From NCBI GenBank assembly GCA_030609325.1, contig JAUWCL010000004.1:1-64000 (forward strand): a stretch of 64,000 nucleotides of DNA. The letters are read 5' to 3'. The translations under genes and the position numbers were made by a program. Origin of the DNA: Candidatus Krumholzibacteriota bacterium (GTDB lineage: Bacteria; Krumholzibacteriota; Krumholzibacteriia; Krumholzibacteriales; Krumholzibacteriaceae). Below, one piece after another: positions 1 through 64,000 of this stretch. The notes under the pieces were generated by a model, which was not told where the DNA came from, ran no database searches, and saw only the letters and a program-made list of their open reading frames with translations. The first letter of the stretch is position 1. Every line of letters begins with the position of its first letter.

Positions 1-304
1 TCCCGGAGCAGAGCGAGAAGGCGAACCAACTCCTCGCCACAGTCAGGTCACTGGCACCGCAGTAGATTCCATCTCCGAGTCGCGAACAGCCCCAGCCTCC
101 GGGGTGTTGCTCTGTGCCCCTCAGTGGAAGGTATGTGCTACCAGCGTAACTGCAGAGGACACTCTCGCTTAGCAATCAGAGAGGACATTTGTGCTCTGCT
201 GACACACGCGGGGGACCATTGAGGTTGACCGCGCGCCCTGACTTGGCTATCATTTTCATGTGTCATGAATCCGAGGTGGGATCGTCCACCTAGCGAAGGA
301 CTAC
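1..304. other. Leader region upstream of the tRNA, no recognised gene
   Basis: No convincing coding frame is visible in these 304 bases. They contain a good sigma-70-like promoter (225-253) that fits the tRNA. They also contain a perfect six-base-pair hairpin (AGGTGG at 274-279, loop GATCGT, CCACCT at 286-291) between promoter and tRNA. The hairpin has no T-run, so I do not call it a terminator; it may be a processing element in the tRNA leader. The first 220 bases are unassigned. Confidence 0.4.
225..253 (+). promoter_or_regulatory. Probable promoter of the tRNA / tilS unit
   Basis: TTGACC at 225-230 and TATCAT at 248-253 are separated by 17 bases, close to the TTGACA-N17-TATAAT consensus. 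The -10 ends about 51 bases before the tRNA 5' end at 305. Identified by eye only. Confidence 0.5.
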
Positions 305-381
305 GGCGGTGTAGCTCAGTCGGTTAGAGCAGCGGAATCATAATCCGCGTGTCCGGGGTTCAAGTCCCTGCACCGCCACCA
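305..381 (+). tRNA. tRNA-Met (anticodon CAT), CCA encoded
   Basis: A complete cloverleaf is visible. The acceptor stem GGCGGTG (305-311) pairs with CACCGCC (371-377), followed by A73 and an encoded CCA (379-381). The anticodon stem GCGGA/TCCGC closes a seven-base loop ATCATAA with anticodon CAT. The T-arm CGGGG-TTCAAGT-CCCTG is also clear. A CAT anticodon could be elongator Met or the minor Ile tRNA whose C34 is modified by TilS. Pairs 4-69 and 5-68 are G-C here, unlike the C4-G69 and C5-G68 pairs known as TilS determinants in E. coli tRNA-Ile2, so elongator Met is more likely. The next gene, 39 bases downstream, is tilS itself. Confidence 0.9.
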
Positions 382-420
382 GTTCTTTCCGGCTTCGATC
401 ATCACATCAGTGGAAATCCC

Positions 421-1815
421 ATGAGTTGCACGGAAAAGGTCAGAGACTGGATCATCGAAAACGGGCTCATCAGCCACGGCGACCCGGTCACGGCGGCGGT
501 CTCGGGCGGCCCCGACTCGATGGCAATGCTCTCGATACTCAACAATCTCTCTGCCGGGCTGGGCTTCGCCCTGTCGGCGGCATACCTCGATCACCGCATC
601 CGGAAAGGAACGCAGCGAGAGCGGCGAATCGTCGAGAGGTGGTGCGCGCGCCTGGGGATCCCACTCGTAACCGGTGAGACGGACGTCCCCGCCCTGGCGA
701 AGCGCAGGAGGATAGGGCTGGAAGAAGCCGCCAGGGAGGCGAGGTACGGATTCCTCGAGAGGTTCGCCCGCCCGGCTTCCGGCGAACACGGATCTCTCGT
801 AGCACTGGGGCACAACAGCGACGACCAGGTCGAGACCGTGCTTCATCACATCATCCGGGGGACGGGGATCCGCGGGATCGCCGGGATGCCGGTGCGCCGC
901 GGAGCGTTCATCAGGCCGGTTATGTGCTGCACGGGAGAAGAGCTGAAGAGACACTGCAGGGAGAAGGGTATCGGTTACGCGATCGACCGTTCCAACAGTG
1001 ATATCAGGTTTCTCCGGAACAGGATCAGGCACAGGCTCCTGCCCGCACTGAGAAGGGACTTCAACCCTGCTGTCGACGACGCCGTCATCAGGCTCGCGGG
1101 GAACGCCCGCGACGGGCTTGCCGCCCTTGCCAAGGGTATCGGGAACCTGGTCCCGTTCACGGACGCGGACGGAAGCGTCACACTCGATGCTGCCCGAGTC
1201 CGGGATCTCTCCGACTACCGGCTCTACCTGCTCGTCGATTCGATTCTCAGAGACAGGTTCGGAGTCTACCGGGATATCGGCAGGGCCCATTTCGACGCGG
1301 TCGCGAAGCTTATCCGCGCGGGGCGCTCCGGAAAGAGGACGACTCTCCCCCACGGAATCAGGGTTACCCTGGAGCACGGCTCGGTCCGGTTCGAGCCGCC
1401 TTCGGACTCGACCGGCCCGGCATTTCCTCCGGACAATATCATTCTTCCCGGCGACGGCGATTTCGACCTGCCGGGCTGGAATATGACGGTCTCGGTGAAA
1501 ACGCTGCGTCGACCGGGCGGACCGTCCGCCCGCGTCTCCGGGATGGGGGCGTCGCTGGCCGGCGTGTCGTTTCCCGTCCGCGTCAGGCCCCGGCGGGACG
1601 GCGACCGGCTCATCCCTTTCGGCATGAAGGGGACAAAGAAGCTCAGCGACATCATGATCGATGCGAAAATCCCCCTCCGTGATCGCGGCGCCATCCCCGT
1701 CTTCGAGGACAGAAGGGGCATCATCTGGGTCCCGGGCCTCGTGACCGCCGAGAGGACGAGGATCACCGCCGCGAGCCGAAGGGTGACCGCCTTCTTTCTT
1801 TCCGAAAAGGGTTGA
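421..1815 (+). CDS. tilS: tRNA(Ile)-lysidine synthetase TilS
   Basis: This cytosolic enzyme converts C34 of the CAU-anticodon tRNA-Ile to lysidine using ATP and lysine, switching decoding from AUG to AUA. The 464-residue protein carries the N-type ATP pyrophosphatase PP-loop SGGPDS at residues 28-33, the N-terminal nucleotide-binding domain, and a C-terminal TilS domain that ends in a basic tail. Length is typical for the family. An in-frame GTG at 349 lies inside the tRNA gene, so I chose the ATG at 421. It is probably co-transcribed with the tRNA(CAT) just upstream, and hpt follows after 117 bases. The tilS-hpt-ftsH order is widely conserved, which supports the call. Confidence 0.95.
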   Translation: MSCTEKVRDWIIENGLISHGDPVTAAVSGGPDSMAMLSILNNLSAGLGFALSAAYLDHRIRKGTQRERRIVERWCARLGIPLVTGETDVPALAKRRRIGLEEAAREARYGFLERFARPASGEHGSLVALGHNSDDQVETVLHHIIRGTGIRGIAGMPVRRGAFIRPVMCCTGEELKRHCREKGIGYAIDRSNSDIRFLRNRIRHRLLPALRRDFNPAVDDAVIRLAGNARDGLAALAKGIGNLVPFTDADGSVTLDAARVRDLSDYRLYLLVDSILRDRFGVYRDIGRAHFDAVAKLIRAGRSGKRTTLPHGIRVTLEHGSVRFEPPSDSTGPAFPPDNIILPGDGDFDLPGWNMTVSVKTLRRPGGPSARVSGMGASLAGVSFPVRVRPRRDGDRLIPFGMKGTKKLSDIMIDAKIPLRDRGAIPVFEDRRGIIWVPGLVTAERTRITAASRRVTAFFLSEKG

Positions 1816-1932
1816 CCGCGGCACAGTACGGGAAAAAAGCGATTCCCCACACGCATTTCAGGAAAATTGAATGTCATATTCCGCGGGTTGTGTTAGTATC
1901 GCCTCGATGATCTTTGCGGAAGATGGGACGCG

Positions 1933-2481
1933 ATGGAGCAGCAGGGATTTATAACGCTCATCGAGGCCGATGACATCCAGCGCCGCGTGCGTGAGATGGC
2001 CGAACGCATTTCCATCGATTACGCGGAGTCGAACCCGCTCATCATCGTGCTTCTGAAAGGCGCCTTCATCTTCACAGCCGATCTGATCAGAAACCTCACC
2101 ATTCCGCACGAGATCGACTTCATCACGCTGTTCAGCTACGGAAAAGGGACGAAGCGAAGCGCCGACGTCGGAGTGATCAATCATATCCGCAGCCACATAG
2201 AGGACCGCGACATCATCATCGTCGACGAGATCGTCGATACGGGTCACACACTCTCACGCCTGATCAGGACGCTCGATGACCACAACGCCCGCAGTTTCAG
2301 GATATGCACCCTGCTCGACAAGCCCGACGCCCGCGAGGTCGAGATCGATGTGGATTACGTCGGGTTCACCATACCTGACGTGTTCGTAATCGGTTACGGT
2401 CTCGATTACAGGGAAAGGTACCGGAACCTTCCCTATATCGCCGAACTGACACCCGAGATTAAAAAAACCATTAAATTGTAA
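1933..2481 (+). CDS. hpt: Hypoxanthine phosphoribosyltransferase
   Basis: A purine-salvage enzyme that transfers phosphoribosyl from PRPP to hypoxanthine or guanine. The 182-residue protein has the type I PRTase PRPP-binding loop DEIVDTGHTL at about residues 98-107 and the family motif LLKGAFIF near residues 39-46. Length is normal. It lies downstream of tilS as in many bacteria. Its usual downstream partner ftsH is separated from it here by about 7 kb of oppositely oriented signalling genes, so hpt now converges on the sigma-54 regulator at 2582-4018. Confidence 0.95.
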   Translation: MEQQGFITLIEADDIQRRVREMAERISIDYAESNPLIIVLLKGAFIFTADLIRNLTIPHEIDFITLFSYGKGTKRSADVGVINHIRSHIEDRDIIIVDEIVDTGHTLSRLIRTLDDHNARSFRICTLLDKPDAREVEIDVDYVGFTIPDVFVIGYGLDYRERYRNLPYIAELTPEIKKTIKL

Positions 2482-2581
2482 CCAATACAGCCGGTTCTGC
2501 GATCTCTACCGTGAGTAGAGGGGCACGCTGGACGTCTGCATGCGGCATGAGCACCGGGCGGGAGAGAAGATGTTCCGCGGA

Positions 2582-4018
2582 CTATCGGGAATTCCGGCCG
2601 GGACGTTTGATGTCCAGCTTGGCAAGCTTGGACTCGAGGGTGGTCGGCTTGATTCCGAGGATCACGGCTGCGCCGTTCTTGCCGCGGACGCGCCAGCCCG
2701 TGCGCTCCAGGACATCAACAATGTGTTCCCGCTGGACCTCTTCGAGCGTCATGCCTTTTGCAGCGGCTTCGGGCCCTCGACTCGGAGCGGGCACGTGAAG
2801 CGTCCCGCCTGTCGCCCGGATCATGGCCCGTTCTATGACGTTGCGCAGCTCTCTGACATTGCCGGGCCATGGATAGCCTTGCAGGGCCTTCATGCTTTTC
2901 CGCGAGACGCTTTCGATCCGTTTGCCCATTTTTTCTGCAAGCTCAAGTACGAAGGCCAATACCAGAGGAGGGATGTCCTCTCTGCGCTCCCGCAGAGGGG
3001 GGATAGTGACCGGGAAGACATTAAGCCGGTAGTACAGATCATTGCGAAACGTTCCTTCCTCAACCGCCTTTTCCAGGTTGCAATTTGTGGCGGCGATGAT
3101 ACGCACATCAACCGAGATCGTCTTCGTGCTGCCCAGCCTCTCGAATTGCCCCTCCTGGAGCACCCGCAATAGTTTGACCTGAGACTCGATGGGCAGTTCG
3201 CCGACCTCGTCAAGAAAAATCGTTGACCCATTCGCCACTTCAAAGCGGCCGACCTGTCTCGTAATCGCGCCCGTATACGCGCCCTTTTCCCGGCCGAACA
3301 ACTCACCTTCGACAAGAGTGGAGGGCATGGCCGCACAGTTCACGACAACGAAGAGACGGTCTCTGCGCCCGCTCATGTTGTGGATCGCCCTTGCCAGCAG
3401 TTCCTTTCCCGTACCGGTTTCTCCTAGAATGAGAACGGTTGAGTCTGTTTCAGCCACCTGTTCCGCCTGAACCAGGACAGACTTCATGGCATCGCTCTGG
3501 CTGACGATGTCACCATGGAGTCCAGCCATCCGGATTTCTTCGCGCAGGCAGACGTTTTCGGCTTCCAGCTGCTCTTTCAGGACGCGCACCTTGATAAGTG
3601 CCTTCTTGAGTTCTTCCTCGGCCCGTTGTCGTCGAAGGCGCTCTTTCGCTTCCCGCAGCGCCCGGCGCACTGCGGGAACGAGACGTGACATCCGCTGCTT
3701 GAGGACATAGTCCGTGGCGCCGGCCTTCAGGCTCTCGATGGCCAACTCCTCCCCGAGTTGTCCTGACACAAGAATAAACGGCACTTCTGGACATTGTTCC
3801 TGCACAATGGCCAAGGCGGTCAACCCGTCGAACGAAGGTAGCGAGTAATCCGCCAGAATCAGATCGAACTCGTTCTTTTCCAGAGCGGTGACGAAGTCGG
3901 CACGCACCTCGACGTGGACCAATTCACAGACGACGCCTTCCTTGGCCAGTATCGACTTGGTAAACTCGACGTCTATTGGGTCATCCTCAAGGTAGAGGAT
4001 GCGCAACGGGGATTTCAT
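2582..4018 (-). CDS. Sigma-54-dependent response regulator (NtrC type)
   Basis: A 478-residue phosphorylation-dependent transcription activator. Domains in order: REC at 1-120 with acidic pocket E11/D12, phospho-acceptor D57 and K107; a charged coiled coil at about 120-165; an AAA+ sigma-54 domain with Walker A GETGTGKE at 199-206; and a C-terminal Fis-type helix-turn-helix. The sigma-54-contacting loop reads GAYTGA (246-251) instead of GAFTGA, a conservative change that usually keeps function. It is the last gene of a minus-strand island, 14 bases after the CheY-like gene. The kinase at 4548-6833 is the likely phosphodonor, and targets are unknown. Confidence 0.9.
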   Translation of the reverse strand: MKSPLRILYLEDDPIDVEFTKSILAKEGVVCELVHVEVRADFVTALEKNEFDLILADYSLPSFDGLTALAIVQEQCPEVPFILVSGQLGEELAIESLKAGATDYVLKQRMSRLVPAVRRALREAKERLRRQRAEEELKKALIKVRVLKEQLEAENVCLREEIRMAGLHGDIVSQSDAMKSVLVQAEQVAETDSTVLILGETGTGKELLARAIHNMSGRRDRLFVVVNCAAMPSTLVEGELFGREKGAYTGAITRQVGRFEVANGSTIFLDEVGELPIESQVKLLRVLQEGQFERLGSTKTISVDVRIIAATNCNLEKAVEEGTFRNDLYYRLNVFPVTIPPLRERREDIPPLVLAFVLELAEKMGKRIESVSRKSMKALQGYPWPGNVRELRNVIERAMIRATGGTLHVPAPSRGPEAAAKGMTLEEVQREHIVDVLERTGWRVRGKNGAAVILGIKPTTLESKLAKLDIKRPGRNSR

Positions 4019-4032
4019 CGTCCCATCCTTCT

Positions 4033-4485
4033 CTATTTGCTCCTTTTCTGGCTTCCCGGCGGCGGCTCATTGAGGACCGCCCAGAACAGCCCGATCTCCC
4101 GTACTGCCTCTACAAACTGTTTGAAATCCACAGGTTTTACCACGTACGCATTTACGCCAAGCTCATAGCTCCGAATGATGTCCTGCTCCTCACGGGACGT
4201 CGTCAGGATAATGACCGGAATCAGCTTCAGCTTCTCGTCCGCCCGAATTTGCTGAAGGACCTCCAGCCCGTCGACCTTGGGCATTTTCAGGTCCAGAAGG
4301 ATGAGCTCGGGATTCCCATTGGGCAGTGCCTCAAACTTCCCCCGACGATGGAGCAGGTCCAGCGCCTCTTCCCCGTCACGTGCCAACATCACTTCATTTG
4401 CCAGGTTGTGCCTCTTGAAGGCCGTGAGGGTCAGTTCGACGTCATGGGTGTTATCCTCGACCAGAAGAATTCGTCTCAGTTCCAT
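4033..4485 (-). CDS. Single-domain response regulator (CheY/Rcp1-like)
   Basis: A 150-residue stand-alone receiver. E10/D11 and phospho-acceptor D65 are present, the switch Thr lies in ILTTSREEQ, and the conserved Lys lies in VVKPVDF. The long insertion before the phospho-acceptor and the sequence style match the Rcp1 group that partners PAS/GAF or phytochrome-like kinases. It lies between a hybrid-sensor-style kinase (upstream) and the sigma-54 regulator (downstream, 14-base gap), so it may be a phosphate shuttle or competitor in the same circuit. Confidence 0.9.
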   Translation of the reverse strand: MELRRILLVEDNTHDVELTLTAFKRHNLANEVMLARDGEEALDLLHRRGKFEALPNGNPELILLDLKMPKVDGLEVLQQIRADEKLKLIPVIILTTSREEQDIIRSYELGVNAYVVKPVDFKQFVEAVREIGLFWAVLNEPPPGSQKRSK

Positions 4486-4547
4486 CCCAAAATGTCCTTT
4501 CTATGCAGAATGAAAACCACAGTCCCTCAAGTTTCTAACTTCACACT

Positions 4548-6833
4548 TCACTCTTCTTCTACTTCGCACGGCAGCGAGAAGTAGAACGTCGCTCCCTCGC
4601 CCACCTTCCCTTCCGCCCATGTTCTCCCGCTGTGACGGTGGATTATCCGCCGGACATTGGCCAGGCCCACACCTGTCCCTTCGAATTCCTCCGCGCTGTG
4701 CAGGCGTTGAAACACGCCGAAAAGCTTGTCGATATACTGCATGTCGAAGCCAACCCCATTATCCCGAACAAAGACAACGAGTTCGTTCTCTTCACCAGGA
4801 GCCCTCCCGATTTCGATGCGGGCCTGTTTGCGTTCGCGTGTGTATTTTACCGCATTGTCAATGAGGTTGAACAGAACCTGGCGCAACATTGCCCGGTCGG
4901 CATGCACTTCGCACAGAGCCTCGATATCCCATGCGATATCCCGGTCTTTCGCCTGCTCCACCACTTCCCGCACGACTTCCTTGATGAGTTCTTGAAGGTC
5001 CAGGTCCGTCTTGTGTAATTCCTCCCGTCCGCCGCGTGAGAACGCCAGCAGGTCATCGATCAAATACCCCATGCGTTCGGTTGATTCCGAGATGATGTTC
5101 AGGTGCCGTTGGCCTGTCGAGTCGAGTGAATCGGCAGTGGACTCCTTGAGCAGATCCACAAAGCCAGCGATATGGCGCAGAGGAGCGCGCAGGTCATGGG
5201 AAACGGAATACACGAAGGCATCCAACTCCTTGTTGCTTGCCAGCAACTCACGGCCCGCGTCCTCAAGTTTCACGTTACTGGCCCGCAGGTCTTCCATGAC
5301 ATTCACCATCGCGCTGTTCAGTTTCTCCGATTCGGCGATTTGAGTATCCAGTTGAATTGTGTGCTCACGCACCAGATTTTCCACGTGCTCGCTGTGCTTC
5401 TCCAGTTCTTCCTTGGCTTCGTGGTGTTCGGTGGCTTTGCTTAGGATACGCGCGATGCCTTCGAGCAGAGCGCGCTCTTCGGTCAGGAAAGGGCCTTCGT
5501 CCCGTTCGGGACACTCATCCAGGAGATAGACCTCAACGGATCCGCGCGGCTCACCATGCACGACAAGGTCCGCGCTCTGTTTCCATGGTGTATCCTCGAA
5601 CGGCTCGGAGACGTATTCCTCCTTGTCAAGGCGGATTCTGGCGCGTGTGATCTCTGGATAATACCAGACCGGCGGGATCAGCGCCACGACCTCCTCGAAG
5701 ACTTCCTCCAGCGTCTCCCGTGTGCAAACCGATTCGGACATGCTATACGTACACTGCAGTTTCTTTGTCCGATTCATCGTGGCCTGAAGAAGTCGCTCCC
5801 GCTCCGCCTCGCCCTGCCTGCGTTTGGTGATGTCTTCGCCGATGGACTGATAGGCGACGGGACGGCCTTGGGCATCGAATTGCGCACGGTTGATCCAGTG
5901 TTGCCAGCGGATCTCGCCGTTCGGCGCAATCACCTGGTGCTCATACGACCGATTGGGCGAATCGACCGTCAACGCGAAGATGTCGGCCATGACCGTTTCT
6001 CGATCCGCTTCGGGGATCAGCGAAAAGAAGGACGATCCGACCAACTCGTCGTACGTCTTCGTGAAGTATTTGCAGCAGGCCTCATTGGCATAGGTAATAT
6101 CGCCGCCGGTCAGGAAGCGGCAAATCAACACCGGCGTCTCCTCCGCCACCGTGCGATAGCGCTCCTCGCTCTCGTGCAGCGCCACTGTATCGAGCGCTTG
6201 CCGCCGTTCGTAGCGCCGGAAGACGATGCCGATGATAATGGATAGCCCCAGGAAAAGCGCGATCACCAGGCTCTGCACGATCCGGATCCGACGCGATACC
6301 CTTACCGTCGCGCCTTGGAGCGCTGTTTCCATATCGTCCGCCTGATCGAGGAAGTCTTCGAACACGGCGTCAAAACGCTGGTCGATGTCGGACCCGATGC
6401 CGGATTGGTGCGCCGCCGCCCACCTCTCCTCGGCAATCGCCCGGAAGTCCGAGATCTTTGCCTGCACATCCTCGATCTCGCGGCGAAGCGCAGGATCGCG
6501 ATGCGGAACGAAGACGCCTTCGGGATTATCGCCGCCTTCGAGCATGGCTCGGGCATACCATGCGGATTGGTCCAAGTGTTCCCAGACTGTGGCAATATCC
6601 TTACTCTTATCGCCGCTGATGATTTCCTCGAACCACAGATGTCCGATGGTGGCTTCGAACTTGATCTCCACCGCTGCGTCCGCCAGCGGGGTGTAACGCT
6701 TGGTCATGAGGCTTCCCACATAGAGCGAATAGACCATGAATCCCGCAACCAGCAGACCCAGGCCAACGACCAAGAGAATCAGGCCGCGCCTTGCTAGGGG
6801 GGACTGCGCCGAGACCTTGTGTGGGGCCGTCAT
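4548..6833 (-). CDS. Membrane-bound PAS sensor histidine kinase
   Basis: A histidine kinase of about 761 residues. The ATG at 6833 is preferred over the longer frame to 6920 because AGGAG lies nine bases before it. Near the N-terminus a TM helix is followed by a helical extracytoplasmic domain of about 150 residues (four-helix-bundle style) and a second TM. Next come a PAS domain (ERYRTVAEET start, PAC-type end GEDITKRR), a weakly conserved GAF-like stretch and a coiled coil. The HisKA domain has its phospho-acceptor at about H546 (SVSHDLRAP), and the HATPase has N-box LFNLIDNAVKYT, G1 DNGVGFD and G2 GTGVGL. Everything needed for catalysis is present. It probably feeds the CheY-like and sigma-54 receivers downstream. 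Confidence 0.9.
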   Translation of the reverse strand: MTAPHKVSAQSPLARRGLILLVVGLGLLVAGFMVYSLYVGSLMTKRYTPLADAAVEIKFEATIGHLWFEEIISGDKSKDIATVWEHLDQSAWYARAMLEGGDNPEGVFVPHRDPALRREIEDVQAKISDFRAIAEERWAAAHQSGIGSDIDQRFDAVFEDFLDQADDMETALQGATVRVSRRIRIVQSLVIALFLGLSIIIGIVFRRYERRQALDTVALHESEERYRTVAEETPVLICRFLTGGDITYANEACCKYFTKTYDELVGSSFFSLIPEADRETVMADIFALTVDSPNRSYEHQVIAPNGEIRWQHWINRAQFDAQGRPVAYQSIGEDITKRRQGEAERERLLQATMNRTKKLQCTYSMSESVCTRETLEEVFEEVVALIPPVWYYPEITRARIRLDKEEYVSEPFEDTPWKQSADLVVHGEPRGSVEVYLLDECPERDEGPFLTEERALLEGIARILSKATEHHEAKEELEKHSEHVENLVREHTIQLDTQIAESEKLNSAMVNVMEDLRASNVKLEDAGRELLASNKELDAFVYSVSHDLRAPLRHIAGFVDLLKESTADSLDSTGQRHLNIISESTERMGYLIDDLLAFSRGGREELHKTDLDLQELIKEVVREVVEQAKDRDIAWDIEALCEVHADRAMLRQVLFNLIDNAVKYTRERKQARIEIGRAPGEENELVVFVRDNGVGFDMQYIDKLFGVFQRLHSAEEFEGTGVGLANVRRIIHRHSGRTWAEGKVGEGATFYFSLPCEVEEE

Positions 6834-6949
6834 AACTCGCTTCTCCTTTTCAATCTCGTCGGCAAACCGTCTTGGCGGGTCGCGATCCTGCTCCTCATGG
6901 CCTATGAGCCCGCTCCTCACAATGCCTGAGGCTGTTCCTCACGGTCTGT

Positions 6950-7143
6950 GAGTCTTCTTCTTTCGTGTCGAAGGAAGCCCCTCGCGTGGGGCTTCCTTGC
7001 GCTTCCTCGACGTTAGCGTCTACAAGCGTTCCTGAGCAAAACAACTGCTTCCCCAGCGTCCGCCCAACTCCCCACCTCTCATCCAGTTGTCGATACAACG
7101 GCACAATCCTCACCGAAAACTCAAACGTCCTCTCACAAATACT
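6950..7143 (-). pseudogene. Remnant of a four-helix-bundle protein (23S rRNA IVS / TIGR02436 type)
   Basis: The minus-strand frame from about 7143 reads RTFEFSVRIVPLYRQ, then GRTLGKQLFCSGTLV and ANVEEAQGS. This is the recognisable first half of the small four-helix-bundle family found in 23S rRNA intervening sequences and elsewhere. The usual continuation (SIALKEARE-type helix) is absent. Similarity stops at a perfect hairpin, AAGGAAGCCCC at 6971-6981 and GGGGCTTCCTT at 6988-6998. No proper start codon precedes the conserved part. I read it as a truncated leftover between two signalling genes. Confidence 0.6.
6971..6998. repeat. Perfect 11-bp inverted repeat
   Basis: AAGGAAGCCCC (6971-6981), loop TCGCGT, GGGGCTTCCTT (6988-6998). 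It sits where the four-helix-bundle remnant loses similarity to its family. No T-run follows on either strand, so it is not a canonical intrinsic terminator. It could still limit read-through between the PhnD-PAS sensor gene and the kinase gene. Confidence 0.6.
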
Positions 7144-7148
7144 CCTCT

Positions 7149-8840
7149 TTATCTTTCACACTTCCCACTTCGCTTTTCCATCAGCGGATCATCGGCCACC
7201 GGTGTCACCCCGGCCTCCTTGAGCTGTACGCGCAGCTTCTTGATGACGCGCTTCAACTCCGCCATTCGGTTCTCACGACCTGCCATCAGGTTGACCATCT
7301 GGCGCAATTCAGTGGCGCGTTTCCTGGCCGTCAGCTCCGCTCGCTTGCGATTGGTGATGTCACGAAAGATCTCCAGTTTGGAAATCGAGCCGTCCGCGTT
7401 TCTCAACGGCGTGCCGAGCAGGTCGTAGGTCTTGCCGTTCCTGGGCGAAGTCCATTCCCGCTGCACGGTCTTGCCCGCGAAGACATCCGGGGTCCGGCAC
7501 CAGGGACAAACACCCTCGCGGTTTTGGAAATAGGTATAGCACTTGCGCTCTTCATAAGGCCCGAAGTCCGCAACAAGCACGGGATTCACGTACTCGATGT
7601 CGTATTCCTGATTGACGATGTAGATGCCGTCATTCATCGCCGCGAAAATGTATTTCAGTTTGTCTCTCTCCACCCGCAACTCTGCTGTGCGGTGGTCCAC
7701 CAGCTGTTCCAAGTGCTCCTGATGCTGCCGGAGATCGGTATGAGCGCGGTGCAGCCGGCGATTCAGAGCAACGACGTTTGCCGTAAACAGGAAGAGAATG
7801 ACAACGGCGACTGCCACCACAAGGACTGTGGTCAAATGCTGGCGGAAAAACTGTCCGAGTGTCACCCGGCCATAGCCTTTATAAGGTCCCACGCGCAACT
7901 CTCTAAGGAGGTCGTGCACGCGACTGTAATCGAGGGGGACGGTCCAGCCCGTGTAGCCCCCGGCAACAGCCGCGGGGTCGTTCGGGGTCATGGAAAGGAG
8001 GGCAATCGCCACTCGCCGGGCGAGTTCATCAGGGGTCTCGCGCAGTGCCGCGAATGGCCATTCCGGATAGCGGCGTGTGCTGTGGAATAACGGGAGATCA
8101 TCGTCCATCCGGTTGAGGATCTTCACCGCGCCTGCGTCCAACTCTCCGGACTCAACAAGCCGTTCAATGATCCCCGTGCGGACGGTACCAATATCCACAT
8201 CACCATTCATCACCGCTCGAACCACCGACTCCTGTATTCCATCCGGCGGAAAAAGCACTGCCCGGCAGTCTTCGAGGGGGTCGATGCCGAGATCTTTCAG
8301 TTCGCGCAGGGCCATCCGCCAGCCGCCGCAGGCCTTCGCGTGAACGCCCATCATGGTATGCCCCGGGATGTCGCAGAGAGTTTCAATGTCCGCTCTGTCC
8401 GCCCGGGTGAAAACCACGCCCGCGAACTCGGTGATTCCTCCGCCAACCCGTAAGTTGCTCAGCGTAACAATCCGGCTTACGCCGAAGTCCGCTTCTAACT
8501 CCGCATAGGCCGTCGGATCGGTGAGGACAAAACCAATCGTGCCGTTTTCTACGGCCGCTCTCATCTCATCAAAATAGACCATCGGAACGACTTCGAAGAT
8601 ATAGCCTGAAATCGCCTGGCTCAACGCGTCTGACGTCGGTCCCCACTTTTCGACGGCAGCGTCCACGCCGCTGTGCGCCCGAACGGCGATGCGGACCATT
8701 ATCTGTGACACGGTGGATGAGGTCGAGGATTCACCACCCCAGGCGACTATGGGCCAGATTGCCATCAACCCGATGACCGCGTGCGCAAGGCAGGGAATCA
8801 GCGCTCTCACCCGCCCCATTTTTCTCACTTCACTCCTCAT
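7149..8840 (-). CDS. PhnD-like periplasmic-binding sensor with PAS domain, no kinase domain
   Basis: A 563-residue membrane sensor. After an N-terminal signal/TM segment comes a phosphate/phosphonate-binding type (PhnD-like) domain to about residue 320, with TDPTAYAE and a typical alpha/beta core. A TM helix (VLVVAVAVVILFLF) and a coiled coil follow. The PAS domain carries a Cys cluster, CPWC plus an upstream Cys (KCYTYF), seen in many redox or metal-linked PAS proteins. The protein ends in a short coiled coil with no HisKA, GGDEF or MCP output. It could be truncated or could pass signal to the adjacent kinase. The 3' end lies in a 54-bp direct repeat. The start may be ATG 8840 or ATG 8819. 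Confidence 0.8.
   Translation of the reverse strand: MRSEVRKMGRVRALIPCLAHAVIGLMAIWPIVAWGGESSTSSTVSQIMVRIAVRAHSGVDAAVEKWGPTSDALSQAISGYIFEVVPMVYFDEMRAAVENGTIGFVLTDPTAYAELEADFGVSRIVTLSNLRVGGGITEFAGVVFTRADRADIETLCDIPGHTMMGVHAKACGGWRMALRELKDLGIDPLEDCRAVLFPPDGIQESVVRAVMNGDVDIGTVRTGIIERLVESGELDAGAVKILNRMDDDLPLFHSTRRYPEWPFAALRETPDELARRVAIALLSMTPNDPAAVAGGYTGWTVPLDYSRVHDLLRELRVGPYKGYGRVTLGQFFRQHLTTVLVVAVAVVILFLFTANVVALNRRLHRAHTDLRQHQEHLEQLVDHRTAELRVERDKLKYIFAAMNDGIYIVNQEYDIEYVNPVLVADFGPYEERKCYTYFQNREGVCPWCRTPDVFAGKTVQREWTSPRNGKTYDLLGTPLRNADGSISKLEIFRDITNRKRAELTARKRATELRQMVNLMAGRENRMAELKRVIKKLRVQLKEAGVTPVADDPLMEKRSGKCER
7166..7219. repeat. 54-bp direct repeat, copy 1
   Basis: 51 of 54 positions match the copy at 8847-8900. 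It encodes the C-terminal tail AGVTPVADDPLMEKRS of the PhnD-PAS protein and runs into a CACTTC-rich gene end. The copy at 8847-8900 encodes the equivalent tail of a broken GAF gene, so two different signalling genes share one 3' end. Confidence 0.9.
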
Positions 8841-9338
8841 CCTTCACACTTCGCCTTTCCATCAGCGGATCATCGGCCACCGGCGTCATCCCGGCCTCCT
8901 GGTCGGCCAACTCATAGCCGCCTTCCTTGTTACCCAAACCAACCATGCCGACGGTCTTCTCCTTGTGTATCAACGGCACTCCCAGAAAAGCATTAATCTC
9001 TGAATGGTCATCCGGCGTGCCGCACCGGTCAGCATGGGTTGCCATTTCGTCCTGATTGACAATCACTGACTTCCCTTCCCTGACTGTCGACCAGTCGATC
9101 CCTCTGATTTCCATGTCCTTGATGCTGTGTTTGACATCGGCGGAGCCATCTCACATGCACCCCACCCCAAGTTGCTGATCGCAGTGGTATCCAGAAGCCC
9201 GTCCGGATCGAGTTCGAGGAGGGTGAGTCGGTCCAACTCCGCCGTCCGCTTTTCCAAGTGTAAGATATTCGATGTTTTTTTGTCAACGGCAAACGCTTGT
9301 ACGTCGGTCTGGGTTATTAGGTTGGACAAACAGTTCAT
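8830..9338 (-). pseudogene. Broken GAF-domain sensor remnant
   Basis: An open frame of 94 residues (8830-9114) contains the C-terminal half of a GAF domain: REGKSVIVN, FLGVPLIHKEKTVGMVG, NKEGGYELADQE. Its tail is shared with the neighbouring sensor through the direct repeat. Upstream the same frame closes at a TGA before the GAF domain is complete. Another frame (9063-9338) is open with coiled-coil-like sequence that could be the displaced N-terminal part. This fits a frameshifted, truncated sensor gene at the ftsH-side edge of the island. Confidence 0.65.
8847..8900. repeat. 54-bp direct repeat, copy 2
   Basis: Second copy of the 7166-7219 repeat, in the same orientation, encoding AGMTPVADDPLMERRS at the end of the GAF remnant. 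CACTTC-rich stretches adjoin both copies, and a third lies at 4537-4560 after the kinase gene. This suggests a mosaic 3' cassette spread by recombination. Confidence 0.9.
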
Positions 9339-9351
9339 TATCGCTTATCTT
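9322..9351 (+). promoter_or_regulatory. Possible ftsH promoter
   Basis: TTGGAC (9322-9327) and TATCTT (9346-9351) with an 18-base spacer, about 100 bases before the ftsH start. The match is moderate. A new promoter would be needed here because the signalling island cuts ftsH off from the tilS-hpt unit. Confidence 0.3.
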
Positions 9352-9456
9352 GATTTCAGAAGTTGGAATGCGGCAGATTTCCGGCCGTATGAGGGGATGG
9401 AGTGTGCTCTGCCCTTCCAAGCCGTTACAGCCCTTAATCTACGGAGTGACACAGAG

Positions 9457-11619
9457 ATGAACGGTGACGACAAAAACCGTGACAGGAATCCAAAGAAGAA
9501 ATGGGTCCCGCCCGGCGGAACTCCCGGACAGCAGAAGCCATCGAGGTCGATGGCACTCTGGGTAATGGTCATCATCCTCTTCTTCCTCGCCTTCTTCTTG
9601 TTCAATACGGGCAAGGAAAGGGAATGGTCCATCGATTACAGCCAGTTTATCGCCGAGATAGACAACGGGAATATCGCGAGCGTGAAGATCAAGGGGATCG
9701 AGGTGCGCGGAAAGCTTTTGAACCCGATAACGATACCTACAGGCGGAGACGGTACGACGATATCGAGCTTCAAGACGATACTCCCCGCCGAGGACAGCCT
9801 GCTCGCCGAGCGTATCTGGGAAAACAATCCCGACGCGAAGATAGAGGCGGAATACCCCGGAAGCAGCGTCTGGGTGAAAGCGCTCGCGACGGCCCTCCCC
9901 CTCATCGCCCTGCTCGTACTGTGGGTAATACTGATGCGTAACATGCAGGCGGGAGGCAACAAGGCCTTCTCGTTCGGCAAGAGCAAGGCGAAGATGATGG
10001 GCAATAACATGCCCCGTGTCACGTTCGACGATGTCGCCGGAGCCGATGAAGCCAAGGAGGAGCTCCAGGAGGTCATCGAGTTCCTCAAGGACCCGAAAAA
10101 ATTCCAGAAGCTCGGCGGCCGCATACCGAAGGGCGCCATCCTGCTCGGCCCTCCCGGGACGGGCAAGACCCTGCTCGCCAGGGCCGTAGCGGGCGAGGCG
10201 GGCGTACCGTTCTTCAGCATGAGCGGATCCGATTTCGTCGAGATGTTCGTCGGTGTCGGCGCGAGCCGTGTACGCGACCTCTTCGACAAGGGAAAGAAGC
10301 ACGCGCCGTGCATCCTTTTCATCGACGAGCTCGACGCCGTAGGCCGCCAGAGGGGCGCTGGACTGGGCGGCGGGCATGACGAGCGCGAGCAGACGCTCAA
10401 CCAGCTTCTCGTCGAGATGGACGGATTCGAGACTAACGAGGGAGTCATCCTGCTCGCCGCGACGAACAGGCCCGACGTCCTCGATCCGGCGCTGCTCAGG
10501 CCCGGGCGTTTCGACAGGCACGTCATCGTCGACATGCCCGACGTGAGGGGCAGGCTCGGCATCCTCAAGGTCCACACGAGAAACATACCGCTGGGCGATG
10601 ACGTCGATCTCTCGATACTCGCCAGGGGAACACCCGGCATGTCGGGCGCCGACCTGGCCAACCTTGTCAACGAGGCGGCGCTGCTCGCAGCGAGGCGCGA
10701 CAAGGACAAGGTCTATATGAACGAAATGGAAGAGTCCAAGGACAAGGTCTTCCTCGGTCCCGAGAGGCGCAGCCGCGTATTCAAGGAAGACACGAGGCGC
10801 ATGACGGCATACCACGAGGCGGGGCACGCCGTGGTCGGATCGTACGTCGAGAACGCCGACTCCCTGCACAAGGTGACGATCATCACCAGGGGCCAGGCCG
10901 GCGGGCTTACCTCCTTCCTCACCGACGACGACAACTACTACTACCAGTCGAAGGAATACCTCCTCGACATGATCACAATGGCGCTCGGCGGCCGTGTCGC
11001 TGAGGAACTGTTCATCGGCAGGATCGGCAGCGGCGCCTACGGAGACATCAGGAAATCGACGGACATTTCGCGCAAGATGGTCATGCAGTGGGGCATGAGC
11101 GAGAGGCTCGGCCCGATCGCCTTCGGCAACAAGGAGGAGCAGATCTTCCTCGGACGTGAGATATCCACCCGCAAGGACTACAGCGAGAAGACTGCCCAGG
11201 ATATCGACGCCGAGGTGAAGGAAATCATTTCGGACTGCTACGACAAGGCCCGCAGGATCCTCACCGAGCACGAGCAGCAGCTCCATGCCGTGGCCAAGGC
11301 CCTTCTCGAGCGCGAGACACTCGACGCGGAAGATGTGAAGATACTCCTCAGCGACGGCATCCTTCCTCCGATGAATAAGAAACCGGAGCACAAGAAGGCC
11401 GGGGACAAGACCGGGCCGGCCGCGCCGGGGGAACCGGCCCTCCATTCGGAGACGGATGCCGCCGATGAGGCACCCTCTTCAGGGGAGCCGTCCACCGTCG
11501 ATGAAACGGACGACACAGTGAGAAACGAATCTGGCCCGGCAGATCTCTTCACGGATATGGACTCCGGGGATACGCCTCCCGGTGAAAAGAAGGACGGCGG
11601 CACCGACCTGAGCACCTGA
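9457..11619 (+). CDS. ftsH: ATP-dependent zinc metalloprotease FtsH
   Basis: A membrane-anchored AAA+ protease that degrades misfolded and regulatory membrane proteins. The 720-residue protein starts at ATG 9457 with GGAG about ten bases upstream. The longer frame from 9127 is not family-like. TM1 is at about 33-49, an extracytoplasmic FtsH_ext domain follows, and TM2 is at about 139-160. The AAA+ module has Walker A GPPGTGKT (231-238) and Walker [10 protein letters not shown]. The zinc site is HEAGH (453-457). The C-terminal 90 residues are acidic and Pro-rich, longer than usual. folP follows after 38 bases, probably in one operon. Confidence 0.97.
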
Positions 11620-11657
11620 CAGATCGCTCCGGAAGGAGGGGCGCACGGCAGCGGCAG

Positions 11658-12875
11658 ATGCGTTACAAGCTCCACCTCATCTCTTCCGCACGCAGGGCAA
11701 CGCTCGCCGGACACCTCCGCAGGGCAGGTGTAGATCCGGCCGGCATCGAGATCATGACACGGAAGGCCGAGACCGTGGTCATTCGGATCTGCGGACTCTC
11801 CGCGGAGGCAGCTAATATCCTGAAGCAGCAGATGCTCTCCATCGGCGGCGACGCGGCCGTTCACAGGGAAGTTATCCGGGGCGGACCCGACGATTCATGC
11901 GCCTACCTGATCTCGGATGCGAAGAGGCTCGAGATCCTCGCCGACAATCTGGCAAGCCAGCCGTTCGGCCTGGGCAAAGCGGGCGCGGAGATCGTCCGGC
12001 TGCTGAGGATAAGATCCTTTCCCCCGGCCGCGGTGAGCCTTCCCGAAGGCTTTATCGATCTGACCGGCGGCCCCCTCATCATGGGGATACTCAACTTGGC
12101 GCCCGACAGTTTCAGCGACGGGGGGCGTTTCAGCGATCCGTCGGCGGCCGCCGAAAGGGCCGCGCAGATGGTCGAAGAGGGCGCCTTGATAATCGACATC
12201 GGCGGAGAATCGAGCAGGCCCGGAGCCGCCGAGCTCGACCCGGCAGAGGAACTAGACCGTGTCACCCCGGTGCTCGAGAAAACAGCCGGCCTGAACGGCG
12301 CCGTTATATCCATCGATACCCGGCATTCCGAGGTAGCGAGGGAGGCGGTCCGTCTCGGAGCATCGATCATCAACGATATCAGCGGCCTTACTCACGATCC
12401 CGGGATGACTGAAGTCGCCATCGGGTCCGGTACGGCGGTCGTGGTAATGCACATGAAAGGCACTCCCGAAACGATGCAGGACGACCCGAGCTACGACGAC
12501 GCTCCGGACGAGATATCCGCCTGGCTCGAGTCGGCCGCGGACAGGCTAGTTGAAAACGGCATCGAACGCGATAAAATAATCGTTGACCCGGGAATCGGAT
12601 TCGGAAAAAGATTGGAAGACAATGTGGAGATCATTAATCGCGTAGGCGATCTCCATACGCTCGGATATCCGGTTCTCGTCGGTCATTCCCGCAAGTCGTT
12701 CATCGGAGCGATCACCGGGCGGAACAGGCCCGAGGAGAGGACTGGCGGCGGGCTCGCCGTGACGGGCAGGTGCCTCGATGCCGGAGTCCAGATCTTGCGC
12801 GTCCACGACGTCCGCGAGACGGCCGACTACATCAGGGTCTGGAAGGCCATCAACGGGAAAGGCGGCTCCTCTTGA
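11658..12875 (+). CDS. folP: Dihydropteroate synthase with N-terminal extension
   Basis: A folate-pathway enzyme that condenses dihydropterin pyrophosphate with p-aminobenzoate. The TIM-barrel part begins at about residue 142 with MGILNLAPDSFSDGG. Other family motifs are IDIGGESSRPGA, ISIDTRHSEVA, IINDISG and LVGHSRKSFI. A domain of about 135 residues precedes the barrel, which is longer than E. coli FolP. Similar extended forms occur in several anaerobic lineages, and the role of the extension is unknown. The stop codon overlaps the TTG start proposed for cdaA, implying translational coupling. GTP cyclohydrolase (folE) of the same pathway lies at 62177-62737. Confidence 0.95.
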   Translation: MRYKLHLISSARRATLAGHLRRAGVDPAGIEIMTRKAETVVIRICGLSAEAANILKQQMLSIGGDAAVHREVIRGGPDDSCAYLISDAKRLEILADNLASQPFGLGKAGAEIVRLLRIRSFPPAAVSLPEGFIDLTGGPLIMGILNLAPDSFSDGGRFSDPSAAAERAAQMVEEGALIIDIGGESSRPGAAELDPAEELDRVTPVLEKTAGLNGAVISIDTRHSEVAREAVRLGASIINDISGLTHDPGMTEVAIGSGTAVVVMHMKGTPETMQDDPSYDDAPDEISAWLESAADRLVENGIERDKIIVDPGIGFGKRLEDNVEIINRVGDLHTLGYPVLVGHSRKSFIGAITGRNRPEERTGGGLAVTGRCLDAGVQILRVHDVRETADYIRVWKAINGKGGSS

Positions 12876-13648
12876 GCTCTTTTCATTTCAATCTCACAAT
12901 CGATATGCTCGACATACTGATCGTCTCCTTCCTCTTCTACAGACTTTTCATGCTCTTCAAGGGCACAAGGGCCATCCAGATGTTCATCGGCCTCTTTCTT
13001 CTGATCCTCGTCTCCTTCATCGCCCAGTGGCTTAACCTCAACGCGCTCAACCGTATCCTGAGCAGCCTGAAAACCGTCCTGGTAATAGCGTTCGTCATCC
13101 TGTTCCAGCCCGAGTTGAGAAAGGCGCTGACGCAGCTCGGCCAGAACAGGATCATAGGGATGTTCCTCAAGGTCGAGTCGTCGGGGACCGTCTCGGAAAC
13201 GGTAAAGGCCTGCCAGCTTCTCGTGCAGAAGGGACTGGGCGCGATCATAGTCGTCGAGCGCGACGTCGGCCTGAAGAACTACATCGAGACGGGCACAAGG
13301 CTCGACGCGAAGGTTACCAGCGAGCTTCTCATATCGATATTCACGCCTCCCGGACCGCTGCATGACGGCGCCGTGATCGTCGAGAAAGACAGGATCATCG
13401 CGGCGGGGTGCATCCTGCCGCTCTCGCAGAACCCACGGATCGGCCGCACACTCGGCACTCGCCACAGGGCCGGGCTCGGACTCACCGAGGAAACGGACGC
13501 CATTGCGATCATCGTCAGCGAGGAAACGGGCTCGATCTCGCTGGCCCGCGAGGGAAAGCTCAAGCGCAAGCTCGACCTCAACGCGCTGCGAAACGAGCTC
13601 GTTGCCATCATCGGAATAAAATCCGCCGAGACCGTTCCCGCCGCGTGA
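12872..13648 (+). CDS. cdaA: Diadenylate cyclase CdaA
   Basis: A membrane enzyme that makes cyclic di-AMP from two ATP. The 258-residue protein has about three N-terminal TM helices followed by a DAC domain with the catalytic DGA (165-167) and RHR (197-199) motifs. I chose the TTG at 12872, which overlaps the folP stop as TTGA. It keeps the N-terminal helix expected for CdaA and has a purine-rich stretch upstream. ATG 12905 is the alternative and would trim 11 residues. The usual partners cdaR and glmM do not follow. Instead a convergent signalling cluster begins after about 300 bases. Confidence 0.93.
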   Translation: MSSFHFNLTIDMLDILIVSFLFYRLFMLFKGTRAIQMFIGLFLLILVSFIAQWLNLNALNRILSSLKTVLVIAFVILFQPELRKALTQLGQNRIIGMFLKVESSGTVSETVKACQLLVQKGLGAIIVVERDVGLKNYIETGTRLDAKVTSELLISIFTPPGPLHDGAVIVEKDRIIAAGCILPLSQNPRIGRTLGTRHRAGLGLTEETDAIAIIVSEETGSISLAREGKLKRKLDLNALRNELVAIIGIKSAETVPAA

Positions 13649-13964
13649 CGGAACGGGAGCGGAAGCCTTCACCACACACATCTTCACGTCCGGACCTCCG
13701 CTCCCTTCTCCTTCAGGACCGTTCCGTCGTATTAAAATGGCAAGTATGATGCCCTGAGGAAAAAATACTTCGTTTCGCGCACAAGCCATAATGATCATAT
13801 CAGTTACTGGATCCGGTCGTTGTGAGGCCGTCGATCCGGTCGGAGAAGATCAGCGTAAACACTGTTCACGGAATCAGCTGGACAGACATAACGGTCTGTA
13901 CGAAAAACCTGTCCGCAGGGGGTCTTCCGGATCGATGCTGTGATGGAAACGGAATTGGCGATGT
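13649..13964. other. Convergent intergenic region with inverted repeats
   Basis: No gene is visible. A nine-base inverted repeat (GGGAGCGGA at 13655-13663, TCCGCTCCC at 13697-13705) lies just after cdaA with a 33-base loop and a pyrimidine-rich follow-on, a weak terminator candidate. A perfect six-base hairpin (ACAGAC 13882-13887, GTCTGT 13894-13899) lies nearer the HD-GYP gene. Confidence 0.4.
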
Positions 13965-15515
13965 CTAGTCTCTTTGCGGTTCCCTGATCATGCCTCTTTC
14001 GATGAGCCTTATCAGGTGATCGATGACGTCGGCGTCGAACTTGTCGGTCTGGAGCTTGAGCTGCTTGATGGCTTCCCCGTATCCGAAAGCCGTCCGATAA
14101 GGCCTGTCGCTCGTCATCGCATCGAAACTGTCGGCAACGGCCACGATCCTCGCTCCGAGCGATATCTGGTCGCCCTTCAGCCCGTCGGGATATCCTCGCC
14201 CGTCGAGACGCTCGTGGTGATGCCTGACGAGGTCGCATGCGGCCTCGAGGAATTTCATGTTCTTGATGATGTTAGCACCGACCGCGGGATGGCTCCTCAC
14301 AATCTCCCACTCCCCTTCGGTCAGCTCGCCAGGTTTGTTGAGGATATCCTCGTACACGCCGAGCTTCCCGATGTCGTGGAGCGCGGCCCCGAAGCTGACC
14401 GTCTCGAGGTCCTTCTTGTCCAGACCCATCTCCTCGGCAATCAGCCTCGCGAACATCGCGACCCTCTCCGTATGGCCCCTCGTATAAGAATCCTTAGCCT
14501 CTATCGTGGAGACAAGAACCTTGATCGTGGAGAGGTACGTGGACTGGAGCTCGGAGTAGAGCCTCGCGTTATCCAGACCCGTGGTGAACGAGCTGCATAT
14601 CGACCTGAAGACTTCCCTGTCGTTAGCCGAATATTCCTGGTCGCTTACCTTCGCTCCGAGGAACACGATCCCGATCAGGGAAGACTTGACGATCAGGGGA
14701 TAGCAGTAGTGAAATCCCAGGTCCCGCATGAACTCTATCTCGCGCCTCGCATCGTCGGGCATCTCGTCGCTTCTCAGATCGAGCATTTCCTGCCGGGCTA
14801 GCAGGAAATGGCTCATCCCGGTCTCCCTGGAAAGCCTGACAGTCCTCAGAACAGCATCCCTTATGCCCCTACCCCCGACATACGAGAGATAATTCTCCGT
14901 GTCGGTCGGTGAGAAAAAGAGACAGACCGAACCGATACCAAGCTGTCCGGCGACTGTGAGAAAGAAGACATTTGTCAGCTCCTCGGGATCGCGCAGCCTG
15001 TTGAGATCCTGGCTAAGATCGAAGATCGAACGCAGGTCGAGGACCTTCTTCTTCAGCTCCCTGTTGACACTCTGAAGGTCGTCCACGCTCTTCTGGATCT
15101 CGTCCTCGAGATACTCGTTCTTCTCCCGGAGATCCCTGCGTCTGCTCGCCTGCGACAGAAAGTTGTCGACCTTGGCGATCATCTCCTTGACGGAGAACGG
15201 CTTCTTTATATAGTCCTGCGCCCCGGACCTGAATCCTTCCAGCATATTGTCGGGGATGGCGTTGCCCGAGATCATGATCACGGGGACGTCGCGGTTGATG
15301 TCGCGTGTCCTTATCTCGTCGCAAACGGCGAATCCGTCCTTCTTCGGAAGAACCACGTCAAGCACTACGAGGTCGGGGAGAAACTCGTCGTACTTGCGCA
15401 GCGCCGACTCGCCGTCGAGGGCATACTCGGTGTTGTACCCCCTGCTCCTCAGGGATTCGGTGATTATCTCGACCACGTTGGGATCGTCGTCGACTACAAG
15501 AATGTTACCACTCAA
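13965..15515 (-). CDS. Response regulator with GAF and HD-GYP domains (c-di-GMP phosphodiesterase)
   Basis: A 516-residue protein. REC (1-120) has D9-D11 and phospho-acceptor D53. A coiled coil (about 125-165) and a GAF-like domain (about 170-330) follow, then a complete HD-GYP domain. The metal ligand pair H380-D381 sits in ALHDIGK, HHERLDGRGYP places GYP at 441-443, and the downstream ADSFDAMTS motif is intact. By family knowledge this should hydrolyse cyclic di-GMP under phosphorylation control. It is the last gene of a five-gene minus-strand cluster. The next gene upstream is a paralogue with STAS in place of REC. Confidence 0.92.
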   Translation of the reverse strand: MSGNILVVDDDPNVVEIITESLRSRGYNTEYALDGESALRKYDEFLPDLVVLDVVLPKKDGFAVCDEIRTRDINRDVPVIMISGNAIPDNMLEGFRSGAQDYIKKPFSVKEMIAKVDNFLSQASRRRDLREKNEYLEDEIQKSVDDLQSVNRELKKKVLDLRSIFDLSQDLNRLRDPEELTNVFFLTVAGQLGIGSVCLFFSPTDTENYLSYVGGRGIRDAVLRTVRLSRETGMSHFLLARQEMLDLRSDEMPDDARREIEFMRDLGFHYCYPLIVKSSLIGIVFLGAKVSDQEYSANDREVFRSICSSFTTGLDNARLYSELQSTYLSTIKVLVSTIEAKDSYTRGHTERVAMFARLIAEEMGLDKKDLETVSFGAALHDIGKLGVYEDILNKPGELTEGEWEIVRSHPAVGANIIKNMKFLEAACDLVRHHHERLDGRGYPDGLKGDQISLGARIVAVADSFDAMTSDRPYRTAFGYGEAIKQLKLQTDKFDADVIDHLIRLIERGMIREPQRD

Positions 15516-15528
15516 GGTAATCCACCTC

Positions 15529-17301
15529 TCAGGAGACGGCCCCGGAGGGCTGTACCGATTTCGCTATCTCCTTCTCTATTACGGCGGCGAACTGGTTGAC
15601 GACCTCACGGTCGTAACGCAGGCCGTAATTCTCCTTAAGGGTGTCGAGCGCTTCCCTGCCGGACAGGGCCGGACGGTTCGGCCTCTCGTTTATCATGGCC
15701 GCATAGCTCTCGACAACGGAAATCAGCCTCGCTCCCAGCGGAATCTTCTTCCCTCTGAGACCCCTCGGGTAACCCTCGCCGTTGAACCGCTCGTGATGGC
15801 TGAGTACGACCTCGACAACGTGGTTGTTGAATTTCATACGCCTGAGCATTTCCGCCCCGTCCTCGGGATGTTTCTTGATTATCTGCCACTCTTCCCTGGA
15901 CAGCTCGCGCGGGCTGCGCACAATGAGATCGCTTACCTTTACCATGCCCATATCCCTGAGTACGGTACCGTAGATCAGATCCTTGAAGTTCTCTTCGGGG
16001 TAATTCATGTTCTTGGCAACCATGCCCACGTAACGGGACACGATCTCGGACGTCCCCTTCAGCATGGTGTTTTCCTCTATGAGCGATATGAGCGTCTTGA
16101 CTATGCCGAGCGTCCTCTCGTTTTCCCTTTCGAACATCTGGGCGTTGCTGTACGCACCCTTCGCCAGGTTGACGAGTATCTGCATGAATTCGAAATCTTC
16201 CTTCTGCATACCCCTGCCGGCGAGACGCTTACCGAGGAAGATCAGGCCGGTCATCTCCTCGCCCTGATTGAAGGGACAAACGTACTCGAGCCCCGCCTCG
16301 CCGAGACCGCTTTTCGTCTTGTCGCTCAGCGACATGCTGTCTATCTCGAAGACGTCCCTGCCCCATTTGATCCGTTCCACCTCATCATCGCTAAGCTCGA
16401 TCGGGGAAAGTTCCTCCTCGTCAATGCCCTTGCCTAGGGCAGGCAGGAAAACTCCCTCTTTATTCTCGTAGAAGACGGCAGATTCGACTCCGCCCTGGGC
16501 TATCGATGTCAGCAGGAAGATATCGAGCAGTTTCTTGCGTTCCCTGATCGAATTGAAGTCCGCGCTGATGGAGAACAGGGTCTTCAGCTCGAGGATGCGC
16601 CTCTTGAGCTTCCTGTTGAGCTCCTTGACGTCTTTCGTCTCGATCTCCTCGGTGAGACTGAACGGCGATACCGGATCGTCGATCCACTCGGGCGGAGATC
16701 CGCTCGGCTTGGAGTTGAATATCTCCGAAATGATCTCTTCCTCGCCGGCGTCCTCTTCCACGGCAGCCTGCAGTGCGGTTTCCGTTTCCCCGGCCTCAAC
16801 TGACTCCTCGACAACCTCTTTCTCCTGCTCCCCTCCCGATTGCGGTTGGTCGCTGCCGGAATCGTACGCCATCAGGATGACCCCGTCCTGAACGGCTGAA
16901 TCGCTTTCAGGGGCAGCTCCCGGCTGCGCGGCCTTCTCCTCTTTTTTCGCGGCCGGTGCTGCGCCGCCGGAGACGGCTTCGTCCAGTGTCGAACAGATGC
17001 GGATGTTCGTCTCGCCGTCCTGTAGAAAATCGAGGATGACACTGCTCGTGACCGCGAACGTGACCTCGCCGCCCATTTTCCTGAGATCCTTCACGAACCC
17101 CCTGAGGATCTTCGCCACACCGCCGCCGAGCGACGTGAGCTCGGAGAAGTCGAAGACAACCTGCTTGAGTTCCCTCTTGAGACATTCCTGCGTCAGCTGC
17201 TTGATCTTCTCGTTCTCGTGGAATCCGAGCTTGCCCGAGATCCGGAATCCGCCGCTGTCGGCACCGCCGATCTCGAGTTTTTCGAATCTGGTCCTTGTCA
17301 T
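15529..17301 (-). CDS. STAS-GAF-degenerate HD-GYP protein
   Basis: A 590-residue paralogue of the neighbouring HD-GYP regulator: the linker, GAF-like part and HD-GYP part align, but the N-terminus is a STAS domain (DFSELTSLGGGVAKIL). A long acidic linker (about 115-200) separates STAS from the rest. In the HD-GYP part the metal-binding His-Asp motif reads LRDMGM, so Arg449 replaces the His. HHERFNGEGYP and GYP at 510-512 remain. The protein is therefore probably not a normal phosphodiesterase and may sense or sequester c-di-GMP, or regulate its active paralogue. It lacks the Ser typical of anti-sigma antagonist STAS phosphorylation sites (SLGGG instead of SSG). Confidence 0.85.
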   Translation of the reverse strand: MTRTRFEKLEIGGADSGGFRISGKLGFHENEKIKQLTQECLKRELKQVVFDFSELTSLGGGVAKILRGFVKDLRKMGGEVTFAVTSSVILDFLQDGETNIRICSTLDEAVSGGAAPAAKKEEKAAQPGAAPESDSAVQDGVILMAYDSGSDQPQSGGEQEKEVVEESVEAGETETALQAAVEEDAGEEEIISEIFNSKPSGSPPEWIDDPVSPFSLTEEIETKDVKELNRKLKRRILELKTLFSISADFNSIRERKKLLDIFLLTSIAQGGVESAVFYENKEGVFLPALGKGIDEEELSPIELSDDEVERIKWGRDVFEIDSMSLSDKTKSGLGEAGLEYVCPFNQGEEMTGLIFLGKRLAGRGMQKEDFEFMQILVNLAKGAYSNAQMFERENERTLGIVKTLISLIEENTMLKGTSEIVSRYVGMVAKNMNYPEENFKDLIYGTVLRDMGMVKVSDLIVRSPRELSREEWQIIKKHPEDGAEMLRRMKFNNHVVEVVLSHHERFNGEGYPRGLRGKKIPLGARLISVVESYAAMINERPNRPALSGREALDTLKENYGLRYDREVVNQFAAVIEKEIAKSVQPSGAVS

Positions 17302-17322
17302 CTGGCCGCTCCCGCTCGGATG

Positions 17323-17562
17323 TCACTCCGCCCGTACCACCTCTTCTTCCTGAGCGAGCCATCTGTCCAGAACGCTCCTCAGGAAACGCCACTCGCTTCC
17401 AACCTTCTTCGCCGGAATTTTCTTTTCCTTCGCGAGACGGCATACTGTCTTGACGTGCATCTTGAGATACTCCGCCGCCTCGACGGATGTCATGACCTCG
17501 GTGGCGTCGTCGTTGCCGCCGATGATGATGCTGCCGTAGTCCCTGTGATGCTGTTTAACCAT
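17323..17562 (-). CDS. Small excisionase-like HTH DNA-binding protein
   Basis: A 79-residue protein with a MerR/excisionase-type winged helix (HTH_17): MTSVEAAEYLKMHVKTVCRLAK, split by its turn, followed by the KKIPAKKVGSEWRF wing. An N-terminal extension of about 23 residues and an acidic tail flank it. It lies 21 bases upstream of the STAS gene and about 100 bases downstream of the CheA-like gene, same strand. No integrase or attachment site is nearby, so a local transcription factor for the cluster is more likely than a phage excisionase. Confidence 0.8.
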   Translation of the reverse strand: MVKQHHRDYGSIIIGGNDDATEVMTSVEAAEYLKMHVKTVCRLAKEKKIPAKKVGSEWRFLRSVLDRWLAQEEEVVRAE

Positions 17563-17659
17563 GACAACCTCTCTACGCTTGATGATCTGGAACCAGCGGC
17601 AGAGAACGCCGGTACCGTTTCGGTCAATACCTGCACGCGTTCAGACACGCGAAATCGTC

Positions 17660-19330
17660 CTAACTCGTCTCCACCACTTCATCTACCCAGGAGCCGGTCT
17701 CCTCCATGTCTTCCTCGAGGCCCTGTACCCAGCTGTACCGGTCTATCAACAGCTGGACGTCGAGCACAGGGAATTCCCGTTCTCCGATGTGGAGAAGACG
17801 CCTGGACAGTGATGCCCAGCCGTTCTCCGTGACCTGCTCGATCAGACCCTCGACCTTCCGGCCGGGCCCGTCGGACAAGATGCCGATCCGCTTTTCGGCC
17901 AGCCCGAGTATCACGACATGATCGCCCTCGGGGCCGGCGCCGAGCTCATCGGCAGCAAGCTCGTCCACCCTGCAGACAGGGATGCGCGAGCCGTCGTGCC
18001 TGACGGATCTGCCTCCCTGATCGCTGTCTATCTGGATCCGCGAGAGATCGATAACGCTGTCCACGCTGTGCTTCGGAACGGCAAACGTCATGCCGGCCGA
18101 ATCGATCAGGTGATAGTCCGTAATCACCGACGTGCGCGGGAAGGTGAACCTGAAGCGGTCCTCACTACCATCGCCGGGCTCGACCCACAGCAGCGCTCCC
18201 CATTTCCTGAGCAGCCCCCTGGCCTGGAGCAGGCCGTGGTAGTAAGCCATTGCGTCGTCCCTGTCAATCTCGGAATCACTGAGATAGTCGCTCGCATCGT
18301 CGAACACACTGGCCGTCATATACGAACCCTCGCTGGATACATCTATCTTCACGCTTACATCTCTTCTGTTGCTTCGTTCGCTCATCCTGCATATATCGAA
18401 TACGCAGTTCTCAAGGATTACGGCCAGGTCGGTCGCGGCCTCTCTCTCGAGCGAAAAATCGTCGGTCCTCGTCCTCAGCTCCGTCTTCCAGTTCCTCAAC
18501 CTGCTGTGGACCCCTATGAAGTCCTTCAGACCGTCCATCACCGTCGGGCTCGAGACCTTCGACCTGAACGTCTTGCGGTTCTCTCCAAGCCTGCTCAGCA
18601 TGCTGCCGAGCATAGCCATGAAAAACTCGCTCTCGCCAATCGCCAGCTCGAGGTCCCTGACCGCTGCGTCTCCCCTGTTCCCTTCGCTGAGGCATTCTTC
18701 CAGCCTGTAGTCAATCTTCTTCAGCGAGTTCTGGAGTCTCACTATGGTCACAAAACCATCCGTCTCGCCGGCGGTAGATTCGCGGGATTCGACTTCATTG
18801 CTCTGTTGGACTGTCTCTTCGGCGCTCTTGTCCGATACGGGCATCTCAAAGAGGGGTTCCTCCCCCTGAGCGGACTCCCGCTCGATACTCACGCCAGGTT
18901 CGGAAGACGTTTCGTCGACGCTCTCGAGCGGTTCGGAGAGGACCAGCTCTATCTCCCGCTGAAGCCCCCCGAAATGGGTGAGGTCGATTTCCCCGTCCTC
19001 GTCGGCAACGATCTCGGCGACCGCCATCTCCTCCGTCTCGAGGATCTCGGACACGATCTGCGAGACCTGCTCGTCCCAGTGCCTTCCGGCCGAGAGGGAT
19101 CTCGCGAGAAGGTCCCTGAACATCGTGAGCGTCCTGCTCCACTCGTCAAGACCAAGCATCTGCGTGCTGCCTTCGAGAAGCCTCCCCGCGAAGCAGGCTT
19201 TCTCGACGGGGGTCCTGTCCAGCGGCTGTCCGCATGCAAGTCCCATCAGATCGTTGAGCTTGGCGATGTGGTCGTTGACTTGCTCGCCAAATAGCTGCCT
19301 GTTCTCAATGCTCAGCATCACCACGGACAT
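17660..19330 (-). CDS. CheA-like scaffold lacking the phospho-acceptor His
   Basis: A 556-residue protein with CheA order: an Hpt-like helical domain (1-110), an acidic linker, a helical segment, a degenerate HATPase-like domain (about 310-400) and a C-terminal CheW-like domain (about 405-535, FAVPKHSVDSVIDL and IGILSDG). Where CheA has HxxKG with the phosphorylated His, this protein reads RLLEG, so Arg50 replaces it. The N-box is ILENCVFDICR and no DxGxG-type G1 box is recognisable. Kinase activity looks lost while the receptor-coupling CheW fold is kept. The MCP-like gene is five bases upstream, implying a physical complex. Confidence 0.75.
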   Translation of the reverse strand: MSVVMLSIENRQLFGEQVNDHIAKLNDLMGLACGQPLDRTPVEKACFAGRLLEGSTQMLGLDEWSRTLTMFRDLLARSLSAGRHWDEQVSQIVSEILETEEMAVAEIVADEDGEIDLTHFGGLQREIELVLSEPLESVDETSSEPGVSIERESAQGEEPLFEMPVSDKSAEETVQQSNEVESRESTAGETDGFVTIVRLQNSLKKIDYRLEECLSEGNRGDAAVRDLELAIGESEFFMAMLGSMLSRLGENRKTFRSKVSSPTVMDGLKDFIGVHSRLRNWKTELRTRTDDFSLEREAATDLAVILENCVFDICRMSERSNRRDVSVKIDVSSEGSYMTASVFDDASDYLSDSEIDRDDAMAYYHGLLQARGLLRKWGALLWVEPGDGSEDRFRFTFPRTSVITDYHLIDSAGMTFAVPKHSVDSVIDLSRIQIDSDQGGRSVRHDGSRIPVCRVDELAADELGAGPEGDHVVILGLAEKRIGILSDGPGRKVEGLIEQVTENGWASLSRRLLHIGEREFPVLDVQLLIDRYSWVQGLEEDMEETGSWVDEVVETS

Positions 19331-19335
19331 TCACC

Positions 19336-21273
19336 TCACAGATTTGCTTCAGCCTTTTCCGCGTACTCTACCGCGCCGAGTTCGAAGAGGTCGTATACCA
19401 GCTCTTCGTCTGACTCCGGCATGCTGTCATCCATGTTTCCGGCTGAAGCGGGAGCCTTGAACCCTGGTACGACCTCAGGCTCTACAGCAGGGATCTCGTC
19501 GACGGGCGCGCTTTCCACTACTGGCTCTACTTCCACCTTTTCCCGGTCGTCAGCCTGTTCCTGCATATCATCCCAGCTCCCGCCCGCGGACGGATCGGCC
19601 TCCGCGACCGTTTCCTGCTGAGGAGGCGCCGCCTGTTCCGCTTCCGCGATCGGTCCGCCGGTGAACAGCTCGTCCACCACATCGGGAACCTCTTCGGCCT
19701 GCACCTGCTCCTCGACCTCCTTGTTTGTCTCCTCGGGAATTGCTTGAACCTCTTCCGCCTGCTGCTGATCAGCGTCGGACAGCATGGCCCTCATCGTATC
19801 CTGGAACCCCGATATGAGAAACTCACCGCTGTCGTCAGTAACCTCTTCTTCGGTAACGTCATCAACCGGAGCGCTCGTGTCGTCCCCCCCCCAGAGTTTT
19901 CCATGCTCTATCATGAAGTCGGAATCGTCGACCCCGCCGGGCTCATCATCCGATTTTTCGGTGTCGGCGCCGAAATTCACGATCGAGCCGTCTGTGGCGC
20001 GGATGAGCTCGTCCCCTTTATCGGCAATCTCGATATCCCCGGACTCTACGTGTTCGAACTTGAGTGTCTTGTTTATCTCTCCCATGTCGTTGCAGAGGGC
20101 CGTCATCTTCTGCTGAAGGGCCCGGCTGCGCGATTCGATCTTTGTCGATATCTCTATTATCCCGTGTTTCACTTCGGGAGAGGTACAGGTACCGGCGGTA
20201 ACGGAGCCGCCAGCAGATGATCTCGCGTTCCTGCTGCTGTCGGCCACGGTCCTCGCCAGGCTCTCCAGCTCTCGTCCGAGCTTGCTGAACCTCTCGGCCG
20301 TCGATCTGACTTTCTCGGCGAGATGCGCGAGGTCTTTCTCGGTCGTCTCGCCCCTCGCAGCCATCAGCGCTATATTGAGAGCAAGGCCGTTGCTTTCCTC
20401 GGAGAGCTCATGGATCGCTGAGCCTCTCTCCTCGAGAGCGACGGCAGTGGTCTCGATAACTGCGGTCGCGTCGGATGGGGAACCGGCATCGGCGGTTGTA
20501 CCGGATCCGCTGGACCCGAGACTTTCGGCTACCGCGTTGAGCCCACCTGTCAATCTGACTATATCGAGTATGTCCTCACTGGCGCCCGCGGCTATCTCGA
20601 CGACCTTGCCACAGGAAAGGGAAACACGGCCGGTCGCCTGCCTGGTCGCCTCGGACTGCTTCCTGAGTTCTGCCGTTCCGCCAGCGTTCTCATCCGCCCA
20701 TACCTTGACCTTCCTCACGATCGAGCCCCACCAGTTACCCTCGGCGAGCGTCTCGTTCATTTCCTTCCCCGCGAGGATCGAATCTATCTCCAACTCGAGA
20801 TCGACGGACCTCATCTCCTCCTCACGACTCTCCATGCCCTCAGAGATCTTGCGGATCTGGTCGCCGTAGCTCCTCAGGACATCCTGAAGCTCGGGGTACT
20901 CGGAAAGCCTCGCTATCTGGGCCGGATTGGTCAGATCGTCTATGCTGTCCGCCAGGGAAATCATCTTCCGATAATCCTGCCCGGAATTGAGGTAATACTT
21001 GTATCTGCGCACCGCGGAGGCTATGACGAAATAGGTAAACAGTGCGATAAGCACCACGCCGGCCGCTGCCGGGTAGATCTCCCTGAAGAACTGGTACGAG
21101 TCGATGACCCACTTGCTGACGTCGGAACTGAGCCAGTAAAGGTCGATGTCGTATACCCTGACCATGTAATAACCGACACCGAAACTGGTAACGATGAGCA
21201 TGAGCGCCACCATCATGCCGATTTTCCACGGAGAGGTGAGTACAGGTTTCTTATCTCGCTTTCGTTTTCCCAC
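19336..21273 (-). CDS. MCP-like membrane protein with atypical signalling tip and acidic tail
   Basis: About 645 residues from the GTG at 21273, chosen because AAGGAG lies six bases before it; ATG 21321 is the alternative. Two TM helices close to the N-terminus (WKIGMMVALMLIVTSFGVG and AAGVVLIALFTYFVIASAV) enclose only about 30 residues, so there is no large ligand domain. The cytoplasmic part has heptad-like helices, with EESNGLALNIALMAARGE where chemoreceptors have the QTNLLALNAAIEAARAGE tip. The following GFAVVAxEVR stretch is replaced by DLAHLAEKVR. The last 230 residues are acidic and low-complexity. It is probably the receptor for the CheA-like protein. Confidence 0.75.
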   Translation of the reverse strand: MGKRKRDKKPVLTSPWKIGMMVALMLIVTSFGVGYYMVRVYDIDLYWLSSDVSKWVIDSYQFFREIYPAAAGVVLIALFTYFVIASAVRRYKYYLNSGQDYRKMISLADSIDDLTNPAQIARLSEYPELQDVLRSYGDQIRKISEGMESREEEMRSVDLELEIDSILAGKEMNETLAEGNWWGSIVRKVKVWADENAGGTAELRKQSEATRQATGRVSLSCGKVVEIAAGASEDILDIVRLTGGLNAVAESLGSSGSGTTADAGSPSDATAVIETTAVALEERGSAIHELSEESNGLALNIALMAARGETTEKDLAHLAEKVRSTAERFSKLGRELESLARTVADSSRNARSSAGGSVTAGTCTSPEVKHGIIEISTKIESRSRALQQKMTALCNDMGEINKTLKFEHVESGDIEIADKGDELIRATDGSIVNFGADTEKSDDEPGGVDDSDFMIEHGKLWGGDDTSAPVDDVTEEEVTDDSGEFLISGFQDTMRAMLSDADQQQAEEVQAIPEETNKEVEEQVQAEEVPDVVDELFTGGPIAEAEQAAPPQQETVAEADPSAGGSWDDMQEQADDREKVEVEPVVESAPVDEIPAVEPEVVPGFKAPASAGNMDDSMPESDEELVYDLFELGAVEYAEKAEANL

Positions 21274-21513
21274 GTCTATCTCCTTCGCGCAGATAAAGAA
21301 CTGGCCGTCCGACTCCCGCATGAAGCGCAGTCGTTCTCATAGTCGTTTCTGTTCGTCCGCCGAATCCGCAAAGATTATGCCAATGCTTCGATTACGGAAA
21401 TCCGGCGTATATACTGGAAATAACTGGGAATAAAAAGGGCGGAAAAAGGACGGAAAGGACCGATTTGCCCGTTCAGAGTGCGATTTGCAAGAAAGCGGAG
21501 AACACCGCCGCGG

Positions 21514-22323
21514 CTATTTTTTCCTGCTTTTCAACGTGATCTGCGAGTACAGACCCGGGAACCTGTCGGCAAAGATATCGTTCGCCGGGGTGACATGCTT
21601 GTCGTCCGCCTCGGTGACATCGATCTCGATTACCTTGAGCGACTCGCTGCGGTCACCCGCCGAGACGAGAATCTCGCCCGCAGGGCTCATTATCTGGCTT
21701 CCGCCGGTAAAAGTCAGGTTCAGCGTGCCGCGTCTCTCCATGCCGATCCTGTTGGCCGTTATACCGAAGACCCTGTTCTCGATACATCTTATCTTCATCG
21801 CCTCCTGTCCCCACGGTAAAACGAGGTTGGCCGGGTGGGCAAGAATACCGGCGCCCTTCAAGGCAAGCGAGCGGGCGACCTCGGGCATCATCCAGTCGAA
21901 GCAGATCATCACGCCGATCTTCGCCTCGGGCGTACTGATCGTCTTGAGAGACCTGCCCGGGGTGAAAAAGAGCTTTTCCCGGTCAAAGAGATGTACCTTC
22001 TGATATGACTCCACCTTACCATTCGGCGAGACGAACACGGCGGAGTTGTAGACAGCCCTCGCCTTCTTCTCGGCCATGCCGAATATCAGATTGAGTTTGC
22101 ACTTCTTGGCAATCTTCTTCATCTCAGAGACCGTGTATCCCCTCAGGAGGGGCTCGGCCAATGAGTTGACTTCCCTCTGGTTTTTAAACAGGTAGCCGGT
22201 ATTGAACAGCTCGGGCAGGACGATGGTGGCGTCGGATACCTTGCCGAGAAGCGTAACTGCTTTCTGCACGTTCGCTTTGACTTCCCCGAACTTGACGCGG
22301 AGCTGAAGGAATCCTACTCTCAT
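21514..22323 (-). CDS. Carbon-nitrogen hydrolase (nitrilase superfamily)
   Basis: A 269-residue amidase/nitrilase-fold enzyme. The Glu-Lys-Cys triad is readable: Glu in VLPELFNTGY, Lys in YQKVHLFD, Cys in MICFDWMMPE. I chose the ATG at 22323, with GGGGGAG about five bases upstream, giving the family-typical start MRVGFLQL. The substrate cannot be told from sequence; omega-amidases and N-carbamoyl-hydrolases share this core. It stands alone, divergent from the hypothetical gene at 22518. Confidence 0.9.
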   Translation of the reverse strand: MRVGFLQLRVKFGEVKANVQKAVTLLGKVSDATIVLPELFNTGYLFKNQREVNSLAEPLLRGYTVSEMKKIAKKCKLNLIFGMAEKKARAVYNSAVFVSPNGKVESYQKVHLFDREKLFFTPGRSLKTISTPEAKIGVMICFDWMMPEVARSLALKGAGILAHPANLVLPWGQEAMKIRCIENRVFGITANRIGMERRGTLNLTFTGGSQIMSPAGEILVSAGDRSESLKVIEIDVTEADDKHVTPANDIFADRFPGLYSQITLKSRKK

Positions 22324-22517
22324 TTGCTCCCCCTGGAAATAAAGGTTCGACGAATCGAGCCGAACTCGCAATATTGCGGCATTATATCAGAGAATCGTCA
22401 GAAATATAAAGAATTTTCCCTCCTGTAAGATTTATCTGGGTTTTTCATGGCATAGACCTTGCAATTTCGCCCTCCGGAACCGGTTTAAGCCGATCGAACC
22501 GCAGCGGAGAGAGCATC

Positions 22518-23297
22518 ATGGAGTCTTCAACAGCATACAGACCGGTAGGAAAGGGCGACACCCACCCGTCTCCGGCCTATTACTACATGATGGACAACCT
22601 GCTCGAGTGCAGGAAGGAGAGCGGGTTCCCGTCCAACAGGGAATTTTTCGACGAGGATGTCAACGTCTACCTCGCCGGGCTTCTCACCTCTCACGTCTTC
22701 GGGAACGCTGCCGGCACAACGGCTGGAATGATAATTTCTTACGACATTCCTCTGTTCGAGGCGGCGAGCAGCGAGGCCGATTCCCGCAGGAGATTCAATA
22801 TTTACAGGGCGAACGCCGACCATCTTCTCGTAAGGCTCGGGGTGTTCAACAATCCCAGCGGACGCAGGCCGGGCTCGGCGACTCACATGGCCCTGACGAG
22901 GGATGCATGGATAGGCAGAGGAAAGACATACTACAGGCTCGCATGGGCATGCGCGGCGGAGACGTTCAGGCACACGACGGCAATCGGCGACGTGATGGGG
23001 AAGCTGTCGAGCGGATTCGAGAGGTATGTCGGGGTCCTCTCCGCGATGAGGTCCTCCTGCCTCAACATGATCCCCCACATAAGCAACGGCGAGATGTTCC
23101 ATCTGGAGAGAAGCGTCCTGGAGGAGGACAGGAAGAAGGAGGTCACCGCCCTTTACGACCGTTTCCTCGACGCATGGACGGCATACCGTAAGTCCCGGGC
23201 CCCGAACGACAGGAAAAAGCTGGATATGGTATCCGAGGAGTTGAAAAAGGCCGACCCGTCGTTCTCGTTCGATCCGCTCGCAGCGGATACCCGCTAG
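22518..23297 (+). CDS. Hypothetical protein, helical, unrecognised
   Basis: I do not recognise this 259-residue protein. It is soluble, rich in Arg, Lys and aromatic residues, and predicted to be mainly helical. It has no signal peptide and no obvious catalytic motif. Distinct stretches are DEDVNVYLAGLLTSHVFG near 45-62 and RANADHLLVRLGVFNN near 96-111. The start ATG has GGAGAGAG eight bases upstream. It is divergent from the nitrilase gene, and its stop overlaps by four bases the end of the convergent hydrolase gene. Codon use resembles the housekeeping neighbours, so it is likely a genuine lineage gene. Confidence 0.7.
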   Translation: MESSTAYRPVGKGDTHPSPAYYYMMDNLLECRKESGFPSNREFFDEDVNVYLAGLLTSHVFGNAAGTTAGMIISYDIPLFEAASSEADSRRRFNIYRANADHLLVRLGVFNNPSGRRPGSATHMALTRDAWIGRGKTYYRLAWACAAETFRHTTAIGDVMGKLSSGFERYVGVLSAMRSSCLNMIPHISNGEMFHLERSVLEEDRKKEVTALYDRFLDAWTAYRKSRAPNDRKKLDMVSEELKKADPSFSFDPLAADTR

Positions 23298-24199
23298 ACG
23301 CCCTTTATGAAATCACCGCAATAGCCGAAGACCTTCCCGGAATCTTCGCCCTTTATTATGACGTGCCCGCCCTTCGCCAGAAGGACAAACTTCGACTTAG
23401 GACTGGTCGCCCTCTTCTGCAGGAACTGGTATCCTCTCGCGGAGATGACCGGATCGTCAGCGGCCTGTATCACGAGCATCGGTTTGTCGATCGGCCCCGA
23501 TCCCAGACTCGAACGGGTCCTCTCGATCAGGTCGAGCATCATGCTCCGGACCGGCATTACTTTCTTCGTCAGCCCGGGCATGAACCGCCTCGCCGTCCAG
23601 AACATCGCGAAACGCGAACCGCCCACGGGAAAAAGACCCGGTGAGAGCAGGATCGTCCCCCTGACGGGGAACTTCTGCATGAGGTTCAGGGCGATCGTCC
23701 CGCCGAAGCTGAATCCCGCCACGTATGAATCAGACGAGTAGGCAAGTAACGTATCGAGAGCGACTTCCGCCTGCGCAAGGCTTGCGCTCCAGGCTCCGCC
23801 GCCGTTCACCCCGCGGCCGTTGTGTCCCTTCCCCCCTCCCCTGCCGACGAGAGCCATGACGTACTCGGTAAATCCCGAGTCGGAGTAGTTCGGATCGATC
23901 GGGAGCCTGATCCCCAGCACGGTGAATCCCTGCCTGAAGAGATGCTCGGCCATCGGCCGCATCTCCTCGGGAGAGCCTCCCGCTCCATGGATGAGGAGAC
24001 AGGCTATTGCCTCCCTCTTCTGGAGCTTCAGGAAGCTCCTGTCCGGTTCGGGCACACCGTTGCGTCTCTCGACGAAAACCTTGCTGTCGACCCAGAAGTT
24101 GAGCAGGTCCTTCCTGTAGTCGTAGGTCTCCGGATGGAGGCGTACCTGCTCGCGCAGCTCCCATATCGACTGGTTTATTCTCTCCAGTGTCTTTACCAT
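23294..24199 (-). CDS. Alpha/beta hydrolase (esterase/lipase family)
   Basis: A 301-residue alpha/beta-hydrolase with oxyanion motif HGAGG (near residue 70), nucleophile elbow GFSFGG (Ser near 167), an acid in AADDPVIS and a terminal His in KGGHVI. The N-terminal 60 residues are helical and charged. It resembles the monoacylglycerol lipase/carboxylesterase group. There is no signal peptide, so it is probably cytosolic. The start overlaps the stop of the Fe-S protein gene by one base (TGATG), indicating translational coupling. Confidence 0.88.
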   Translation of the reverse strand: MVKTLERINQSIWELREQVRLHPETYDYRKDLLNFWVDSKVFVERRNGVPEPDRSFLKLQKREAIACLLIHGAGGSPEEMRPMAEHLFRQGFTVLGIRLPIDPNYSDSGFTEYVMALVGRGGGKGHNGRGVNGGGAWSASLAQAEVALDTLLAYSSDSYVAGFSFGGTIALNLMQKFPVRGTILLSPGLFPVGGSRFAMFWTARRFMPGLTKKVMPVRSMMLDLIERTRSSLGSGPIDKPMLVIQAADDPVISARGYQFLQKRATSPKSKFVLLAKGGHVIIKGEDSGKVFGYCGDFIKGV

Positions 24200-24900
24200 C
24201 AGCTGTCATCAGCCCCTCGGCAGACCTTAATGCACAGGCCGCAGATCATCGTGTTTATCTTCTCCGATTTCGCGAACCGCCTCAGCTGCGCGGTGCATCT
24301 GTCGAGGCTGAACTTCCCAGGATCGTCGTCGATCGCCTCGACCGGACACATCTTAACGCATTCGCGGCACGTTCCGCAATCTCCACCTGCATGGCCGCCG
24401 CTCTGCGCGGGCAGTTCCATGTCGGTCAGCACGGTGACGAGTCTCACCATCGAGCCGAACTCGGGGGTGATCAGGAGGTTGTTCCGACCCATCCAGCCCA
24501 GGCCGGCCAGGCCGGCGATCTCCCGGTGGGAGAGATGAGCCTTCAGAAGATCCCAGTCGAGTATCTGCGACACCGGTATCGGCAGGGCCGCGAAGCCCTC
24601 CCTCTGGATCTCACCGGCGACAAAGAGTGCCGCCTGGTCGAGGGCGATGTTGACCTGCCTGTAATGGTAGTAATAGGTCCAGGTAGGAGCGGTCAGAACG
24701 GTCTGCAGCACGGGGTCGGAGAGCCGTATCCCCATCGAGACCGCGTATGGAAGCAACTTCGCTATGTCCCTGATGGATTCGTGGAAGCGGAGTCTGTGCT
24801 CCTCGTCGATCCTCGCCGTGCCGAAGAGATCGATGCCTGCCAGCTCTGCGGCCGTCCTGAGCTTTTCGAAGTCGATCTCTGATTGAAGCCGCTCGCTCAA
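24199..24900 (-). CDS. 4Fe-4S protein related to epoxyqueuosine reductase
   Basis: A 233-residue protein with GLGWMGRNNLLITPEFGS, typical of the cobalamin-binding half of QueG-type reductases. It is followed by two cysteine clusters, CGTCRECVKMCPVEAI and CGLCIKVCRG, for [4Fe-4S] binding. It is much shorter than QueG (usually over 300 residues) and lacks HEAT repeats. It more likely belongs to the broader reductase-like family than to the queuosine enzyme itself. It is translationally coupled to the hydrolase gene downstream. Confidence 0.8.
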   Translation of the reverse strand: MSERLQSEIDFEKLRTAAELAGIDLFGTARIDEEHRLRFHESIRDIAKLLPYAVSMGIRLSDPVLQTVLTAPTWTYYYHYRQVNIALDQAALFVAGEIQREGFAALPIPVSQILDWDLLKAHLSHREIAGLAGLGWMGRNNLLITPEFGSMVRLVTVLTDMELPAQSGGHAGGDCGTCRECVKMCPVEAIDDDPGKFSLDRCTAQLRRFAKSEKINTMICGLCIKVCRGADDS

Positions 24901-24928
24901 TTCTGCCCCCGGAGTGTCGCTGCCGATA

Positions 24929-26395
<1,467 letters not shown>

Positions 26396-26497
26396 CTACG
26401 CCGAAGGAGCGCTGCCGCTCCCTCTCCCTCCTCTCGAACCAGGCTTCCCCCGTCCGTCTATCTATATATTCATATATGAAGGTCCTGTGTTGACAGG

Positions 26498-26526
26498 AAC
26501 ATACCCTCTGCCTCGGGGACTGTCAA
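26498..26526 (-). promoter_or_regulatory. Probable guaB promoter
   Basis: On the minus strand TTGACA (26526-26521) and TATGTT (26503-26498) are 17 bases apart, about 100 bases before the guaB start. The -35 overlaps the stop codon of the phosphatase gene. TTGACAG and a downstream CTGTCAA also form a seven-base inverted repeat around the promoter, which might be an operator. Confidence 0.5.
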
Positions 26527-27413
26527 GATTGATTAGCCTTGGACGAATCGCCATTCCCCGGGCCGCCCTCGCCTGAGAGAAACTCGTAGAGCCTGCTGCT
26601 CGCCGCGCCGGACTGGAAATCCGACAGGGGCCTGCGCTCCATCTTCCGCCCCTCGAATATGGCCAGGTCGACAATGCCGGCTTCCTCGAGAAGCCTGAAG
26701 GCATGCCTGAAATCGCGCCCGACGTCGGCCGGCGTATGTGCGTCCGAACCGAGCGTGACCGGGATCTTCTCCGCTCCGCAGGCCTCGAGAAAAAGCCTGT
26801 CGGGATATATGGAGCCGGCGCCCCTGCGCAGGCCTGCCGTGTTGACCTCGATCGCCATCCCGTGCTTCGACAGCAGCCTGGCGAGTTTCACGTATTCCTC
26901 GGACGAGCCCGGCCCGGGCACGAAGGCCTCCTTGCGAAGCGCGTCGGCATGGGCGAGAACGTCGAAGAGCCCGCTGCGGATCATATCTCCGAGGAGCTCG
27001 AAATATTTCGGGAAGACTTCCTCCGGATCCTCGGATTCATACCGGTGCCTCCCCGCCTTGCTGCTGAAGTGCCAGTCTCCGAGGAAGTGGAGCGATCCGA
27101 GGACGTAATCGAACGGGTATTTCGCCAGAAGGTCCCTCGTCCTGTCCTCGAGACCGGGAAAGTAGTCCGCCTCTATCCCGAGCTTTATGATGATGCTCCC
27201 GCGGTACTTCATCTGGAGATGCCTGATCAGGGCGACGTAGTCGGGGAGCCGGTTCTCCAGCATCGCGTGATAGGGGTCCGGATCTACGACCTTGGGGAGA
27301 TGGGCAGAGAAGCCTATCTCGAGGAAGCCCTTCCCGAGTGCCTCGAGTACATATTCCTCCAGTTCGCCTTCGGCGTGCCCGCAGAAATTGCCGTGCATGT
27401 GATAATCAATCAT
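26523..27413 (-). CDS. hisK: PHP-family histidinol-phosphatase
   Basis: A 296-residue PHP-domain phosphatase of the HisJ/HisK type, which removes phosphate from histidinol phosphate. Metal-binding motifs are DYHMHGNFCGHAEG at the N-terminus, GIEADYFPG, GSLHFLGDWHF, DVLAHAD and the late GSDAHTP. Length is typical. No other his genes are adjacent, so the substrate is inferred from the family only. It is not a polymerase PHP domain. The 3' end carries the guaB promoter. Confidence 0.85.
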   Translation of the reverse strand: MIDYHMHGNFCGHAEGELEEYVLEALGKGFLEIGFSAHLPKVVDPDPYHAMLENRLPDYVALIRHLQMKYRGSIIIKLGIEADYFPGLEDRTRDLLAKYPFDYVLGSLHFLGDWHFSSKAGRHRYESEDPEEVFPKYFELLGDMIRSGLFDVLAHADALRKEAFVPGPGSSEEYVKLARLLSKHGMAIEVNTAGLRRGAGSIYPDRLFLEACGAEKIPVTLGSDAHTPADVGRDFRHAFRLLEEAGIVDLAIFEGRKMERRPLSDFQSGAASSRLYEFLSGEGGPGNGDSSKANQS

Positions 27414-27466
27414 CGTACTGACAAGATATACCTTTTGCCGGTATTGGGCAACATCTGCGGGGAAAA

Positions 27467-28480
27467 TCAGCAGATCCGCGGCAGCAGGTCTCCATAAGGC
27501 AGGTCGACGACTCTCTCACCCCCGAAAGACGTCTTCATGATCACACAACCCACGGGTCCGGCGATCGCCTCGCCTATTATCGCTGCGTCCCTTCCCAGGT
27601 CCATGCCCCGCATCGCCTCGAGGACGGCATCGGCCTCGCCTGGATCGACGACCGCGACGAGTTTCCCCTCGTTTGCGATATTCAGCGGGTCGTATCCCAT
27701 CAGTTCGCACCCGTTCCTCACCGCTTCGGCAACCGGTATGAACCCTTCCTCTATCCTGACGCAGACGTTCGAATCGACCGCGATCTCGTTGAGTACGGCG
27801 GCAAGACCTCCCCTCGTGGCGTCGCGCATCGCCCTGATACCGGCAAAGTTCTCAAGCAGCGGCACGGTGAGTTTCGAAAGGGGCGCGGCATCGCTCTTCA
27901 GGTCGCTCCCGAAATCGATCCCCTCGCGCATGCTGAGAATCGCAAGACCGTGGTCACCTATCGTACCGCTTACGATGATCCTGTCTCCCTCCACTGCGAA
28001 ATCGGAAGAGAGGGATACGCCGGCGGGCACGACCCCTATCCCCGCCGTGTTGATGAAGATACCGTCGGCCTTCCCTCGGTCCACGACCTTGGTATCCCCC
28101 GTGACCACGGTCACGCCTGCCTCTTCGGCCGCAGCGCTTATCGAAGACGCGATCCTCTCGAGATCGGTCACGGGGAAGCCCTCCTCGATGATCATCGCGA
28201 GCGAGATGAACTTCGGCACGGCGCCGCAGACAGCCAGATCGTTGACCGTTCCGCAGACGGCGAGATGGCCGATGTCGCCGCCGGGAAAGAAGAGCGGGTG
28301 AACAACAAACGAATCGGTAGTAAAGGCAAGACGGCCGCCCGGTGCGTCGAACACGGCGCTGTCCTGGAGCGCGCCCTCCTGCCCGCCGACCGCGTCGACG
28401 AGAAAGGAGACAAGCTCCTTCATCATTATCCCGCCGCCGCCGTGGGCAAGGAGTATCTTCTCGTCCTCAAGCCTTCTCAT
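27467..28480 (-). CDS. hypE: [NiFe]-hydrogenase maturation protein HypE
   Basis: Dehydrates the carbamoyl group received from HypF to a thiocyanate, supplying CN ligands for the NiFe site. The 337-residue protein has the AIRS/PurM fold, an N-terminal LLAHGGGG motif, and ends in the invariant LPRIC with the modified C-terminal Cys. The start at ATG 28480 is supported by a strong GGAGG seven bases upstream. It follows hypF by 43 bases. No hypABCD or hydrogenase structural gene is present in the window. Confidence 0.95.
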   Translation of the reverse strand: MRRLEDEKILLAHGGGGIMMKELVSFLVDAVGGQEGALQDSAVFDAPGGRLAFTTDSFVVHPLFFPGGDIGHLAVCGTVNDLAVCGAVPKFISLAMIIEEGFPVTDLERIASSISAAAEEAGVTVVTGDTKVVDRGKADGIFINTAGIGVVPAGVSLSSDFAVEGDRIIVSGTIGDHGLAILSMREGIDFGSDLKSDAAPLSKLTVPLLENFAGIRAMRDATRGGLAAVLNEIAVDSNVCVRIEEGFIPVAEAVRNGCELMGYDPLNIANEGKLVAVVDPGEADAVLEAMRGMDLGRDAAIIGEAIAGPVGCVIMKTSFGGERVVDLPYGDLLPRIC

Positions 28481-28523
28481 TTTCCCGCCTCCCCTTTCGA
28501 TATGCTGCAAAACGTCATCCGCA

Positions 28524-30842
28524 TTATAGCGTACCCCTCGCGATCCTGGCGGCGGCAATCTGCACCTGCCCCAGCGAGACTCCGCCGTCGTTCGGAGGGA
28601 CCGTCCTGTGCATCAAAAAATCGATCCCCGTGCCGACCGAAAGCTCCATGATCCACTCGCAGAGCAGCCTGTTCTGAAAGACACCACCGGACAGGACCGC
28701 CGTCGAGCATCCGTTCAGCGCCGCCAGTCTGACGGCAGTATCCACTATCATCCCGGCGACGCTCTCGTGGAACGCCGCTGCTATCTCCGAAGCAGGCACT
28801 CCCGTGCCGAGGTCATCCAGTATCCCCGCGATCACCGGAGCGGCGTCGATATCGATCGGATGACCCTTTCCGTATCCGAAGGAGTACCGCTTCCCGGCCG
28901 GGCCCGTCTCGAGCGCAAGGCTTTCGAGGGCAATCGCCGCCTGGGCCTCGTAGCTCACCCGCAGGCCGAGCCCGAGAAGGCCCGCCACCGCGTCGAAAAG
29001 CCTTCCGGCGCTTGAGGTCATCATCGAGTTGATGTTGCGGGCGGCCATTTCCATAATGATCTCCGCGGGGAGGTCGCCGAGCGGCAGCCCGGGGGGAGCG
29101 TTGTCGACAGCCGAGTCCCCGAACAGCTCGCGCAGGTACATCAGCGACATCCTCCACGGTTCCCTCACGGCCTTCTCACCGCCGGGTAACGGGACGTGTT
29201 TAAGGTGAGCGAGCCTCCGGAAATCCTGCGGGCGCGCCAGCAGGAACTCCCCACCCCAGAGGGTGCCGTCGCCCCCGTACCCCGTACCGTCGAACGAAAC
29301 GCCGATTACGGACTCGCTCAGACCATACTCGGCCATGACGCTGACCGCGTGGGCGTGATGGTGCTGCACCCTGATTATCCTGTCGGCGGCGAGCACGCCG
29401 GCTATCCTCGACGTGAAATAATCTGGGTGCATGTCCCTCACTATGACCGCGGGCGATACCTCGAGCATCCTCTCGAAGGAAACGAGCTCGCGGCGGTAGT
29501 TCTCCTGGCTCCTGTAGTCGCCGAGGTCCCCGAGATGGGGCGAGACGAAGGCCGAATCGCCCCTCGTCAGGGCGAAGGTCCCCTTTTCCTGACCCCCGAG
29601 GCCGAGAATACAGACATCGGCACCCGGGCTGATCGGGACCGGATCGGGCACGAATCCGCGCGCGCGACGTACCGGCATCGGCACGCCGCCGGGGACAAAG
29701 AATATCGAGTCGTCGCACTTGTGCGCTATCCGTCTGTCGTTGACGAGGGCCGCGTCGGCTATCGTTCCGAGTATCCCGTGAAGCTCCTCCTCGTTCGAGA
29801 TAAGCGGCTCATCGGCGAAATTGGCCGAGGACATCACGAGGGCCTCGAAATCCTCCATGAGCAGGTGATGAACCGGCGTATAGGGCAGGAAAGCCCCGGT
29901 GAATGCGTTCCCGGGAGCTATCTCAGCAGGGAGCAGCCCCGGTTCCTTCCTCCGCAGGAGGACGATCGGAGCCTCCGGAGACAGCAGCAGCCTCCGCTCG
30001 GCCTCTCCCGTCTCGCAACACCTCTCGAGAGTATCGATATCGCGGAACATAACAGCGAAAGGCTTTTTGGGGCGCTTCTTACGCTCGCGGAGGGTGGAGA
30101 CCGCATCCGCGCTGCCGGCGAGGCAGGCGAGGTGATATCCTCCCAGACCCTTGACGGCAAGTATCCTGCCGGCGGCGATCAGTCTCTTCGTTTCGGCGAC
30201 CGGGTCGCCGGGTATCTCCCGGCGTTCAGCGTCGATCAGAATCAGCCGCGGCCCGCAGTTCGGACAGGAGATCGGCTCTGCGTGGAACCTCCTGTCGGAA
30301 GGATCGGCGTACTGCCCGCGGCACAGATCGTCCATCTCGAACTCGCTCATCGTGGTGAGCGGCCGGTCGTACGGCAGCCCCTCGATTATCGTGAATCTCG
30401 GGCCGCAGTTGGTGCAGTTGATGAAGGGGTACCTGTGCCTCGGATCCTCAGGATCGCCCATCTCGCGCAGACAGTCGGCGCAGACGGCAGTGTCAACCGG
30501 ATAGAGGGCGTCCGAGCCTCCCCCCTCCTCGCTGGCGACGATTACAAATTCGCTCTCGCCGGTCGCTTCGACGGCCTCCGCTTCGAGCGAATCGATCCTC
30601 GCAAGTGGCGGCAGGTCATTCTCGAGTGCCGAGGCGAACGACAGGATCACCTCACGCGATCCCTCTACCTCTATCACGACACCGCGCCTGGTGTTCCTCA
30701 CGAATCCGGCGAGACCGGCCTCCACGGCCTCCCTGTATATCGAGGGCCTGAAACCCACCCCCTGCACCCGTCCCCTGACGGTCAGAGCGAGCCTTCCGGC
30801 TTCCCCCTCGATCTTCGATTCGAATATCTTCCGTATATCCAT
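28524..30842 (-). CDS. hypF: Carbamoyltransferase HypF
   Basis: Makes carbamoyl-adenylate from carbamoyl phosphate and ATP and passes the carbamoyl group to HypE. The 772-residue protein has the full order: an acylphosphatase domain (RGRVQGVGFRPSIYR), two zinc fingers (CxxC pairs in CADCLREMG/CTNCGPR and CRGQYADP/CPNCGPR), a YrdC-like domain, and a Kae1/TobZ-like domain with HHHAH and FDGTGYGGDGTLWGGEF. Start ATG 30842 gives the usual length; a longer frame to 30944 is not family-like. It forms a two-gene unit with hypE. Confidence 0.96.
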   Translation of the reverse strand: MDIRKIFESKIEGEAGRLALTVRGRVQGVGFRPSIYREAVEAGLAGFVRNTRRGVVIEVEGSREVILSFASALENDLPPLARIDSLEAEAVEATGESEFVIVASEEGGGSDALYPVDTAVCADCLREMGDPEDPRHRYPFINCTNCGPRFTIIEGLPYDRPLTTMSEFEMDDLCRGQYADPSDRRFHAEPISCPNCGPRLILIDAERREIPGDPVAETKRLIAAGRILAVKGLGGYHLACLAGSADAVSTLRERKKRPKKPFAVMFRDIDTLERCCETGEAERRLLLSPEAPIVLLRRKEPGLLPAEIAPGNAFTGAFLPYTPVHHLLMEDFEALVMSSANFADEPLISNEEELHGILGTIADAALVNDRRIAHKCDDSIFFVPGGVPMPVRRARGFVPDPVPISPGADVCILGLGGQEKGTFALTRGDSAFVSPHLGDLGDYRSQENYRRELVSFERMLEVSPAVIVRDMHPDYFTSRIAGVLAADRIIRVQHHHAHAVSVMAEYGLSESVIGVSFDGTGYGGDGTLWGGEFLLARPQDFRRLAHLKHVPLPGGEKAVREPWRMSLMYLRELFGDSAVDNAPPGLPLGDLPAEIIMEMAARNINSMMTSSAGRLFDAVAGLLGLGLRVSYEAQAAIALESLALETGPAGKRYSFGYGKGHPIDIDAAPVIAGILDDLGTGVPASEIAAAFHESVAGMIVDTAVRLAALNGCSTAVLSGGVFQNRLLCEWIMELSVGTGIDFLMHRTVPPNDGGVSLGQVQIAAARIARGTL

Positions 30843-31169
30843 AGAGCACTGTCGCAGAATGAAAAATGTCGTATTAAGATACCGGCGAAAGGCGCTCTTT
30901 TCCAGCAAAAACGCCCTGAATCTGATGATCGAGCCCATTACCATCTACGTCATGAAACTCGTCATAGCGCTCCTGTTCAGGGACGTTGCAGGCCTCGTAT
31001 TCGCCGGCGCTACCTGGCACCCTGACTGCTGTGAACAGCCTGACGATCCACCATTCGCCTGATCGCTTCGGGACCTTCGCATAACCCTTACCTCCGGTTA
31101 CGGGAAAGGGCCCGCTTCCGGCGGACCCCCTACCCGTAAATAACCGTTATCCCGTTGCTTTATTCGATC
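30843..31169. other. Intergenic region with imperfect long hairpin
   Basis: No gene is supported between hypF and the M3 peptidase gene. A GC-rich imperfect hairpin has GGTTACGGG (31096-31104) pairing with CCCGTAAATAACC (31133-31145), with further GGG/CCC pairs inside. It lies just after the peptidase stop on the minus strand. It lacks a clean T-run, so it is only a possible transcript end. Confidence 0.4.
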
Positions 31170-33269
31170 CTAGTTCAGGCCCCTTCTCTCGAGAAGCGGC
31201 TGGATGCTCGGAATCGCTCCCCTGAACTGCACGTACAGCTTCATCGGATCCTCCGAGCCGCCCTTGGCCAGGATGTTCTCCCTGAACAGCTGCGCCGTCT
31301 GGCGGTCGAATATGCCGTTCTCCATGAACGCCTGGAAGGCGTCGGCGTCGAGCACCTCCGCCCAGATGTAGCTGTAGTAGCCCGAGGCGTATCCGCTCGT
31401 GAAGATATGCCTGAAATATGTCGACCTGTACCTCGACTTGATCTCGGGGATAAGGCCGATGTTGCCGAGCGACTCGTTCTCGAACTCCCTCACGTCCATC
31501 TCGAAATGCTTGTCGATCGTGTGGTAGTCCATGTCGAGCAGCGAAGCGGCGAGGTACTCGGTCGCGGCGAAGCCCTGGTTGAACTGCTTCGCCTTCTTGA
31601 TCTTCTCGATCAGTTTATCGGGGATCGGCTCGCCCGTCTTATAGTGCTTCGCATACATCTTAAGCACCGCCGGGTCGGTCGCCCAGTTCTCCATGATCTG
31701 CGAAGGCAGCTCGACAAAGTCGGTCGCGACCGCAGTGCCGGTCAGGCTCTGGTAGGAACCGTCGGAGAGAAGGCCGTGAAGTCCGTGGCCCAGCTCGTGG
31801 AAAAGCGTGTTGACCTCGTCGAAGGTCAGCAGCGAGGGCATGTCGCCCGTCGGCTTGGAGAAGTTGCCAACGTTGTAGACGAGGGGAGCAACCATCTCGC
31901 CGTCGATCGTCCTCGACTGCTTGCGGAACGTGCCCATCCAGGCGCCGCCCCTCTTGCTCTCCCTGGGAAAGTAGTCGCAGAAGAATATTCCGATATGGCT
32001 GCCGTCCTCCTCCTTGACCTCGAACACACGGACGTCTTCGTGATACGTCGGTACGTCCTCGATCTCGGTGAAGGTGATGCCCCAGAGCCTGTTGACTGTC
32101 TCGAACGCACCGTCCATCACGCTGTCGAGCGGGAAGTAGGGCTTCAGGATCTCGTCGTCGAGATCGTACTTCTCCTTCTTCAGCTTCTCAGCGTAGTACC
32201 ACCAGTCCCAGCTCTCGAGCTCGAAACCGCCGCCCTCGCGGTCGATTATCTCCTGGAAAAGAGCGCGCTCCTCTTTCGCTTTCGCCAGCGCCGGCGTCCA
32301 GAGCTGGCCAAGGAGGTCGTATACGTTCTCGGGGACTTTCGCCATCGATTCCTCGAGGGCGAAGTGCGCGTAGGTCTTGTAGCCGAGGAGGTTAGACCTG
32401 TCGAGCCTCAGTGCTGTTATCTTCTCTATGATCTTCTTGTTGTCGAGATCGTCGCCGTTGTCGCCCATCATGAACCAGGCCCTGTAGATCTTCTCGCGGA
32501 GGTCCCTCCTCCCGGAGTACTGGAGGAAAGGGATCCAGCTCGGCTTGTGGAGGGTAAAAAGCCACTTGCCTTCGTAACCCCTGGCCGCGGCGGCCTCGGC
32601 GGCGGCGCTGACTACGAAATCGGGCAGGCCGGCGAGGGCCTTCTCGTCTTCCAGAACCATCTCGAACCTGTTCGTCTCCTTCAGGATGTTCTCGCCGAAC
32701 TGGAGTGTCAGGACGGAAAGCTCCTTGTTGATCGCGCGGAGTTTCTCCTTGTCCTCGACGCCGAGGTCGGCACCGTTGCGTACGAACCGCTTGTAGTAAT
32801 CGTCGAGCAGCTTGTCCTGCTCTGGAATAAGCGCGAGCGACAACCTCTTCTTGTGGACTGCCTTGACCCTCCGGAAAAGGTTGTCGTTGAGGATGATGTT
32901 ATCCCGATGCTCGGACAGCAACGGGGCTGCTTCCTTCGCTATCGCCTGCATCTGCTCGCTGGTGACCGCCGAATTGAGGCTGAAGAAGACCTCGGTGACC
33001 CTGTCGAGCAGCTCGCCGCTGTACTCGACGGCGAGGATCGTGTTCTCGAAGGTCGGTTCCTCAGCTCTGCCTGCGATCGCGTCGATCTCTGACTGGTGCT
33101 GCAGTATCCCTTCCCTCATGGCGGGCATGTAATGCTCTTCCTCTATCTCGGAAAAGGATGGGATCTGGTAAGGCGTGTCCCACTCCGTGAAGAACGGATT
33201 CTGCTCCTGCGGCGAGCACGCAAGCAGCAGCAGGACGACCAGCAGTGGCGCGAAAAACTTTCTCTTCAT
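31170..33269 (-). CDS. M3-family oligopeptidase, predicted lipoprotein
   Basis: A 699-residue zinc peptidase of the Dcp/oligopeptidase A group. The HEXXH site is HELGH (491-495) in TLFHELGHGLHG, with the later Glu ligand region FVELPSQIMENW and the GYASGYYSYIWAE substrate loop all present. Unlike cytosolic Dcp or PrlC it begins with a lipoprotein signal, LLLLACSPQ with lipid-acceptor Cys near 18, so it should be membrane-anchored outside the cytoplasm. AGGAGG lies upstream of the start. A role in periplasmic peptide turnover is inferred. Confidence 0.93.
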   Translation of the reverse strand: MKRKFFAPLLVVLLLLACSPQEQNPFFTEWDTPYQIPSFSEIEEEHYMPAMREGILQHQSEIDAIAGRAEEPTFENTILAVEYSGELLDRVTEVFFSLNSAVTSEQMQAIAKEAAPLLSEHRDNIILNDNLFRRVKAVHKKRLSLALIPEQDKLLDDYYKRFVRNGADLGVEDKEKLRAINKELSVLTLQFGENILKETNRFEMVLEDEKALAGLPDFVVSAAAEAAAARGYEGKWLFTLHKPSWIPFLQYSGRRDLREKIYRAWFMMGDNGDDLDNKKIIEKITALRLDRSNLLGYKTYAHFALEESMAKVPENVYDLLGQLWTPALAKAKEERALFQEIIDREGGGFELESWDWWYYAEKLKKEKYDLDDEILKPYFPLDSVMDGAFETVNRLWGITFTEIEDVPTYHEDVRVFEVKEEDGSHIGIFFCDYFPRESKRGGAWMGTFRKQSRTIDGEMVAPLVYNVGNFSKPTGDMPSLLTFDEVNTLFHELGHGLHGLLSDGSYQSLTGTAVATDFVELPSQIMENWATDPAVLKMYAKHYKTGEPIPDKLIEKIKKAKQFNQGFAATEYLAASLLDMDYHTIDKHFEMDVREFENESLGNIGLIPEIKSRYRSTYFRHIFTSGYASGYYSYIWAEVLDADAFQAFMENGIFDRQTAQLFRENILAKGGSEDPMKLYVQFRGAIPSIQPLLERRGLN

Positions 33270-33385
33270 CCCTTCATTCCTCCTGTCGAAATGGGATATG
33301 TTGCTTCAGGACCGGCGCACCGGGCGTACGAGAGATAATACGTAACACCCCGTACCATGTCAACAAGCGGAAACCCCGCCCGGCG

Positions 33386-34504
<1,119 letters not shown>

Positions 34505-34508
<4 letters not shown>

Positions 34509-36490
34509 TTATGCTCCCCGGCCGGCGGCGCGGCCTTGGGAGCTGGAATCCTGATGATAAAGGTGGTCCCTACGCCCGGCTTGCTCCTGACCTGGATCTT
34601 GCCGTTGTGCTCCTCGATGATCCGGTATGCGATGGCCAGCCCGAGCCCCGTGCCTCCCTTGGCCCTCTTCGTGGTGAAGAACGGATTGAATATCTGCTTT
34701 ACTGTGCTCTCGTTCATCCCCTTGCCGTTGTCCTCGACGAGGATGGTTATCATTCCCTTCTCGTAATGTGTCGCCACCTTGATCATACCCCTGCGTCCGT
34801 CGGGCATCGCCTGGCTGGCGTTGACAATCAGGTTGACCAGCACCTGCTCTATCTTCTGCGAATTGCCGGTGAATGCGGGAACGCCCGGAGAGAGATCGAA
34901 CTCGATGTCGGCGTGCTTGTAAACCTCGTTGTAAACGAGCCTCGCCGCAGTCTCTATCAGCGTGTTTATGTCGACCTGGTCGACGAGGAGACCCTCGTCC
35001 TTGCGGGTAAAGGTCCTGAGACCTTCGACGATCGCCTTGATCCTCTCCGACCCGTGCGCCATATCGTCGACGAGCGTCATGATGTGCTCGCGGAAGAAAT
35101 CGTAGTTCAGCCTGGCGATCTTCAGGTCGGGGTGCTCCTTGACGTAGTCGTCGACTATCGGCAGCATGTCCTCGAGCGACTGCTGAATGATCCTGATGTT
35201 TCCCCGGATGAACTGGTTCGGGTTATTTATCTCGTGCCCGATGCCGCTGACGAGCTGGCCGATCGAGGCGAGCTTGTCTGCCTGCTGGAGCTGCTGGTCA
35301 TACGTCTTCTCGAGTGTGATATCGCGGTAGAACTCGAGTATCCCGTCGACCTCGTGGTCCTGGTTGAACACGGGAAGGGCATGGACCTGGACATACCGCT
35401 CGTCCATCTTCATCGTCAGCATCACCGGCGTCTTGTCGCGGAGGATCCTCGCCAGGCGGCAGTCCTCACACGGCTTGTCGCGATGAAAATAGCTCGTGTA
35501 GCAGTAGGTCCCCGGCTCGATATCATCCCGGTTCGTCATCACGACCTTGTGCTTCTTGTCGATCAGGACGACGTCGTCGGGGATAACCTTGAACATCGTC
35601 TCGAGCCTCGACTTCGACTCCTCCCACCCCCCCTTGACGCGATCGAGGTACGAATCGACTATGCTCAGCTTGTTCTTCTGCTCCTCGAGCTCCTTCGTCC
35701 TCGATTCGATCTCGCCGCGCAGCTGCTCGAGGCGCTTGTTGTAGTCCTCTTCCTCTTCCTCCATCAGGTGGATCTTTTCCCCGAACTCCTTGCGCTCGAG
35801 GGCCACCTTGAGGCTTCTCCCGATCTCGTCGAGCAGCTTACGCTCCTCGGGAAGGAGTTCATGGTCGTCGTCTTGATAACCGACGAGGATCTCGCCCTTT
35901 TCCTCCTTCGCCACTACCAGCGGCACCCTGAGATGGTTTTTCGACGTCGGTTTCTGTCCGTACTCTACTCCCAGGTACCTCGAGTATATGACCACCTCAT
36001 CGGGATAGAGCATCCCCTGTCCGAGCGTCCTGGGAAATCGTGTGAAAAAATCGGGGATAGACAAGGAACCCTCGATCAGTTCAGCGACGCTGTAGAGGCA
36101 GGCGAGTTCCTTGATCCTCTCGTCCTTCTCCCACGCGTCGCCCCTGGTCAGACCCTCGAGCCTGTTTCCGAAGAGAGGGTAGACGTCGCCGTCATCGCCG
36201 ATCAGGTACCCGGCCTTGAGCGGAATGTGCAAGGAACCGTCGTCCTCTGTGGATAGGACCACAATTCCGCGGGTCCCTGCCTTCGCCTGGCTCATCGCCG
36301 ACCTGACGGTGGCGACGGAGAAACTGGTGAGCAGTTCCTCAATCGATCTGCCCTTGAGCGGTCCGTTATCGGGGAATGCGTCCGAGGCGATTTCCTCGCT
36401 TGCGTGAATCACCTTCGCGTTCTCGTCGAGCACAAGGAGGTAGTCGAAGCTTTCCTCCATGAAATCGAAGAAATTCTCGAGCTTCAGCAT
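34505..36490 (-). CDS. Soluble PAS/GAF sensor histidine kinase with Cys-PAS domain
   Basis: A 661-residue kinase without TM helices: N-terminal PAS (1-110), GAF-like domain (about 125-235), long coiled coil (240-300), and a second PAS whose CYTSYF and CEDCRLARIL cysteines could bind a metal or sense redox state. HisKA has phospho-acceptor at about H419 (GIGHEINNPNQF). The HATPase has N-box VLVNLIVNASQAM, G1 EDNGKGM and GGTGLGLAI. It lies four bases after the GltD-NuoG fusion gene and overlaps the receiver gene, so it is part of the redox operon. A cytosolic redox or flavin-state sensor is inferred. Confidence 0.9.
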
Positions 36491-36494
36491 ACTG

Positions 36495-39400
36495 TCACCT
36501 TACCCTGAACCGTCCCGTACCCACTTCGCGGATCTCCTTCCTGTACCTGCCCGTATGCGTGAGCGGCGGCATGAGCACGCTCTTTCCCGCGCCCGGGCCG
36601 GCGGCCGCCAGCCTGGCCTCAGCGCCGCGTTTCCTCCCCTGACCGGTGTTCCAGTACCACGGAAGCAGTTTTTTCGCGTTTTTCTCAACCACCGAACGAA
36701 GCTGCGCCGCCGTATCGTCGACATCCTTCAGCCCGAACTCCGACGCGAGCCCCTCGAGCACTTCCCTGCCCGACGATCCGGCCGGCGGCTCGACTGCTCG
36801 GCTGTATTCGACAACCCTGCCCTCGAAGTTGCATCTCGTGCCCTCAGTTTCGAGGAAGGTCGATCCGGGAAGCACGACGTCGGCAAAGCGCGTCGTCTCC
36901 GTATCGGTCCAGTCGATCGCCGCGAGGAATTCTATGTTCTGCAGCCACGAACCGGTCGCGCCCCAGGCCATCGGGTCCTCGCCTATTACGAGGGCCCCCC
37001 TGATCTCACCTTTCTCAAGGAGCTCGAGCAGCTCCTTTCTTGTATGGGCGCCCTCAGCTTTTTCCGGGGGGGCGGTCCTGCCCGGCGCAAAGGCCGGGTC
37101 GGCGCCCGTTACCGCGAGGCCGGCCGTGTTGGAGAAGGTCCTCGGGAGGAGGAGCTCCGCCGACGCTCCGGCCGCCCTGAGCAGAACAACGAGGTTCGCC
37201 AGCGTCTCCATGTCGCCGGCCGACTGGTCCTGCCTGCGGTCGGGGCTGTGGATGATCACTATATTCTTCGCGCCTGCTATCATCTCCGCCGCTTCTTTCA
37301 TCTTTTCTTCGTCCACGCCGCTCACGACCACGGCCGCTGCGGCTGTCGCGTCGAGTGCTGCGGTGAATTCCTTCCCGCCCGGCATCGCCGCGATTTTCTT
37401 CGCGTCGATAGCCCCGCTGTCGATAAGAGCCTTTATAATGCCGCTCCATAGGATAGCGGCCGTGCCCCTCATCGGGTCCATAGTGACGCTGGCCAGGTGC
37501 TGATCGGTCATGTCGAGGGTCGAATTCGAGACGATGAACTTCGCCCCGTTCCGTACCGCATCAATCACGTCGACCGCGAGGATCAGGTGGTCCGATTCAA
37601 GCGAGGTATTGTTGCAGATGATCAGGTCGGCGCCTGCGAGGCAGGACCTGTCGGCTGTCGACGCTGTGAATCCGAGAATCCCGTCGAGCGTTCCGGCTTC
37701 GCTGCCCGTCCCGAGCATCGACAGGGAAACGATGTTGTTCGTACCTATCGCCTCGCGAGCTATCCGCGCTGCGAGGAACATCTCCTCGCTCGTCAACTCG
37801 GGCGATACGAAGACCCCGACCTTGTCGGCGCCGTACTTGTCCGCTATCGAGAACAGCCCGGAGACGACCTCCTGCTGGGCGGCGCACATATCGATATTCT
37901 CGCGCTTGCTGCCGCTCCGCATCAGCGGTGCGGTGAGCCTCTTGTGCCTGATGAAAAGCTCCTGCCCGAATCTGCCGTAGCGGCAGAGGTACGCTCCCGC
38001 CACGTCGGGCGTCGTCGTGAAGTACCGGTCCTCGCCAAACTTCCTGACGCTCATCTCGCAGGCGAGCGAGCAAAAGGCGCAGTTCGTCTCGATGACCTCG
38101 TCGTAGAGCGCAGCCCTCCCGGGAAAGGGATACTTGACCGTCAGCGCAGCCGTCGGGCACGAGTCGACGCAGTTTCCGCAACTCACGCAGCTCGTCTCGA
38201 CGAGAGGATCGTTCATCGCGGGACGCATCTCCGTCCTGAATCCCCGGCCGACCAGGCCGATCGCCGAGATAGGAAGGACCCGTTCGCATGTCCTGATACA
38301 CCTCGCGCAGAGGATGCACTTGTTCGGATCGTATATGATGTATGGATGCCGATCGTCTACCTTGTGCTTACGCGCGTATCCCTTGTACTTCTCCATGTCG
38401 ACGCCGTACTTCTCCGCCCCGAGCCTCAGGTCGCAGTCGTAGAACCTCACGCACCCGCACGAGAGGCAGCGGTCGCATTCGTGGACGTTGTCCTCGAACT
38501 CGAAGCCGGTGGCTACCTCGCCAAAGCTGCCGCGGCGTTCCTCGACATCGATGAAATGGACCTCGTGCCTCGGGCTCTCCTTCACATCGCCGAGTTCGGT
38601 CTTTCCGGGCTTCGCCCAGAACTCCTTACGCACGACGAACGGCTCGGCGGGCACTTCTTCACCCCTGAGGAAGGCTTCGATCGCCTTCGCCGCCCTCTGG
38701 CCGTCCCTGATCGCATCGATAACGACCGTCGGCCCGTCGTCGGCGGCGTCGCCGCCGGCGAAAACACCCTCGACGTTCGTCTTCATCGTAGCCAGGTCGA
38801 CAACATACGTGTTCCAGCGGGTCAGCTCTATCTCCTCGCCGTCGAGAACGGTCAACCCGTCGAGAACGGTATTCTGACCGATGGACGATATCGCCATCTG
38901 GCAGGGCAGGTCGTATTCCGAACCTTCCAGCGGCACGGGGCGCCGGCGTCCGGAATCGTCCGGCTCTCCGAGCTTCATCCGCTGGCACCTGATCGCCCTG
39001 AGCTTTCCGTTCTCCGCCACGATACCTACGGGAGCGGCGAGCTCCATTATCTCTATGCCCTCCTCAAGGCATTCCTCTATTTCCATCCTGTCGGCGGGCA
39101 TCTCGTCCTTCGTCCGCCGGTAGAGCACGATGACCTTGTCCGCACCGAGGCGCCACGCCGTCCTCGCGACGTCCATCGCCGTATTGCCGCCACCCACCAC
39201 GACTACCGTTCCGGTCAACGGCTCGGGCTTCTCGTTCATCACGGGAAGGAAATCGGCGCCGGTCAGGACGCCCTCCGTATCGAACTCCCCCTCGACTCTC
39301 ATCGGCTTGCCCGTCCACGCGCCGGCGCCGAGGAACACGGCGTCGTGTTTCTTCCGCAGCTCGTCGAGCGTGACGTCCTTACCGACACGGACGTTGTAAT

Positions 39401-40178
39401 GAATCTCCGCGCCCGTCTTGCAGATATGATCTACCTCCTGGTCGATCACCTCGTTGGGAAGCCTGTAGGTCGGGATGCCGTACCTGAGCATACCTCCCGA
39501 TTTCTCCATCGCCTCGTAGAGGACCGGCTTGTGGCCGCTGCGTCCGAGGAACCAGGCAGCGGTCAGACCGGCAGGTCCCGCGCCGACGATACCGACGCTC
39601 TTGCCGGTCGAGGGCGCGCACTCGACGACGCCGTCATACGCCCCGGGCACGTCGCTGAGAAAACGCTTGATCGCGTTGATCCCGACAGGCTCGTCGACAT
39701 CCTCCCTGCGACAGACAACTTCGCACTTGCGAACGCAGACCCTCCCGCATATTGCCGGAAGCGGATTCGTCTCGCGGATGAGGTCGATCGCCTTGCGGTA
39801 CTGTCCCATTGCCGAGAGGGCGATGTACCCCTGTACATCGACGCCCGCGGGGCACCCTTCCATGCACGGAGACACGCAGTCGGCGTAATGATTGGATAGA
39901 AGAAGCTCGAAAGCGGTCTTTCTCGACTGGATGATCCGCTCGTTCTTCGTCTCGACCTCCATCCCTTCGGTCACTTTCGTCGCGCAAGAAGGAACGAGGT
40001 TGGCCCTGCCTTTGACCTCGACGACGCAGACGAAGCACGATCCGTAGGGCGGAAGCTCGGGCGAATGGCAGAGGGTCGGGATATCGTCGAGATCCTGCTC
40101 CCTTACGACCTCGAGGATCGTCTCTCCCGCCTTTGCCTCTATCGACTGTCCGTTGATCGTCAGCTTGATCTTTTCCAT
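36495..40178 (-). CDS. GltD-NuoG fusion oxidoreductase subunit (Stn/Bfu-type)
   Basis: A 1227-residue iron-sulfur flavoprotein. A [2Fe-2S] domain has C37, C48, C51, C65. A GltD/NfnB module follows, with a double-cluster N-terminus (CVSPCMEGCPAGVD, CGRVCVRKCEVVC), FAD site GIVGAGPAG and NADPH-type site VVGGGNTAMD followed by YRR. Then come two [4Fe-4S] motifs (CILCARCIRTC, CVSCGNCVDSC) and a NuoG-like molybdopterin-fold part beginning CAFCSLACEM. No Mo ligand residue is evident and the MopB C-terminal domain is absent. With NuoE and NuoF partners it resembles Stn/Bfu bifurcating transhydrogenases, so NADH, NADPH and ferredoxin are probable partners. Start ATG 40178 restores the normal N-terminus. 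Confidence 0.85.
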   Translation of the reverse strand: MEKIKLTINGQSIEAKAGETILEVVREQDLDDIPTLCHSPELPPYGSCFVCVVEVKGRANLVPSCATKVTEGMEVETKNERIIQSRKTAFELLLSNHYADCVSPCMEGCPAGVDVQGYIALSAMGQYRKAIDLIRETNPLPAICGRVCVRKCEVVCRREDVDEPVGINAIKRFLSDVPGAYDGVVECAPSTGKSVGIVGAGPAGLTAAWFLGRSGHKPVLYEAMEKSGGMLRYGIPTYRLPNEVIDQEVDHICKTGAEIHYNVRVGKDVTLDELRKKHDAVFLGAGAWTGKPMRVEGEFDTEGVLTGADFLPVMNEKPEPLTGTVVVVGGGNTAMDVARTAWRLGADKVIVLYRRTKDEMPADRMEIEECLEEGIEIMELAAPVGIVAENGKLRAIRCQRMKLGEPDDSGRRRPVPLEGSEYDLPCQMAISSIGQNTVLDGLTVLDGEEIELTRWNTYVVDLATMKTNVEGVFAGGDAADDGPTVVIDAIRDGQRAAKAIEAFLRGEEVPAEPFVVRKEFWAKPGKTELGDVKESPRHEVHFIDVEERRGSFGEVATGFEFEDNVHECDRCLSCGCVRFYDCDLRLGAEKYGVDMEKYKGYARKHKVDDRHPYIIYDPNKCILCARCIRTCERVLPISAIGLVGRGFRTEMRPAMNDPLVETSCVSCGNCVDSCPTAALTVKYPFPGRAALYDEVIETNCAFCSLACEMSVRKFGEDRYFTTTPDVAGAYLCRYGRFGQELFIRHKRLTAPLMRSGSKRENIDMCAAQQEVVSGLFSIADKYGADKVGVFVSPELTSEEMFLAARIAREAIGTNNIVSLSMLGTGSEAGTLDGILGFTASTADRSCLAGADLIICNNTSLESDHLILAVDVIDAVRNGAKFIVSNSTLDMTDQHLASVTMDPMRGTAAILWSGIIKALIDSGAIDAKKIAAMPGGKEFTAALDATAAAAVVVSGVDEEKMKEAAEMIAGAKNIVIIHSPDRRQDQSAGDMETLANLVVLLRAAGASAELLLPRTFSNTAGLAVTGADPAFAPGRTAPPEKAEGAHTRKELLELLEKGEIRGALVIGEDPMAWGATGSWLQNIEFLAAIDWTDTETTRFADVVLPGSTFLETEGTRCNFEGRVVEYSRAVEPPAGSSGREVLEGLASEFGLKDVDDTAAQLRSVVEKNAKKLLPWYWNTGQGRKRGAEARLAAAGPGAGKSVLMPPLTHTGRYRKEIREVGTGRFRVR

Positions 40179-40189
40179 GGACTCAATCC

Positions 40190-41968
40190 TCAGCTCTTGT
40201 AAACCGCGTCGAAGTTGCAGCTCGTGATGCACTTGCCGCACCTGACGCAGATGGAGTTGTCGATCACATGCAGTTTTTTCGGTTCGCCGGAGATGGCGTC
40301 GACCGGGCAGTTCTTCGCGCAGAGCGTGCAGCCGGTACATTTCTCCGGGTCTATATTGAAGTCGACCAGCGCCTCGCACGAAGCGGCCGGACATCGTTTT
40401 TCGTTTATGTGGGCCTCGTACTCATCCCGGTAATAACGAATCGTAGTAAGGACCGGGTTGGGAGCGGTCTGCCCGAGGCCACAGAGGCTCGCCTCCTTGA
40501 TCTTCTCGCCGAGCTCTACGAGCTTCTCGATGTCGCCCGGCTCACCCTCGCCCTTGGTGATCCTCGTGAGGATCTCGAGCATCCTCAGGGTGCCCACCCG
40601 GCAGAAAGTGCACTTGCCGCAAGACTCGTTCTGCGTGAATTCGAGGAAGAACCTCGCCATTTCTACCATACAGGTCGTGTCGTCCAGCACGACGAGGCCG
40701 CCCGATCCCATAATCGCGCCTGTCGCGGGAATAGACTCGAAGTCGACGGGGGTCTGACCAAGATCGGCGGGGATGCATCCCCCCGAGGGCCCTCCCATCT
40801 GGACCGCCTTGAACTTGCGCCCTTCCTTGATCCCGCCGCCTATCTTGTGGACGAGGTCGTTGATCGTCGTGCCCATAGGCACCTCGGCGAGCCCGCCCCG
40901 CAGGACCTTGCCGGCGAGGGCGAAGACCTTCGTTCCCCTGCTCTTCTCGCTGCCGAACGCCGCGTAGGCGCCCGCACCGTTGACTATGATCCAGGGAATG
41001 TTGGCAAACGTCTCGACGTTGTTGTTGTTCGTCGGCTTGCCCCAAAGCCCCTTCTCGGCCGGGAACGGGGGCCTGATCCGCGGCATGCCGCGCTGGCCCT
41101 CGATCGAAGCGAAGAGCGCCGTCTCCTCGCCGCAGACGAACGCGCCCGCGCCCTGCTTTATCTTGATATCGAAATCGAATCCCGAGCCGAGGATGTCCTC
41201 GCCGAGATAACCCTTCTCCCTCGCCTCGTCTATCGCAATGGTAAGACGCCTGATCGCGAGGGGATACTCGGCGCGACAGTAGATGTATCCGAAAGAGGCG
41301 CCGATCGCCCTTCCGCATATCATCATCCCCTCGAGTATCGCATGCGGGTCGCCCTCGAGGACCGAGCGGTCCATGAACGCGCCCGGGTCGCCCTCGTCGG
41401 CGTTGCACACAACGTACTTTTTATCTGCATCGTTGCCCGCGGCGAACGACCACTTCAGCCCGGTAGGGAATCCCGCGCCGCCCCTGCCCCTGAGGCCCGA
41501 GGCCTTTATCTCATCGATGATCCCCTCGGGAGTCAACTCGAGCAGCGCCTTCCTCAGCCCCTCGTACCCGCCGGCCTTTTCGTACTCTTCGATCGATTCG
41601 GGGTCGATCGTCCCGCAGTTGCGCAACACGATCTTCTCCTGAAGACTCTGAAACTCCGTCTCGGAACCGGACCCGATCTCGCCTTCGCTGATGCCCAGCG
41701 CTACGTGCTCCTCGAGGATCTCGCCGCCCCTGACGTGACGATCGAAGATCTCCTGGACGAGCTCCTCGGTAACGCCGCCGTATATCGTCCTCTCGCCGCC
41801 CGAACGGATCTCGACGAGCGGCTCGCGATAGCACATTCCGATGCAGCTCGTTCCCGACAGCTCGAACGCGCCCGGATTCGCCCCGAGGATCCCTTCGAGT
41901 TTCTCGTAAACCTGGCGCGCGCCAGCGGAGAGACCGCATGTGCCCATTCCCACGATTACTTTCGTCAT
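40190..41968 (-). CDS. NuoF/HydB-like NADH-binding subunit with C-terminal ferredoxin domain
   Basis: A 592-residue protein: N-terminal thioredoxin-like [2Fe-2S] domain (to about 110), FMN/NADH-binding NuoF core (GRGGAGFPTGLKW, CNADEGDPGAFMDR, GEETALFASIEG), SLBB domain, [4Fe-4S] motif ESCGKCTFCRVG, and a C-terminal two-cluster ferredoxin domain (CTGCTLCAKNCP, CVRCGKCITSC). This five-part architecture is that of HydB/HndC and the B subunit of the Bfu bifurcating family, not of respiratory complex I. It lies between the NuoE-like and the GltD-NuoG genes. Confidence 0.93.
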   Translation of the reverse strand: MTKVIVGMGTCGLSAGARQVYEKLEGILGANPGAFELSGTSCIGMCYREPLVEIRSGGERTIYGGVTEELVQEIFDRHVRGGEILEEHVALGISEGEIGSGSETEFQSLQEKIVLRNCGTIDPESIEEYEKAGGYEGLRKALLELTPEGIIDEIKASGLRGRGGAGFPTGLKWSFAAGNDADKKYVVCNADEGDPGAFMDRSVLEGDPHAILEGMMICGRAIGASFGYIYCRAEYPLAIRRLTIAIDEAREKGYLGEDILGSGFDFDIKIKQGAGAFVCGEETALFASIEGQRGMPRIRPPFPAEKGLWGKPTNNNNVETFANIPWIIVNGAGAYAAFGSEKSRGTKVFALAGKVLRGGLAEVPMGTTINDLVHKIGGGIKEGRKFKAVQMGGPSGGCIPADLGQTPVDFESIPATGAIMGSGGLVVLDDTTCMVEMARFFLEFTQNESCGKCTFCRVGTLRMLEILTRITKGEGEPGDIEKLVELGEKIKEASLCGLGQTAPNPVLTTIRYYRDEYEAHINEKRCPAASCEALVDFNIDPEKCTGCTLCAKNCPVDAISGEPKKLHVIDNSICVRCGKCITSCNFDAVYKS

Positions 41969-42017
41969 TGGAATTCTCCGGTTAACTGTTCGATCTTGCA
42001 GGGAGAGCGGGAATCTC

Positions 42018-42524
42018 CTACGCCCTGTCTCTGCAGCCTGCTTCCGCTTCCGTCGCGGTCGCCCTCTGTTCCTTACGCTTAACCTGTCTCAGGAGTTTAC
42101 GCAGGGAGCTGGGAGTCAGCCTTCCATACGTGTCGTCGTCGATCATTATCACCGGCGCGAGCGAGCAGCACCCGATGCAGGCAACGGTGTTGAAGGTAAA
42201 CAACCCGTCCTCTGTCGTGCCGCCGACCTCGATGCCGATCTCGTCCTCGATCGTCTCGATGATCGTCTTGGACCCCGAGACGTGACACGCCGTTCCCGCG
42301 CAGGCCCTGATGAGGTACTTGCCCATAGGCTGCAGCCGGAACTGGCTGTAAAAGGTGATGACCCCGTAGACTTCCGATTCGGGGATCCCCGTTACGCCCG
42401 AGATGTAGCTTATCGCTCTGCGTGGAATGTACCCGAAATGATCCTGGGCCGATTGAAGAAGCGGAATCAACTCCCCCGGCGCTCCGTCGTACCGCCACAG
42501 ACGGTAATTGAAGTTGTCTTCCAT
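42018..42524 (-). CDS. NuoE/HydC-like [2Fe-2S] subunit
   Basis: A 168-residue thioredoxin-fold protein with the four-Cys [2Fe-2S] pattern: CAGTACH, then CIGCCSLAPV. An upstream helix has LLQSAQDHFGYIPRRAI, as in NuoE. I chose ATG 42524 because AGAAAGGTGATC, an almost full-length complement of the 16S 3' end, sits nine bases before it; the GTG at 42539 lies within that site. First of the three enzyme subunits. Its product should form the NADH dehydrogenase module with the NuoF-like protein. Confidence 0.93.
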   Translation of the reverse strand: MEDNFNYRLWRYDGAPGELIPLLQSAQDHFGYIPRRAISYISGVTGIPESEVYGVITFYSQFRLQPMGKYLIRACAGTACHVSGSKTIIETIEDEIGIEVGGTTEDGLFTFNTVACIGCCSLAPVIMIDDDTYGRLTPSSLRKLLRQVKRKEQRATATEAEAGCRDRA

Positions 42525-42678
42525 GCCGGTCGTGATCACCTTTCTCCCTTCTCCCGGCGCACCTGCGCCGGCGGACTGGGACAGTGAAGGCGATGGCTGC
42601 CCCTGAAGACAGAAAACAGCCTCAGATTGATGATCTATATTGACTCAGGCCGAGTGGAGCTTCCCGCGGGAAGCGGGA

Positions 42679-43668
42679 TCACTCCTCGACCAGCTTGATG
42701 ACAGTCGCTTCGCGGACCCTGAGAACACCGTCGATCTCACTGAGCTTCTCAATGATCCTCGGGGTGCGGCCGACCGCTCCCTGGCCGGTGACCATGCAGA
42801 CCAGCTTCGTCCCGTCCTCGATGACGTCGCAGAAGATCACCTCGTCGATGAAAAAGACGGTGGTGAATATCTGCTGCATCGCGTCCTTCTCGATGTCGAC
42901 TATGATGTAGCTCGTCGTCCCCGGCTGCTTCGCCGGCGTGGTCTGCTTCTGTGCCTTCACCGCGTCGGAGTAGATCTTTATGAATTCGCCGACGTCTCGG
43001 TCGAGCTTCGGACGCTCGATCTCCGACATCGAGACGACCTCCACCCCGTCCATCGCGGTGATCCTGTCGATGAGGGTCTTGATCTTGTCCTGCGATCCAG
43101 CCTGCGCAAGGATGATGATGTCGAAGTCGCCGCGAACGGCCTCGCACCTCTGGACGCCTTCCATCTGGTACAGGTCGCTGTAGATCTGCATCGACTTGTC
43201 GGAATCGGTTATCTTGATCGTGACGTAGGTGCTGACCGATTCCCTGATACTGACGTCTCCCGGCGCTTCATCTGCGGCGCCCGCTTCGGTGGTCCCGGGG
43301 GCGAGCTCCTCGAGGGCCTTGACGAGATCGGGGATCTCGAACGGCTTGTCGAGATAGCCTGTGTTGTGCTCGGAAAGAGCGGTAAGCTTGAGGTGCTCGT
43401 CGCCGAAACCGGTGATCACGAGCACGGGAAGATCGGGGTGCTGGATCTTGATCACCTTGAGGATCTTCAGCCCGTCGATGTCGGGCATGAAGATATCGGT
43501 GACCAGGTAGTCGTATTTTATGCCCTTTTCCCTGGCGGAATTGAGCTCATGTATTGCGGAGATCCCGTCGGGACAGGCAACGGCGCTAAAGTCTTCCTGG
43601 GTAAGTCCGACAGTGAGATTACGCCGGATTTCAGCCTCGTCGTCGATGATCAGTACGCGTCCCTTCAC
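42679..43668 (-). CDS. REC domain fused to two Lrp/AsnC-type ligand-binding (RAM) domains
   Basis: A 329-residue protein: a receiver (D9, D10; phospho-acceptor in LVTDIFMPD; KPFEIPD), a short Ala/Glu linker, then two ACT-like repeats of Lrp/AsnC ligand-binding style (VSTYVTIKI to VVSMSEIER, and GTTSYIIVDIEK to REATVIKL). No DNA-binding or enzymatic output is present, so it probably acts by protein contacts or ligand binding. It heads the redox operon, about 150 bases before the NuoE-like gene. It may link phosphorylation by the downstream kinase to a small metabolite signal. Confidence 0.8.
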   Translation of the reverse strand: MKGRVLIIDDEAEIRRNLTVGLTQEDFSAVACPDGISAIHELNSAREKGIKYDYLVTDIFMPDIDGLKILKVIKIQHPDLPVLVITGFGDEHLKLTALSEHNTGYLDKPFEIPDLVKALEELAPGTTEAGAADEAPGDVSIRESVSTYVTIKITDSDKSMQIYSDLYQMEGVQRCEAVRGDFDIIILAQAGSQDKIKTLIDRITAMDGVEVVSMSEIERPKLDRDVGEFIKIYSDAVKAQKQTTPAKQPGTTSYIIVDIEKDAMQQIFTTVFFIDEVIFCDVIEDGTKLVCMVTGQGAVGRTPRIIEKLSEIDGVLRVREATVIKLVEE

Positions 43669-44028
43669 AAGTCCCTCCTCCGAGATCGAAGATTTTTCGA
43701 TTGTCTGCGGTGAGAATACCGCGCTTTTTCAGTGCCCCCGCTTCGACACATCCCGTTGAACAATATACGCATCGACTAATGTTGTCAAATTAATTCGGTA
43801 TATCTGAAAAGCGGATTGAAAAAGCGCCCCCGCCGCCATGGCGGAAACGCTATATATTGTTACTGCACTACTGCTTATGCTGCAAGACCGGCTCGCTCTC
43901 AGACGAAATCGACTTCCTCCGCCGGTTTCTGCAGGAGCAGCAGCCCGATCAGCAGGCTGTAGACCGTGCAGAGAACCATCCCGATGGGAATGAGAATGAA
44001 GGATATCCAATTGTACTTTACATAAGGT
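43669..44028. other. Intergenic region with a small TM-coding frame
   Basis: A minus-strand frame from about 44015 to a TGA at 43899-43901 encodes one membrane helix, SFILIPIGMVLCTVYSLLIG, followed by a short acidic tail. It lacks a good start codon except an internal ATG. It lies just after the serpin stop. It may be a small single-TM protein or a remnant. The rest of the region shows no gene. Confidence 0.3.
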
Positions 44029-45162
44029 CTAGAAATTGATCGGTGGGAGAGCGCCATTGGCCTCCATGACACGCCCTAAGAACATCATAGTGCCTGTCGG
44101 CTCGTCCACTATCGCGAATATGAAGGGCCGGACGGCGTCGAAGTGCGGGACTATTCCGATAGTGAGGACCATGCCGGTCATGGCGTAGGCGCCGGTTCCA
44201 TGCTCGTTAACGTACATCTCGGTCTTGTGCACTGCATGGCTGATCCAGGGCAAGCCGTCATCGATTCCGTCTATCCCCGAGAAATCCGCTCCTGCGTAGA
44301 AGGCCGAGGGCATGCCCATCTCCTCGAGGATCCGGGAAAGATCCAGCTCGGTGCTGATAGTAAAGCGCGGCAGCTTGACGTGAGTGAAGCCGGTCTCGAG
44401 TGAATCGTAGAGGGAGATGACCAGTGAAGCGTCCAGGCCCTGTTCGAACGATTCGAAGTTGCCCTCGTCCGGCAGCAGGATAAGCATGGAGACCAGCTCA
44501 CCTTCGTATGGGAGCCGAAGGACGTTGTACCCCTCCCCGTCGAAGGATTCGAAATAATCCTCACCGCGCATGAAGGGTACTGTCACAGTCGATCCATCGA
44601 GAAGATGGAAATATCCGTCATATGTGTAGTCCGGGTCGAAACATTTCAGCCATTTCGCCTCGAAGCAGAAGGTATTCGCAAGGACAAGGCATGTCAAATG
44701 GTCGATCGAACCGTAAGGGAACGCATCGTCTATCCAATTATCGGTCTTCTCGTATACCCAGTTGTTAATGGTCGCTCGCGAACCTTCAGGATCCGACACG
44801 AAATCGAGGGTGTCCATCTCGGTATCGTAATAGTACTGCAGTGTGTCCTGGAACGACTGGAGGATGGTGAAGCTCCTGTCTATCCAGCAGCCGTTGGCTA
44901 TCTTTATAGTGAACTCGTCGGTGTCTCTGCCGCAGAGCTCATCGTTGAGCATGCTCATCGCCTCGTGAAATCCGTTCTCCTGCGGGAAATGGAAATTCAT
45001 GACATCGGAGATCTCGATCTCGGTAAGACCTCTCGCGCCGGCGTAGACCATCGCGAAGGCGACCTCCGTACTGTGAGGTGAGATCATAAAATTACCATTC
45101 GAATCCTCCGCGACCTTTTTATAGAGATCCAGCGCGAATTCGTTATTCCGGGCGCATTTCAA
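44029..45162 (-). CDS. Serpin-family protease inhibitor (body frame)
   Basis: A bacterial serpin: NEFALDLYKKV and NFMISPHSTEVAFAMVYAGA at the N-terminus, NTFCFEAKWLKCF, then the hinge/reactive-centre region VNEHGTGAYAMTGMVL and the closing RPFIFAIVDEPTGTMMFLGRV. Length of about 377 residues is normal. The hinge has Gly and Tyr in place of some small residues. The frame opens only with a TTG at 45162. A well-formed lipoprotein signal peptide is encoded just upstream in a different frame (45143-45283). Removing one A from the AAA at the junction would give an uninterrupted lipoprotein serpin. Confidence 0.85.
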   Translation of the reverse strand: MKCARNNEFALDLYKKVAEDSNGNFMISPHSTEVAFAMVYAGARGLTEIEISDVMNFHFPQENGFHEAMSMLNDELCGRDTDEFTIKIANGCWIDRSFTILQSFQDTLQYYYDTEMDTLDFVSDPEGSRATINNWVYEKTDNWIDDAFPYGSIDHLTCLVLANTFCFEAKWLKCFDPDYTYDGYFHLLDGSTVTVPFMRGEDYFESFDGEGYNVLRLPYEGELVSMLILLPDEGNFESFEQGLDASLVISLYDSLETGFTHVKLPRFTISTELDLSRILEEMGMPSAFYAGADFSGIDGIDDGLPWISHAVHKTEMYVNEHGTGAYAMTGMVLTIGIVPHFDAVRPFIFAIVDEPTGTMMFLGRVMEANGALPPINF

Positions 45163-45283
45163 GATCGGTGTACGTGTGCTCTATCTGATCGTCGACAGGA
45201 CCTGTCGAATCCTCCCCACATCCTGGTTGAAAAATCACCATAGCCGTAAGTAGAATGACAAAGAGCGGGTAGCGTCGCTTCAT
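45143..45283 (-). CDS. Lipoprotein signal peptide frame belonging to the serpin
   Basis: A 46-residue frame with a strong GGAGGGG ribosome site before ATG 45283. It encodes MKRRYPLFVILLTAMVIFQPGC, split at the lipobox Cys, then an acidic linker GEDSTGPVDDQ. It ends at TAA 45143, 20 bases into the serpin frame. Reading through with one base less at the AAA of TTGAAATGC gives TDLECARNNEF, joining the serpin body. It is most simply the 5' part of the serpin gene, separated by a frameshift or sequencing error. Confidence 0.6.
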   Translation of the reverse strand: MKRRYPLFVILLTAMVIFQPGCGEDSTGPVDDQIEHTYTDLEMRPE

Positions 45284-45367
45284 CTTGAACCCCTCCAGGA
45301 AATACCGGCGAACAGAGGCGGGAACTCCCTATAATTCTATCACCACTCCGGCTTATGCGCAACCGGC

Positions 45368-48300
45368 TTACCGGCAATCGCCGCCGTGAGGCTCATGTGC
45401 CCCGAGGAAAGTAACATCCGCCGCCACCACGCTCACCGCCCCCAGGTCGCTCTCGACCCGGCCGCGGATGTGGTACGGCCCCCGGGCGCGGAATAGCTCG
45501 CGGGCGACGCGGCGGTAGACCTTCGGGAAGAATATCGCCTCGAACCTCCCGCGCGTGTCGGAGAAGGTGACGAATATCATCTCCTCGCCCTTGTCGCTAG
45601 TGCGCGCCGCCTTCGCCGTCACCCTCCACCCGACCAGGTCGACCTCGCTCCCGTCGTGGTCATACAGGTCGGCCGAGCTCGTAAGCCGCACCCTGCCTTC
45701 GAGCTCGCCGAGCGCCTCCTCGAACATCACGAGCGGGTGCGCGGCGACGCACATGTCGAGCGTCTCGCGTTCAGCCTCAAGGCTTCGTCGAATGTCGAAG
45801 TCGGGGATCTCCGGAACAAGATCGAGCATCGACGTGACATCAGCCTCCGCCCCGTCATCCACCGCCTTCAATACGCGAAGCTCCCACATAAGCTCGGGCC
45901 TCGTCCGCCCGAAGCAGGAAAGCGCCCCGCAGCGCACGAGCGACTCGACCTCAGACTGCGAGGCGGGCACCCTTTCGAGAAAATCGAAGAGCGACTCAAA
46001 CGGACGCGCGCCGACGATCGCCTCTATCTTCATGGAAGTAAGCCCCTTGACCTGCATCAGCCCCACGCGCAGCTGCCGCCCGCGCCCGTGATGGCGCACG
46101 CGGCTTCTGTTGACGCAGGGCGGCAGGAGTTCGAGTCCCATCCGCCGCGCTTCCTCGAGGTATTCCTCGTAACCGTAGTACCCGCCGCCGTTGGAGAGCA
46201 CCGCCGCCATGAACTCGGCGGGGTAGTTCGCCTTCCACCAGGCGCTCTCGAACGACTCGAGGGCGAAAGAGGCCGAATGTGCCTTGCAAAAAGCGTAACC
46301 GGCGAACGCTGCGATCTGCCGAAAGACCTCCCCGGCCGTCTCCCCGGAGATCCCCCTCCCCCGCGCACCCCGCAGGAACGCCTCGCGGTAGCTGTCCATC
46401 GTCTCACCGTCGATATTCTTGAACGACATGCAGCGGCGCAGGCCATCGGCCTCGGCGTAGCTCATCCCGGCGACGGCAACGGCGAGACGTATCACCTGTT
46501 CCTGGTATATAAGGCAGCCGTACGTGTCGCGCAGCACCTCGGCGACGGCCGGGTGCATTTTGCCCGCCTTCTCGAGACCGAGCGCGCGGTGCAGATAGCT
46601 GCGCTTGCCGCCGTGGCTCGAGACGCCCGGCCGGATTATCGAAGACAGGGCGGTGAGCACCCCGAAATCGTCGCACCGCGCCTGGCTCATCAGCTGCATC
46701 ATTATCGGCGACTCGATGTAGAAGCACCCCTCCGTCCTCCCCGTGCGGAGCAGTTTCTTCGTCTTCTCGTCGCCGAGGTAATCGATGCGCTCGGGGTGGA
46801 GGGGGTGTCCCTCATTTTCCTCTGCCATCGCGCACGCCTCGCCGATCACGGCGAGCCCCTTCTGCCCGATGATGTCTATCTTCACCAGTCCCGCCTCCTC
46901 GACCTCGTACATCGACCACTGCGTTATCTCGTACCCCTTGTCGCCTCGCTGCATCGGTATCAGGTCTGTGATCGGCTCGGGCGATACGACGAGCCCGCAG
47001 GGATGCGTGGCCATGTGGCGCGGGAATCCCCCGACGCGGCGAGCAATAGAGATAAGCGTTCGCAGCGGCTCCCTGTCGACCGGCAGCCCCGCCGCCCCAG
47101 GGGAGACTCTCGCGAGGTGATCGAGCCGGTCGATCGACGCGTAGAAGGGAATGGTGCGTATGAACTGGCGTATCTCCCCCTCGGGGATCCCCAGCGCCTT
47201 CGCCGTCTCGCGCAGCGCCGAGCGCGCCCGCAGCGTGCTGAAGGTGCCGATCATCGCGACATGGTCATTCCCGTATCTGCGGAATATGTATTTGAGTATT
47301 ACCTCACGGTCGTCGGTGCCGAAATCGAGATCGAAGTCTGGAAGGTGCTCGCGCTCGGGGTTGAGGAACCGCTCGAAGAACATGTTGTGGCGGAGCGGGT
47401 TGAAATGGGTGATGCCGAGCGAGTACGAGACGAGTGAGTTGCCCGCGGACCCGCGCCCGAGCGCGCGGATCCCGCGTGAGCGGGCAAACCGTACGATGTC
47501 CCAGCATATGAGGAAATAACCGGCGAGCCCCTTCTCCTCGATCACTGAGAGCTCGTGGTCGATCTTCTCCATCGCCTCGCGCTTCTCGACGTACGGGCAG
47601 GCGTCGCCCATCCGATCGCGCAGCCCGCGAAGGGCTATGCGCCGGAGCGTCGCGGAAGCGTCCTCCCCCGGCGGCAGGGGAAACGCGGGGAGCCTGCGGC
47701 GTCCGAGGTCGAGATCGACCCGGCAGTCTGCGGCGATGCGCGCCGCCGCCGCAACCGGCCCCTCTCTCCCCTCGAACACCTTCATCACGCTGCCCGGCGC
47801 ATGAAAGAACGAGTCGCGCGCAGCCGCCGCCCCGCAAGGAAGCGTGCCGATCGTCGTGCGCGTGCGCACCGCCGTGAGGACCCGGTGGATGAGGTGCTCC
47901 TTCGGCTCGAGGAACCACACACCGCCGGCGGCGACAGTCTCGACCCCGAGCCTCCGCGCCGCCTCGGCGATCCTCCAGCGCTCGCGGTCGCGATCCCTCC
48001 CCGGCGCGACGGGCAGCGCCGCGCGAAGGTTCTCCAGGTGCCGGAGCCGCGTGAGCAGCAGCTCGTGCGACACGAGTACGTAGATGTTCTCCGACACACC
48101 TGCCAGTGCCTCCCCGAAATCGAAATCCCCGTCGAGCCGCCGCCTCGTCACCAGTCTCGATATCTCCGAGTACCCCGCCCGGTTGCGGGCGAGCAGCACG
48201 GCGCGAAGGAACGTGGAACCGTCTTCACCCGTCAGCTCGGCACCATAGATAGGCCGCACCCCGAGCTTCGCGCACGCCTCTGTGAACGGAACGACGGCGT

Positions 48301-48472
48301 GCATCGCGTCGGTGTCGGTCAGGGCCAGCGCATCCATGCCGCACGCGGCAGCCGCGGCGGCGAGATCATCCACCTTTCTCGTGCCGGCCAGCATCGAGAA
48401 GTTCGAGTGGACATGCAGATGCGTAAAACCGTGCGCGCGCCCTGTCCGCGGCGATGAAGCCGGCCTGATCAT
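45368..48472 (-). CDS. dnaE2: Error-prone DNA polymerase III alpha (DnaE2/ImuC)
   Basis: A C-family polymerase of 1034 residues. It has an N-terminal PHP domain (THLHVHSNFSMLAGT), the catalytic palm (PDFDLDFGTDDRE with the Asp pair), a tandem HhH region and a C-terminal OB fold (DLVGWRVTAKAART). It is shorter than replicative DnaE and sits at the end of a lexA cassette, which is diagnostic of the DnaE2/ImuC translesion polymerase. It starts 31 bases after the Y-family gene. SOS control through the lexA promoter is expected. Confidence 0.93.
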   Translation of the reverse strand: MIRPASSPRTGRAHGFTHLHVHSNFSMLAGTRKVDDLAAAAAACGMDALALTDTDAMHAVVPFTEACAKLGVRPIYGAELTGEDGSTFLRAVLLARNRAGYSEISRLVTRRRLDGDFDFGEALAGVSENIYVLVSHELLLTRLRHLENLRAALPVAPGRDRDRERWRIAEAARRLGVETVAAGGVWFLEPKEHLIHRVLTAVRTRTTIGTLPCGAAAARDSFFHAPGSVMKVFEGREGPVAAAARIAADCRVDLDLGRRRLPAFPLPPGEDASATLRRIALRGLRDRMGDACPYVEKREAMEKIDHELSVIEEKGLAGYFLICWDIVRFARSRGIRALGRGSAGNSLVSYSLGITHFNPLRHNMFFERFLNPEREHLPDFDLDFGTDDREVILKYIFRRYGNDHVAMIGTFSTLRARSALRETAKALGIPEGEIRQFIRTIPFYASIDRLDHLARVSPGAAGLPVDREPLRTLISIARRVGGFPRHMATHPCGLVVSPEPITDLIPMQRGDKGYEITQWSMYEVEEAGLVKIDIIGQKGLAVIGEACAMAEENEGHPLHPERIDYLGDEKTKKLLRTGRTEGCFYIESPIMMQLMSQARCDDFGVLTALSSIIRPGVSSHGGKRSYLHRALGLEKAGKMHPAVAEVLRDTYGCLIYQEQVIRLAVAVAGMSYAEADGLRRCMSFKNIDGETMDSYREAFLRGARGRGISGETAGEVFRQIAAFAGYAFCKAHSASFALESFESAWWKANYPAEFMAAVLSNGGGYYGYEEYLEEARRMGLELLPPCVNRSRVRHHGRGRQLRVGLMQVKGLTSMKIEAIVGARPFESLFDFLERVPASQSEVESLVRCGALSCFGRTRPELMWELRVLKAVDDGAEADVTSMLDLVPEIPDFDIRRSLEAERETLDMCVAAHPLVMFEEALGELEGRVRLTSSADLYDHDGSEVDLVGWRVTAKAARTSDKGEEMIFVTFSDTRGRFEAIFFPKVYRRVARELFRARGPYHIRGRVESDLGAVSVVAADVTFLGAHEPHGGDCR

Positions 48473-48503
48473 TGCGGCGTTCCTTTCCGTGATATACGTA
48501 ACC

Positions 48504-49694
48504 CTATGATGCGCCGCTGCGCCTCGCGGCGAGCGCCCTGCCGAACGACGGCGCCACCCCCGACGGCATCGAGGATCTCAGCCTGTCGAGGGCCGACTGC
48601 ACCCGGCGCACCTTCAACGCGGCCTTCAGCGCCGGATCGGGAAAGAGGTCGAGTTGCAGCGGCTCGGGCTCCACCGAAAGCGCCGCGAGGCTCAAGGCCC
48701 GCACCCGAACCCGCCGTCCGAAGAGGCGGTCGAAGAGCATCCCCGCCGAGTCGAACAGGATCGCGTCATCCGAAGTAGGCGCCGCCGGCCTCATCTGCCC
48801 GTGGGCGGTGACCTCGTCGGCGTATCGCATCCCGAAGCGGAGCGACCCGGCCAGCGAGCGCTCAGCGCGCAGCTTCCCTCCGAGCTTCTCGGCAAGCACG
48901 TAGAGATACGACTCGAGGAGCCGGCGATCGACCGCATCGGGCTCGAGCACTTTTTTGACGACAAACTCTCCGTCGCCCGTGCTCCCGGCCCGCACCTTCG
49001 CCGCATCCATGCCCCTCGCGCCGAGATGGAGCTTCCGCCCCCACGACCCGAAGCAGAACGCGAGCAGCTCCTCGTCGAAACGCAGCACGTCGCCTACCGT
49101 CGCGATGCCGAGCTCGTGCAGGACGGGGACGTGCCGCTCGCTCACTATGGGAAACCGCTCTATGGGCACCGGCGAGAGGAAGTACCGCTCGCAGCCCGGA
49201 TAGATGTCTACCATGTGCGCCCGCTTCGCCTCGCGCGAGGCGACGTGGCTCACGAGCTTGCTTGCGGCGATACCGAGCGACACGTCGAGGCCCGTCGCAG
49301 CGTGCACGTCGCGCTTTATCGCCCTGCCGGCGTCGAGGGCGTGCCCGAAGAGCCGATCGCAGCCGGTGTAGTCGACGTACCCCTCGTCGAGGGAGACCGA
49401 CTCGACGACGGGACTGTACCGCCCTATCACCGAGAAGATCGAGTTGGAGACGGAGCGGAAGAGGTCCCAGTCGGGAGGCATGAAAACGCCGTCCGGGCAG
49501 AGGCGCATCGCCGACGAAACGGTCATGCCGCGGCGCACCCCATCGCCCCGCGCCTCGTAAGAGGCGGAGATCACCATCCCCCGCGGGGCGGGGCCGGAGA
49601 CGACGACCGCCTTCGAACGAAGCGCGGGATCCCTCAGCCTCAGCACCGAGGCGTAGAAATCGTCGGTGTTTATGTGAAGTATCTCCCTGTTCAT
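48504..49694 (-). CDS. Y-family DNA polymerase, ImuB/DinB-like, with D-to-N in the first catalytic site
   Basis: A 396-residue Y-family protein. SLDEGYVD keeps the second and third catalytic acids, but the first, the Asp of HVDMD in E. coli DinB, is Asn9 here (HINTDDFY). ImuB proteins lose all three, so this is an intermediate state. A clean beta-clamp motif QLDLF lies near residue 350, followed by a basic helix, resembling ImuB-like hubs that recruit DnaE2. It lies between the S24-like ORF and dnaE2 with gaps of 5 and 31 bases. A mutasome adaptor is more likely than an independent pol IV. Confidence 0.88.
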   Translation of the reverse strand: MNREILHINTDDFYASVLRLRDPALRSKAVVVSGPAPRGMVISASYEARGDGVRRGMTVSSAMRLCPDGVFMPPDWDLFRSVSNSIFSVIGRYSPVVESVSLDEGYVDYTGCDRLFGHALDAGRAIKRDVHAATGLDVSLGIAASKLVSHVASREAKRAHMVDIYPGCERYFLSPVPIERFPIVSERHVPVLHELGIATVGDVLRFDEELLAFCFGSWGRKLHLGARGMDAAKVRAGSTGDGEFVVKKVLEPDAVDRRLLESYLYVLAEKLGGKLRAERSLAGSLRFGMRYADEVTAHGQMRPAAPTSDDAILFDSAGMLFDRLFGRRVRVRALSLAALSVEPEPLQLDLFPDPALKAALKVRRVQSALDRLRSSMPSGVAPSFGRALAARRSGAS

Positions 49695-49699
49695 ACGGC

Positions 49700-49918
49700 C
49701 TACGGCTTTCTCCTTATTCCCACAACGATCCCCAGTATCTCCTCAGGCCGCTTCTCGTCCCACCGGCGGAGCGACTCGATCCCGTCGCGCCTTACCAGTG
49801 TCAGCTCACCCTTTCCCGGCTCCCCCGCCGTCTCCAGCAGAAGGCAGTCGCCCTCGCACACCTCGCCTCCGGCATTGCCGGAAAGGACCTTATCGACCCT
49901 GCGATAGACGAGGGACAT
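49700..49918 (-). CDS. Small S24/UmuD-C-terminus-like protein of the SOS cassette
   Basis: 72 residues with AGGAG seven bases before the ATG. The order of short beta strands, GDCLLLET, GELTLVRRDG and EEILGIVVGIRR, resembles the C-terminal half of LexA/UmuD-type S24 domains (compare VEISGVVVGLLRS in the adjacent LexA). The catalytic Ser and Lys are missing. It takes the place usually held by imuA. It may be a LexA-derived partner rather than a protease. The function is unknown. Confidence 0.65.
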   Translation of the reverse strand: MSLVYRRVDKVLSGNAGGEVCEGDCLLLETAGEPGKGELTLVRRDGIESLRRWDEKRPEEILGIVVGIRRKP

Positions 49919-49964
49919 CCCTGTTCTCCTGGTTAAAATGGATCTTCCGCCCGTGACGCCGTGA

Positions 49965-50570
49965 TCAGAACGTCCGGTAGCTTCTCAGCAGTCCCACCAC
50001 CACACCGCTTATCTCGACCCTGTCCGCCGGGAGCACGATATCTTCCATCTCCGGGTTGGACGGCCGGAGCGTGACGCTCCGGCCGTTATGATAGAAGCGT
50101 TTGACCGTAGCTTCCGCGCCGTCGACCAGCACGACAGCAAGCGCGCCGTTCTCGACCCGCTCGCGTTTCTCGACGACGATGATGTCGCCGTCGAGTATCC
50201 CGTCGCCTGTCATCGACATGCCGCGGACCCTGAGGGCGAACGTCTCCCCCCTGCCGGTAAAACCGGGGGGAAGCGCCACGCTCTCCGGGATCTCGATCGC
50301 CTCTATCGGCAAGCCGGCCGCCACCATCCCGGCGAGCGGCACCTCAAGCCCGTCCCCCTCCGAGAGGGGCTCTATCGATCTCGACCTGTTCCACCCGCGC
50401 CTGAGCAGCCCCTTGCTCTCGAGATTGCTCAGGTGCTCGTGTACCGTGCTGACCGCCGAGAGCCCGAAGTGGGCGCCGATCTCCTCGAGCGACGGCGAAT
50501 AACCCTCGCTTCCCTGGAAGTCCTTTATGAATTCGAGTATCTCTCTCTGGCGTTTTGTCAAGTAAGTCAT
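49965..50570 (-). CDS. lexA: SOS repressor LexA
   Basis: 201 residues. An N-terminal winged helix (LTKRQREILEFI, SLEEIGAHFGLS, TVHEHLSNLESKG) is followed by the S24 autoprotease domain with cleavage site Ala80-Gly81 (PLAGMVAAG), Ser119 (GMSMTGDG) and Lys157 (ATVKRF). All residues for RecA-stimulated self-cleavage are present. AGGAGAGAG precedes the ATG. It heads a four-gene cassette with the S24-like ORF, Y-family polymerase and dnaE2, and should repress its own operon through the site at 50675-50689. Confidence 0.97.
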   Translation of the reverse strand: MTYLTKRQREILEFIKDFQGSEGYSPSLEEIGAHFGLSAVSTVHEHLSNLESKGLLRRGWNRSRSIEPLSEGDGLEVPLAGMVAAGLPIEAIEIPESVALPPGFTGRGETFALRVRGMSMTGDGILDGDIIVVEKRERVENGALAVVLVDGAEATVKRFYHNGRSVTLRPSNPEMEDIVLPADRVEISGVVVGLLRSYRTF

Positions 50571-50665
50571 CTCTCTCCTGCCTGGTGAAGCAACGGGCCG
50601 GGAGCTTGAGATAAAAATGGAGGATTGAAAGCTCCCGGCCGCATGGCTGCTTCATCTTCTCCCGG

Positions 50666-50694
50666 AGCCTAACCGAACAAAAACCGAAAGTCAA
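50666..50694 (-). promoter_or_regulatory. lexA promoter with probable LexA operator in the spacer
   Basis: On the minus strand TTGACT (50694-50689) and TAGGCT (50671-50666) are 17 bases apart. The spacer holds, read on the plus strand, GAAC-N7-GAAA (50675-50689), one base from the GAAC-N7-GAAC direct repeat known as the alphaproteobacterial LexA box. An operator between -35 and -10 would give direct repression. The exact LexA motif of this lineage is not known to me. Confidence 0.5.
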
Positions 50695-50736
50695 CCCATA
50701 AAACAAACCCCGCATAAAAAACCTGCAATACCCGCA

Positions 50737-50791
50737 TTGACAGCCTGTTATTTTATCGATAGACTATACGTATGACGATATCCTTATCGAT
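50737..50791 (+). promoter_or_regulatory. vapBC promoter and candidate VapB operator
   Basis: TTGACA (50737-50742) and TAGACT (50760-50765) have a 17-base spacer and lie about 40 bases before vapB. Two TATCGAT boxes, at 50754-50760 and 50785-50791, sit 31 bases apart (about three helical turns) and flank the -10. This arrangement suits autoregulation by a dimeric AbrB-fold antitoxin. Confidence 0.5.
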
Positions 50792-50803
50792 GGAGGTGCC
50801 TAA

Positions 50804-51010
50804 ATGACCACTCTGACCATCTCACCCAAGTATCAGGTAGTGATTCCGAAGGCCATTCGTGAGATACTCAAGCTCAGGCCCGGACAGAAGATCCAGGCGA
50901 TAGTATACCAGGACAGGATCGAACTCATTCCGGTAAGGCCCGTCAGGAAGATGCGCGGCTTCATCAGCGGGATCGACACCAGGGTGGAACGGGAGGATGA
51001 CAGGGTATGA
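50804..51010 (+). CDS. vapB: AbrB/MazE-fold antitoxin (VapB)
   Basis: A 68-residue SpoVT/AbrB-domain protein (TISPKYQVVIPKAIREIL, LRPGQKIQAIV) with a short C-terminal toxin-binding tail (MRGFISGID). GGAGG lies before the ATG. The stop codon overlaps the PIN toxin start (ATGA). It should neutralise VapC and bind the TATCGAT boxes upstream. Confidence 0.92.
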   Translation: MTTLTISPKYQVVIPKAIREILKLRPGQKIQAIVYQDRIELIPVRPVRKMRGFISGIDTRVEREDDRV

Positions 51011-51399
51011 ACGTGGTCGATTCTTCGGGCTGGCTCGAGTATTTCGCTGACGGCCCCAACGCGGATTTCTTCGCACCGGCGATCCAGGATCTCAAGCATC
51101 TCATAATACCATCACTGACAATATACGAGGTGTTCAAGGCGATCTGCCGACAGAGAGACGAAGGCACGGCGCTGCAGGCGATAGCTGTGATGCACCAGGG
51201 CACCGTCGTAGATCCCGGTTCAGCGACGGCGATCGATGCCGCGCGGCTCAGCCTTGAACGCAGGATCCCGATGGCGGACAGCATCATCCTTGCGACTTCG
51301 ATGTCACATGATGCTATACTCTGGACACAGGACTCTGATTTCGAAGAGATGAACGGAATAAAGTATATCAGGCGGAGAGGATCAGCCGATGAAACTTGA
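51007..51399 (+). CDS. vapC: PIN-domain toxin (VapC)
   Basis: A 130-residue PIN ribonuclease: N-terminal Asp5 in NVVDSSGW, Glu in LTIYEVFKAI, Asp in PMADSIILATS, and a final DSDFEEMNGI. It is probably a tRNA- or rRNA-cleaving toxin, as for VapC proteins generally. Its last 11 bases overlap the fbp start. This places a toxin-antitoxin pair directly in front of a gluconeogenesis gene. Confidence 0.92.
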   Translation: MNVVDSSGWLEYFADGPNADFFAPAIQDLKHLIIPSLTIYEVFKAICRQRDEGTALQAIAVMHQGTVVDPGSATAIDAARLSLERRIPMADSIILATSMSHDAILWTQDSDFEEMNGIKYIRRRGSADET

Positions 51400-52378
51400 A
51401 CAGAGCTTCATGGACTTCATGCTCCACCACCAGGAACGCCACAACCGCAGCTACAAATTCCTTGCTCTGATGGAAGCGATCCAGGCCGCGGCGAAATACA
51501 TCCAGTACTTCTACCAGACCGGATCGCTGAAGAACCTGATGGGCGAGGCGGGATTCACCAACGTCCAGGGCGAGAACGTGATGAAGATGGACGACATCGC
51601 CGACTCTATCGTCCTGCACTACCTGCGGCGCTCCAACCAGGTGATCTGCGCCATCACCGAAGAGGAGCCCGACCCGGTAGTCCTCAACGAGGACGGCGGC
51701 CGCTACTTCGTCTACTACGATCCGCTCGACGGCTCGAGCAACATCAAGCACAACCTCCCCGTCGGCTTCATGTTTGCAATCGCCAAGCGGAACCTCGACG
51801 GCCCCGAGGACAACCACCTGCGCAAGGGCTCCGAGCTTCGCGCCGCGGGAATCTATCTGATCCCGAACGGAGTCTTCACCCTCGCCCTCGCCGAAACGGG
51901 CGTATTCCGATTTCACATGGACGAGACGATGACATACGTCATCCCCGAAAACGCCGAACGGCTGATCATGCCCGAGAATCCGAAAGGCTGGGAGCTATCC
52001 TTCAACTCCTCCAACCGCAGGACCTTCGCCCCGAAGGTCCTGGAATGGATCGACGAGCACGAGCCGAAATACGCCTTCCGCTACATGGGCGCCCTGGCGG
52101 CCGACTTCCACCGCCTGCTCTCCAACGGCGGGATGTTCATGTACCCGGCGATCGTCAACCATCCCAAGCCGGCGAAGAATCGCCCGAAGGGAAAGCTGCG
52201 CCTGCTCTACGAGGCGAATGTCGCGGCGTTTATCGCCAGGGAAGCGGGCGGGATGGCGATAGACGAGGAAGGAAACGAGATCCTCGACATCGAGCCGGAA
52301 TACGTCCACCAGCGCACGGCACTCTACGTAGGCTCGAAACCGCTGGTAGAAAATATCAGGGAGAAGTTGAAAGGTTAG
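51389..52378 (+). CDS. fbp: Class I fructose-1,6-bisphosphatase
   Basis: A 329-residue FBPase that hydrolyses fructose-1,6-bisphosphate in gluconeogenesis. Metal site ITEEEPDP and YYDPLDGSSNI are present, as are sugar-phosphate contacts near YMGALAADFHRLL and the C-terminal LLYEANVAAFIAREAGG. Length is normal. GGCGGAGAGG lies about nine bases upstream of ATG 51389, inside vapC, so it may be translated from the vapBC transcript. Confidence 0.95.
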   Translation: MKLEQSFMDFMLHHQERHNRSYKFLALMEAIQAAAKYIQYFYQTGSLKNLMGEAGFTNVQGENVMKMDDIADSIVLHYLRRSNQVICAITEEEPDPVVLNEDGGRYFVYYDPLDGSSNIKHNLPVGFMFAIAKRNLDGPEDNHLRKGSELRAAGIYLIPNGVFTLALAETGVFRFHMDETMTYVIPENAERLIMPENPKGWELSFNSSNRRTFAPKVLEWIDEHEPKYAFRYMGALAADFHRLLSNGGMFMYPAIVNHPKPAKNRPKGKLRLLYEANVAAFIAREAGGMAIDEEGNEILDIEPEYVHQRTALYVGSKPLVENIREKLKG

Positions 52379-52388
52379 AGCAGGCTGT

Positions 52389-52466
52389 CTAGTCCGCCAG
52401 TCCCGTCTTCCTCAGGATCTCGATATATCTGGGATCTTCTTTTACGCTGTCGTAAACCGGGTGCAC
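52389..52466 (-). pseudogene. C-terminal scrap of a TPR/Ser-Thr kinase-type protein
   Basis: The last 25 codons of a minus-strand frame read VHPVYDSVKEDPRYIEIL and RKTGLAD. This is the typical end of large TPR-containing Ser/Thr kinases or adenylate cyclases. Upstream the frame continues only as low-complexity sequence. It abuts, head to head, the FlgD-Ig scrap on the other strand, so both are rearrangement debris next to the IS element. Confidence 0.55.
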
Positions 52467-52469
52467 CGT

Positions 52470-52586
52470 GTGAAGAACTGCTCCTCCCCCGCCCCCGTCT
52501 CCCTCGAAATCTACGATGTCACCGGCAGACGCATGCGCACTCTCCTCTCCGGCACCCTCAGCCCCGGCCGCCACACGATCGCCTGA
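52470..52586 (+). pseudogene. C-terminal scrap with FlgD-Ig-like secretion domain
   Basis: The frame encodes VSLEIYDVTGRRMRTLL then GTLSPGRHTIA and a stop. This is the core of the FlgD-Ig/T9SS-type C-terminal domain found on many extracellular proteins of FCB-related phyla. The domain is cut before its conserved Trp-Asp-Gly. The upstream part of the gene is missing. Useful as a lineage hint. Confidence 0.6.
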
Positions 52587-52826
52587 GCGCCAACGTCGTT
52601 TACACTCGTTACGACAACCTGCCTCCTTTGCGATCTTAGCTGTCTCACCGCAACATGTTGAGTAATTACCAGTTATCGATTTCACGCTGCAATCTTTTCT
52701 TTTCGGCACTTCTTGTGCCTTGCTGATCTGAAGTCACAACATCAGCAGGACAACCTGTCGCTTCTATTTATTTCGTCCGCGTTGCAGCACTTGCACTTAC
52801 TGTAATTCCCGCACTATATAAATCAC

Positions 52827-53846
52827 ATGCTATTCCTACTTCTACGCACCTTCATCTCGGCGTTGAGGTCGCATCATGCGTTGGCCCTGGAAAACCTCGC
52901 GCTACGCCATCAACTCGAAGTACTAACTCGAAATTCTAAAAGACCTCGTTTGACAAACAGGGATCGCGCACTTTGGGTTATCATTTCGAGGCTATGGTCC
53001 GATTGGAGAAGCCCGTTAGCGATAGTCCAACCCGAGACCGCCATCCGTTGGCATAAAAGAGGATTCCGACTGTACTGGAGATGGAAGAGTCGACCGAGAT
53101 GGCCAGGAAGAAAACAAGTTCCCAGAGAGATCCGCGATCTTATCCGCAGTATGTCACGGTCAAATCCCCTCTGGGGAGCACCGAGGATTCATGGAGAATT
53201 ACTCAAGCTTGGTGTCACTGTCAGCCAAGCCACCGTCTCGAAGTACATGATACGTCATCAAAAGCCTCCATCTCAAACCTGGCGTACATTTCTGAGTAAC
53301 CACGCTAAGGATATCGTCTCGATTGATTTCTTCACCGTACCTATAGCGACATTCCGAGTACTTTTCGTTTTCCTTGTTATGAGCAATGATCGGCGACGGA
53401 TCGTTCATTTCAATGTAACTCAATCACCTACTGCCACTTGGACAGGCCAACAGATCGCGAATGCTTTCCCCTAGGATACAGCCCTGAAGTACTTGCTGCG
53501 TGACCGAGATGGGAAATTCGGGGATAAGTTCAATCATCGTGTTGAATCAAGGGTCATCGAGCAAGTACTGATCGCAGCTCATTCGCCATGGCAAAATCCG
53601 TATGTCGAGAGGCTGATCGGTTCTATCAGGAGGGAATGCCTGGATCATGTGATTATTTTCAATGATAAACATCTCCGGCGAGTCCTCAAGCAATACTTTC
53701 GCTACTATCATGAATGCCGCACTCATCTCGGTTTGGAGAAAGACTGTCCGAAGACGCGGCCAATTGAACCACCAGGTGTTGGACCGATCCGTAATGAACC
53801 TATGCTTGGTGGACTACATCATCGGTATTATCGACAGGCTGCCTGA
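52827..53846 (+). pseudogene. Insertion-sequence transposase (rve/DDE type) with in-frame TAG
   Basis: A 340-codon integrase-core transposase of the IS3/IS481-like group. The N-terminal helix-turn-helix (LENLALRHQLEVLTR) and the DDE core (IVSIDFFTV, LLRDRDGKFG, YVERLIGSIRRECLDH) are in one frame. That frame is interrupted by TAG at 53472-53474, where the family has Trp (FPWDTA). A TGG-to-TAG change explains it. Codon use and lower GC differ from the flanks. I could not define terminal inverted repeats or a target duplication. Inactive unless the stop is suppressed. Confidence 0.85.
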
Positions 53847-54077
53847 ACCGCAAGCACTCTCCGTTATTATCCTTCTGCTAGAGTGGAATTCGTCTACCTA
53901 GAAGCAAGACGGAGCCTCTAGGGTTACGCGATTTTCAAATCTATTCTGTAATATTGCCATATTTAGAGTGGTCACCTTCTTTGATCGACTCATTCATAAC
54001 ATGAGTTTAAACTCGGATGATATTAATGGAAGTGACGGGTTTCCAGCACGGAAATCGCAGCCCCTCGCCAAACTCAA

Positions 54078-54109
54078 ACGTGCGGACTGACGTGCGGACT
54101 GACGTGCGG
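54078..54109. repeat. 12-bp tandem repeat, about 2.7 units
   Basis: ACGTGCGGACTG occurs at 54078-54089 and 54090-54101, then ACGTGCGG at 54102-54109. Perfect copies, probably recent slippage. Confidence 0.85.
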
Positions 54110-54158
54110 GCAGCATTGACAAGAAATCGAATTTCCTATAGACTATATACTCGGATTG

Positions 54159-54254
54159 AAGGTCAGGGCCCGCGAAGAGGGAATCCCCTACCAGACACTG
54201 GTATCGAGTGTTCTGCACAAATATGTAGCCAGCAGATTCGTTGAGCGATCCTGA
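54159..54254 (+). pseudogene. C-terminal remnant of a CopG/BrnA-type antitoxin
   Basis: The frame reads KVRAREEGIPYQTLVSSVLH then KYVASRFVERS and a stop. This is the well-known IPYQTLxSSVLHKY ending of CopG-like antitoxins of BrnTA-type modules. No N-terminal DNA-binding strand or toxin gene is present, so it is a leftover. Confidence 0.65.
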
Positions 54255-54298
54255 CAGAGAGATTTTAATCACTCACATCAGGGAAGGCATGCAGGAAT

Positions 54299-56719
54299 TT
54301 ATGTGATTTCAAGTTCGACGAGTCGGCGGTAGAGTGTCGATCGCCCGATGCCCAGCTCGCGCGCGACCGCCGATTTGTTTCCGTTATGTTTTATAAGGCA
54401 GAACTCGATCTGGCGGCGGAGGTCGTCAGTATTCCCGGATTCAGAACACATGCCGTTGTTTTTACGAGAGCTTCCTGCCACCATGCGAAGGTCATCCGTG
54501 TCCCTGGGTTCCGATAGAATAAAATTCCTGATAATAAGTGGTAGATCCCGTTTCCTGGCAACCCGTCCGCTCTGCCCAAGCAGCGCGAGCTCTTCGGTGA
54601 TATTGATGAGTTCCCTCACATTCCCGGGCCAGTGATACTGGAGCAGAAGTTCCGTCAGGCCTTCCTCGACGTCAAACCCGCCGTTCGAACCGCAGAGGAA
54701 ATATGAAAACAACGGCAGTATATCATCCTTTCGATTCCTGAGCGGCTCCAGTTCTATCACGCCGCCGGCGATGCGATAGTAGAAATCCTCTCGGAGCCTG
54801 CCCGATTGGACCATGGACCATACGTCCTGATTGGATGCGCTTACCAGCCTGACATCCACCGGGCGTTCTTTCGCCTCTCCAACCCTCCTGACACGTTGTT
54901 CCTGAAGAGCTCGCAGAAGCTTCGCCTGCTGACTGGCCGTTAGCTCGGTGATCTCGTCGAGGAACAGCGTTCCGCCGGAAGCCTCTTCGAAAAGCCCTGC
55001 CTTATCCCTCAATGCTCCGGTGAACGCCCCTTTCCTGTATCCGAACAACTCACTCTCGAAGATGGCATGGGGTATCGCAGCGCAATTAACAGGCACGAAA
55101 GGTCCCTCTGACCTGCTGCTGAACCTGTGCAGCAGCCCGGCAACGATCTCTTTTCCCGTTCCGGTCTCACCTGACACCAGGACAGGCATCTTCCCCGGTG
55201 CGAGCTTCCGGGCCCTTGATATCACCTTTTTCATCGAATCGGAGGCGGCTATGATGCGATCCTCGATAAGCCACTTCTCGTCGAACCGGATCTTCCGGTA
55301 ACGGTGTCCTGGAGCCGAATGACCGATCATGCTTTCAAGTCTGTGGACAAGGTCCCTGCATACTTCAGCTCTGTCATCTAGATTCTTCGAGGAGAAAAGA
55401 TGCAGCGCCTCCGTGGCGTTATCCCTCGCTTTGTCCAGCAACTCGCCACGCGCCTGCATGTCTGTGTCATTCTCCGCGATCCACTTTTCAAAGGTCTCGG
55501 CGGTAAGCTGCAGAGTCCGTCCAAGCTCGAACGATTCCTTTATCAGCTTCAGGGTCACAACGGCTTCGTTAAAGAATGACATGGCAAGTTCCATATCGTT
55601 CTTTCTGAAGGCGATCACCCCATACGCCCTCAGGACACACCCGAGCTCATATTTATCGTTCATGCTCTCGCAAAGTCCGTGCGCTTTTGACAGCGCGATC
55701 TCCGCATCTTCGATCTTTCCAAGGGCGATATAGACTTCACCGAGTCTTCTTGATACCTCGACAGCGTGGTCACCCTCTGGAGCGATCTCTTCGGCGATCT
55801 TTTCAGCTTCTTCGAGCCAGGCAAGCGATTCATCGTACCGGTCCTGGTGATAGCAGAGTTCCCCCAGGAATTCAGAGGAAATGGCAGTCTCTCTTCGGAA
55901 TCCGGCTTCTAGGGCCTTTCCCCGGCAGTCAAGGAGCAGGGCCTCAGCCTTTTCATACTGTCCCCTGAAGATATTTATCCGTCCAAGGGCAATGTCCGAA
56001 TTGATAAGATTTCTTCTGTCCCCCGTGCGCTCAAAAAGTTCTTTTGCGGGCTGGAGTAGTTCTTTTGCCTTGTCATACTCCCCTGTCCGGTAGGCTAGGA
56101 TTGCCAGCATCTTGTAAGTATATCCCTGCGATAGGCATTTCCCACATTTGTCAAAATTTTCCAGCGCCCTGTTGTAATTGACCTGCGCGATCTCGAAGAA
56201 GCATCTCTGGAAGGCGACATACCCCATCATGTACGAGCAGCATCCCAGGAGAAAATTATCCCCCGACGACAGGGCATGGTCCCGGCACTCTTCGAAGAGT
56301 CAATTCGCTCTGAAATAATTGCCTTTCCAGAAGTCGTTCTCTGCAGCATAATACTCGAGCCAGTTTGCCTGGCTTTCATCCCATTCCTTTTCCCGGCAGC
56401 GGTCAATAAATTTCGAACAATCGTAATAATTGCTTTGAAGCCGAAAATTATTCACCTTTTGGGTGACATAGTCGAAATCGTTCTCGATGCTGGGATAATC
56501 TTTGACCAATTGATCAATGTACTTTCCCGCCTCACGGGCCAGTTTATTCCCGATATTAATCTTCGCTGCGAGGAGAAGGAGTTTCTTTCGTGTCTTGGGA
56601 TTTGAGATCGAATCGAGTGCTTTGGCGCACGATTCCCCGAAAAGAGTAAGCGCCTCCGGATACCGTTCCGACGAGACAAGTTCCTCCAGTTCCTTGATCA
56701 GCCTTGCTGCCTTATCCAT
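54299..56719 (-). CDS. TPR-containing sigma-54 activator with an in-frame TGA
   Basis: One 807-codon frame runs from ATG 56719 to 54299 except for a TGA at 56302-56300. It splits a 139-residue N-terminal piece from the rest, whose next ATG is at 56230. The N-terminal half has TPR-like helical repeats. A sigma-54 AAA+ domain follows, with Walker A GETGTGKE (about residue 515), an intact GAFTGA loop and FLDEITEL. The C-terminal Fis-type HTH is GNKSAVARELGIGRSTLYRRL. Context (NYFRAN-stop-LFEEC) suits a Trp codon changed to TGA. The ATG 56230 product would keep the AAA+ and DNA-binding parts. It faces the Cys-rich lipoprotein operon, its probable target. Confidence 0.8.
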
Positions 56720-56744
56720 AAATGATTGTCTCTCTGCAATCTAT

Positions 56745-57092
56745 CTAATACTTGAATGGCCCGGTTGCATAAATCCTCAAGTAAAAGAATAACAGCTGCA
56801 TATACCGGGATTTTGTCGTCTTGTTTCCCCTACTGTCAGGATTCGGCATATCTGGTTGCGGCGCATCAATGCTAGTTCCCTGGCTTGATCCCAGGATTCC
56901 CATGGATCCCACGGGACTTGATCCTGGCTCGGCACAATGAATATTCGGTTCGTCGGACGGGTCGATGCTCTTGGAATCACTATCTTTTTGGATAATATTG
57001 ATGCAACTGGCTCCGGCCGGATACAGAAGAATCCCTGCAGATATAGCTATAGCCAATAACAAGATAATTGCCGAGTTCAATGAGGTTCTCAT
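56745..57092 (-). CDS. Small secreted protein, function unknown
   Basis: A 115-residue protein with a signal peptide (LNSAIILLLAIAISAGILL, then YPAGASC) and a polar Ser/Asp/Pro-rich mature part containing DPSDEPNIHCAEPGS. GGAGG lies seven bases before ATG 57092. A strong sigma-70-like promoter lies at 57131-57158. It sits just upstream of the TPR-sigma-54 gene on the same strand (26-base gap), so the two may be co-transcribed. I do not recognise the family. Small exported proteins beside such regulators may be peptide signals or cargo; this is inference. Confidence 0.65.
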   Translation of the reverse strand: MRTSLNSAIILLLAIAISAGILLYPAGASCINIIQKDSDSKSIDPSDEPNIHCAEPGSSPVGSMGILGSSQGTSIDAPQPDMPNPDSRGNKTTKSRYMQLLFFYLRIYATGPFKY

Positions 57093-57130
57093 CTGGCGCC
57101 TCCAATATTTTATTCGGTTGGTTGAGCAGA

Positions 57131-57158
57131 ATTGTACACTACCTGATTTACATGTCAA
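57131..57158 (-). promoter_or_regulatory. Strong sigma-70-like promoter for the secreted protein and TPR-sigma-54 gene
   Basis: On the minus strand, a perfect TTGACA (57158-57153) and TACAAT (57136-57131) with a 16-base spacer, about 39 bases before ATG 57092. Confidence 0.65.
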
Positions 57159-57353
57159 GGCAAATCCCTCTCATTAATCACATTACCCCTGGTGTCTCGT
57201 ACTGATACGATCAACTTTAAGTCAGGACCATCCACTTCTTTTCTTGCATACACCCTGCCACAGCCCGGGTCAAAAGTGTCTCAACTGTCTCAAGTGTTCC
57301 ATCGTTCTTGGGACAGTAATCTAAAGGACTTACAGCGGAAGTGTTCCAGAATG

Positions 57354-57369
57354 TGTATCACGTGATACA
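57354..57369. promoter_or_regulatory. Perfect palindrome TGT-N10-ACA, candidate enhancer site
   Basis: TGTATCACGTGATACA is a 16-base perfect palindrome. Its TGT-N10-ACA form is that of upstream activator sites bound by NifA-type sigma-54 activators. It lies about 160 bases before a -24/-12-like element, a normal enhancer distance, and a sigma-54 activator is encoded next door. Confidence 0.5.
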
Positions 57370-57525
57370 ACCCTGATACACCAGGATACGCTTCAGGAAC
57401 TGTCTGATTGTCGATTATCACTGTTGAGAATTAAAAAATCGGCTCTCCGGTAATGCGTTGAATCAGGTAGAGTTGCAGATTCACCACAAAACTGTCAATT
57501 GCCAGAGGAGCATCCTGCGCATGTG

Positions 57526-57542
57526 AATGGTATCGATAGTGC
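57526..57542 (+). promoter_or_regulatory. Candidate sigma-54 (-24/-12) promoter for the lipoprotein operon
   Basis: AATGGTATCGATAGTGC shows the invariant GG (57529-57530), ten bases, then GC (57541-57542), with TGG and TGC contexts fitting TGGCAC-N5-TTGC imperfectly. The activator gene and upstream palindrome raise the plausibility. Confidence 0.4.
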
Positions 57543-57739
57543 AATATAAATCGATTTAGATACTACCCTGATCCGAAAAGCTGCAGCGTCAGGGGGTATT
57601 AGGAAGATACTCGTTTTTATTCAGCTGTGAGTATTTTCGGATGAATTTCGCGACATATTAGAGGACGGTGAGGAAAGGAGGATATAAGCAGATTAGTAAA
57701 TCTACAAATACCCTGTCCTAAAGCTATTGGAGGAAAGCT

Positions 57740-58375
57740 ATGTTAAGATCAATGGCGACATTCAGTGTCATCCTTTGTTCTGTTCTAATATTCGGATGTA
57801 GCGAGACAGAGAGACTTGGCGAGCCCGCAACACTGGATGAAGCAATTTTGAAAGAAGACGAGGATTTTCTTGAGTTGATATCAATCAGAGATGAAATGAT
57901 AAGCAGAGCCCTCGTGAGTGCTGTGTCCGGTGCAGAAATGGTCGAAATAATCGAGCGAAATGATGAAGAAAAATTTGCTTCGATCCTTGGATACACCGAG
58001 CAGGAAATAGTGAACCTGGAAAGCAGGATCATATGCCTGGGCGAGAGAATAAGGAACAAGTATCCCGAATTGCAGAATATAGCTGGGAATCGAACGACTC
58101 CATGTCCGGAATGTGAATTTAAGGACATTGCCGAGAAATGGGATAATTTACTTGTGACAAGAAAGGAATTGATTATACTCGGCGATGGAGAAAATGGGAT
58201 ACCGATAGCACCCGATCCGTCGAAGAAGGGAGTTACGTGCCAGTGGGCTAGTTATACGGCATCACTCTTAGGATGTACCGTGTTCGGTTCAACGCCACTG
58301 TATTTCGCCTGTGCAGTCATTGCGCTGTGCCAATTCTGTACCGGGGGATGGGTCACGACGGTTTGTCAGCAATGA
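57740..58375 (+). CDS. Lipoprotein precursor with Cys-rich hydrophobic C-terminus
   Basis: A 211-residue protein with a lipobox LIFGC (Cys20) and TTGGAGGAAAG before the ATG. The acidic helical middle part (about 30-140) is leader-like. The last 50 residues are hydrophobic and Cys-rich, with six Cys after CQWASYTASLLGC up to TTVCQQ. This layout, a long acidic pro-part plus a small Cys-rich hydrophobic tail, recalls halocin C8-like peptide precursors, but I cannot confirm homology. The gene is followed 16 bases later by a small three-TM protein, as in peptide/immunity pairs. Function unknown. Confidence 0.7.
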   Translation: MLRSMATFSVILCSVLIFGCSETERLGEPATLDEAILKEDEDFLELISIRDEMISRALVSAVSGAEMVEIIERNDEEKFASILGYTEQEIVNLESRIICLGERIRNKYPELQNIAGNRTTPCPECEFKDIAEKWDNLLVTRKELIILGDGENGIPIAPDPSKKGVTCQWASYTASLLGCTVFGSTPLYFACAVIALCQFCTGGWVTTVCQQ

Positions 58376-58391
58376 TCAGGAGGTACCAATC

Positions 58392-58637
58392 ATGATTAGT
58401 TATATCGCGATTGGATTAATGGTCTTTTTTTTCGCTCTGAGTTTCTTTTTGAAAAAGTACAGGATCTGGTGGGTCATGTCGATCCTGTATATGGCGTGCA
58501 CTATTTATTTTATCGTCGCCGCGATAACAGGGGATACGCGTTTGTATATCTCCATAGTATTTATCATTCTCGGTATCTATGGGATTATAAAAAGCATCAG
58601 AGAATCGAGAGCGCCGAAAAGGCAGATGCTCGATTAA
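58392..58637 (+). CDS. Small three-TM membrane protein (possible immunity protein)
   Basis: 81 residues and three predicted TM helices (SYIAIGLMVFFFALSFF, WWVMSILYMACTIYFIVAAI, RLYISIVFIILGIYGII) with a basic C-terminal tail. ATG 58392 follows a near-perfect AGGAGGT site nine bases upstream. It is coupled to the Cys-rich lipoprotein gene. An immunity or export role is inferred from context only. Confidence 0.65.
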   Translation: MISYIAIGLMVFFFALSFFLKKYRIWWVMSILYMACTIYFIVAAITGDTRLYISIVFIILGIYGIIKSIRESRAPKRQMLD

Positions 58638-59103
58638 TCGGATTCGTGAAAAACGGTTGTTCCTCGCCACTATTAAACAGCTCTTCAATGTCAAAAGCCC
58701 TTCTCGAAAATTACGTTCAATTTACTCAGTGTTGCTCTCTGAAATGAAAATCGCCTTAGGAGAAATAAGTCTTTCCGACCATGTGCCCTGGATATCATGG
58801 TGAAGTCGGTGGAAGAGATAGGTCTCCAGGCATTCGGATGAAAAATATTCCTGTTTCTTAGCCATGGGCCGCTACGCTGCTTGTTTCCATTCATAACGAT
58901 GATGTAGGCCGCCGACTCGTGGCACTATTCGCCTTCCCCTGAAAAACTGAGGAATGCCCACATAAATCAGGGGCTTGTAATAATTATCGAACATGGTGTA
59001 TAATATAAATAAGTGGTTGGAAACATCATAAATCAGCATCCCGCTCGGGACGACCTCGCATCGCCTCTGCGTTGATCTGTCTCTTTCGGAGGGGATTGAT
59101 CAA
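58638..59103. other. Intergenic, nothing recognised
   Basis: About 470 bases of lower-GC sequence in the first two thirds, returning to GC-rich sequence near 59030. No convincing gene, repeat or terminator was seen. It marks the edge of the accessory region. Confidence 0.4.
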
Positions 59104-60471
59104 ATGGCCGGATTATTTGATTCCGGCAGAACGAAGGGGATCCTCGCTGGCAACGCGGCATTGATCCTCATCATTCTCGCCGCCCTGGGGATTCGGACGA
59201 TACTGTTTGTATCGCTCCGACCCTGGGATAATGATGTGGTCGAACGGCGCGTACTCGTCGATGACGCTCGAAGTTACCACTATCTCGCCTCGAGCATCGT
59301 CGAGACCGGTACGTTCGAGAAGTTCGACTCGGGTTTCTTCCTCAGGACCCCAGGGTATCCCCTCTTTATAGCCGGCATCTATCGCGCCTCCGGGCACCGC
59401 ACGTGGGTCGTCCTCATTATGCAGATCATCATCGATTCGCTGATGGTCCTGATCGTATACGGAATCGCAAGCGAGCTGGAGTTCACGAGGCGCACAAGGC
59501 TCATCGCCTCGGCTCTCTACGCGATCTCCCTCATACCGGCGATTGGATCGATAAAGCTCTTATCGGAGGTTCTCTTCACATTCCTCTTTGCCCTGTCGAT
59601 TATGTGGTTCATACGCGGGCTGAAAAGGGGCGGCGCGAGATTGTTCCTTCTCATCGGCCTGACCCTCGGCGCCGCCGCGCTGGTAAGGCCTATAGCACTG
59701 AGCTTCGTCATCGTATACCTGGCCGTACTCGCGCTTTCGAGGATAAGGGCCAGGACAATGATCACCGGCTCAACTGTGCTTCTGCTGGCTTTTCTGGCAG
59801 TCCTCGCGCCATGGCAGGCGAGAAACTACCAGATCTTCGGGCGCTACGCGCTGTCGAACCTTGCGGGGATCAATTTCTGCAGGTGCAACGTGGCCCTGAC
59901 AAAAGCGTATGCCGAGGGGATAACGCTGGCTGACGCCCGCGCCGAGCTGGAAGGGACGTCGTTTGTGGGAGTCACGGATCCGTTTGAGAGGTCGGACATA
60001 TACAGCAACATCGCCCTCGACTACATCCGGGACAACAGCGCGGTATTCGCGAAATACCACGCGAAGGGATGCGTGCAGACATTCGTCACGACAGCACGGG
60101 GCGGCATCCTGGATATCATGGGCCGGCCGGTCGTACGCCGCGATAACACGCCTTTGCGCGATGGATTCATGCCGCGAATCGTGGAGCGGCTGAAAAACGC
60201 CCGGGAAGAGCTTTTCCTCGCCCCCGTGCTGGCCGCGGGCCAGGTGATCGTCTACCTGACGGCGATACTGGGCCTGGTCCTGATGATCCGCGGGAAGCAG
60301 ACAACCCTTGCGCTGCTGCTTACCCTCGCGATAGCTTACTTCACCCTCATCCCCGGCATATTTAGTCTCTCCAGGTTCAGGATCCCGGTGATACCGCTGT
60401 ATCTCGTCCTCAGTGCCAGAGGTATCGATCAAATAATCACGAGATGGAAAAGGATTCGAGAGGTTCCTTGA
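59104..60471 (+). CDS. Polytopic glycosyltransferase-like membrane protein (GT-C / ArnT-like)
   Basis: 455 residues with about ten TM helices. The first loop has DDARSYHYLASSIVETG and FFLRTPGYPLFIA, the DxxxY and RTPGYP features common in lipid-linked sugar transferases of the GT39/PMT superfamily. A loop with four Cys-containing stretches (FCRCNV) lies between later helices. AGGGGATT lies before the start. The glycan is unknown. It is convergent with another member at 60569-62164. Confidence 0.8.
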   Translation: MAGLFDSGRTKGILAGNAALILIILAALGIRTILFVSLRPWDNDVVERRVLVDDARSYHYLASSIVETGTFEKFDSGFFLRTPGYPLFIAGIYRASGHRTWVVLIMQIIIDSLMVLIVYGIASELEFTRRTRLIASALYAISLIPAIGSIKLLSEVLFTFLFALSIMWFIRGLKRGGARLFLLIGLTLGAAALVRPIALSFVIVYLAVLALSRIRARTMITGSTVLLLAFLAVLAPWQARNYQIFGRYALSNLAGINFCRCNVALTKAYAEGITLADARAELEGTSFVGVTDPFERSDIYSNIALDYIRDNSAVFAKYHAKGCVQTFVTTARGGILDIMGRPVVRRDNTPLRDGFMPRIVERLKNAREELFLAPVLAAGQVIVYLTAILGLVLMIRGKQTTLALLLTLAIAYFTLIPGIFSLSRFRIPVIPLYLVLSARGIDQIITRWKRIREVP

Positions 60472-60568
60472 GAGACGTCCCGCTGGCGAGATGAGGGATG
60501 GCCGCCATACCCGGCCGCCCCTATTTCTACCTGCCCGTGATACTGGAGAGAATCTTCTCGGCCGGCAA

Positions 60569-62164
60569 TCATCTTACCTCTCTCTCGACAGTCTCGTATA
60601 ATGCCACCTGTCTGTCGCTGTCAAGCAGGACGATGAAATCCGGCAGATCGGCTGCATCGAGGAGCTCGAGCGGCCTCGTCGAAAGCGTCGCCCGGCCGAC
60701 AATCACGAAGCGCGCTCCCTCTCTCCTCACCTGTCTTTCCATCCTGTCGAAATAGGCGGCAGGAGAAGTCCGCTCCTCGCCCACGGCACCTTCGAGCTCC
60801 ACATACCTGTAGCCGACATAGCGCTGCATAAATGGAAACGTGCCGAGAACGGTGGCACCGGTCCCGGACTCCCTTTCGAGCTTCCTGGCGGCCTCGAGCT
60901 CCTCGACCGGGTGGGCATCGATATACATCCCCATGTGGCGCACTCCCGTATAAATCGTCGCCAGGAGAAGAATGGCCGCCAGCGAGGCCGAGGCGATCCT
61001 GACGCCTGCCCGGAGATACGGCGGACCGTTCATCATAACACCCGCCGCCAGACCGGCGATCATCGCGTAATAGAGGGCTATGACGGGCATCATGAATCTG
61101 ACACCGCTGAAAAATGTCGCACAGCTTCCCGCCACGAAGAGCAGGATAAACAGGATAACAACCGTCCTGCGCCTGTCCATGCGGAGAACCAGAGCAACCA
61201 GGCCTGCAGTCCCCGCGACGAGGAAGAGATATCCGGCGATTCCCTTTCCACCGAGGAAATACAGCGTCGACGTGAAGAATCTTGCGATCTCGACGGCGGT
61301 AGAGCGCAGCCACCCGGCCGGATCCGACGCTATCACATCGAACAGTCCCTCGAACCGGGTCTTTCCGAAGTTCGCCCAGTCCTCCCCACCGTATAGCTTG
61401 AAGGCCACGTTCTTCCAGTTCTCGTTGTACAGGGGCGAGCCGAAGGCCATTGTGTTGAGAACAAGGTGGGGTACGAGAAAAATCAGGGCTGAAACGAGAA
61501 AGAGTCCCGAGAGAGAAAGCTTCCCGGCCGTGCCGCGATCACCGCAGGAGATCATTACGGAGACAACGGGGATCGGCAGGATAAAAGCGGCGCTGTATCT
61601 CGTGAAAAAAGCCATCGCGAACAGGAATCCGGTAAAAACAGCCTTACCCGGCCCGGGATCCTTCACCATGAGAAGCGAGACGAGAAGGACAGCCGAAACC
61701 ATGGCAGTGAACATCATGTCGGTCGAAACGCTCATCCCGTATGTCGCAACGTGGAAATTGAGCATCAGGAGCAGCGCCGTGATCGATCCGGCAGGTTCGC
61801 CGAAGACGAGCCTCCCGATCCTCCAGGCCACGAGAAGGAAGATACAGGCGAACAGGCTGGAGACAAGCCTCCCGCCGGCGAAAGACTCACCCACGATCTC
61901 ACCCGCTGCGGCGGTCAGCAGGGGATACAGCAGCGGCCTGTACGGATCGCTTGTGAGTATTCCCGACCTTATCTCGTCGGCCTTGAGGGCAAAGCCGTCC
62001 CACTCGGCCGAGCCCGGCAGTTCCATCACGTGATACCTGATACCGAAGAGGACCAGGAAAATGAGATAGATGACAAGCAGGGCGGGGATAACACAGTTGG
62101 ATAACGCGTCCAGCCCGGATTTCTTCGTTTCGCTTCCACTATCGGGATCCACAAGATTATTCAT
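60569..62164 (-). CDS. Glycosyltransferase family 39-like membrane protein
   Basis: 531 residues from ATG 62164 (a TTG at 62170 is possible), about eleven TM helices. The first loop has ELPGSAEWDGFALKADEIR and DPYRPLLYPLLTA, matching the acid-plus-P-rich loop of GT39 enzymes. The C-terminal soluble part (about 390-531) is typical and may bind the acceptor. It starts 12 bases after the folE stop, so the two could share a transcript. Likely modifies lipid A, protein or other surface glycan; substrate unknown. Confidence 0.82.
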   Translation of the reverse strand: MNNLVDPDSGSETKKSGLDALSNCVIPALLVIYLIFLVLFGIRYHVMELPGSAEWDGFALKADEIRSGILTSDPYRPLLYPLLTAAAGEIVGESFAGGRLVSSLFACIFLLVAWRIGRLVFGEPAGSITALLLMLNFHVATYGMSVSTDMMFTAMVSAVLLVSLLMVKDPGPGKAVFTGFLFAMAFFTRYSAAFILPIPVVSVMISCGDRGTAGKLSLSGLFLVSALIFLVPHLVLNTMAFGSPLYNENWKNVAFKLYGGEDWANFGKTRFEGLFDVIASDPAGWLRSTAVEIARFFTSTLYFLGGKGIAGYLFLVAGTAGLVALVLRMDRRRTVVILFILLFVAGSCATFFSGVRFMMPVIALYYAMIAGLAAGVMMNGPPYLRAGVRIASASLAAILLLATIYTGVRHMGMYIDAHPVEELEAARKLERESGTGATVLGTFPFMQRYVGYRYVELEGAVGEERTSPAAYFDRMERQVRREGARFVIVGRATLSTRPLELLDAADLPDFIVLLDSDRQVALYETVEREVR

Positions 62165-62176
62165 CGTCAAGGCCGA

Positions 62177-62737
62177 TCACCACTTGTGCCGGTCGCCGCC
62201 GCGGATCAGGTCGAGAAACTCCATCCTCGTCTTCGGGTCGTTGCGGAAGGCGCCGAGCATCGAGCTGGTGATTATCAGCGAGTCCCGTTTCTGCACGCCG
62301 CGCATCGCCATGCAGAGATGCACCGCCTCGATTATCACCGCTACACCCAGCGGCTCGAGATGCTCCATCAGCGTGCCGGCGATCTGGTTGGTCAACCGTT
62401 CCTGAATCTGAAGGCGGCGCGAAAAGATCTCCACCACGCGCGGGATCTTCGAGAGCCCGATTATCTTCCCCCTGGGAATGTATGCGACATGACATTTGCC
62501 GTAGAAGGGGAGTATGTGGTGTTCGCAGAGGCTGTACAGGGAGATGTCCCTGCAGATCACCATCTCGTCGTACTCTTCGTCGAGGATGAACCCCTTCATC
62601 ACTTCGTCGACATCTTCCCCGTATCCGCTCGTGAGGAACTCGAGCGACTCCTTCATCCTGCGCGGGGTCTCTTTCAGCCCGTCCCTCTCGGGATCCTCTC
62701 CAAGCGCCTTCAATATCTCGCGTACGTGCTCTTCCAT
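62177..62737 (-). CDS. folE: GTP cyclohydrolase I
   Basis: Converts GTP to dihydroneopterin triphosphate, the first step of folate or pterin synthesis. 186 residues. The zinc ligands lie in [19 protein letters not shown] and the later Cys in VHLCMAMRG, with [12 protein letters not shown] near the active site. The length is the usual minimal bacterial form. Upstream is the nucleotidyltransferase-like gene, about 57 bases away on the same strand. Confidence 0.96.
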
Positions 62738-62794
62738 CTCGGGCTCCCTTTATATGAGCAGATTCTCTTTTCCGGAATGTCGGAAAGGATAGTA

Positions 62795-63565
62795 TCAGAT
62801 GCGGCCGGATTTTTCAAAGTGAGAGGCGATCTTCTTCGCAGAGGCGGCGTTGGTAACCCTGAAGTGCTTCCCCTCGGCCTTGTAGGCGAACAGCGGCCTG
62901 AACCGGTACGACCACTCGAGGAAGGATCCGATGCGGTCGGCGTCGTTCCCCTCTGAGAGGTACCTGCCGAGATATGGAATCGTCTCCGCGCTGAGATGGA
63001 GCAGCGGCAGCGCGACGAGCGACGTGCCTGTCTTTCCTTTCGGATCGACGGCGAAGCTGATGATGCGTTCGTTCGCCGTGACGGCCGCCATCCCGCAGCG
63101 GACCGCCTTGCCGCCGTTTCTGACATTCATCACGACGACCACATCGCCGTCATGCTCGCCGCAGAATCTCACGAAGCCTTCAAAGGGAAAATCGAAGTAC
63201 CTGTTCCCCTCCGTCACGACGACACCGTCGGTGAAATTGCCATGCTCGAGGATCATGCCGAGGTCATGCAGGGGCCCGGCATTATCACCGTTGTGGCTGC
63301 CGTTCGTCACGAGCTCGACCCTGCCGGTGTAGGCGCAGCCGCGCAGCCAGTCCCTGAAGGCGCCGTAGCCGTTCTCTCCCGTGCACACGCAGGCCGACTC
63401 GATCCCTCCCCCGAAGAGGAAATCGAGCTGGTGCTCGATGAGCGGGCGGCCGCCGATATCGACGAGCGCACCGGGCATCTTCTTCCCGCGCCCCTTCGAG
63501 GCGCTTGCCGTACCTGGATCAAGAATGACAGCCTGCAACTGCGTTCCCCCGAAAAGCACAACCAT
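62795..63565 (-). CDS. Nucleotidyltransferase-like (NTP-transferase fold) protein
   Basis: 256 residues from ATG 63565. LQAVILDPGTAS at the N-terminus aligns with the AxILAAGxGxR signature of sugar-nucleotide transferases but is altered (DPG for AGG). ALVDIGGRPLIEHQLDFL and later VVVTEGNRYFDFP correspond to the PLI and D-containing motifs. The signature change makes catalytic activity uncertain. An upstream ATG at 63649 would overlap the uridine kinase stop. It lies between a kinase gene and folE; its role is unknown. Confidence 0.7.
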   Translation of the reverse strand: MVVLFGGTQLQAVILDPGTASASKGRGKKMPGALVDIGGRPLIEHQLDFLFGGGIESACVCTGENGYGAFRDWLRGCAYTGRVELVTNGSHNGDNAGPLHDLGMILEHGNFTDGVVVTEGNRYFDFPFEGFVRFCGEHDGDVVVVMNVRNGGKAVRCGMAAVTANERIISFAVDPKGKTGTSLVALPLLHLSAETIPYLGRYLSEGNDADRIGSFLEWSYRFRPLFAYKAEGKHFRVTNAASAKKIASHFEKSGRI

Positions 63566-63645
63566 GAAATCCACGGTCACTGAATATATAAAACGCGGCA
63601 GCCGCCGCCACAAACGATTTATTTGGGAAGTGAAATGGCATGTAA

Positions 63646-64000
63646 TCATTCCTGGGGATAGACCAGCGCGAGTATCGCCCTCAGGGATTCCTCGAGGGGG
63701 CGCTCGCCGTAGACTACGAGATCGGCGTATTCCCTGACCGGCTCGACGTACTCCTCGTACATCGGTACGACATGACGCTGAAACTGCTGCACGACAGACT
63801 CGGGCGTCCTCCCCCGCTCTCGCACGTCGCGCTCGACGCGCCTGTTGAGGCTCACCGCCTTGCCGACCTCTACGAATACCTTCAGGTCTATCAGCTCCCT
63901 CACGGCGGGGCTGTAGAAGACATGCAGGCCCTCGACGATCATCACCCGCCGGCCCTCCTCCCGGGACGGGCTCACCGGAATCCATTCGCTCTGAGGCGCG
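63646..64000 (-). CDS. Uridine kinase / phosphoribulokinase family protein, 3' part
   Basis: The reading frame enters from the right edge of the window and ends at 63646. The visible 117 or so residues include SEWIPVSPSREE, the Walker-B-like VMIVEGLHVFYSPAV, LIDLKVFVEV, RDVRERGR and a final ADLVVYGERPLEE. These are diagnostic of the C-terminal half of uridine kinases. The N-terminal P-loop lies outside the window. An internal GTG at 63975 is not the true start. Confidence 0.88.
   Translation of the reverse strand, partial: APQSEWIPVSPSREEGRRVMIVEGLHVFYSPAVRELIDLKVFVEVGKAVSLNRRVERDVRERGRTPESVVQQFQRHVVPMYEEYVEPVREYADLVVYGERPLEESLRAILALVYPQE

Follow-up and report, generated by a model that had tools for sequence, protein, structure and literature searches.

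The nearest precedent for the locus described here is the PA2572/PA2573 pair of P. aeruginosa, in which an inactive, GYP-retaining HD-GYP variant is encoded beside an MCP (PMC3411652). According to the available part of that report, PA2572 (REC-YN-GYP) has no detectable phosphodiesterase activity, receptor and regulator make contact in two-hybrid experiments, and the two proteins share a regulon; CheA and CheW are not mentioned in its text (PMC3411652). Two further HD-GYP proteins are relevant, both treated in the available part of PMC4159591. Bd1817 of Bdellovibrio (3tm8) has an inactive HD-GYP fold in which the GYP tyrosine is lost and a di-iron site uses the HD diad. PmGH of Persephonella (4mcw), which combines a GAF domain, a long helix and an HD-GYP domain, is an active tri-iron phosphodiesterase; its metal touches the phosphate of c-di-GMP, and R314 and K317 contact guanine (PMC4159591). 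An inactive HD-GYP domain is in itself a known kind of protein.

The gene P0001 lies in the window (the whole 64,000-nucleotide stretch of Krumholzibacteriota DNA that we analysed; Table 1) and differs from each of these systems. PA2572 has REC and YN, whereas P0001 has STAS and RD, and PA2572 and PA2573, as described in the available text, are separate transcription units without a CheA-like pseudokinase, an HTH protein or a second HD-GYP (PMC3411652). Similar to Bd1817, P0001 keeps the HD-GYP fold (Z 17.7), but its losses are the reverse, the GYP tyrosine being retained and the HD diad altered. It shares the GAF-long helix-HD-GYP arrangement of PmGH, which, as described, lacks a STAS domain (PMC4159591). 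The upstream protein P0003 has the P1, P3, P4, P5 order and folds of CheA from E. coli and Thermotoga. Our searches of the literature on inactive HD-GYP proteins, STAS-HD-GYP proteins and CheA pseudokinases turned up neither a comparable STAS-HD-GYP protein nor a comparable CheA pseudokinase; the STAS fusion, the fixed arginine and the association with a CheA pseudokinase gene and a hyperconserved HTH gene are undescribed in the literature searched, which does not prove absence.

Table 1. Coordinates of the genes and domains discussed, as positions in the window
Feature	Coordinates	Strand	Remarks
P0001 gene (STAS-linker-GAF-HD-GYP pseudoenzyme)	15529..17301	(-)	ATG start, 590 aa
P0001 STAS domain, residues 1-115	16957..17301	(-)	Pfam and conservation
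P0001 disordered linker, about residues 116-222	16636..16956	(-)	conserved short motifs; low-confidence model region
P0001 coiled coil, GAF-like domain and start of long helix, residues 223-395	16117..16635	(-)	model
P0001 degenerate HD-GYP, residues 398-582	15556..16110	(-)	Pfam, motifs, structure match
P0001 L448-R449 codons	15955..15960	(-)	AGG (15957-15955), Arg replacing the HD His
P0002 REC-GAF-HD-GYP neighbour, 516 aa	13965..15515	(-)	TTG start; DDDSK receiver and HD-GYP motifs intact
P0005 HTH protein, 79 aa, HTH_17 excisionase family	17323..17562	(-)	Pfam/TIGR01764
P0003 CheA-architecture protein (P1-P3-P4-P5/CheW), 556 aa	17660..19330	(-)	R50 at phospho-His; shortened ATP lid
P0004 MCP-like membrane protein, 661 aa	19336..21321	(-)	tip ALNIALMAARGE; C-terminal DLFELGAVEY on acidic tail

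Domain architecture and active site of P0001

Pfam recognises a STAS domain (PF01740; 37.0 bits, cut-off 22.6; residues 19-109) and an HD_5 domain (PF13487; 113.1 bits, cut-off 27.2; residues 406-567) in P0001. In the AlphaFold2 model (mean pLDDT 79.4, pTM 0.49), the two are separated by a GAF-like domain and its long helix, and a linker at about residues 117-221 is modelled with low confidence. In structure comparisons, the model matches SpoIIAA in the STAS fold (1th8, Z 15.4), PmGH over 338 residues (Z 24.8) and PA4781 in the HD-GYP fold (Z 20.1); the VIA-align rows cover some parts of the models, but not all. Given the low pTM of this model and of that for P0003 (pTM 0.61, pLDDT 80.2), the domain arrangement is not fixed by the models. 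The earlier note had read P0001 as a paralogue of the adjacent REC-HD-GYP protein, with STAS in place of REC, and a BLASTP alignment of the two bears this out (28% identity over 380 columns across GAF and HD-GYP, E 1e-56). It had described neither the GAF domain, nor the HTH gene directly upstream, nor the CheA-like and MCP-like genes.

In SpoIIAA, the DSSG motif is the phosphorylatable Ser/Thr site of STAS anti-sigma factor antagonists. The corresponding loop of P0001 is of the [LIMV]GGG type, with G59 present in all 59 rows, and a conserved STAS phospho-acceptor was not found among the orthologues, where no Ser/Thr column is more than 90% conserved. The linker that follows is disordered for the most part; within the home order, it carries the conserved stretches VILMxYD and IISEIF...PPxWIDxPxSPF.

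The HD-GYP domain reads LRDMGM where the neighbour P0002 has LHDIGK, so that R449-D450 stands for the former HD. As the earlier note had said, HD has become RD and GYP is retained: the codon for residue 449 encodes arginine (Table 1), and the GYP motif is HHERFNGEGYP (canonical HHExxDGxGYP), with HHE and GYP intact and D changed to N. We paired residues with PmGH by motif alignment, taking its ligands from the available part of PMC4159591. The metal ligands H189, H221 and D305 correspond to T417, R449 and E531, K225 to M453, and D308 to A534. The counterparts of D222, H250, H276 and H277 (D450, H478, H502 and H503) and the GYP tyrosine are unchanged, and Y511, R540 and R543 are the counterparts of Y285, R314 and K317. 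The claimed loss of a metal-binding histidine therefore stands, but it understated the case, as T417, E531, M453 and A534 mark further changes. R449 probably sits where the metal used to bind and would pair there with the acids D450 and E531. With the HD-GYP fold present and the diad histidine gone, P0001 falls among the inactive HD-GYP regulators of the PA2572 and Bd1817 type, as a presumably inactive member.

A second pair of degenerate HD-GYP proteins of about 1000 aa is encoded elsewhere in the genome (G000:C52, 30633-31127 and 33793-34278; L004, L005, L134), with IYDLGMM and VHDVGMT motifs. Proteins of similar length match them in relatives too.

Conservation of the degenerate site in Krumholzibacteriota

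The earlier note had named the fixation of the arginine in orthologues as one check, and the finding of an intact HD motif there as one possible refutation. Among 64 distinct orthologues from Krumholzibacteriota, each of at least 300 aa, the position of the HD histidine holds Arg in 63, Cys in one and His in none, so this condition does not refute the proposal. The same set has Met in 38, Leu in 22, Gln in three and Arg in one at the K225 position; Glu in 58, Gln in four and Asp in two at the D305 position; and Asp in 60 and Asn in four at the position of the HD aspartate. In a 46-row alignment reaching down to 21% identity, R449, D450, H478, H502, E504, G508, G510, P512, R525, E531 and D564 are invariant; outside this alignment, D450 and E531 are replaced in a small number of orthologues that are more distant. 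Wherever an adjacent REC-type sequence extends over the active-site columns, these are intact. An annotation or frame error behind R449 is ruled out by the occurrence of the same substitution in independent assemblies.

In the tree, a branch with an SH-aLRT of 82 (not starred) separates the 63 STAS-type rows used from all others, so that a single ancient loss is enough. The one orthologue with Cys at position 449 (L169 in genome G073, 1738-4074) has His at the H189 and Asp at the D305 position, and may thus be an intermediate or a reversal.

Across the 29 loci that carry both genes, mean identity is 69.5% for the pseudo-HD-GYP domain and 66.1% for the intact one, the former being higher in 320 of 406 pairs. 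The HD-GYP domain of P0001 is under strong purifying selection, and we therefore regard the protein as a fixed pseudoenzyme. That P0001 is a decaying pseudogene copy, as the loss of several motif residues might suggest, is refuted by this conservation and has next to no probability, since the frame is open across lineages, the same substitution is fixed and domain identity equals or exceeds that of the intact paralogue.

Of 80 phylum genomes, 66 have a match strong enough to represent P0001, the weakest of which (G061) is confirmed by locus L182. The gene is absent from 13 genomes, and in the remaining one (G044) the contig breaks off next to the neighbour gene. In nine genomes from other phyla, the listed matches span GAF and HD-GYP and none reaches STAS; a separate contig scan used a few peptide patterns and is not exhaustive.

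The CheA-like, MCP-like and HTH genes upstream

P0005, P0003 and P0004 lie upstream of P0001 in the same direction, separated by gaps of 21, 97 and 5 bases, and this order is maintained in most of the loci mapped.

In P0003, Pfam matches CheW only. Structure comparison recovers P1 (1i5n; Z 15.9, rmsd 2.5 over 129), P4 (1i58; Z 14.2, rmsd 3.6 over 144) and the CheW part (2ch4_W; Z 15.7, rmsd 2.2 over 129), and the P1-P3-P4-P5 domain order of CheA is present. Unlike CheA, P0003 has neither the phospho-His nor the GxGxG box, and its ATP lid is about 33 residues shorter, as seen in the alignment with the genome's own canonical CheA (L130:6295-8025; hhalign E 1.2e-6). The phospho-His column of 27 orthologues holds Arg in 20, Lys in four, Thr in one, Ser in one and a gap in one; a phospho-acceptor histidine occurs in none of the 26 rows that have a residue there. 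In the nucleotide-binding N/G boxes, the Asp is kept, and the second Gly of DxGxG and the GxGxG motif are lost; weak nucleotide binding is possible. Pfam detects a fused receiver in 6 of 25 orthologues. Among those listed, the acidic pair is gone, and some also lack the phospho-Asp or the Lys. A canonical che cluster is present in the same genome on another contig.

In family f5, the CheA-like gene is replaced by one for a protein of about 215-350 aa. Parts of this protein resemble P1 and a receiver, with no Pfam family scoring above its cut-off; thus, the scaffold is not constant. Judged by its motifs (LLLVDS, CDNxEP), the C-terminal half of the longer replacements looks receiver-like, although Pfam does not recognise it. 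In locus L030 (2666-5707), CheA-like and HTH parts share one 1014-aa frame. The stretch between them resembles a translation of non-coding DNA, which makes fusion and frameshift equally likely explanations.

P0004 scores 22.9 bits against the MCP family of Pfam, below the cut-off of 34.6, and hydrophobic segments are visible by eye at its N-terminus. In 36 aligned orthologues, the chemoreceptor-like tip is clear in the home lineage, where it resembles that of the genome's canonical MCP, and weaker in f5. Each of the 30 tails listed carries a form of the DLFELGAVEY motif near the C-terminus. At the tail end (19336-19400), this takes the form DLxELGAVE, with two or three copies in several f5 and f6 orthologues, and it looks like a docking peptide. 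As a genome-wide docking motif, DLxELGAV was rejected: a DNA-pattern search gave three matches in the genome, of which only the one in P0004 is in frame with a plausible gene.

P0005 scores 52.9 bits for HTH_17 (cut-off 27) and 48.7 bits for TIGR01764 (cut-off 28.8); a PDB sequence search with it returned no match. It is the most conserved gene of the operon (mean identity 86.5%), and its identity to the window copy stays at 73-100%, whereas that of STAS and GAF falls to 19-50% in distant loci.

Further along the window (28524-41968), HypF, a NuoF-like protein and a 1299-aa molybdopterin/NuoG/GltD-like protein are encoded, a set that resembles a locus for a hydrogenase or a formate dehydrogenase.

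Alternative readings and a proposed mechanism

On sequence grounds, the operon is one of a predicted MCP-like receptor, CheA-like pseudokinase, HTH regulator and STAS-GAF-pseudo-HD-GYP protein, joined in some lineages by an intact REC-HD-GYP protein. In the P1 domain and lid of the CheA-like protein, the STAS loop and the HD-GYP site, the folds are kept and the residues for phosphotransfer or hydrolysis are gone. This suggests a complex that works through protein contact and not through catalysis. We favour, with some reserve, an explanation in which the operon is of chemosensory origin and P0001, fixed as a pseudo-phosphodiesterase, signals by conformational contact. As to its role, the best reading is that of a non-catalytic adaptor or c-di-GMP-pocket sensor within a conformational scaffold.

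It is possible, if rather unlikely, that P0001 is instead a c-di-GMP receptor, binding the ligand without cleaving it and passing the signal to the CheA-like and HTH proteins. Consistent with this, the window protein has Y511, R540 and R543 in common with the orthologues of f1, f2, f3 and most of f7, and GGDEF domains are matched in the genome three times in full and once in part. However, most f5 orthologues have GFP instead of GYP and the basic pair occurs in no scored f5 or f6 row, yet R449 is kept; the phosphate-contacting metal of PmGH would also be missing.

The earlier note had proposed that P0001 and P0002 could form an active/inactive heterodimer, in which the STAS protein would gate the phosphodiesterase; the two would pair through their common GAF domain and long helix. 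The paralogy, the lost histidine and its fixation all hold. The GAF domain (below the Pfam cut-off in P0002), the long-helix region and HD-GYP are common to both paralogues in sequence and are seen in the P0001 model, and the PmGH dimer is formed by GAF and the long helix, according to the available part of PMC4159591. A gap of 13 bases separates the two genes, and their translation is likely coupled. However, an adjacent downstream REC-HD-GYP gene is present for 30 of the 64 orthologues and absent for 26, with eight too near a contig edge. Absence was scored only with at least 1.5 kb of downstream sequence, and an automated count of 27/29/8 was amended by reassigning L018, L026 and L103, where the neighbour appears as an extended or split frame. 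We also searched 15 neighbour-less genomes with P0002. Among the matches listed, none in any of the 15 was a GAF-plus-HD-GYP orthologue located elsewhere; these were HD-domain, receiver or weakly scoring other GAF/HD proteins, or the pseudoenzyme itself. The same search gave E values of 1e-99 and 1e-109 over most of P0002 in two control genomes that have the neighbour. Heterodimerisation therefore cannot be the conserved function: an obligate P0001/P0002 pair is ruled out as a general role by 26 of 56 scorable loci and 15 of 15 genomes without the neighbour, in which R449 is still fixed.

The heterodimer reading as a whole is doubtful, although one correlation would fit a coupling of the two proteins. 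Of the 30 orthologues with the neighbour, 29 have basic residues at both counterparts of the guanine-contacting R314 and K317, as opposed to none of the 26 without it, a pattern that is suggestive of coupling. As proof of coupling we reject it: in a tree of 54 rows (fragments L027 and L182 left out), two neighbour changes and one pocket change suffice, leaving one or two independent pairs only. Most lineages with the neighbour show an intact receiver in it; in f3 (L103, L105) and genome G039 (L030) it is degenerate (HPEAR, DPDGK) with HD-GYP intact.

It is quite improbable that P0001 has retained an enzymatic activity, whether through a rearranged metal site or on a different substrate. Three of the four non-diad histidine ligands, D450 and the fold are kept, but the counterparts of H189, H221, K225, D305 and D308 have all changed, and single alanine mutants of H189, H221 or K225 abolish or essentially abolish the activity of PmGH, as reported in the available part of PMC4159591.

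Under the favoured explanation of signalling by conformational contact, the MCP-like receptor would alter the conformation of the CheA-like scaffold, and the STAS, GAF and pseudo-HD-GYP domains of P0001 would relay this change by contact. The HTH regulator P0005 would be the conserved output, with the active HD-GYP neighbour as an extra output in the lineages that have it; all contacts among the five operon proteins are predicted from synteny alone. Where the neighbour is present, the residues of the c-di-GMP pocket are conserved, so P0001 may also sense c-di-GMP in those lineages, and with the neighbour's receiver intact in most of them, phosphorylation by a kinase elsewhere may remain an input.

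More tentatively, the operon might be a chemosensory system wholly without phosphotransfer, in which receptor, CheA-like core, STAS and HD-GYP serve as folds only and signal by contact to a hyperconserved DNA-binding protein, joined in some lineages only by an active HD-GYP enzyme. His has been replaced by Arg in both the CheA-like P1 domain and the HD-GYP domain of the operon. Pseudoenzymes of c-di-GMP signalling have been known as single cases. The phylum-wide operon described here holds several enzyme-derived folds without their active residues, and thus offers a natural test of chemosensory scaffold signalling without phosphotransfer. The lineages with and without the intact paralogue would provide built-in controls for partnerships between active and inactive HD-GYP proteins.

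Follow-up and report, generated by a model that had tools for sequence, protein, structure and literature searches.

A CheA-like protein whose phospho-acceptor position is occupied by Arg raises the question of whether it can still act as a kinase and, if it cannot, what it does. Such a protein is encoded on the minus strand of the window (64,000 nt of a Candidatus Krumholzibacteriota contig), and an earlier note on this sequence had read it as a pseudokinase with a structural or competitive role. Here we compare it, hereafter pseudo-CheA, with its relatives in the class, with canonical CheA and with its gene neighbourhood (Table 1). The relatives compared are mostly named Candidatus Krumholzibacteriota or Krumholzibacteriia, and two are named Latescibacterota or Latescibacteria.

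Table 1. Features of the pseudo-CheA cluster, in the direction of the minus strand
Feature	Position in window	Strand	Basis
MCP-like membrane protein, 661 aa	19336..21321	-	MCPsignal match, AlphaFold2
MCP-type signalling hairpin, residues 282-371	20209..20478	-	AlphaFold2 helices 282-323 and 328-371 (low confidence)
C-terminal motif VYDLFELGAVEY of MCP-like protein	19363..19398	-	class-wide conservation
Pseudo-CheA, Hpt-like / P3-like / P4-like / P5 CheW	17660..19330	-	556 aa ORF
Hpt-like (P1) domain, residues 1-132, five helices	18935..19330	-	AlphaFold2, hhalign, E. coli CheA alignment
H21, sole family-conserved His, helix A	19268..19270	-	25/28 members
R50 codon, place of the phospho-accepting His	19181..19183	-	alignments to E. 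coli His48 and canonical H46
P3-like helical hairpin, residues 194-248	18587..18751	-	AlphaFold2 helices 194-215 and 221-248
Degenerate HATPase (P4-like) domain, residues 258-398	18137..18559	-	AlphaFold2, Foldseek
D312, invariant Asp replacing N-box Asn	18395..18397	-	29/29
D344, retained G1 Asp	18299..18301	-	29/29
CheW-like (P5) domain, residues 403-535	17726..18124	-	Pfam PF01584
Excisionase-family HTH protein, 79 aa	17323..17562	-	NCBIfam TIGR01764, 48.7 bits
STAS + degenerate HD-GYP protein, 590 aa	15529..17301	-	Pfam STAS 37 bits, HD_5 113 bits
R449-D450, RD replacing HD in STAS-HD protein	15952..15957	-	alignment
REC + weak GAF-like region + intact HD-GYP response regulator, 516 aa	13965..15515	-	Response_reg 93.7 bits, HD_5 134.9 bits

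Overall fold and domain order

The ORF encodes a CheA homologue with the domain order Hpt-P3-P4-P5. Its sole Pfam match is CheW (residues 408-531, 26.1 bits against a cut-off of 23.5), a domain matched by 23/29 family members at E<=0.1, and neither Hpt nor the P3 dimerization domain (H-kinase_dim) of Pfam matches the protein. The AlphaFold2 model computed with 29 family members (mean pLDDT 80.5) comprises five N-terminal helices (residues 8-29, 39-58, 62-80, 87-108 and 118-132) followed, past a disordered linker, by a hairpin of two helices, an ATPase-like fold and a domain resembling CheW; the domain names used here are our reading of this predicted secondary structure. In a Foldseek search with the model, the best eight matches are all CheA chains, with 6s1k at the top (E=2.9e-14). 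Structure prediction, which the earlier note had named as a check, thus returns a CheA-like fold with R50 in helix B. Profile comparisons point the same way, with E=1e-8 against canonical CheA of the same class (hhalign) and 6.5e-11 for CheA in a search of PDB sequences with the family profile; a PDB search with the single protein gave no match.

Canonical CheA, represented by that of the same genome on contig C53 and by those of E. coli and T. maritima, shares with pseudo-CheA the order of Hpt, predicted P3-like hairpin, HATPase fold and CheW domain. Unlike canonical CheA, pseudo-CheA lacks the phospho-His, the N-box Asn and the GxG motif, has a shorter G1-G3 segment and has no detected P2.

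Loss of the phospho-acceptor histidine

The motif R50-L-L-E53-G54 lies within helix B of the five-helix N-terminal domain. Gap-free alignments pair R50, which sits in the middle of the helix, both with E. coli His48 (CheA, 2lp4) and with H46 of the canonical CheA encoded in the same genome (hhalign E=1e-8), where the phospho-site motif reads HNLKG. His is found at this position in 0/28 readable pseudo-CheAs, as against 15/15 canonical CheAs of the same class, bearing out the claim that Arg replaces the phospho-acceptor. The companion expectation of an Arg conserved across orthologues fails: R and K predominate here (18 R, 5 K), but S (2), G, T and N (1 each) also occur. In addition, the P1 partner residues K49, H65 and E68 (numbering of the same canonical CheA), invariant in the 15 canonical proteins, are replaced in pseudo-CheA by E53, T69 and R72, all of which vary across the family.

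We found no alternative phospho-acceptor His in helix B, and among the 28 members no column other than H21 is mostly His. The earlier note would have given way to a different phosphorylatable His in the helix together with an ATP site; the one near-invariant His, H21, is instead in helix A. Many CheAs also carry a His in helix A. Phosphorylation elsewhere, for example on H21 by another kinase, could draw on the retention of this residue, but the position is Gln in family f6 and the Lys, His and Glu partners of the P1 site are gone, so that we regard this reading as highly unlikely.

Taken by itself, the Hpt-like domain compares weakly with canonical P1 (hhalign E=0.011, probability 4%), and in a profile search of the PDB CheA P1 appears at E of about 0.1 with unrelated chains scoring alike. 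Because these domain-only comparisons are weak, we base the Hpt assignment on alignment over the full length, on the match to E. coli CheA and on the fold predicted for the domain.

Degeneration of the ATPase domain

The canonical CheA on C53 reads NAHNLKGMSGAMGYDHV, LLRNAVDH, DDGRGI and GRGVGM. The register of the N box in pseudo-CheA differed between hhalign, HMMER and visual alignment, and was decided by a constant spacing: in both canonical and pseudo-CheA the N-box position is 18 residues after the L-D/E-R strand (LER/LDR). In this register, Asp stands in place of the N-box Asn in every member, and the His residues that flank the Asn in canonical CheA are variable. The GxG motif is lost, its second glycine being Gly in none of the 29 members, and the region from the G1 Asp to G3 spans 45-48 residues as against 77-80 in canonical CheA, i.e. 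about 32 fewer. Pfam HATPase_c matches weakly in 7/29 pseudo-CheAs. The earlier view that no usable N or G1 box is visible is therefore right as to the N-box Asn and GxG and too strong in one respect, since the site can be traced and the G1 Asp is kept.

As judged from these alignments, the losses in P4 are inconsistent with a normal kinase. Together with the loss of the P1 active-site residues, the change of the N-box Asn to Asp, the loss of the G1 and G2 glycines and the lack of an alternative His in helix B, they leave the predicted pseudokinase status of pseudo-CheA, as first proposed, well supported by sequence.

The two invariant Asp residues, D312 and D344, raise the possibility of a nucleotide- or metal-binding switch devoid of kinase activity. 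P4 has a low dN/dS (0.042), consistent with such a switch, but the glycine motifs and the lid are lost and both Asp residues may be structural, which makes a switch of this kind distinctly improbable.

Conservation and selection

Across families f1 and f2, the mean pairwise identity of pseudo-CheA is 0.51 for the Hpt-like domain, 0.46 for P4 and 0.37 for P5. Over long distances it is thus the Hpt-like domain that is best conserved, rather than the CheW domain. In canonical CheA of the same families, P1 is the least conserved folded domain (0.55, versus 0.59-0.67 for P3-P5). The description of the CheW-like domain as well kept accordingly holds in that the domain is recognisable above the Pfam cut-off, but it is not the best-kept part of the protein.

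Compared with its counterpart in the genome G001, pseudo-CheA has a dN/dS of 0.12 over the whole gene, with 0.123 for the Hpt-like domain, 0.095 for P5, 0.042 for P4 and 0.035 for P3; values for canonical CheA come from a different genome (G002, dS 0.17) and are not comparable with these. By this measure, other domains therefore evolve more slowly than the Hpt-like domain within the genus. The whole-gene value indicates that pseudo-CheA is under purifying selection and is not decaying. A decaying, functionless remnant might be suspected from the many catalytic residues lost; class-wide retention, synteny, the low dN/dS and reading frames intact in nearly all members effectively refute it by selection, and we give it almost no credence. 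In a tree with canonical CheAs, a single branch (SH-aLRT 100) sets all 29 pseudo-CheAs apart; this branch is long, and the program warns of long branches meeting there.

The MCP-like protein upstream

In the direction of transcription the cluster reads MCP-like, pseudo-CheA, HTH, STAS-HD and REC-HD, and the MCP-like gene ends 5 bp before pseudo-CheA. The Pfam MCPsignal match of its product is weak (residues 289-404, 22.9 bits, below the cut-off of 34.6), and 9/16 MCP-like members match at E<=0.1. The AlphaFold2 model, of low confidence (pLDDT 58), shows two helices that we interpret as spanning the membrane, together with a short hairpin and a tail that is long and disordered. A structural role coupled to receptors, as the earlier note suggested, is plausible, because the gene of a degenerate MCP-like protein directly precedes that of pseudo-CheA and shows synteny over most of the class. 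Such coupling may not be universal, given the low-confidence model and the f3 protein upstream of pseudo-CheA, in which no MCP hairpin is recognisable.

Nearly every MCP-like member ends in a motif like that of Table 1. The consensus is (V/I)(Y/H/V)DLxELGAVE, which several f5 and f6 members carry twice, and an exact-pattern scan found the motif in 19/4154 ORFs, all of them MCP-like proteins. In f5, the HTH gene lies beside a STAS-HD gene and a membrane-protein gene whose product carries the same C-terminal motif; no pseudo-CheA was recognised in the f5 loci, two of which are too short to hold one. Since f5 carries the motif where pseudo-CheA is not recognised, we infer that the partner of the motif may be a protein other than pseudo-CheA. 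Short proteins are encoded between the membrane-protein and HTH genes of f5 (L106:7641-8642, L110:9603-10232, L111:9305-9979 and L105:8973-9731); these would at most be candidate relatives of pseudo-CheA, with a receiver-like match that is weak and confined to the C-terminus (prob 47%). In f4, HTH is the only member of the cluster recognised.

Persistence where no canonical CheA is detected

The host genome carries an intact canonical cluster on C53, with CheA, MCP, CheW, CheB, CheD and CheR. A competitive role, in which pseudo-CheA would take receptor sites and dampen canonical CheA in the same cell, finds its support in this coexistence. Eight module-bearing genomes speak to the matter (G025, G029, G032, G033, G036, G039, G040 and G042; estimated completeness 80 to 97%, with G029, G036 and G042 each a single contig). 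In none of them was a canonical CheA (by protein search) or H-kinase_dim detected. CheW matches are absent from 6/8, and those of G032 and G039 hit only the module's own gene (on C48 and C69, respectively). MCPsignal matches are absent from 7/8, and the only one, in G032 (C48:161055-161336), lies in the MCP-like gene beside pseudo-CheA. Retention of the module in these eight genomes, where neither a canonical CheA nor any CheW or MCP beyond the cluster was detected, contradicts competition with canonical CheA as a general role, one of the two roles first proposed. Pseudo-CheA moreover has its own MCP-like neighbour and a strongly diverged P5, and we consider the competitive role improbable.

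CheR-domain genes occur in 4/8 of these genomes (G033, G036, G040 and G042). A second CheR-domain gene lies outside the chemotaxis cluster at G000:C9:140607-141140.

A proposed role as scaffold or coupler

On balance, we favour pseudo-CheA as a phosphotransfer-free scaffold or coupler in a degenerate chemosensory-like module of its own. It probably signals by contact and not by phosphate transfer, since the phospho-site and key ATP-site residues are lost, yet the protein is conserved beside a receptor-like protein, even where no chemotaxis kinase is detectable. In such a mechanism, a dimer formed through P3 would use its P5/P4 region to dock on the hairpin of the MCP-like neighbour, and the signal would pass as a conformational or assembly change instead of as phosphate. 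The Hpt-like domain would then offer a surface on which another protein docks, perhaps a receiver, either the REC of the REC-HD-GYP protein or a REC fused to the C-terminus of pseudo-CheA. The HTH and STAS/pseudo-HD-GYP proteins would probably act downstream, and the only catalytic output would be the intact REC-HD-GYP protein, which by family membership is expected to hydrolyse c-di-GMP.

DivL of Caulobacter is likewise a pseudokinase derived from a histidine kinase with its phospho-His replaced, and is not known to carry a CheW or Hpt domain. It keeps the H, N, G1, F and G2 box motifs except for Tyr in place of His (PMC4211667) and, with CheA3 of Rhodobacter sphaeroides (PMC10782961), offers a partial precedent for the proposed mechanism. 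For R. sphaeroides CheA3/CheA4, a CheA is described that has a non-functional kinase-like domain and Hpt domains that lack the conserved His (PMC10782961). CheA3 keeps one phosphorylated Hpt and works with CheA4, whereas for pseudo-CheA no catalytic partner CheA was detected in the eight genomes. P. aeruginosa ChpA also has Hpt domains without a phospho-site, the role of which is left undetermined (PMC10782961); unlike pseudo-CheA, it retains other Hpt domains with His. A survey of thousands of CheA homologues takes four core domains, Hpt phosphotransfer included, as the minimal functional unit, and leaves open what His-less Hpt domains do (PMC10782961).

Pseudo-CheA represents a line of CheA descent that has neither the His nor an intact ATP site, that selection maintains, and that occurs also in genomes with no detected catalytic CheA. 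Should its proposed role be confirmed, nature would here have parted the scaffold and coupling functions of CheA from kinase activity, and the module would provide a clean setting for studying the function of an Hpt domain that cannot be phosphorylated. In the literature covered, outside which lie most subscription journals and preprints, no CheA-type pseudokinase of this kind is described and no study deals with chemosensory genes in Krumholzibacteriota; this does not prove novelty.

Downstream genes and receivers of the module

The cluster order is kept in 5/8 sampled families: f1, f2 and f7, and in diverged form f3 and f6. The HTH gene is present in 74/118 genomes, all of this class. In the STAS-HD protein, RD replaces HD in 18/18 aligned class members, and in f5 RD was found in 6/7 of those checked, the seventh being missed by the pattern; the protein is, from these residues, a probable pseudo-phosphodiesterase. 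Other expected HD-GYP ligands also look lost. Many STAS proteins have a DSSG motif with a phosphorylatable Ser, and at that position the protein of the cluster reads GGG-like. The REC-HD-GYP protein is usually present in the cluster, with HD kept in all aligned members.

It is quite possible, though we hold this broader claim more tentatively than that for pseudo-CheA itself, that the whole module, with pseudo-CheA, pseudo-HD-GYP and a degenerate MCP and kept across most of the class, works by contact and conformation with no phosphotransfer at its core.

A receiver is found in the module of every aligned clade: in REC-HD in f1 and f2, fused in f6, and in both forms in f7; f3 has REC-HD with or without a receiver fused to pseudo-CheA. 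Receivers fused to the C-terminus of pseudo-CheA were seen in f3 (1/2), f6 and f7, at loci L029, L030, L032, L033, L045, L046, L047 and L049. This distribution would suit a phospho-reader of the DivL type, in which the Hpt-like domain binds a phosphorylated receiver and relays its state, reversing the usual flow. Consistent with such a reader, the phospho-Asp of REC-HD is kept in f1, f2, f7 and the one f6 case, and DivL itself, with Tyr for His and no kinase activity, binds DivK~P specifically (PMC4211667). Glu nevertheless takes the place of this Asp in f3 REC-HD and in 2/4 aligned f7 fused receivers, and we judge the phospho-reader unlikely, if the most serious competitor to a scaffold or coupler that is free of phosphotransfer.

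The module is flanked on one side by folP and a CdaA-like gene (11658-13648) and on the other by a block at 21517-26395 that comprises carbon-nitrogen hydrolase, alpha/beta hydrolase, QueG-like and guaB genes. The order of these flanking genes is largely kept in the class.
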